In this document: positions 1 through 20,984 of the stretch, piece after piece
How positions within the stretch are numbered: position 1 is the first letter of the stretch
Layout: each line of letters opens with the position of its first letter
Virus record (IMG/VR): IMGVR_UViG_3300025687_005878
Coordinates: 1-20,984 of that record
Source of the DNA: a virus
Reading direction: 5' to 3' (one strand)
DNA: 20,984 bases
The notes under the pieces: model-generated
Told to the model about the DNA's origin: nothing
What the model saw: the letters and a program-made list of their open reading frames with translations, nothing else
The model's database searches: none
Position numbers and translations under genes: made by a program

Positions 1-2
1 TT

Positions 3-569
3 GATTTCTTTAGATCTTTGAGACTTGAAGAAGAGTTCGTTTTGAATGGCAAACCTCTAAAATCTTTCAATGTAATCTGGGGAAGACTCAAAGAGTTTAT
101 TGAAACCAAACTGATTGAAGATAACTTTTATTACATTCATGGTGATCTCTGCTTTAGTAACATACTCTATGGAATTAATCCAATCACAAAGGATTTGATT
201 CTTAAAATGATTGATCCTAGAGGCGTATTTGGAAAAACCCAGTTCTTTGGTGATCCTTATTATGATTTGGCAAAGATTTCGCATTCCTGTAGTGGTGGAT
301 ATGAATATTTTATCTACGATCAGTTTCAGGTAGATGTAGAATCAAATAAATTTTTCCTTGATTTTAGGAATGAGTCTAACAAAGATAAAATTAATTCTAA
401 GTTTGTTGACTTAGTTGAGGAATATAAGTTTGATTATCAGAAGATTAAACTTATTGAAGGATGTATTTTTGTTGGAATGTGTGCCAGACACTATGATAGT
501 CTCGAAAGACAGAAGTCCATGTTTATTACTGGTCTTAAAATACTGAATGAGATTTATGAAACACTATAG
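3..569 (+). CDS. APH/choline-kinase-like phosphotransferase (5' partial)
   Basis: Probable small-molecule kinase that would phosphorylate a sugar, sugar alcohol or choline-like substrate in the cytoplasm, feeding the glycan pathway downstream. The frame is open from the first bases, so the gene begins upstream; the TTG at 18 is probably an internal Leu. Counted from that TTG, a Brenner-type catalytic loop is visible (HGDLCFSN, residues 41-48: His41, Asp43, Asn48). It is followed by a metal-binding Asp in IDPRG (Asp66) and a DPYYDLAK stretch, in the order typical of APH/choline kinase folds. The N-terminal ATP-binding lobe is off-window. The gene overlaps the HAD phosphatase by 14 nt. In bacterial capsule loci, APH-like, HAD and nucleotidyltransferase genes often sit together, so a nucleotidyltransferase may lie just upstream (inference). 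The substrate cannot be deduced. Confidence 0.8.
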   Translation, partial: DFFRSLRLEEEFVLNGKPLKSFNVIWGRLKEFIETKLIEDNFYYIHGDLCFSNILYGINPITKDLILKMIDPRGVFGKTQFFGDPYYDLAKISHSCSGGYEYFIYDQFQVDVESNKFFLDFRNESNKDKINSKFVDLVEEYKFDYQKIKLIEGCIFVGMCARHYDSLERQKSMFITGLKILNEIYETL

Positions 570-912
570 ATTTTGTTTTGATCTTGATGGCACTCTGTGT
601 TATACGAGAAAAGAAGATGAACACTACAGAGATGTAAAACCAATTCCTGGAGCAATTGAAACAGTTCAGAGACTAAAGGCGGAAGGTCATTATATTATTA
701 TTATGACTGCCAGAAATATGGTTACTCATAATAATAATCTTGGTAAAATTATTGCCAATCAATGTCCTATTGTGGTAGAATGGTTGGATAGGCATGGTAT
801 TCCTTATGATGAACTTCACTTTGGAAAACCTGTTGCAGATTTTTACGTCGATGACAAAGCAGTCAAACTAGAAGACTGGAATACTTTTAACAAAACTTTG
901 GAACAACTATGA
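556..912 (+). CDS. HAD-superfamily phosphatase, capsule-biosynthesis type
   Basis: Small HAD hydrolase of 118 residues, probably removing phosphate from a sugar phosphate intermediate. All HAD motifs are visible: motif I FDLDGT (nucleophile Asp9, acid/base Asp11), motif II MTAR (Thr51), motif III Lys91 in FGKP, and motif IV VDDK (Asp99-Asp100). There is no room for a large cap domain, so this is a minimal, capless phosphatase like those seen in capsule and LPS loci. The ATG at 556 places motif I near the N-terminus and overlaps the previous gene by 14 nt; an in-frame ATG at 547 would add three residues. The stop overlaps the next start as ATGA. Context links it to the preceding kinase and the following transaldolase. 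The exact substrate is unknown. Confidence 0.85.
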   Translation: MKHYRFCFDLDGTLCYTRKEDEHYRDVKPIPGAIETVQRLKAEGHYIIIMTARNMVTHNNNLGKIIANQCPIVVEWLDRHGIPYDELHFGKPVADFYVDDKAVKLEDWNTFNKTLEQL

Positions 913-1715
913 GAGATTTTTTCTTTGACACTGCTAATGTAGACTTTATCAAGTCTACTATGGATAAGTATGGATCTGATATTGATCCAAAGTGGGTGCG
1001 TGGTGTAACCACTAATCCAAATGCTTTTAGTAAACTTGATAAGTATCACCTTGATGAGTGGTTGGATCACTCTGTTGTGATGGGTAAACTCATTGCGGAT
1101 ATTCGTGGTGACAATGCTGGTGAGGTTCACATTCAAGCACCTTATTCTCACCTTGACCCTGAAGTGATCCTTGAGTATGCCAAGATGATTACTGATGCTA
1201 CTCAAGGCACCTGTAGGGTTGGTATGAAGATTCCTCCATATCAGCGAGTGCTTGAGTATGTTAATCAATATAATGAGTATGTCATCACCAACGTCACTGG
1301 TCTTGCTGATTCTTCTACTGCTCTAAAGTGTTGCACCTATGATGTTGGATATATCAGCATTATTCCTGGTCGCATGGAAGAAGTTGGTATTGATGCACAG
1401 TCTGCTATTGCTTTTGTGAATCAGTGCAACTTTGGAAACACTGAGATTATTACTGGTAGTCAGAGAACCACTGAGCAGATCATCTATTCCTTCTATCTTG
1501 ACACTGTTCCTACCATTGGCGAGAAGTGTTGGGCAGACATCTTCCAAGGTGACAACTTCCAACGCATCCTAAATATGGAGTATGGTTATGATCCAGTTGG
1601 TTCGTTTAGTCCAACGATTTCGCAGGATAATATTAATTTGTCTCTTGCTTTCTTTGAACAAATGGATGGATTGGGTGATACCGCTCGTAAAGATCTTGAA
1701 GAAAGAATTAAATGA
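909..1715 (+). CDS. Divergent transaldolase-family protein
   Basis: Transaldolase-family (class I aldolase) enzyme of 268 residues. Family landmarks are visible: an N-terminal FFDTANVDFIK (Asp7), VTTNP (residues 33-37), the Schiff-base lysine in GMKIPP (Lys107), NVTG (Asn128) and SIIPGR (Arg155, phosphate binding in the family). It is longer than the short TalC of about 215-220 residues usual in cyanophages, with an extra C-terminal segment of about 50 residues. The lysine region also reads MKIPP rather than the usual VKIP-type sequence. It lies inside the glycan operon with 4-nt ATGA overlaps on both sides, not with pentose-phosphate or photosynthesis genes. It may therefore make or rearrange a sugar for the glycan rather than boost the pentose phosphate pathway (inference). 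Fold assignment is fairly sure; the reaction is not. Confidence 0.85.
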   Translation: MRDFFFDTANVDFIKSTMDKYGSDIDPKWVRGVTTNPNAFSKLDKYHLDEWLDHSVVMGKLIADIRGDNAGEVHIQAPYSHLDPEVILEYAKMITDATQGTCRVGMKIPPYQRVLEYVNQYNEYVITNVTGLADSSTALKCCTYDVGYISIIPGRMEEVGIDAQSAIAFVNQCNFGNTEIITGSQRTTEQIIYSFYLDTVPTIGEKCWADIFQGDNFQRILNMEYGYDPVGSFSPTISQDNINLSLAFFEQMDGLGDTARKDLEERIK

Positions 1716-2569
1716 AAATTACAGTTCTAGGTTCGGGTGGGCAAATTGGTGCCTACCTGACTGAATACCTTCGTGAGAAAGGTCATAAAGTTCATGAGTT
1801 TGATGTTGTCAATGGTGTCCATCAGGACATGACAACTATTCCTAATCCCGAATTGCATCGGGTTATCATGGATACAGACTTTGTTTTCTTCCTTGCATTT
1901 GATGTTGGTGGATCAAGATACCTGAAGAAGTATCAGCACACCTTTGACTTCATCAACAACAATGCTCGTATCATGGTCAATGTGTTTGACCTGCTGAAGA
2001 AGTATCATAAGAAGTTTGTTTTTGCATCATCTCAGATGAGTAACATGAGTTACTCTCCATACGGTGTAATGAAGCGTGTGGGTGAGATGTATACTCAGAA
2101 CTTGAATGGACGCATTGTTAAGTTCTGGAATGTCTATGGTATCGAGAAAGATCCAGAGAAGTCTCATGTTATCACTGACTTCATTCGTAAAGGATTTGAA
2201 GAAGGTGAATTTGAAATGATGACCGATGGCACAGAAGAGCGTCAGTTCTTGTATGCAGAAGACTGCTGCAAAGCACTTGAAACAGTGATGGAATGCTACA
2301 GTGATTTCAGTGTTGATGATCCTCTCCATATCACATCATTTAGATCTGATACAATTAAGGATGTTGCAGCAACTATTCAGGGGTGCTTTAATAGAATTGG
2401 AATGTATGATGTAAAAATCAAACCTGGTCTTGCAAAAGACAGCGTTCAAATGGATAAGAGAAACGAAGCAGATAACTTTATTACTGGTTGGTGGTTGCCA
2501 GAAACTAACCTCGGTGCTGGCATTCAAAAAGTATTTGATGAAATGAAAAAGGAGTATGTGAAAGAATGA
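1712..2569 (+). CDS. NAD(P)-dependent sugar epimerase/dehydratase (extended SDR)
   Basis: Extended short-chain dehydrogenase/reductase of 285 residues, expected to epimerise, dehydrate or reduce a nucleotide-activated sugar in the cytoplasm. The Rossmann glycine motif GSGGQIG is at residues 7-13. The catalytic Tyr-x-x-x-Lys is YGVMK (Tyr117, Lys121), preceded by a Ser-rich FASSQMS strand that supplies the catalytic Ser. KFWNVYG (about residues 137-143) is the usual substrate-side motif. The acidic end of beta2 (FDVVNG) favours NAD over NADP. It overlaps its neighbours by 4 nt each. It differs clearly from the second epimerase in this operon, so the pair probably acts on different steps or sugars. 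Product identity cannot be read from sequence alone. Confidence 0.88.
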   Translation: MKITVLGSGGQIGAYLTEYLREKGHKVHEFDVVNGVHQDMTTIPNPELHRVIMDTDFVFFLAFDVGGSRYLKKYQHTFDFINNNARIMVNVFDLLKKYHKKFVFASSQMSNMSYSPYGVMKRVGEMYTQNLNGRIVKFWNVYGIEKDPEKSHVITDFIRKGFEEGEFEMMTDGTEERQFLYAEDCCKALETVMECYSDFSVDDPLHITSFRSDTIKDVAATIQGCFNRIGMYDVKIKPGLAKDSVQMDKRNEADNFITGWWLPETNLGAGIQKVFDEMKKEYVKE

Positions 2570-3414
2570 TTGGATTTAATCATCTCGGCAATCTAGGCAG
2601 ACTGGGAAACCAGATGTTTGAGTTTGCCGCTCTTCGTGGTATCGGAGAAAAACATGGATATGAGATTTGCATTCCTCCAGCAGAACATGAGGGTATTGAA
2701 AACTACAGTCTTCATCAGTGTTTTAAGTTGGATCACGTTCGGACTGGATTTGTCGAAGCACAAACTTATGCTCAAGAACAGTACTTTCACTTTAATGAAA
2801 ATCTATTCGAGACTTGTCCTGATAATTTGAGTCTTTATGGATTCTTTCAATCAGAAAGATATTTTGCTCATGCTGCAGATGTTATCAGAAAAGACTTTAC
2901 ATTTCATGATGATATTATCGCACCTTGTTTTGAATTTATACAACAATTTCTTTCTGAAGAACCAATCATGCTTCACGTTCGTCGTGGAGATCCAAACTTG
3001 ACTGATCCTCGTGGATTTAAGTGGTCTTATACTCAGTGTGGGGATCAGCATCCTGTTCAACCATTGTCTTATTATGAAGAGGCACTTTCCCACTTTAGTG
3101 ATACTCAACCTGTAATTGTTTTTTCTGATTCTCCTGAATGGGTTAAGGAACAAGAGTTCTTCTCTGGTGATCGATTCATGATTTCAGAACCACAAGAAAA
3201 ATATAAAGATGGATCATATACTCCATATACAGATCTTTGCTTGATGTCTTTGTGTTCTCATGCTATAATTGCAAATAGTTCCATGAGTTGGTGGGGTGCT
3301 TGGTTGCAATCGAATCCATATAAAAAAGTAATCGCACCTAAAATGTGGTTTGGTCCTGCATACAAGGACAAAAATACAAAAGATCTTTATTGCCCTAATT
3401 GGATAACACTATGA
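2566..3414 (+). CDS. GT11 alpha-1,2-fucosyltransferase-like glycosyltransferase (copy 1)
   Basis: Glycosyltransferase of 282 residues in the GT11 family, whose known members move fucose from GDP-fucose to a galactose or related acceptor in an alpha-1,2 linkage. The N-terminal signature is GRLGNQMFEFAALRG. The nucleotide-sugar motif is HVRRGD (His137 to Asp142), followed by VIVFSDSPEW and the C-terminal IANSSMSWWGAWL. The normal Tyr after RRGD is Pro here. No signal peptide or membrane helix is visible, so it acts in the cytoplasm. It is clearly paralogous to the gene at 8748-9530 (shared SLYGFFQ, SWWGAWL and IAPK-WFGP segments). It overlaps both neighbours by 4 nt. The sugar donor could differ from GDP-fucose; the family is secure and the linkage is inferred. 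Confidence 0.9.
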   Translation: MIGFNHLGNLGRLGNQMFEFAALRGIGEKHGYEICIPPAEHEGIENYSLHQCFKLDHVRTGFVEAQTYAQEQYFHFNENLFETCPDNLSLYGFFQSERYFAHAADVIRKDFTFHDDIIAPCFEFIQQFLSEEPIMLHVRRGDPNLTDPRGFKWSYTQCGDQHPVQPLSYYEEALSHFSDTQPVIVFSDSPEWVKEQEFFSGDRFMISEPQEKYKDGSYTPYTDLCLMSLCSHAIIANSSMSWWGAWLQSNPYKKVIAPKMWFGPAYKDKNTKDLYCPNWITL

Positions 3415-4406
3415 AAATTTTCGTAACAGGATGCGCTGGACTTCTTGGCGCAAATTATACTAGACACCTACTTCAATACGGTCATGAGGTTATCGGTATT
3501 GATAATCTGTCTGGTGGATATAAAGCATTTGTCCCCAAAGGAGAGAACTTTACATTTGTCAAGTTGAATCTTGAGAATAGGAAGAAAGTGGTAGAACTTT
3601 TTGATGAACATAAACCAGATGTTTTACTTCACTTTGCTGCTTATGCTGCAGAAGGACTCTCTCCTTTTATTCGTAATTTCAATTATCGGAACAACTTAAT
3701 TTGCTCTACCAATCTGGTCAATGAGTGTATCAAGAATGATACCAAGATGATCTTTACATCTAGTATGGCGGTTTATGGAGAGCAAGAACCACCTTTTACT
3801 GAGGATAAGCAACCTGCTCCAGTTGATCCCTATGGCATTGCAAAGTATGCTGTAGAGTGTGATTTGAAGTTGGCACATGAACAGTTTGGTCTGCGGTATA
3901 ATATTATTCGTCCTCACAATGTTTTGGGAATTTATCAAAATATTTGGGATAAGTATCGTAATGTAATTGGTATTTTTATTCGTAAGACTTTAACTGGTGA
4001 ACCTCTTCTTGTGTATGGTGATGGAGAGCAAACTCGTGCATTTTCTGATATTCAATATTACTTGGAACCCTTTGATAAACTTCTAACGGATTACGACAAC
4101 GAAACCTTCAATATTGGTGCGGATAAATATTTTACACTCAACGAAGTTGCAGAGACAGTACAAAAGATTGGTAGGAAATATGGTTATGATGTTCCTATTG
4201 AGCATGGAGAACCACGCCATGAAGTCAAACACGCATATTGTGATCACACGAAAGCAAAGACCGTATTAGACTTCAAGGATGAAACTAACCTTGAAGAACT
4301 TATTGAAAGTATGTTTGTTTGGGCTATGAAGCAACCAAACAGAAAAGTGAAGCAGATGGAGTATGAAGTGACAAAGGATATGTATGAGTATTGGAAGGAC
4401 AACTGA
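3411..4406 (+). CDS. GalE-like NAD-dependent sugar epimerase
   Basis: Extended SDR of 331 residues resembling UDP-glucose 4-epimerases. TGCAGLLG gives the NAD-binding glycine motif (residues 6-13), and IGIDNLSGG (29-36) supplies the acidic residue for the adenosine ribose and the GalE-type loop. TSSMAVYG (117-124) precedes the catalytic YGIAK (Tyr141, Lys145), and FNIG lies in the C-terminal substrate domain. The ATG at 3411 forms an ATGA overlap with the upstream stop and puts the Rossmann strand at the N-terminus; an upstream TTG at 3399 is less likely. It probably supplies a UDP- or GDP-sugar epimer for the transferases in this operon. Substrate specificity is not determined. Confidence 0.9.
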   Translation: MKIFVTGCAGLLGANYTRHLLQYGHEVIGIDNLSGGYKAFVPKGENFTFVKLNLENRKKVVELFDEHKPDVLLHFAAYAAEGLSPFIRNFNYRNNLICSTNLVNECIKNDTKMIFTSSMAVYGEQEPPFTEDKQPAPVDPYGIAKYAVECDLKLAHEQFGLRYNIIRPHNVLGIYQNIWDKYRNVIGIFIRKTLTGEPLLVYGDGEQTRAFSDIQYYLEPFDKLLTDYDNETFNIGADKYFTLNEVAETVQKIGRKYGYDVPIEHGEPRHEVKHAYCDHTKAKTVLDFKDETNLEELIESMFVWAMKQPNRKVKQMEYEVTKDMYEYWKDN

Positions 4407-5002
4407 TGAAGTTTTTGGACAAGTTCTGCGACAAGGCACTTCACGGTGACCTTGATTCTGATCGACACATCATTTCAATTTTTTCTATTGCATTAGCATC
4501 TAGAGGAAAAACATTTGTTGAACTTGGTGTGCGAGAAGGTCACACAAGTGAACCTCTGTATGAGGCAGCAAAATTGAACAATGGACATCTTTGGTCTGTT
4601 GATCTCAATGACCCTTCAGAATACAAACCAAACAATGGTCATTACACTTTCTGCAAGCAGGACAGCATTAAGTTCCTAGAGGAATGGCCAAAGGATAAGA
4701 AGATCGATGTTGTCTATGTTGATGACTGGCATTCATATCCTCATGTCAAAAAACAACTTGAACTTCTTGATGGACTGGTTGGACCTAGCAGCATCATTCT
4801 TCTGCATGATTTGATGTATGGTGGAACTGATCCTTTCTATCACTGTGACCTTGCTCATGGCGGCGCTCAATGGGATGGTGGTGGTCCTTATCGTGCAGTA
4901 GCAGAACTTAATCCACAGTTTTGGGAGTGGTCAACTCTTCCTTGGAACAATGGACTAACAATCCTTCGTAAAAAATATAGTAATCGTTATCATAGGAGGT
5001 AA
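4406..5002 (+). CDS. Class I SAM methyltransferase (Methyltransf_24-like)
   Basis: Protein of 198 residues with a Rossmann methyltransferase core. Motif I is TFVELGVREG (about residues 36-45), HLWSVDLND (61-69) carries the acidic residue that binds the SAM ribose, and IDVVYVDDWHSY (100-111) and SSIILLHDL (128-136) match the VDAxH and HD signatures of the Methyltransf_24 group. Members of this group are common in LPS and capsule loci and O-methylate sugars. The start at ATG 4406 shares one base with the upstream TGA (TGATG). Two nucleotides separate its stop from the FkbM methyltransferase, and its 3' end carries that gene's ribosome binding site. It may cap or decorate the glycan by methylation (inference). 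Confidence 0.85.
   Translation: MKFLDKFCDKALHGDLDSDRHIISIFSIALASRGKTFVELGVREGHTSEPLYEAAKLNNGHLWSVDLNDPSEYKPNNGHYTFCKQDSIKFLEEWPKDKKIDVVYVDDWHSYPHVKKQLELLDGLVGPSSIILLHDLMYGGTDPFYHCDLAHGGAQWDGGGPYRAVAELNPQFWEWSTLPWNNGLTILRKKYSNRYHRR
4994..5000 (+). promoter_or_regulatory. Strong Shine-Dalgarno AGGAGGT for FkbM gene
   Basis: AGGAGGT lies 4 nt before the ATG at 5005 and partly inside the end of the preceding coding region. It is the best ribosome binding site in the glycan operon, where most other genes rely on overlapping stop/start codons. It suggests independent, stronger initiation at this cistron. Confidence 0.8.
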
Positions 5003-5004
5003 AC

Positions 5005-5721
5005 ATGACACAAAATCTAGCGTATAGTATGCCATTACCTGAACTGGAGGCATTTGAATATTTCAAAGACGATATCAACGTATTAGTTGATATTGGGTGT
5101 AGAGAAAATGATGAGTATTCTCAAATTAAACCAACAGCGGAGGCATATCTATTCGATGCAAATAGTTATTTCATCGATAGACTGAATGAAAAAGTCAAAG
5201 GAAACAAGAACATCAAGGTCTTTGCATTTGGTCTTTCTAATCGTAATGAAGAAGTTCAATACGATGATGATAGTGAATCAATTCTAGAGCATCGATTTAG
5301 GAAGAGTGATCTGACTACCGTCAAGGTTAGGAAGTTTGATGAGGTCATGAAGGAGTGTAAAATCCTAGGTAAGATTGATTTCTTGAAAGTTGATATTGAA
5401 GGATGTGAACCTGATATCCTTGAGCACTACGATGTTATCAAAGATATCAAGTATGTCCAGTTTGAGTTTGGTAGGGGTTGGCCAAATCTTGATAATTATA
5501 ATGTTTGGAATGTAGTAGAACAATATAAAGAAACCCATAAATGTTACTATCTCAGAGATCTTAGTCATAGTATTTGTAAAGAACATGATCTAGATCTCTT
5601 TACCTACATTGATAAAGACCTTCATGAAATTCTTCATAAGAGAATGGTGGAAGGTCCTTGGGGTGAAGGCGGAAATGTTTGGATGATCAAGAAAGAAATC
5701 GCAGAAGAACTTGGAGTTTAA
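5005..5721 (+). CDS. FkbM-family SAM-dependent methyltransferase
   Basis: Methyltransferase of 238 residues. FkbM-family landmarks are VLVDIGCRE (motif I, residues 26-34), LFDANSYF (49-56, SAM-binding acidic residue), KVRKFDEV (107-114) and the family hallmark DFLKVDIEGCEPDIL (125-139). FkbM enzymes O-methylate hydroxyls on sugars or polyketides and are frequent in phage and bacterial surface-glycan clusters. There are no membrane segments, so it is cytoplasmic. It is preceded by a strong AGGAGGT site and lies 2 nt after the previous methyltransferase. With that neighbour and the gene at 7481 it makes three methyltransferases in one operon, suggesting a multiply methylated glycan (inference). 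Confidence 0.9.
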   Translation: MTQNLAYSMPLPELEAFEYFKDDINVLVDIGCRENDEYSQIKPTAEAYLFDANSYFIDRLNEKVKGNKNIKVFAFGLSNRNEEVQYDDDSESILEHRFRKSDLTTVKVRKFDEVMKECKILGKIDFLKVDIEGCEPDILEHYDVIKDIKYVQFEFGRGWPNLDNYNVWNVVEQYKETHKCYYLRDLSHSICKEHDLDLFTYIDKDLHEILHKRMVEGPWGEGGNVWMIKKEIAEELGV

Positions 5722-5723
5722 TT

Positions 5724-6653
5724 ATGTTAGCAGCAAGTATTCATGAACATGCTGGACTTGGTAATCAAATCTGGAGAGCAGTTGTTTGTAGAGTTTTTGC
5801 AGATCGTCTCGGTTATGATTATGGAATCAGTTATCCAGGTTGGAGAGGAAAATTTCTTGATTTTGATTGGGGAAAAGAAGTAAATTTAAATGTTGAAGAA
5901 GACTTACACTTCCAACAATCACATGAGTTTCAACATTATTATAAGGAAGTGTGTGAACCTTTCCCCGAAGTCATGGGGGAGATTGGTCGAGCAGATAAAA
6001 ATCTCTGGGAACTAAAGGATAATACCTACATCAATGGTAACTTCCAGAGAATGTCATACATTGAAGATTACCGAGATAAGATTTGTGATTGGTTGTCTTA
6101 TGATGACAAGTATAAAGTAAGGGATTATTCATCAGATAATGTTTGTGTGATTCAGTTGAGGGGTGGAGACTATACTACAGGGCACTCAATGCTTCCTCCT
6201 GAGTATTATCGTTCTGCGATGACTCATATGCGTAAAAATAATCCAGACATTGAGTTTGTGATTGTGACTGATGATCTTAACACTGCAAGGAGAATGATTC
6301 CTGGTGTTCCTGTTGTTGGTTCTGCTGCTTCGGATGAAAAAGATCCCGATCAGAAATTCATCTCTTGGTATGAGTACACTGGTGGTCCTGTTTCAATTGA
6401 TTATAGTATTCTCAATACAGCAAAGTATGCTATAATATCCTCATCTACATTTGCTTTTTGGCCCATTTGGACAAATAATGAACTGGAGAATGTGATTGCA
6501 CCAATGTATTGGTTTGACTGGTCTAGGTCAACTGGTTGGTGGAGACCATACGACTCGATTGTAAATGACGAAAGATGGTTGTGGTTGGATAGGTTTGGTG
6601 ACTTGTATCAGAGTTCCGCATGTATTGAGGGAAGGGATCGTGAAAGTAATTGA
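5724..6653 (+). CDS. Divergent GT11/fucosyltransferase-like protein
   Basis: Probable glycosyltransferase of 309 residues distantly related to GT11. AGLGNQIWRAVVCRVFADRLG near the N-terminus matches the family's GLGNQ opening, and SSSTFAFWPIW occupies the place of the usual SSSFSWWGAW motif. The nucleotide-sugar motif reads IQLRGGDY (Gln144 to Asp149), so the usual His and second Arg of HxRRxDY are replaced by Gln and Gly. IEFVIVTDD corresponds to the usual VFSDD strand. I chose the ATG at 5724 because it lies 7 nt after GGAG (5713-5716) and begins just before the conserved block; an in-frame ATG at 5679 would run back into the FkbM gene. Activity or donor specificity may differ from the two canonical copies. 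Confidence 0.75.
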   Translation: MLAASIHEHAGLGNQIWRAVVCRVFADRLGYDYGISYPGWRGKFLDFDWGKEVNLNVEEDLHFQQSHEFQHYYKEVCEPFPEVMGEIGRADKNLWELKDNTYINGNFQRMSYIEDYRDKICDWLSYDDKYKVRDYSSDNVCVIQLRGGDYTTGHSMLPPEYYRSAMTHMRKNNPDIEFVIVTDDLNTARRMIPGVPVVGSAASDEKDPDQKFISWYEYTGGPVSIDYSILNTAKYAIISSSTFAFWPIWTNNELENVIAPMYWFDWSRSTGWWRPYDSIVNDERWLWLDRFGDLYQSSACIEGRDRESN

Positions 6654-7479
6654 TGTATTTCCATTTTTCAATGAACTTGATATTCTGGAAATTCGACTGA
6701 ATGTGTTAGATCCATATGTGGATTATTTCATTCTGAGTGAAGCAACCAAGACTTTCTCTGGTCTTGATAAACCATTGTATTATCAAGAGAACAAAGAAAG
6801 GTTTGCTAAGTTCAAGGATAAAATTATTCACAACATTGTTGAGGATAATACAGATCCTCGTCTTCATCCTTATGAAAGGGATATCTTTCAGAAGAATAGT
6901 ATCAAGCAACTTGTCATGGAGAAAGCATCAGATAATGATGCAATTATCTGGAGTGATGTAGATGAAGTTCCTAATCCAGAAGCAATCGAAGAAATCGATA
7001 GTTATTTTGAGAAGGATGTCATCTATCACTTTGCACAAGAGAACTGCATTGGATATCTAAATCTAGTAGAAACTACTGGTCATATTAAAGCAATGACTCC
7101 TGATTGGGGATTTGAGGATCGTGCTCGATGGTTAGGTACAAAACTTTTCAGTAAGTCAATTCTTGAAAGGTACACAATGTCCGAACTGCGAAGTAAGCAG
7201 GAACGGGAAACTAACTCTAGGATTTTCCCAGGTGGTTGGCACTGGAGTTATGTTGGGAGTGAAGGACTCTCAGTTGAAGATCGTATTATCAAGAAACTAG
7301 AGTGTGCTGCACACTTAGAATCAAACACTGATACAATTAGAATTGGCGTATCAAAAATTAAGGATAATAAAGATCCTTTGGGGAGAAATTATGCTGCATA
7401 TCAAACAGTTCCTATTAATCACTCCTATCCAGAATACATTGTTAACAACAAAGAAAAGTACTCTTATTTAATTAAATAA
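6640..7479 (+). CDS. GT17-like glycosyltransferase, GTG start
   Basis: Glycosyltransferase of 279 residues resembling GT17 (the beta-1,4-N-acetylglucosaminyltransferase III family). The opening FFNELDILEIRLNVLDPYVD, then LSEATKTFSG, PLYYQENKERF and the acidic IIWSDVDEVPNP (DxDE, likely metal/nucleotide-sugar site) follow the order expected for this family. GGWHWSYVG lies further on. The start is the GTG at 6640, preceded by the purine-rich GAGGGAAGGG; it begins directly at the conserved VIDVFPFFNE block and overlaps the previous gene by 14 nt. An in-frame ATG at 6565 would add 25 residues unlike the family. It probably transfers an aminosugar or hexose to the glycan; donor and acceptor are unknown. 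Confidence 0.8.
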   Translation: MKVIDVFPFFNELDILEIRLNVLDPYVDYFILSEATKTFSGLDKPLYYQENKERFAKFKDKIIHNIVEDNTDPRLHPYERDIFQKNSIKQLVMEKASDNDAIIWSDVDEVPNPEAIEEIDSYFEKDVIYHFAQENCIGYLNLVETTGHIKAMTPDWGFEDRARWLGTKLFSKSILERYTMSELRSKQERETNSRIFPGGWHWSYVGSEGLSVEDRIIKKLECAAHLESNTDTIRIGVSKIKDNKDPLGRNYAAYQTVPINHSYPEYIVNNKEKYSYLIK

Positions 7480-7480
7480 A

Positions 7481-8050
7481 ATGTCTCACAAAGAACAACA
7501 AGATTATTTTCAATCTGTAAAGGATAAATTTCCAGAATCATTCATTGGGAAAAAAGTTCTTGATATTGGATCTTATGATTTGAATGGAACTAATGAATAT
7601 CTTTTTACCGAATGTGAATTCACTGGATTAGATATTGAGGAAGGTCCAGGTGTTGATATTGTATGCGAAGCACAGAAATATGATGCTCCAGATGAGTCTT
7701 ATGATGTAATTATATCGAGTGAGTGTTTTGAGCATAATCCTTACTATAAGGAGACTATTCAAAATGCTATCCGTATGTTAAAATCTGGAGGATTCTTTTT
7801 GTTTGCCTGTGCTACTACTGGTAGACCTGTTCATGGTCTTGGATCTCAACAAGAAGAAATGTTGAGAACAGATCCTACCTGGACTGTTATGCCTAGTGCA
7901 AAGCATGAAAATTGGCAAACTGAGTATTATAAAAATCTTACTGAAGAAGACATTAGAGAAGTTATTGACATTGAAGAAACATTTTCTTCTCATGAATTCT
8001 CTGTGCATGAAGAGCACTGTGATCTTTATTTCTGGGGATTTAAAAAATGA
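7481..8050 (+). CDS. Class I SAM methyltransferase (Methyltransf_11-like)
   Basis: Methyltransferase of 189 residues. The core motifs are KVLDIGSYDLNG (motif I), FTGLDIEEGPGVDIV (acidic residue at the end of beta2), YDVIISSECFEH (motif after beta4) and MLKSGGFFLFACAT (beta5 region). This order is standard for Methyltransf_11-type enzymes acting on small molecules or sugars. It begins one base after the previous stop without an obvious ribosome binding site, which suggests coupling. It ends in an ATGA overlap with the next gene. It may methylate a glycan residue or the activated sugar; its sequence alone does not fix the substrate. Confidence 0.85.
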   Translation: MSHKEQQDYFQSVKDKFPESFIGKKVLDIGSYDLNGTNEYLFTECEFTGLDIEEGPGVDIVCEAQKYDAPDESYDVIISSECFEHNPYYKETIQNAIRMLKSGGFFLFACATTGRPVHGLGSQQEEMLRTDPTWTVMPSAKHENWQTEYYKNLTEEDIREVIDIEETFSSHEFSVHEEHCDLYFWGFKK

Positions 8051-8751
8051 TTGAATTGCCTGATGTAACTCTATTTGCTTTTGATAATACCCCCAAAATA
8101 GAAGAAACTATTCAAGCACTTTATACCAGCATGAATGGTATAAAGTATGGTGCGATTAAAATGGTTACTTCCAAAGAACAAATAGAACAGTATCGATCTC
8201 AACTTGAACCAGATGGTATCATTCTGGAAGAACCAGTGATGGAAGTTAATAATTATAATGATTATAATTACTACTGGATCTACAAAGTTGGGGAACATAT
8301 TGATACATCTCATTGTCTCTTAATTCAATCGGATGGTTTTGTTTTATTCCCAGAGAAATGGGATGATGCATGGTTGGAATATGATTACATTGGTGCTCCA
8401 TGGCCTTTAGTAAAAGATTCTTATTTGGATCCATGGGGAAATCCACAACGTGTTGGTAATGGTGGTTTTTGTTTGATGAGTAAAAAACTTCTTGATGTGC
8501 CAAATAATGTAGAGGTTCCTTGGGAAATAAACAATAGTGATTTCTATAAGATGCCACCAGGAGTTGTAAATTACCATGGAGATGGTAATGTATGTGTTCA
8601 TAATAAACACATCTATGTTGAACATGGGTGTAAGTTTGCACCAGTAGATGTTGCAGTGAGGTTCTCACAGGAGAATAGACTTAAAGAATGTGAAGGTATT
8701 ACGCCATTTGGATTTCATTATCGGTTACCACCAGGAGTTGAACTATCATGA
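8047..8751 (+). CDS. DUF5672-like glycosyltransferase
   Basis: Protein of 234 residues resembling DUF5672, a family found in surface-polysaccharide loci and regarded as glycosyltransferase-like. Recognisable features are SHCLLIQSDGFVLFPEKWDD, YDYIGAPW and the glycine-rich RVGNGGFCLMSKKLLD, which together resemble a GT-A active-site arrangement with Asp in IQSDG. The C-terminal part contains HGDGNVCVHNK and FGFHY. No membrane helix or signal peptide is visible. It overlaps both neighbours by 4 nt (ATGA), within the glycan operon. The family match is from memory of motifs; biochemical activity is inferred. Confidence 0.75.
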   Translation: MIELPDVTLFAFDNTPKIEETIQALYTSMNGIKYGAIKMVTSKEQIEQYRSQLEPDGIILEEPVMEVNNYNDYNYYWIYKVGEHIDTSHCLLIQSDGFVLFPEKWDDAWLEYDYIGAPWPLVKDSYLDPWGNPQRVGNGGFCLMSKKLLDVPNNVEVPWEINNSDFYKMPPGVVNYHGDGNVCVHNKHIYVEHGCKFAPVDVAVRFSQENRLKECEGITPFGFHYRLPPGVELS

Positions 8752-9530
8752 TTGGTTCTAATTACATTGGCAGGAATGGGCGCTTTGCCAATCAAATGTT
8801 TCAGTATGCTGCTTTGATGGGTATTGCAGCAAAGCATGAGTATGACATCTGCATTCCTTCTGGTCCGAAGACTGAGGAGGAATTTACTGATGAAGAGAAT
8901 CAGCACAAACTCTTTATGGCATTTGATTTAAGTGCCAGAGAAGGAGCAGGTTTTATGGAGTATAGACAAGAAAAGTCATTTACTTTTGATCAAGAACTAT
9001 TTGATACTTGTCCTGATCACATTAGTCTGTATGGATTTTTTCAGACAGAAAAATACTTCAAGCATATTGAAGATGAGATTCGCAAAGAGTTTACCTTCAA
9101 AGAAAGTATTCGCAAAGCATGTGAAGAGTCATTCCCATTTGAAGATGCTATCTCTTTGCATGTTCGTCGCAGCGACTATGTTCAAAAACAAAGTTATCAT
9201 CCCCTCTGTCCTCTAGAATATTATGAAGCAGCATTGGAGAAACTTCCTAAAGATGTACCAGTTATCATCTTTTCTGATGATCCTGAGTGGTGTATGAATC
9301 AAGATTTATTTCAACCAGATAGATTTAATGTATCCGAAACATATAATAACCTTATTGACATGTGTTTAATGACAATGTGTAGTTTTCATGTTATTGCTAA
9401 CTCATCATTCTCTTGGTGGGGTGCATGGTTGGCAGATAGTGCAAAGGTGATTGCACCAAAGGTTTGGTTTGGTCCTCAAGCAAATCTTGATGATAGCGAT
9501 CTTGTTCTTAAGTCTTGGGAGAGAATCTGA
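8748..9530 (+). CDS. GT11 alpha-1,2-fucosyltransferase-like glycosyltransferase (copy 2)
   Basis: Second canonical GT11 enzyme, 260 residues. The opening is GRFANQMFQYAALMG, and the nucleotide-sugar motif is HVRRSDY (His138 to Asp143 plus Tyr), with Ser replacing the usual Gly. VIIFSDDPEWC and ANSSFSWWGAWL complete the family pattern. It is paralogous to the gene at 2566-3414, sharing start context (MIG), SLYGFFQ-E-YF and the C-terminal IAPK-WFGP block, but is diverged throughout, so the two copies may have different acceptors. It overlaps the DUF5672-like gene by 4 nt and shares one base with the next start. Likely cytoplasmic. Confidence 0.9.
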   Translation: MIGSNYIGRNGRFANQMFQYAALMGIAAKHEYDICIPSGPKTEEEFTDEENQHKLFMAFDLSAREGAGFMEYRQEKSFTFDQELFDTCPDHISLYGFFQTEKYFKHIEDEIRKEFTFKESIRKACEESFPFEDAISLHVRRSDYVQKQSYHPLCPLEYYEAALEKLPKDVPVIIFSDDPEWCMNQDLFQPDRFNVSETYNNLIDMCLMTMCSFHVIANSSFSWWGAWLADSAKVIAPKVWFGPQANLDDSDLVLKSWERI

Positions 9531-10288
9531 TGCCAGAGTTTAGTATTGCTATTCCCACCCATGATCGTGGGAAGAATGGTCCGAAGTGGATGAGGCAATT
9601 GCTGACCACTTTGCAGAATCAAACCTTCCGTGATTTTGATATTGTTGTATCGGATCAGAGTAAGAATGATAACATTCTAAATGTTTGTAAAGAATACTCT
9701 GATGAGTTTGATTTTACCTATGTCAGATACGAAGGAACTGTTCCTTGCGAAAATATTAATATCGCCCTCAGCGAGTGTACGGGAAGAATTATCAAGATTA
9801 TGTTCTCTGATGATGTTCTCGTTGATGACAGCGCCTTAGAGATTATTCAGAATGCGTATAATGATACTGGGTGTAAGTGGGCATTTAGTGGGTTCTGTGG
9901 CACTCGTGATGGAGAGAATACTTATGAGCATAAAATCCCAATGTGGACTGACTATATGCTGGAGGGTAGAAACCTCCTGAGCAGTCCATCTGTAGTCTCA
10001 TTTTTGAATGAGTGCAAACTTGAATTTGATGAGAATCTCAAGTTGTTTCTTGACACAGACTTCTACCATAGGATGCGATGGGAACATGGTATGCCGCACA
10101 TCATCAAAGATGTATTGGTTGCCAACCGAGATCATAATGAAAGGATCAGTAGTCATGCAACCTCACAGTATGACGGTATCTTTCAACACCCTGAAGGGGG
10201 TTGGCAAATTAATATTAGTGAGTTAAAATATCTACAGTCCAAGTATCCAGACTTCTGTAAGAATAGGAAATACCCAGATGAAAATTAA
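9530..10288 (+). CDS. GT2 family glycosyltransferase
   Basis: GT-A fold transferase of 252 residues. FSIAIPTHDRG is the first nucleotide-binding strand and loop, LLTTLQNQTFRDFDIVVSDQS continues the GT2 pattern, and IKIMFSDDVLVDD carries the acidic metal-binding motif (SDD). A later FLDTDFYHRMRW segment is in the position of the catalytic ED-like motif. The ATG at 9530 shares one base with the preceding TGA (TGATG); an in-frame TTG at 9515 would only add five residues. No membrane segment is seen, unlike processive GT2 enzymes, so it probably adds one sugar. It overlaps the next gene by 11 nt. Confidence 0.85.
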   Translation: MPEFSIAIPTHDRGKNGPKWMRQLLTTLQNQTFRDFDIVVSDQSKNDNILNVCKEYSDEFDFTYVRYEGTVPCENINIALSECTGRIIKIMFSDDVLVDDSALEIIQNAYNDTGCKWAFSGFCGTRDGENTYEHKIPMWTDYMLEGRNLLSSPSVVSFLNECKLEFDENLKLFLDTDFYHRMRWEHGMPHIIKDVLVANRDHNERISSHATSQYDGIFQHPEGGWQINISELKYLQSKYPDFCKNRKYPDEN

Positions 10289-11093
10289 TTTAGAAAAAGC
10301 AACATTTATTGTACCTATTCGCATTGAGTCTGATGATAGACTTAGAAATGTTATTACAATAGTAGCATTTTTGCTTGAAAACTTTAATACGAATATCATC
10401 ATAAAAGAAGTTGATTCTTATTCTGTATTTCAGGAGAAAGCAGTTCCTATTTTAAAAGAAATACTTGAGGAAGATATTAATGTAAAACATATTTTTCATA
10501 AAGATGATAAACCTTTGTTCCATCGACAAAGAGTTTTGAATGAGATGATTATGGAATCAGATACTGAAATAGTCGTTAATTATGACTGTGATGTGTTGCT
10601 TCCAATTTATTCTTATTATCATGCTTATGAATTGATTTTGAATAAAACATATGATGTTGTATATCCATATTCTGAAGGAATGTATCAATATCAAGTAAAG
10701 GCAGATGACGAAGTAGTTTCTGAATTTTTGCAGGATTATAATTTTTCTTGTTTAGATAAAAATTCAAATTTACATACTTCTGATTTTGGTTGGGTTCAAT
10801 TTTTCAATCGTCAAGTTTATATTGAAGGTGGTATGGAAAATGAAAACTTTAAAGCATATGCACCAGAGGATAAGGAAAGATTTTACAGATATAATACTTT
10901 AGGGTATAATGTGGGAAGAGTAGATGGATATGTCTATCACTTAGAACATATAAGGGGGCAGAATTCCTGGTTTAATAATCCACATATGGATATTAATATG
11001 AGTGAATGGGATAAGATTCAGAAAATGAACAAAGAACAACTTTTAGATTATTACCAAAAGCAATTTTATTTGAAAAAATATGGACAAAAATAA
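10278..11093 (+). CDS. GT2/GT27-like glycosyltransferase
   Basis: Protein of 271 residues with a GT-A type organisation. An N-terminal strand ATFIVPIRIES is followed by an acidic VVNYDCDVLLP (DxD motif) after a FHRQRVLNEMI helix. A C-terminal GWVQFFNRQVYIEGGMENENF block then resembles the Galactosyltransferase C-terminal region (GG(M/F)-E-F) of GT27 and chondroitin-polymerase-like enzymes, with APEDKER downstream. AGGAAA at 10265-10270 precedes the ATG by 7 nt, and the gene overlaps its upstream neighbour by 11 nt and the downstream GT25 gene by 14 nt. Its stretch is more AT-rich than its neighbours. Donor and acceptor are unknown. Confidence 0.75.
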   Translation: MKINLEKATFIVPIRIESDDRLRNVITIVAFLLENFNTNIIIKEVDSYSVFQEKAVPILKEILEEDINVKHIFHKDDKPLFHRQRVLNEMIMESDTEIVVNYDCDVLLPIYSYYHAYELILNKTYDVVYPYSEGMYQYQVKADDEVVSEFLQDYNFSCLDKNSNLHTSDFGWVQFFNRQVYIEGGMENENFKAYAPEDKERFYRYNTLGYNVGRVDGYVYHLEHIRGQNSWFNNPHMDINMSEWDKIQKMNKEQLLDYYQKQFYLKKYGQK

Positions 11094-11865
11094 ATCTGCG
11101 TATAAACTTCAAGGTATTCCTCCCATTTATTATTTGAACTTGGATGGTCAGGAAGATCGAAGAGAATACATGGAATCTCAGATGAAATACTGGGAGATTG
11201 GAAACTATGAACGTATTTCTGCATACGATGGCAGGTTTGACGATCTTAGTGATATTATCAAGGGCAAGTATCCAGAAAACATGACTTCTGGTGAGATTGG
11301 TTGTACTACCTCTCACCTCAAGGCAATCAAGCATTGGATGGAAACATCTGATTCTCCATGTGCTATTTTTATGGAAGATGATGTTGACCTTCAAATTGTT
11401 AAGAATTGGGATTTTACTTGGAAAGATTTTTATGGATTAATTCCATATGACTATGATGTCATACAGTTAGCGATAATTTGCACTGGCCCACTTCATGTTA
11501 CCTTACACAAAAGGTTTGTTAATGATTTTTCTACTGCTGCATATATGATCACTCGTCATCATGCGGAGAAACTACTTAGACATCATGTTCGTGGAGATAA
11601 GTATAAGTTGGATCAAGGTATTAAACCTCGTGCAGTTGCAGATGATTTGATTTATAATTCTGGAAATACTTTTTCTATCCCCTTATTCTTATATAAAATT
11701 TCTTTGGGTTCATCTATTCATCCAGAACATGTTGATTTGATTCACAGGCAAAATTATAATGGACTTCTGGAGCATTGGCAAATAAAAGGTCCAGACATGG
11801 ATATCAAAAGTCTTATGAATTATGATCCATATCTAGGAAGAATTACAGAAAATCCTCCAGGATAA
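11080..11865 (+). CDS. GT25 (LPS-type) glycosyltransferase
   Basis: Glycosyltransferase of 261 residues of the GT25 family, known for galactosyl/glucosyl transfer in LPS core synthesis. The N-terminal YYLNLDGQEDRREYM, the middle SGEIGCTTSHLKAIKHW and the acidic AIFMEDDVDL (EDDV metal/nucleotide-sugar site) are the family's three characteristic blocks in the correct order. AAYMITRHHAEKLL follows in the position of the usual GYLIS segment. It overlaps the previous gene by 14 nt and is the last gene of the glycan operon: a terminator begins 40 nt after its stop. Likely cytoplasmic, acting on the lipid-linked or protein-linked acceptor. Confidence 0.9.
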   Translation: MDKNKSAYKLQGIPPIYYLNLDGQEDRREYMESQMKYWEIGNYERISAYDGRFDDLSDIIKGKYPENMTSGEIGCTTSHLKAIKHWMETSDSPCAIFMEDDVDLQIVKNWDFTWKDFYGLIPYDYDVIQLAIICTGPLHVTLHKRFVNDFSTAAYMITRHHAEKLLRHHVRGDKYKLDQGIKPRAVADDLIYNSGNTFSIPLFLYKISLGSSIHPEHVDLIHRQNYNGLLEHWQIKGPDMDIKSLMNYDPYLGRITENPPG

Positions 11866-11904
11866 TAAGTATCGATGTAATACACTTTATCGGGAAACCG
11901 TAAC

Positions 11905-11932
11905 AAGAGGTGCTTGACACCTCTTTCTTTTT
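11905..11932 (+). terminator. Rho-independent terminator of the glycan operon
   Basis: An 8-bp perfect stem, AAGAGGTG (11905-11912) pairing with CACCTCTT (11918-11925), encloses a 5-nt loop CTTGA. It is followed by a T-rich run TTTCTTTTT (11924-11932). It sits just downstream of the GT25 stop, where the glycan operon should end. The loop and 3' arm contain the -35 element of the next promoter, so terminator and promoter share bases. Confidence 0.85.
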
Positions 11933-11942
11933 GCTATATAAT
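11914..11942 (+). promoter_or_regulatory. Consensus sigma70 promoter for the photosynthesis cassette
   Basis: A perfect TTGACA (-35, 11914-11919) and a perfect TATAAT (-10, 11937-11942) are separated by exactly 17 bp. Transcription would start near 11949, leaving a leader of about 20 nt before the hli ATG. This predicts early/middle expression by host RNA polymerase, in line with a role during infection rather than in the virion. No T4-type late motif is seen here. Confidence 0.9.
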
Positions 11943-11969
11943 TGTGTAACAGTTCTTTACAAAACTACA

Positions 11970-12173
11970 ATGACCGTAACAACTAATGACCGTGGTCAAA
12001 TGAATATGTGGGCGAAAGAACCACAAATGGTATATGAAGAATACAATCGTAAGGGTTTGATGACCCCGATGCAAAGCACCGAAATGTATAACGGTCGCTG
12101 GGCAATGATGGGAATCATTTCTGGGTTGACATCTTATTTGATTACTGGTAAACTGTTCTTTGGTATTTTCTAA
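11970..12173 (+). CDS. hli: High-light-inducible protein (Hli/ELIP-like)
   Basis: Small photoprotective thylakoid protein of 67 residues with one transmembrane helix. The C-terminal block EMYNGRWAMMGIISG carries the chlorophyll-binding ExxNGRxAMxG motif of the LHC/Hli family, followed by a hydrophobic stretch ending KLFFGIF. Hli proteins bind pigment and protect photosystem II or newly made chlorophyll proteins from excess light; many cyanophages carry host-derived copies. The ATG at 11970 lies about 20 nt after the predicted transcription start; an upstream in-frame TTG at 11910 would lie inside the terminator/promoter and is rejected. No Shine-Dalgarno is seen, as is common for leader-short cyanobacterial genes. 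First gene of the photosynthesis cassette. Confidence 0.95.
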   Translation: MTVTTNDRGQMNMWAKEPQMVYEEYNRKGLMTPMQSTEMYNGRWAMMGIISGLTSYLITGKLFFGIF

Positions 12174-12185
12174 GTATTTTTACCT

Positions 12186-12476
12186 ATGGCATACAATGTT
12201 ACTCTCCGCACTCCCGACGGCTCCGAGACCGTCATTCAATGTGAGGAGGATCAGTACATCCTTGAGGCTGCTGAAGAAGCAGGTGTTGACCTTCCTTCAT
12301 CGTGCAAAGCAGGCGCTTGCTCCGCCTGTGCTGGCAAACTGATTGAAGGTGAAGTTGATAATGAAGAACAGTCCTTCCTGGACGACGATCAAATCGCAGA
12401 AGGTTGGGTGCTGACTTGTGTCGCATATCCCAAGTCTGACTGCACCATCCTTACCGAGCAAGAAGAAAACCTTTAA
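12186..12476 (+). CDS. petF: Plant-type 2Fe-2S ferredoxin
   Basis: Ferredoxin of 96 residues, the soluble one-electron carrier that accepts electrons from photosystem I and passes them to ferredoxin-NADP reductase, bilin reductases and other enzymes. The four cluster ligands fit the plant-type spacing C-x4-C-x2-C-x29-C: Cys40, Cys45, Cys48 ([12 protein letters not shown]) and Cys78. An additional Cys19 is present. The length equals that of cyanobacterial PetF and the acidic composition is typical. It follows hli by 12 nt, under the same promoter, and overlaps the next small gene by one base. Phage copies are thought to redirect electrons to phage-useful reductases (known from cyanophage biology; not shown here). 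Confidence 0.95.
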
Positions 12477-12559
12477 TGGAACTACTTGCCCTTGCAGCAA
12501 TTTTATTTGCCTCTTTTGCAGGGGCAGCACTACTCACTAAATCTGGAGAAGAAAAATGA
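12476..12559 (+). CDS. 27-residue single-helix membrane peptide, PetM-like (tentative)
   Basis: Very short ORF beginning at an ATG that shares one base with the ferredoxin stop (TAATG) and ending with TGA inside the ATGA overlap of the next hli. The peptide starts [16 protein letters not shown], one hydrophobic helix of about 18 residues, and ends in a polar TKSGEEK tail. Tight coupling on both sides supports it as a real gene. Size and the AGAALLTKSGEE ending recall PetM, a one-helix subunit of the cytochrome b6f complex (PetM ends like AGGALLLKLQGD in marine cyanobacteria, from memory). The similarity is too short to be certain; it could be another small photosystem subunit or a phage-only thylakoid peptide. 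Confidence 0.6.
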   Translation: MELLALAAILFASFAGAALLTKSGEEK

Positions 12560-12678
12560 AAAAATTCGGATTCACCCCTGAGGCAGAGATCCTCAATGCA
12601 CGTCTGGCAATGATTGGTTTCGTTGCTGGTGTTGGTGCTTACTTTACCACTGGTCAATTGATTCCTGGCGTATTCTGA
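12556..12678 (+). CDS. hli: Short high-light-inducible protein (Hli)
   Basis: Second Hli-type protein, only 40 residues. EAEILNARLAMIGFVAG matches the ExxNxRxAMxG chlorophyll-binding helix (Asn and Arg kept; Ala replaces the Gly of NGR), followed by hydrophobic residues and the ending QLIPGVF. It is close to the minimal length of a functional Hli helix and resembles the short phage Hli proteins of marine cyanophages. The ATG at 12556 forms an ATGA overlap with the preceding membrane peptide, and its stop overlaps an in-frame ATG of the next ORF. It probably forms dimers or pairs with the first Hli in the thylakoid membrane to protect photosystems (family knowledge). Confidence 0.92.
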   Translation: MKKFGFTPEAEILNARLAMIGFVAGVGAYFTTGQLIPGVF

Positions 12679-12679
12679 T

Positions 12680-12685
12680 GGAGGT
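12680..12685 (+). promoter_or_regulatory. Shine-Dalgarno GGAGGT deciding the peroxiredoxin start
   Basis: GGAGGT ends 4 nt before the ATG at 12690. The alternative in-frame ATG at 12678 would place this site inside the gene, so 12690 is preferred as the start. It is one of only two such strong ribosome sites in the window. Confidence 0.8.
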
Positions 12686-12689
12686 AAAA

Positions 12690-13217
12690 ATGCGTAAAGA
12701 ACAGTATCAAGTCCCCCAAGTAGAATTTGTATTCCGTGAAGATGGAGAGTTTGTTGCTAAACCTTCCTTGGATCTCTTCACTGGTAAGCGTGTGGTTATT
12801 TTTAGTCTACCTGGTGCATTTACTCCTACTTGCAGTGCTTATCAACTCCCTGGATTTGAAGAGCAGTATGAAGAGTTTATTCAACTTGGTATCGATGATA
12901 TTTACTGCATCTCTGTTAATGATGGTTTTGTGATGAATGCCTGGGCCAAAGAGCAGGGCATTGAAAAAGTAAAACTTATCCCCGATGGAAATGCTTTCTT
13001 CACTCGCTCAATGGGTTATCTGGTCAACAAATCCAATCTCGGTTTTGGTCAGCGCAGTTGGCGTTATGCTGCTGTGGTTGAGAATGGAGTCATTGAAAAG
13101 ATGTTCGTTGAAGACGGTATGCGTGACAACGCAGACACCGACCCATACGAGGTATCAACACCCGAAGCAGTATTAGAATACGTTAAGTCAACTGTCAGGG
13201 AACCCGCATCTGTTTGA
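12690..13217 (+). CDS. Prx5-like peroxiredoxin
   Basis: Thiol peroxidase of 175 residues that reduces hydrogen peroxide or organic peroxides in the cytoplasm. FSLPGAFTPTCSAYQLPGF carries the peroxidatic Cys48 with the conserved Pro41 and Thr45 of the PxxxTxxC active site; the third active-site residue is the Arg in QRSWRYAAVV (Arg125). A further cysteine, Cys73 in IYCISVNDGFVMNAW, matches the Prx5 branch rather than AhpC. The start at 12690 follows a strong GGAGGT. It closes the photosynthesis cassette and probably removes peroxide formed under light stress during infection; a terminator follows within 21 nt. Confidence 0.92.
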   Translation: MRKEQYQVPQVEFVFREDGEFVAKPSLDLFTGKRVVIFSLPGAFTPTCSAYQLPGFEEQYEEFIQLGIDDIYCISVNDGFVMNAWAKEQGIEKVKLIPDGNAFFTRSMGYLVNKSNLGFGQRSWRYAAVVENGVIEKMFVEDGMRDNADTDPYEVSTPEAVLEYVKSTVREPASV

Positions 13218-13237
13218 TGCAATAGGTAACATTACTT

Positions 13238-13269
13238 AACTCTGTCCTATATACAGGGCAGAGTTTTTT
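13238..13269 (+). terminator. Rho-independent terminator after the peroxiredoxin
   Basis: A 10-bp stem, AACTCTGTCC (13238-13247) with GGGCAGAGTT (13256-13265), contains one G-T wobble and an 8-nt loop TATATACA. It runs into TTTTTT (13264-13269). It ends the photosynthesis/redox cassette and isolates it from the structural genes. Confidence 0.9.
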
Positions 13270-13274
13270 ATGTC

Positions 13275-13430
13275 ATGCCAAGAAATCAACTTGATAAAGA
13301 AGAATTGAAGTGTTATGTCCTTAAGTTGAAGCATCAGGTTGATTCTGATGAAGGATATCCTGGAGAGAAAAAAATCGCTCATAAGTATCTCAACAAGGTG
13401 CTGGACAAAATTGAGGAGTATAGGGTATAA
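13275..13430 (+). CDS. 51-residue hypothetical protein
   Basis: Short ORF starting ATG at 13275, six nt after the terminator T-run, and ending TAA at 13430. The product begins MPRNQLDKEELKCYVLKLKH, is highly charged and predicted mostly helical, and ends HKYLNKVLDKIEEYRV. I recall similar small proteins beginning MPR-QLDKEELK in other T4-like cyanophages, which suggests a conserved gene, but I cannot verify it. No signal peptide, membrane segment or cysteine pair is present (one Cys13). No Shine-Dalgarno precedes it, and because it follows a terminator it may need read-through or a promoter not recognised here. Its 3' end carries the promoter motifs of the tail fibre gene. Function unknown. 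Confidence 0.7.
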   Translation: MPRNQLDKEELKCYVLKLKHQVDSDEGYPGEKKIAHKYLNKVLDKIEEYRV

Positions 13431-13436
13431 TAAATA
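13402..13436 (+). promoter_or_regulatory. Late promoter motif overlapping a sigma70-like promoter
   Basis: AATAAATA at 13429-13436 fits the T4-type late promoter consensus of cyanomyoviruses (NATAAATA) and lies 24 nt before the tail fibre start, as expected for a structural gene. The same bases overlap TATAAT (13426-13431), which pairs with TGGACA (13402-13407, one mismatch to TTGACA) across an 18-bp spacer. Either or both could be used; the late element fits the downstream gene better. Confidence 0.65.
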
Positions 13437-13460
13437 TTAGGAAAAGAAAGAAAATAGTAA

Positions 13461-16400
13461 GTGGCACTTAAGAAACCATCGGAATTTTTTAAAGTAAATA
13501 AAATTTCTTCTATTAATGAAGAAGTGGAGAAAATTTCAAAAGATCTTCAAGATGATAATCTTGAGGAAAAAATTTCAGCGTCTTTTAGTAATATTGATGG
13601 TGTTTTTTCGGATATTCAAAGACAACTTCAAGAGTCTAGTGACAATAAAATAAAAGTAGTAAAGGATGAAATAGTAAAACTTTACAAGGTAGTAGATAAT
13701 ATTGTTGAAAATGATATCCCAAAATATAAAAAACACTTAAGTACTACTGAACTTCGTGTTGAGAGTAGAATTAAAAATTTAAAAGATGAACTTTGCGAGC
13801 ATTTAGATTGTCAGGTAAAGAGCACTAGAAATAAGATAGAAGAATTATATAAAGAAACTCTTGATGAGGAACTTTTTAGTGCCAGAAAATTTGTTAAGGA
13901 TATATATCGATCTGAAATTCAAATTGCAGTTGAGAAATATGTTTCCACTTACTCAGAAGATATTGTTTCGCTGAGGGAAGAACTGCTTAGTGAAATTAAA
14001 AAAAGACCAAAAACTTTAGTACATATAGAAACTAAGTTAGAAGAACTTTCTAAAAAATATAGAGTTTTATCTGAAAATCTAAACAACATTGAAACCAATG
14101 ATCCTCTTTTAAATACAAATCCAATAACATTAGAGCAGTTAAAAACACATTATCAGATACTTGTTGGTAGACTTCAAGAGCAACTCGCCTCTCTTGGTGG
14201 TGGCGGTGAAGTTCGCCTTGAATTTCTAGATGATGTTGATAGGAATTCTGCAAAAGTTAATGGTAAGTTTTTAAAATATGATAGTTCAGTTGGTAAGTGG
14301 ATTGGTGCAGACGCTAGTGGCGGTGTATCTGATATTGTCGATGACTTAACACCACAACTTGGTGGTGACTTAGACCTCAACGGTAGTGATATTACTGGTA
14401 CAGGTAATATTAATATCACTGGTGATGCAAGAATTGCTGGTATCCTGACTGTTGGAACTGGATCTGTAACTATAAATGGCAATGATGATTCAATAACTAT
14501 TGGTAATAATTTAACCATTACTTCTTCGGGAAACGCTGAATATTCTGGAGTTGTTACTGCAACCTCTTTTTCTGGTGATGGTTCAAATTTAACTGGAGTT
14601 ATTACTAGTTTAAATGGTTATGCAACTGAAGCGTATGTAGATCTCGCAGTTGCTGGAGTTAACACATTCACTGGTGCTGCTACCAGTATCACTGCAACTC
14701 AGATAGTAAATTGGGACACTGCTTATAGTTGGGGAGATCACTCAATTGCTGGATACGTTACCTCTATTTCATTAGTAGGTTACGCAACAGAAGGATATGT
14801 CGATAATGCTGTCTCTGGTGTCTCTACCTTCTCTGGTGACTATGCAGATTTAACAAATAAACCCACGATTCCATCTGATACTGGAGACCTTACTAATAAT
14901 GTTGGATTCATTACCGCTGGGTCTTTAGTTGGTTATGCAACAGAAACTTTTGTTAATAATGCAGTTGCTAATTTAGTTGATAGTGCTCCATCAACGTTGG
15001 ATACTCTTAATGAATTAGCTTCTGCTTTGGGAGATGACCCAAATTTTGCAACAACTATTACTACTTCTTTAGGGAACAAAGCAAATTTATCTGGAGCATC
15101 TTTTAGTGGAGTTGTTACTGCAACTTCTTTTGTTGGCGATGGTTCAAATTTAACTGGACTTTCCACTTTCTCTGGTGACTATGCAGATTTAACAAATAAA
15201 CCTACTATCCCCTCAGATACTGGAGACCTTACTAATAATGTTGGATTCATTACCGCTGGATCTTTAGTTGGTTATGCAACAGAAGGATATGTTGATAATG
15301 CTGTAGTTGGTTTTGTTACTTCGGGTATTGTAGTTGGTTATGCTACAGAGGGGTATGTTGATAACGCTGTCTCTGGTGTTTCTACCTTCTCTGGTGACTA
15401 TAATGATTTGACAAATAAACCCAGTTTGGGTGATCTTTCTGATGTTAGTTCTTCTACTCCTTCTGCAGGGCAAGTTTTAAAGTGGTCTGGTTCTGAATGG
15501 CAACCTGCTGCAGATCTCACTGCTGCTGGTGGAAGTGGTATTGGATTGACAGATTTATCTGTAGTTGTAAATTCTGCTGGAATAAATTCTTTAAGTTATA
15601 GTAACATAACTGGTGTCTTTGAATTTACCCCCACATCACTAGTAGGATATGCCACCGAAGGTTATGTTGATAATGCTGTAGTTGGTTTTGTTACTTCTGG
15701 AATCGTAGATGGGTATGCAACAGAAGTTTATGTTAATAATGCTCTAGTTGGTTATGCAACAGAAGGATATGTTGATAATGCTGTAGTTGGTTTTGTTACT
15801 TCTGGAATCGTAGTAGGATATGCAACAGAAGGATATGTTGATAATGCTGTAGTTGGTTTTGTTACTTCTGGAATCGTAGTAGGATATGCAACAGAAGGAT
15901 ATGTTGATAATGCTGTTTCTGGTGTCTCTACCTTCTCTGGTGACTATGCAGATTTAACAAATAAACCTACGATTCCATCTGATACTGGTGATTTAACTAA
16001 TAGTGTTGGATTCATTACCGCTGGGTCTTTAGTTGGTTATGCTACGGAGGGGTATGTTGATAATGCTGTAGTTGGTTTTGTTACTTCGGGTATTGTAGTT
16101 GGTTATGCAACAGAAGGATATGTTGATAATGCAGTAGTTGGTTTTGTTACTTCTGGAATCGTAGATGGGTATGCAACAGAAGTTTATGTTAATAATGCTC
16201 TAGTTGGTTATGCGACAGAAACTTTTGTTAATAATGCAGTTGCCAATTTAGTTGATAGTGCTCCAGGGACTTTGGATACTCTTAATGAGTTAGCCGCTGC
16301 TTTAGGAGATGACCCAAATTTTGCAACAACTATTACTACTTCTTTAGGGAACAAAGCAAATTTATCTGGAGCATCCTTTACTGGAATTACCACTATTAGT

Positions 16401-19025
16401 CAACTAAACGTTACTGGTATTTCTACGTTAGGAGTTACCACTGTAACTGACCTAACAGCACAACAGATAAATGTTTCTGGGATTGTTACTGCTACTAGAT
16501 TTGAAAGTTCTTCTACTGGAACTCCAACTATTGATTCCCCCAATAATATAAACATTAATGCTGTTAATGTTGCAATTAGTACAGATTTAACTGTTGGTAG
16601 GAATCTTTATACAAGTGACTTTAATGCTACAGGTAATGCTGAGGTATCTGGAATTGTCACTGCGACTACTTTTGCTGGAAGTCTTACTGGTAATTCTACT
16701 ACAGCAACTTCTTTACAGACAGCAAGAACTTTTGAAATAACTGGAGATGTTGTTGGACATGCAGTATCTTTTGATGGTACTGGAAATGTTTCTATTGCAG
16801 CAACTATTCAACCAGATAGTGTTACATTGGGTCAAGATACTACTGGTATTTATGTTGCTTCTATTTCTGGTACTTCTGGGGAAATAGAAGTATCTGGTTC
16901 TGGAAATGAACAGTCATCAGTTACGATTGGTCTGCCCGATTATGTTACAGTAACGGGAATTAACGCTTCTGGTATTGTTACTGCCACTACTTTCACTGGT
17001 GATGTAATTGGTAATGCGACATCTGCTACTGTATTACAAACCTCAAGAAATATTGGTGGTGTTTTATTCAATGGTTCTAGCGATATTGATCTTCCTGGTG
17101 TTAATCTTCCTGGCAATCAACCAATTAATACTTCTGGTGTCATTACTGCAACCACCTTTAGTGGATCTGGTGCTTCTTTAACATCTATCCCTAATGGTGC
17201 TCTTAATAACTCATCAGTTTCTTATGGTGGTGTAAGTCTAGCACTAGGTGGAACTGATGCTACACCAGCATTTGACCTATCTGATGCAACTAATTATCCT
17301 TATACAAGTCTCACTGGTATTACCACAGAAATCGTAGGAGACACAACACCACAATTAGGTGGCAATTTAGATCTTAATAGTAAGAATGTTACTGGCACTG
17401 GTAACTTTAATGTAACTGGTGTTATTACTGCTACCACTTTTGTTAAGTCTGGTGGCACATCATCACAGTTCTTGAAAGCAGACGGTACTGTCGATAGCAA
17501 CACTTATCTAACTGCTGAGGCACAAACTCTTGATGGTGTCTTAACACTAGGAAACACATCAAGTAATGGAATGAGTGTTGGTGTCGTCACGGCATCTTCA
17601 TTTATCAGGTCTGGTGGCACATCGTCACAGTTCTTGAAAGCAGACGGTACTGTCGATTCAAGCACCTATCTTACATCAGCACTACAGAATGTTGTAGAAG
17701 ATACTTCTCCACAATTAGGTGGCAATTTAGATCTTAATAGTAATGATATAACTGGTACTGGTAACATTAATATTACTGGTAGTGTAGAAGCAACTGGTGT
17801 TTCTACATTTAGTGATACTGTAAACATAATAAGTTCTAATGTTTATTTCACCGAAGGTTTTAATATTTTAACTCCTCTTGGTCACACAATGGTGAACCTT
17901 GGTTCATCTAGCGTTGGCATCTTTAATAGGGACTTTAGAGTTTCCAATAAAGATTTTTACGTAGAAAATTTATTTAATAATGATAGACCTTTCTTTGTTG
18001 ATAATACTGGTTCATCTGATCCAAGTAAGGTAGGAATTAATAGTTCAACACCAAGATCAGAACTTGATGTTCGTGGAAATCTGATTGTCTCTGGTATTTC
18101 TACACTAGGAGTTACCACTGTAACTGACCTAACAGCACAACAGATAAATGTCACTGGTGTTTCTACAATAGGAGTTTCTAATAACCAAATTATTTTTACA
18201 ACAGATGGCGGGCTTGGTGCAATACAAAGCGCATCATCCTCTGGGTTAAAAATTCAAAGGGGAACAACAGATACAATTAATATTAATACTGGTCAAGTAA
18301 CAATTACAAATCATGATTTAAGTGTAAATGACAATAGCAGAGTAGGATCTGCTATCGCAATGTACGGTGCTACTGGCATTGTAAGTGCAACTCAATTTGT
18401 TGGTGATGGATCTGGATTAACTAATATTGTTTCCACTGGAGTTGGAGTTCAAGTACAAAATGAAGGATCACCAGTAGGAACCGCTGCAACAATTAACTTT
18501 ACAGGATCATTAATTGATGCTACACTAAGTAATGGAGTTGCAACAGTTAGTGTTTCTGGTGTTGGTACTGGAACATACGCTTTTACTTATGGTACTCTTA
18601 CAACACTTACTACTAATTATGCCGTTACTGGACTTGTTGGAAACATAAAACCAACTTCTGCGAGCAGTAAGGTAATGGTTACGGTTACTATTCCAGTTTA
18701 TATGAATTCTTCTAATGTTGGTCAATTACAACTAATGGAAATTGCTTTGACAAGATATAATGGATCCCAGGATATAATTCAATATTCAGCATATGCTGGA
18801 GACTGGGATGCAGGCATATCTGCTACTGCTAGAAAGGATATTGGTCAAACTATCTCATTCTCATACTTGGATTCGCCAGCATCTGCATCTAATCAAATAT
18901 ATAAAATATATGCCAGAGCGCAAAACACCAATGGGAATTACTATGTATTCACTGCACTTGATTTTGCAAATACAGGGAGTCTTATATCAAAAGGTGGACA
19001 AATGACATTAGAGGAAAGGAGTTAA
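13461..19025 (+). CDS. Long tail fibre protein with repeat modules
   Basis: Virion protein of 1854 residues, expected to be a trimeric tail fibre that contacts the host surface. Residues 1-240 are charged and heptad-like, consistent with a coiled-coil baseplate-attachment part; the opening MALKKPSEFF resembles other cyanophage structural proteins. At 245-290 is an FLDDVD-VNGKFLKYDSSVGKWIGAD fibre motif. From about residue 385 to 920 come GYATEGYVDNAVVGFVTSGIV and STFSGDYADLTNKPTIPSDTGDL repeats, and GDLSDVSSSTPSAGQVLKW. Residues 920-1690 hold GIVTATTF, QLGGNLDLN and SGGTSSQFLKADGTVDS repeats, typical beta-helical fibre modules. The last 150 residues form a distinct beta-rich C-terminal domain, a likely receptor tip; no self-cleaving chaperone (S74) motif is seen. 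The start is GTG, with only a weak purine-rich upstream region. Confidence 0.92.
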   Translation: MALKKPSEFFKVNKISSINEEVEKISKDLQDDNLEEKISASFSNIDGVFSDIQRQLQESSDNKIKVVKDEIVKLYKVVDNIVENDIPKYKKHLSTTELRVESRIKNLKDELCEHLDCQVKSTRNKIEELYKETLDEELFSARKFVKDIYRSEIQIAVEKYVSTYSEDIVSLREELLSEIKKRPKTLVHIETKLEELSKKYRVLSENLNNIETNDPLLNTNPITLEQLKTHYQILVGRLQEQLASLGGGGEVRLEFLDDVDRNSAKVNGKFLKYDSSVGKWIGADASGGVSDIVDDLTPQLGGDLDLNGSDITGTGNINITGDARIAGILTVGTGSVTINGNDDSITIGNNLTITSSGNAEYSGVVTATSFSGDGSNLTGVITSLNGYATEAYVDLAVAGVNTFTGAATSITATQIVNWDTAYSWGDHSIAGYVTSISLVGYATEGYVDNAVSGVSTFSGDYADLTNKPTIPSDTGDLTNNVGFITAGSLVGYATETFVNNAVANLVDSAPSTLDTLNELASALGDDPNFATTITTSLGNKANLSGASFSGVVTATSFVGDGSNLTGLSTFSGDYADLTNKPTIPSDTGDLTNNVGFITAGSLVGYATEGYVDNAVVGFVTSGIVVGYATEGYVDNAVSGVSTFSGDYNDLTNKPSLGDLSDVSSSTPSAGQVLKWSGSEWQPAADLTAAGGSGIGLTDLSVVVNSAGINSLSYSNITGVFEFTPTSLVGYATEGYVDNAVVGFVTSGIVDGYATEVYVNNALVGYATEGYVDNAVVGFVTSGIVVGYATEGYVDNAVVGFVTSGIVVGYATEGYVDNAVSGVSTFSGDYADLTNKPTIPSDTGDLTNSVGFITAGSLVGYATEGYVDNAVVGFVTSGIVVGYATEGYVDNAVVGFVTSGIVDGYATEVYVNNALVGYATETFVNNAVANLVDSAPGTLDTLNELAAALGDDPNFATTITTSLGNKANLSGASFTGITTISQLNVTGISTLGVTTVTDLTAQQINVSGIVTATRFESSSTGTPTIDSPNNININAVNVAISTDLTVGRNLYTSDFNATGNAEVSGIVTATTFAGSLTGNSTTATSLQTARTFEITGDVVGHAVSFDGTGNVSIAATIQPDSVTLGQDTTGIYVASISGTSGEIEVSGSGNEQSSVTIGLPDYVTVTGINASGIVTATTFTGDVIGNATSATVLQTSRNIGGVLFNGSSDIDLPGVNLPGNQPINTSGVITATTFSGSGASLTSIPNGALNNSSVSYGGVSLALGGTDATPAFDLSDATNYPYTSLTGITTEIVGDTTPQLGGNLDLNSKNVTGTGNFNVTGVITATTFVKSGGTSSQFLKADGTVDSNTYLTAEAQTLDGVLTLGNTSSNGMSVGVVTASSFIRSGGTSSQFLKADGTVDSSTYLTSALQNVVEDTSPQLGGNLDLNSNDITGTGNINITGSVEATGVSTFSDTVNIISSNVYFTEGFNILTPLGHTMVNLGSSSVGIFNRDFRVSNKDFYVENLFNNDRPFFVDNTGSSDPSKVGINSSTPRSELDVRGNLIVSGISTLGVTTVTDLTAQQINVTGVSTIGVSNNQIIFTTDGGLGAIQSASSSGLKIQRGTTDTININTGQVTITNHDLSVNDNSRVGSAIAMYGATGIVSATQFVGDGSGLTNIVSTGVGVQVQNEGSPVGTAATINFTGSLIDATLSNGVATVSVSGVGTGTYAFTYGTLTTLTTNYAVTGLVGNIKPTSASSKVMVTVTIPVYMNSSNVGQLQLMEIALTRYNGSQDIIQYSAYAGDWDAGISATARKDIGQTISFSYLDSPASASNQIYKIYARAQNTNGNYYVFTALDFANTGSLISKGGQMTLEERS
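14928..15104 (+). repeat. 177-bp fibre repeat, copy 1
   Basis: This block encodes VGYATETFVNNAVANLVDSA through NKANLSGASF (59 residues). Copy 2 at 16203-16379 has only a few differing residues and long runs of identical DNA, pointing to recent internal duplication or repair between copies. Confidence 0.85.
15267..15398 (+). repeat. 66-bp tandem repeat units in the fibre (first array)
   Basis: One full 22-residue unit (VGYATEGYVDNAVVGFVTSGIV at 15267-15332) is followed by a partial copy from 15333, which diverges into the STFSGDY module. Same unit as the larger arrays downstream. Confidence 0.85.
15642..15938 (+). repeat. 66-bp tandem repeat array in the fibre (second array)
   Basis: Full 66-bp units start at 15642, 15747 and 15813, with a partial unit at 15879. 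A 39-bp spacer module (DGYATEVYVNNAL, 15708-15746) separates the first two. DNA identity between units is very high, including the third codon positions. Confidence 0.9.
16032..16202 (+). repeat. 66-bp tandem repeat array in the fibre (third array)
   Basis: Units start at 16032 and 16098, followed by the same 39-bp DGYATEVYVNNAL module (16164-16202). The 105-bp unit-plus-module at 16098-16202 is a copy of 15642-15746. Confidence 0.88.
16203..16379 (+). repeat. 177-bp fibre repeat, copy 2
   Basis: Second copy of the block at 14928-15104, placed directly after the third 66-bp array. The differences are conservative (for example SAPS to SAPG and ASAL to AAAL). Confidence 0.85.
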
Positions 19026-19029
19026 AGAA

Positions 19030-19335
19030 ATGATTACTATTTTAGATTCCATTAGATCTCTTGGAGCATACGAAGAAGTAATTTGTGTAGTTGGTGAATG
19101 TTATGAAGGAATAGAATGGAAAAATGGACCTGCACTTAGCAAAGAACAAGTAGAAAATGAACTTGAACGCTTACAAAATGAGGAAAGATCAAAAGAATAT
19201 CAAAGACTTCGTGAGTTTGAATATCCAGATTTTAGAGAGTATTTGGATGGAGTTGTGAAGGGAGATCAGGATCAGATCCAACAGTACATTCAAAAATGTT
19301 TGGATGTTAAAGAAAAGTATCCTAAACCAGAGTAA
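19030..19335 (+). CDS. Small tail-fibre-associated protein (possible assembly factor)
   Basis: Protein of 101 residues in the usual place of a fibre assembly factor, 4 nt after the fibre stop and with AAAGGAG (19015-19021) 8 nt before its ATG. The N-terminal MITILDSIRSLGAYEEVICV is followed by a charged helix (LSKEQVENELERLQNEE) and YQRLREFEYPDFREYLDGVVKGD, then YIQKCLDVKEKYPKPE. The YQRLR-EYP-YLD-VVKGD pattern recalls short proteins encoded next to tail fibres in many phages, including those annotated as fibre-assembly or XkdW-like. No membrane segment is present. Being cotranscribed with the fibre fits a chaperone or minor structural role; function is inferred. Confidence 0.75.
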   Translation: MITILDSIRSLGAYEEVICVVGECYEGIEWKNGPALSKEQVENELERLQNEERSKEYQRLREFEYPDFREYLDGVVKGDQDQIQQYIQKCLDVKEKYPKPE

Positions 19336-19346
19336 GAACAAAGACT

Positions 19347-20984
19347 ATGGCAAGATTGAAACCAGTTGATAATATTGAAGAATTAGAATCTTCTGAAGAT
19401 ACAAAAATTATTCAATATAGTCCTGATCCAATTGATGAATATATTGTTATTGTAAAGGATCCAAAAGACTGGGAAGAAGTGCATTCTTATATTATTGAAG
19501 AAAATGAAATTGATGGAATTCCTAATAGAAGAATAGAGTGTATCAATAATCAAGAGTATTCATTGAGGTCAGCAATATACTCAATGAGTTTAGAAGAATC
19601 TGAAATTCTTAAAACTCATTCGAAAATAGAATCTGTTGAATTAAATCCAGAAAAATATCCTCAAGCACCAGATCTTTGTATTGCTCGCTGGGGAAAATCT
19701 GTTGCATTCAATAAACCTGCTTTGCCAGCAGCACTTGATTCTGAAACAATAACACATACAAATGGAATACGTTCTAATTGGTCGGTTTTATTTGCAAATA
19801 ATGCAAGTAGTGAACCATTTAAAGGAGTGGGGATAACTTCAACAACGTATCATGCAACTGATGTTGAATACTCTTTGAGTGGAAAAAATGTGGATGCGGT
19901 TATTATCGACAGTGGAGTTGGGCATATCCATCCAGAATTCAAAAATGATGATGGGACATATAGAACAAAAGATTTGATACTTGATGGACCATATAAGGTT
20001 GATCCTACCTACTTTGAATCTAATGGATATACGTATAACAAAGTCATAGATGGTGTGTCTATGGGAGTCGGAATTGACACAACTGCTGCTCATGCTTGGT
20101 GGTCAAACACTTCATCTAGGTCACCAGAGTTTGCTTCATTGGGAACCGTGACTATTACTTCTCTCTATACGATGGAACATTGTTCATCGAAGACAACAAA
20201 TTCAAATTCCAATCAACTTATTGATGGGCATGGAACTGCATGTGCTTCTCAAATTGGAGGTAAATCATTTGGATTGGCATTTGAATGTAATGTTTGGGGG
20301 ATAAGAATTTCCCTTGGGGGCGTCGGTGGATATTTGGATGCTTCTGTAGCATTAAATGCGTGTACTATTTTTCATAATGCTAAAAAGATTTCTCAAAATG
20401 CAGATCCAGATCCAACCATAACAAATAATAGTTATGGTTTTACTTCTAGTACTGGGAATACTTCTGGAGTACAGTATACCCATCAATATAGAGGTCAAAC
20501 TCTAACATATACTGGCACTGGTAGTAATTTTTCGGTACCTGCATCTGGAGGCGCTTGTAGAAATCATAAAGTTTTTTCATACAATAGTTCTGGAACTGCA
20601 TCATTGACTGGATATAGTGGATCTGGTCAATATACTCCAGTTCAATCTGGTACTACATCTGACTCTGCTGCAGAAAATGCAATTGCTGCTGGGGTAATAG
20701 TTGTTTCTGCTAGTGGAAATCAAAATCAAAAAATGTCAGATGAAACTGATGTTGATTTTGATAATTGGTATTCATATTCTTCAAATTATATTAATAGAGT
20801 TGGAGGAGTTCAAAAGGGATTCAGTGGTTCTCATACTAAAACTTCAGGTGCTATTCGTGTTGGTGCTTTAGATTGCTCTGTTGAACCAGCAGATGCGAAA
20901 CAAGGATCTTCTCCATATTCTGTACGAAAGGTTTGTTATTCGAACAATGGACCTATGATTACTGTATGGGCTCCAGGAGAAATG
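19347..20984 (+). CDS. Subtilisin-like (S8) serine protease with I9-like propeptide (3' partial)
   Basis: 546 residues are present before the window ends. Residues about 30-110 (EYIVIVKDPKDWEEVHSYII, later LRSAIYSMSLEESEILKTHS-KIESVELNPE) resemble an inhibitor I9 propeptide, the intramolecular chaperone of subtilases. The catalytic domain follows: VDAVIIDSGVGHIHPEF supplies Asp188, LIDGHGTACASQIGG supplies His295, and VVSASGNQNQ supplies the oxyanion Asn458. ITVWAPGEM at the window end is the usual segment (VAPG) just before the GTSMA serine motif, which lies outside. The D-H gap of 107 residues is longer than in subtilisin, implying an insertion. No signal peptide is seen. It starts 11 nt after the fibre-associated gene, so it may be a virion-borne protease; that is inference. 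Confidence 0.88.
   Translation, partial: MARLKPVDNIEELESSEDTKIIQYSPDPIDEYIVIVKDPKDWEEVHSYIIEENEIDGIPNRRIECINNQEYSLRSAIYSMSLEESEILKTHSKIESVELNPEKYPQAPDLCIARWGKSVAFNKPALPAALDSETITHTNGIRSNWSVLFANNASSEPFKGVGITSTTYHATDVEYSLSGKNVDAVIIDSGVGHIHPEFKNDDGTYRTKDLILDGPYKVDPTYFESNGYTYNKVIDGVSMGVGIDTTAAHAWWSNTSSRSPEFASLGTVTITSLYTMEHCSSKTTNSNSNQLIDGHGTACASQIGGKSFGLAFECNVWGIRISLGGVGGYLDASVALNACTIFHNAKKISQNADPDPTITNNSYGFTSSTGNTSGVQYTHQYRGQTLTYTGTGSNFSVPASGGACRNHKVFSYNSSGTASLTGYSGSGQYTPVQSGTTSDSAAENAIAAGVIVVSASGNQNQKMSDETDVDFDNWYSYSSNYINRVGGVQKGFSGSHTKTSGAIRVGALDCSVEPADAKQGSSPYSVRKVCYSNNGPMITVWAPGEM

Follow-up and report, generated by a model that had tools for sequence, protein, structure and literature searches.

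How can one short stretch of DNA close one operon and open the next? The question is raised by positions 11905-11942 of the window, the whole 20,984-base virus record analysed here, where a predicted terminator and a consensus promoter are written in the same bases. The record belongs to a T4-like cyanophage, and its best matches were Synechococcus phages in which the genes are similarly ordered. In this study, both signals, their overlap, the conservation of the promoter, the covariation of the stem, a trade-off in the -35 box, a link to the direction of the upstream gene and an excess in whole genomes were established by computation. These patterns suggest that transcription terminates and initiates at the element, and that the gain would be insulation from read-through in little space. 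Taken together, the fused terminator and early promoter very probably form a compact boundary element that insulates the early operon from upstream read-through.

Two signals on one stretch of DNA

The element lies between a block of glycosyltransferase-type genes, which ends at 11865 with a GT25-type gene, and a hli-ferredoxin-peroxiredoxin operon. This location had been given in the initial annotation of the sequence, and it was borne out by gene family matches.

11080..11865, + strand: GT25-type glucosyltransferase gene, last of the upstream block (phrog_2835, E 2e-120)
11970..12173, + strand: hli, high-light-inducible protein gene (phrog_178, E 9e-29)
12186..12476, + strand: ferredoxin gene (phrog_844, E 2e-45)
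12678..13217, + strand: peroxiredoxin gene (phrog_2281, E 3e-74)
13238..13265, + strand: ordinary terminator-like hairpin closing the hli-ferredoxin-peroxiredoxin operon (11 pairs, T-rich tail)

The likely start of hli is the ATG at 11970, and the family match of the resulting 67-aa protein begins at residue 1. An alternative, longer hli reading frame starts with GTG at 11910, within the hairpin. After the redox operon, positions 13461-19025 encode a tail-fibre-like protein of 1,854 aa with many near-identical internal repeats.

The hairpin reads AAGAGGTG-CTTGA-CACCTCTT, with 8 pairs, 4 of them G-C, and a loop of 5, and its 3' tail is TCTTTTTG. The initial annotation had claimed that terminator and promoter share bases here, and its coordinates proved exact. 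The -35 box is split: TTGA belongs to the loop of the hairpin, whereas CA is part of its 3' arm. The T-run falls within the spacer.

11905..11925, + strand: predicted terminator hairpin, arms 11905-11912 and 11918-11925, loop CTTGA 11913-11917 (letters, folding, covariation in relatives)
11914..11919, + strand: -35 box TTGACA, spanning loop and 3' arm of the hairpin (letters; TTGAC in 81/83 upstream regions)
11926..11933, + strand: T-rich tract of the predicted terminator, also part of the promoter spacer (letters; T content in relatives)
11937..11942, + strand: -10 box TATAAT, 17-nt spacer (letters; relatives)
11948..11950, + strand: predicted transcription start, about 7 nt past the -10 box (promoter geometry)

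A G-C-rich hairpin followed by a T-run, the mark of an intrinsic (Rho-independent) terminator, was found at 11905-11933. The folding energy was -10.0 kcal/mol for the hairpin alone and -15.3 for a 71-nt stretch (z -1.58). TTGACA-N17-TATAAT (11914-11942) was the sole 12/12 promoter among 57 promoter-like sites in the window, and the exact pattern TTGACA-N16..18-TATAAT occurred once there and 0 times in the reversed control. As a class, promoter-like sites showed no excess in the window (57 vs 71.4 expected), and terminator-like sites showed a mild one (15 vs 9.3 expected). Because these class-level counts are near expectation, the window by itself is modest evidence and the comparative data are decisive. 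No T-run facing the opposite direction, as in a bidirectional terminator, was seen by eye at the hairpin. A known structured RNA family was dropped as a candidate, since Rfam 15 gave 0 matches in the window at the gathering threshold.

We propose that RNA polymerase leaving the GT25 gene would transcribe the hairpin and halt near 11932, within the T-run. That T-run would also serve as the spacer of an early promoter of the host sigma70 type, with its -35 box in the hairpin loop and 3' arm, and the hli-ferredoxin-peroxiredoxin RNA would begin near 11949. The two roles can coexist because termination calls for a stem that pairs, whatever its letters, together with a free loop and a T-run, and initiation calls for TTGAC and TATAAT, set apart by 17 nt of nearly any sequence.

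The hli leader carries an inverted repeat, TGTAA-N-TTACA, at 11945-11961, directly past the -10 box. At this place, GTAA-N3..10-TTAC was present in 36 of 65 hli leaders (letter shuffles: mean 0.4, max 3), and a repeat of the TGTAA-N-TTACA type was missing from the non-hli fused promoters listed. It is possibly an operator or a 5'-end RNA element specific to hli.

Promoter and hairpin upstream of hli in related phages

Relatives were collected by protein searches (best 80 of 263 hli, 80 of 576 ferredoxin and 80 of 536 GT25 loci), and extra loci came, among the matches listed, from a DNA pattern scan requiring a T-run. The loci collected held 129 hli starts, which gave 83 distinct upstream regions and 65 clusters at 90% identity. 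A promoter, consisting of TTGAC and a TATAAT-class -10 box, was present in 81 of the 83 regions. By the rule used, it was missing from L112 and L116, and L116 has a separate hairpin. We scored a hairpin as fused when at least 6 pairs, at least 3 of them G-C, were looped around TTGAC. Such hairpins were found in 32 of the 65 clusters, pattern-scan loci included. As the pattern scan demands a T-run, the count was redone on a non-redundant set of 59 loci, from which six clusters known solely from pattern-scan loci or a whole named record had been removed; here 27 loci had a hairpin around TTGAC. The fused element also preceded hli in the named isolates S-PM2, S-CAM1, S-CAM3, S-BM3, S-H9-2 and S-RIM32.

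When the letters of the 5' arm were shuffled, hairpins formed at a mean of 1.2 and a maximum of 5 of these 59 loci. Swapping the 5' arms between loci gave a mean of 13.0 and a maximum of 19, about half as many hairpins as observed, because G-runs and C-runs are common by descent. Since 27 lies above the swap maximum, the pairing is locus-specific, though it comes partly from these common runs. At hli, the predicted promoter is nearly universal and the predicted terminator is conditional. Among the hairpin-less loci, L022, L029, L030, L039, L048 and L118 have a G-run just 5' of TTGAC and no C-run or T-run after it; they may be decayed terminators, or the G-run may have a separate role.

The stems at hli loci differed in sequence (GGGGTG/CACCCC, GAGGGG/CCCCTC, GGGGGC/GCCCCT, GGCAGG/CCTGCC and others). 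The hairpin register varied too, with CTTGA, TTGAC, TGAC or other letters in the loop, and TTGAC was kept throughout. Covariation was tested on 14 sequences of the CTTGA register. Two-sided changes were found in 13 cells, against 5.5 ± 1.5 in shuffles (0 of 500 shuffles), and the covariation score was 0.342, compared with at most 0.191 when the partner was slid. Two of the five covariation measures, pairs with a two-sided change and further pair types, were not above shuffles.

The sixth base of the -35 box was A in 11 of 27 fused loci vs 29 of 32 hairpin-less loci (p 6e-5). Where the stem requires a different letter, this base yields to pairing, a trade-off that supports the earlier claim that the shared bases constrain both signals. 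T made up 7.6 of 10 in the spacer of fused loci and 4.4 of 10 in that of hairpin-less loci. If both signals are used as predicted, the element clearly shows how, in nature, two independent selections can act on a single short piece of DNA, with the trade-off visible at a common base.

A palindrome over the -35 box is a common place for an operator. The inverted repeat could therefore act at the DNA level, as the operator of a dimeric repressor bound over the -35 box, with no terminator involved. We rejected this reading, which is highly improbable, because the arm letters vary between loci while pairing is retained. Moreover, a T-rich tract follows the hairpin, and the presence of the hairpin tracks the direction of the upstream gene, as described below.

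Upstream genes and fused elements across cyanophage genomes

If the hairpin is a terminator, it is expected where the upstream gene reads into hli. The upstream gene was co-directional at 25 of 26 fused loci vs 14 of 32 hairpin-less loci (p 1.5e-5); one fused locus, L049, had no callable upstream ORF and is omitted from this table. In a strict set, limited to upstream ORFs of at least 100 aa lying at most 120 nt away, the counts were 21/21 and 7/16 (p 9e-5). These Fisher p-values overstate independence, since the divergent loci are related, 6 of the 9 in the strict set having the same upstream gene family. At L010 the fused hairpin is decayed, and a strong, separate terminator lies 26 nt upstream. 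The fused hairpin was absent in S-H9-1, S-RSM4 and S-WAM2, where the upstream gene is annotated as divergent. DSL-LC03, S-8S29, S-IOM18, S-TIM5 and Syn9 were contrary cases, in which the feature upstream is co-directional but a fused hairpin is absent; in S-TIM5 a separate hairpin is present instead. The initial annotation had proposed to see whether relatives conserve both signals together. They keep the arrangement, but the signals do not always occur together: the promoter is found in 81/83 regions, and the hairpin in 27/59 loci, following the direction of the upstream gene. The initial annotation had also called the element a switch, which implies a regulated choice, but a boundary, or insulator, explains the data.

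A regulatory effect could nevertheless arise if polymerase terminating in the spacer covered the -35 and -10 boxes, so that upstream transcription silenced the early operon. Steric overlap is unavoidable by geometry, as the predicted stop falls between -35 and -10. How strong the effect is would depend on the arrival rate of upstream polymerase, however, and a promoter that simply adjoined the terminator would be subject to a large part of it too. We regard such interference as unlikely. In another form of coupling, the terminated polymerase would stay on the DNA, gain sigma and restart, so that the upstream operon feeds the downstream one. Available excerpts report that E. coli polymerase remains on DNA after intrinsic termination and reinitiates nearby in vitro (PMC6978380), and raise adjacent-promoter coupling as a possibility (PMC6978322). 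By eye, from C-termini, the fused loci had at least six kinds of upstream gene, and this great diversity argues against specific coupling; we consider the relay quite improbable. Both occlusion and polymerase recycling can hold alongside insulation, and the element offers a natural template for testing blocking against recycling of terminated polymerase at an overlapping promoter.

Fused elements were also sought on both strands of five cyanophage records (~1.08 Mb). We found 447 promoters of at least 10/12 and 19 terminator-promoter fusions. Six dinucleotide shuffles gave 307-338 promoters, with 1, 0, 2, 1, 0 and 1 fusions. For promoters of at least 11/12, hairpin loop centres peaked at the -35 box, with 13 falling at 0-9 nt and 4 in the preceding bin; the other 10-nt bins had 0-5. 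Each record had 2-6 fusions with different stems, the six being in G011. Since the ungapped scan misses hairpins with an inner stem, these counts are low estimates. A chance overlap of two common motifs finds some support in the window, where promoter-like and terminator-like matches are common, and 2 of the 19 genome fusions, both in G004, resemble chance. Recurrence, covariation and the excess over shuffles stand against it; for the class, chance was rejected by the shuffles, and we find it hardly credible.

Of the remaining genome fusions, three preceded hli; others stood before plastocyanin and mostly small unknown genes, and four came after a PstS-like gene (names by eye). Among the pattern-scan loci, the fused format also stood before non-hli genes, for example in a CobS-like/glycosyltransferase-like gap (names by eye). 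At 9218 on the - strand of L418 (G011), and also in L374, a plastocyanin-like gene stands behind the fused element AAGGAGGGG-CTTGA-CCCCTTCTT, which is of the hli-like kind and has an unrelated upstream gene. In several cyanophages (L370, L371, L372 and L376), TTGACA lies in the 3' arm of a longer hairpin, one with an inner stem, in the gap separating an Hsp20-like from a conserved gene.

A wider reading would make the fused element a general early-operon format of T4-like cyanophages, in which the stopping of one operon would directly determine the output of the following one. This is doubtful at present. If true, coupling would act by promoter blocking during termination or by handover of the terminated polymerase, and the device would have evolved repeatedly around a fixed TTGAC loop, at hli, at plastocyanin and behind host-derived genes such as pstS. 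As an insulating boundary, the element would offer a simple way of recognising operon borders in the genomes of cyanophages.

Comparison with known systems

To judge from its letters, the closest known kind of element is the PeSL (promoter-early stem-loop) of T4-like phages, of which the cyanophage form would be a variant. Arbiol et al. 2010 and Comeau et al. 2014 are said to have described PeSLs as composite promoter-terminator motifs of T4-like phages that mediate shuffling, and PeSLs reportedly occur as several similar copies per genome that act as exchange points. They likewise reportedly join a terminator hairpin and a strong sigma70-type early promoter in one short stretch at operon borders. 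In the present case, we found a strong sigma70-type promoter (12/12 in the window; 81/83 relatives) and a stem-loop with a T-run that adjoins and overlaps it.

By analogy, the element could persist as a recombination cassette whose repeated copies are exchange points between genes. The variety of genes upstream of the hli element fits this reading, as does the shuffling ascribed to PeSLs. However, stems differ within one record, as among the six in G011, so there is little homology, and the neighbours of hli could have been exchanged by other means. We therefore hold a cassette role to be distinctly unlikely and continue to favour insulation.

Titles and abstract openings in the literature covered gave no account of such an element upstream of hli in cyanophages; it may have been described before, in the PeSL or Syn9 transcriptome papers. 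No fused element appeared in the available parts of a Mycoplasma transcriptome paper (PMC4245973) or a cyanophage genome comparison (PMC3037559), the latter placing predicted promoters and terminators around each of the nine pstS genes. In an excerpt, Puxty et al. reported few PeSL signals for the part of S-PM2 that they examined (PMC4503421). S-PM2 has one fused element at hli, and our scan suggests composite terminator-promoters at several loci per cyanophage genome, though they are called sparse around that region. Cyanophage early promoters, in the part of the report available (PMC2984593), are likewise of the sigma70 type, with a host-type motif upstream of early genes, but are reported there without a base-sharing terminator. 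In the excerpts on polymerase reinitiation (PMC6978380, PMC6978322), a terminator likewise lies near a promoter that it is able to feed, but the elements are separate and on designed templates, whereas here they overlap.

No fused copy was found in the scanned stretches of T4 and KVP40 (~50 kb each). Three PeSL copies of RB49 are tandem, with the hairpin, the T-run and then TTGACA 12-16 nt past the hairpin. Vibrio phage nt-1 (L368) has three near-identical copies, at 3116, 17086 and 44632, which read AAAAGGGTTGAC-ANAT-GTCAGCCCTTTT and run directly into a -10-like box. Because they abut this box, the -35 box belongs to the stem, and TTGACA lies inside the hairpin, on the 5' arm and loop. The fused idea thus already occurs in one or more of the phages in which PeSLs were studied. 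In the cyanophage form, by comparison, the -35 box lies in the loop and 3' arm, the stems differ by locus, and the hli copy is fixed in place.

Follow-up and report, generated by a model that had tools for sequence, protein, structure and literature searches.

Subtilases of the T4-like cyanophages are catalogued as a family in public databases, and the cluster T4-GC 292 is annotated 'contains PF00082' in P-SSM2 and S-SSM7. Here, we report the analysis of a member encoded at the right end of a 20,984-base virus contig (IMG/VR record IMGVR_UViG_3300025687_005878), the whole of which is referred to as the window. Its closest described counterparts, PSSM2_297 of P-SSM2, SSSM7_232 of S-SSM7, and gp144 of S-SCSM1, are homologous to it over nearly the full length, with the same catalytic residues and in the same cassette, but are about 28-30% identical to it and differ in upstream gene arrangement. 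The S8 proteases of S-H38, S-CREM1, Sf-FR1, S-RSM4, S-WAM2, ACG-2014e/h/i/j, and S-CAM4 are 23-26% identical to the window protein where matched; in S-H38, S-CREM1, Sf-FR1, ACG-2014h, and S-RSM4, the gene immediately before that of the protease is of baseplate/tail type or unassigned, and the one after it is in most cases a structural or fibre gene. An S8 peptidase was mentioned in 2010 for the cyanomyoviruses P-HM1 and P-HM2 (PMC3037559). The S8 domain of P-HM1 lies inside an 1832-aa tail-region protein, upstream of the neck genes, and this protein gave no match to the window protein at 1e-5. Among solved structures, the S8 enzymes proteinase K and aqualysin I are the best matches by profile and fold; the phage enzyme differs from both in having three large inserts and a C-terminal extension, and both are secreted with signal peptides.

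With three tblastn queries from different branches, relatives were identified in at least 49 phage records, a figure in which RefSeq/GenBank pairs count twice. All are from cyanophages or marine viruses. For comparison, a closely matching major capsid gene is present in about 460 records named Synechococcus, Prochlorococcus, or 'Cyanophage'; the initial annotation's view that subtilases are uncommon in T4-type tail modules is not supported for this phage group. An alignment scan of IMG/VR gave 164 related stretches, 80 of which were kept. When 84,980 genomes were scanned with an alignment, no cellular homologue was found; the method relies on short conserved peptides and would overlook remote relatives. 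A partial literature search found no functional study of the family, no paper dealing with a cyanophage subtilase in the virion or during adsorption, and no report of the points put together here, namely linkage to a partner with a gp9 fold, optional presence at the site, and strict catalytic conservation.

The window and its subtilase gene

The left part of the window is occupied by a sugar/LPS-type cluster (nucleotide-sugar epimerases, glycosyltransferases, and methyltransferases), followed by genes for a high-light-inducible protein, ferredoxin, and peroxiredoxin in the same order as S-SCSM1 gp237-gp232. This biosynthesis cluster is long (positions 547-11865), includes a phosphoheptose isomerase-like gene, and resembles that of S-SCSM1. 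At the right end, an 1854-aa tail fibre is followed by a 101-aa protein and then the subtilase. Gene content and homologue matches suggest that the window derives from a T4-like cyanophage resembling P-SSM2 and S-SCSM1. The T4-type late promoter CTATAAATA gave no signal (4 matches at one mismatch, 10 expected). The features of the right end are as follows:

13461..19025, + strand: tail fibre, 1854 aa; its N-terminal 270 residues match the gene 5′ of the subtilase in relatives
19030..19335, + strand: 101-aa gene between fibre and subtilase, phrog_9114 (PHROG match)
19347..20984, + strand: subtilase gene, 5′ 546 codons, phrog_9158 / T4-GC 292 family (ORF and family match)
19431..19643, + strand: I9-like prodomain, residues ~29-99, predicted beta-alpha-beta-beta-alpha-beta (AlphaFold2 model of relative L016, weak sequence support)
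19908..19910, + strand: catalytic Asp188 codon (family alignment)
19911..20228, + strand: Asp-to-His stretch, a family-typical folded insert, 107-residue spacing (alignment and model)
20229..20231, + strand: catalytic His295 codon (family alignment)
20718..20720, + strand: oxyanion-hole Asn458 codon (family alignment)

The subtilase open reading frame starts with ATG and runs for 546 aa to an open 3′ end at the contig edge, and about 140 codons, including that of the catalytic Ser, fall off the contig. No sequence beyond this end was found in IMG/VR by exact match of the last 42 bases, which returned one identical contig (IMGVR_UViG_3300025687_004346; 100% identity across all its 11,183 b) ending on the same base as the window, and the end is therefore an assembly break.

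The window subtilase matched phrog_9158 (E 8e-54, residues 30-545); the truncated piece on its own had no Pfam match. Its motifs (D188 in VIIDSGV, H295 in DGHGTACAS, and N458 in VSASGN) all align with columns invariant across the family, which confirms the Asp188/His295/Asn458 set first proposed from the DNA. The lack of a signal peptide was likewise borne out, as neither a signal peptide nor a hydrophobic segment was found in the window subtilase (highest 19-residue Kyte-Doolittle mean, 0.12; first 60 residues), as would be expected if the protein joins virions during their assembly in the cytoplasm.

Catalytic conservation, predicted fold, and putative propeptide

The catalytic residues are invariant in all family members covering them (Asp, 89/89; His, 88/88; Asn, 87/87; Ser, 83/83), with some near-identical copies included in these alignment counts. 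The Ser count answers by proxy for the window, whose own Ser is off the contig. Four loci about 60-70% identical to the window (L003, L005, L006, and L007) continue for 110-145 further codons, all with GTSAA, and the site reads NGTSAACPNA in L003 (70% identical). PF00082 was matched in 9 of 10 members scanned (best E 1e-28), the tenth being the truncated window piece; a chance motif match is excluded because full-length relatives score far above the cut-off (L003, 54.6 bits against 21.8). Among PDB entries, a profile of ten members picked out aqualysin, keratinase, and proteinase K (best match 4dzt, E 3e-21), and dN/dS in close pairs was about 0.2-0.4, indicating purifying selection. Taken together, the invariant residues, the PF00082 and PDB matches, and dN/dS argue that the gene is kept as an enzyme, for which proteolytic activity is predicted.

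A catalytically dead scaffold or adhesin, keeping the subtilase fold only, is very improbable and was rejected for the family, given four catalytic positions invariant in all covering in-family members and purifying selection, although pseudo-enzymes may exist at the family edge, where one locus (L130) has Glu in place of the catalytic Asp. The L130 gene (3863-6430) is a divergent subtilase behind a gp9-like domain gene, with the Glu in TLEVGP and with His, Asn, and GTS kept; it is possibly a pseudo-enzyme or a variant.

A full-length relative (L016; 690 aa, 70% identical to the window) was modelled with AlphaFold2 (pLDDT 77). The model has a subtilisin fold, and its top Foldseek matches in the PDB were all proteinase K/subtilisin-like, including zymogens (E 1e-12; TM 0.7 by target; best structures, 2b6n and 4dzt). 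The N-terminal domain (residues 26-96) follows the element order of an I9 propeptide (E26-33 H36-48 E62-64 E72-78 H79-86 E91-96), and a linker, poorly ordered in parts (residues 97-165), leads into the subtilisin core. I9 identity was not reached from sequence alone: PF05922 (I9) was matched in 3 of 25 members, with a best E of 0.025, a poor match, and hhalign against two subtilisin propeptides (approximate sequences) gave a probability of 7% over 24 columns (aligned stretch of 24 residues, MS.EE.E.L..HPKIE.V.LNP). The I9-like propeptide suggested earlier thus stands on the predicted fold order of L016, with weak sequence support.

Spacings in the L016 core (Asp-His, 107; His-Asn, 163; Asn-Ser, 118) are larger than those of subtilisin BPN′ (about 32, 91, and 66, respectively), and about 110-120 residues lie C-terminal to the Ser. 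The Asp-His insert had been singled out as unusual; its 107 residues were confirmed, yet this length is ordinary for the family, in which the spacing is 52-125 (about 102-125 in window-like and S-SSM7-like members; 73-87 in P-SSM2-like members, with 83 in P-SSM2 against 107 in the window clade; and a short 52-57 in S-H38 and Sf-FR1). The insert is folded in the L016 model, mostly at pLDDT 80-95.

An optional gene in a baseplate/tail-fibre cassette

At most loci, the subtilase starts -4 to +6 nt from the upstream stop. The upstream genes vary in length from 79 to 2203 aa, some of them being truncated at a contig end, and their last ~103 residues are common to 68 of 87 loci. This partner domain, modelled at pLDDT 95, had T4 gp9 as its best fold match in the PDB (1qex; E 2.2e-5; TM 0.69 by query), an entry whose title names the trigger of tail contraction and long-tail-fibre connector; next came a Klebsiella phage KP1 baseplate chain and tailspikes. 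The likeness to gp9 is one of fold and is limited to this C-terminal domain of the partner. In S-SSM7, the upstream gene is annotated as baseplate wedge tail fibre protein connector. The usual downstream gene, about 20 nt past the subtilase stop, is fibre-type with the N-terminus MADK.FGVK.INLIGASGTP. The subtilase sits in a baseplate/tail-fibre cassette, in keeping with its initial placement in an adsorption module.

No gp9-like domain was found in the window, whose fibre ends without it. By position, the fibre nonetheless corresponds to the partner that carries this domain in relatives, because its N-terminal region is homologous to that partner (40% identity to the L041 partner over 255 aa; the C-termini differ). 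Many near-identical repeats (GYATEGYVDNAV.GVSTFSGDYADLTNKPTIPSDTGDLTN) run through the fibre and are likely prone to recombination. The phrog_9114 gene is missing from the same spot in most relatives, and its product may be a small tail-assembly-type protein. With this protein and a fibre lacking the domain as the window neighbours, the gp9-like domain fails as a dock for some members.

When two versions of the partner domain were each scanned as a single sequence, 70 loci were recovered, some of which overlap loci already in the set; 58 had an adjoining family-type subtilase, 2 ended too early, and 10 had none by the family model. One of these ten is L130, with its divergent subtilase; no subtilase was found in L134, L135, L137, L138, L139, and L140 (six loci, five with distinct domain sequences; L139 and L140 taken as a pair), and the fibre lay directly 3′ of the partner domain in the five subtilase-less loci whose next gene was read. 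Twenty phage records contain the partner domain; in 18 the subtilase lies side by side with it, and the other two, both S-SRM01, lack an S8 domain. The 18 of 20 records had suggested a strict two-gene module, a reading weakened by the subtilase-less domain loci and by members without the domain. As the same flanks occur without a subtilase, the partner does not require the protease, which is a facultative accessory with a fixed place in the baseplate/tail-fibre cassette. Two further arrangements were observed at this site. In L126, a 136-aa gene (1977-2387), possibly an alternative cargo, takes the usual subtilase place between the gp9-like domain gene and a MANK fibre, and in L173 (3795-7255), a tandem pair of subtilase-family genes follows one gp9-like domain gene.

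The near-overlapping genes and the conserved domain at the C-terminus of the upstream partner, together with a cytoplasmic enzyme that has no signal peptide, would suit a maturation protease that cuts the adjoining fibre/connector during assembly and, for example, releases its C-terminal part, in the manner of an enzyme dedicated to tail-fibre processing. However, the partner domain needs no subtilase, since the six loci above keep both the domain and the downstream fibre without the enzyme; conversely, the window clade and L003 hold the enzyme without the domain, and the lectin and Ig fusions described below better fit an enzyme on the virion surface. Fibre maturation, one of the roles initially envisaged, is weakened by these genomes, in which the flanking genes are kept but the subtilase is missing, and we consider it unlikely, though it is the main rival to a protease carried on the virion.

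Fusions, possible virion association, and proposed role

S-SCSM1 gp144 (1411 aa) joins the subtilase to LamG lectin domains, LamG fusions also occur in L038 and L091, and the S-TIM54 subtilase is fused to Ig domains and an esterase-type alpha/beta-hydrolase. These fusion partners are virion-surface-type modules. The S-TIM54 protein (L009:9992-16414; 2140 aa), which is of virion type, carries the esterase-like alpha/beta-hydrolase between the propeptide region and the subtilase, with the Ig domains after, and so combines two hydrolases within one tail-region protein.

In the S-SCSM1 record, gp144 is tagged '(virion protein)'. Mass spectrometry found 45 virion proteins in S-SCSM1 (PMC9602691), and we counted 47 virion tags in the record, including all three enzymes named as detected by mass spectrometry in that paper, with structural genes such as those for the terminases, gp012, gp020, and gp161 untagged. 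We read the tag as detection by mass spectrometry. Since gp144 is a 1411-aa fusion, its peptides may stem from the lectin part. Virion presence is given indirect support, by a record tag and the count in a paper, for this one homologue.

The S-SCSM1 authors noted that virions purified on CsCl may still be accompanied by enzymes (PMC9602691), which would be compatible with a soluble late enzyme, merely encoded among tail genes, that is released at lysis or acts on host proteins in the dying cell (suggested targets: periplasm, debris, and receptors). The gene also stands alone in most members, as such an enzyme might. Its fixed place among structural genes, the fusions to large structural/adhesin regions, and the S-SCSM1 virion tag argue otherwise, and we regard this explanation as improbable. 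Carriage on the virion, the other role raised in the initial annotation, gains indirect support from that tag, the lectin/Ig fusions, and the tight linkage to the gp9-like connector domain.

The most likely reading, which we favour at slightly better than even, is that of a virion-borne, self-activating S8 surface protease at the host-contact end of the tail. The subtilase would be made in the cytoplasm and built into the baseplate/fibre region; its I9-like N-terminal domain would fold the enzyme and then probably be cut off, and the mature enzyme would stay with the fibre/connector from the adjoining gene, positioned at the end of the tail that meets the host. There, it would cut cyanobacterial surface proteins (S-layer-like or outer-membrane), and this cleavage would open the way to the receptor or free the virion. 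Propeptide removal, attachment at the connector, and host surface proteins as the substrate are the steps that we infer.

More tentatively, and with rather less than even confidence, the locus may represent an exchangeable proteolytic adsorption cassette, in which a gp9-like-ended connector/fibre, a self-activating subtilase, and a fibre are combined and the virion protease opens the picocyanobacterial protein coat. Because the catalytic residues are so strictly conserved and the gene is optional at one defined site, its role can be tested directly in cultured phages such as P-SSM2 and S-SSM7. If true, the cutting of host surface proteins by a protease at the tail tip would amount to a distinct way of entering the cell, used by some of the ocean's most abundant phages. 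Sugar-digesting tail enzymes are well known; tailspike depolymerases open capsules, and the proposed cyanophage protease would open a protein coat likewise.
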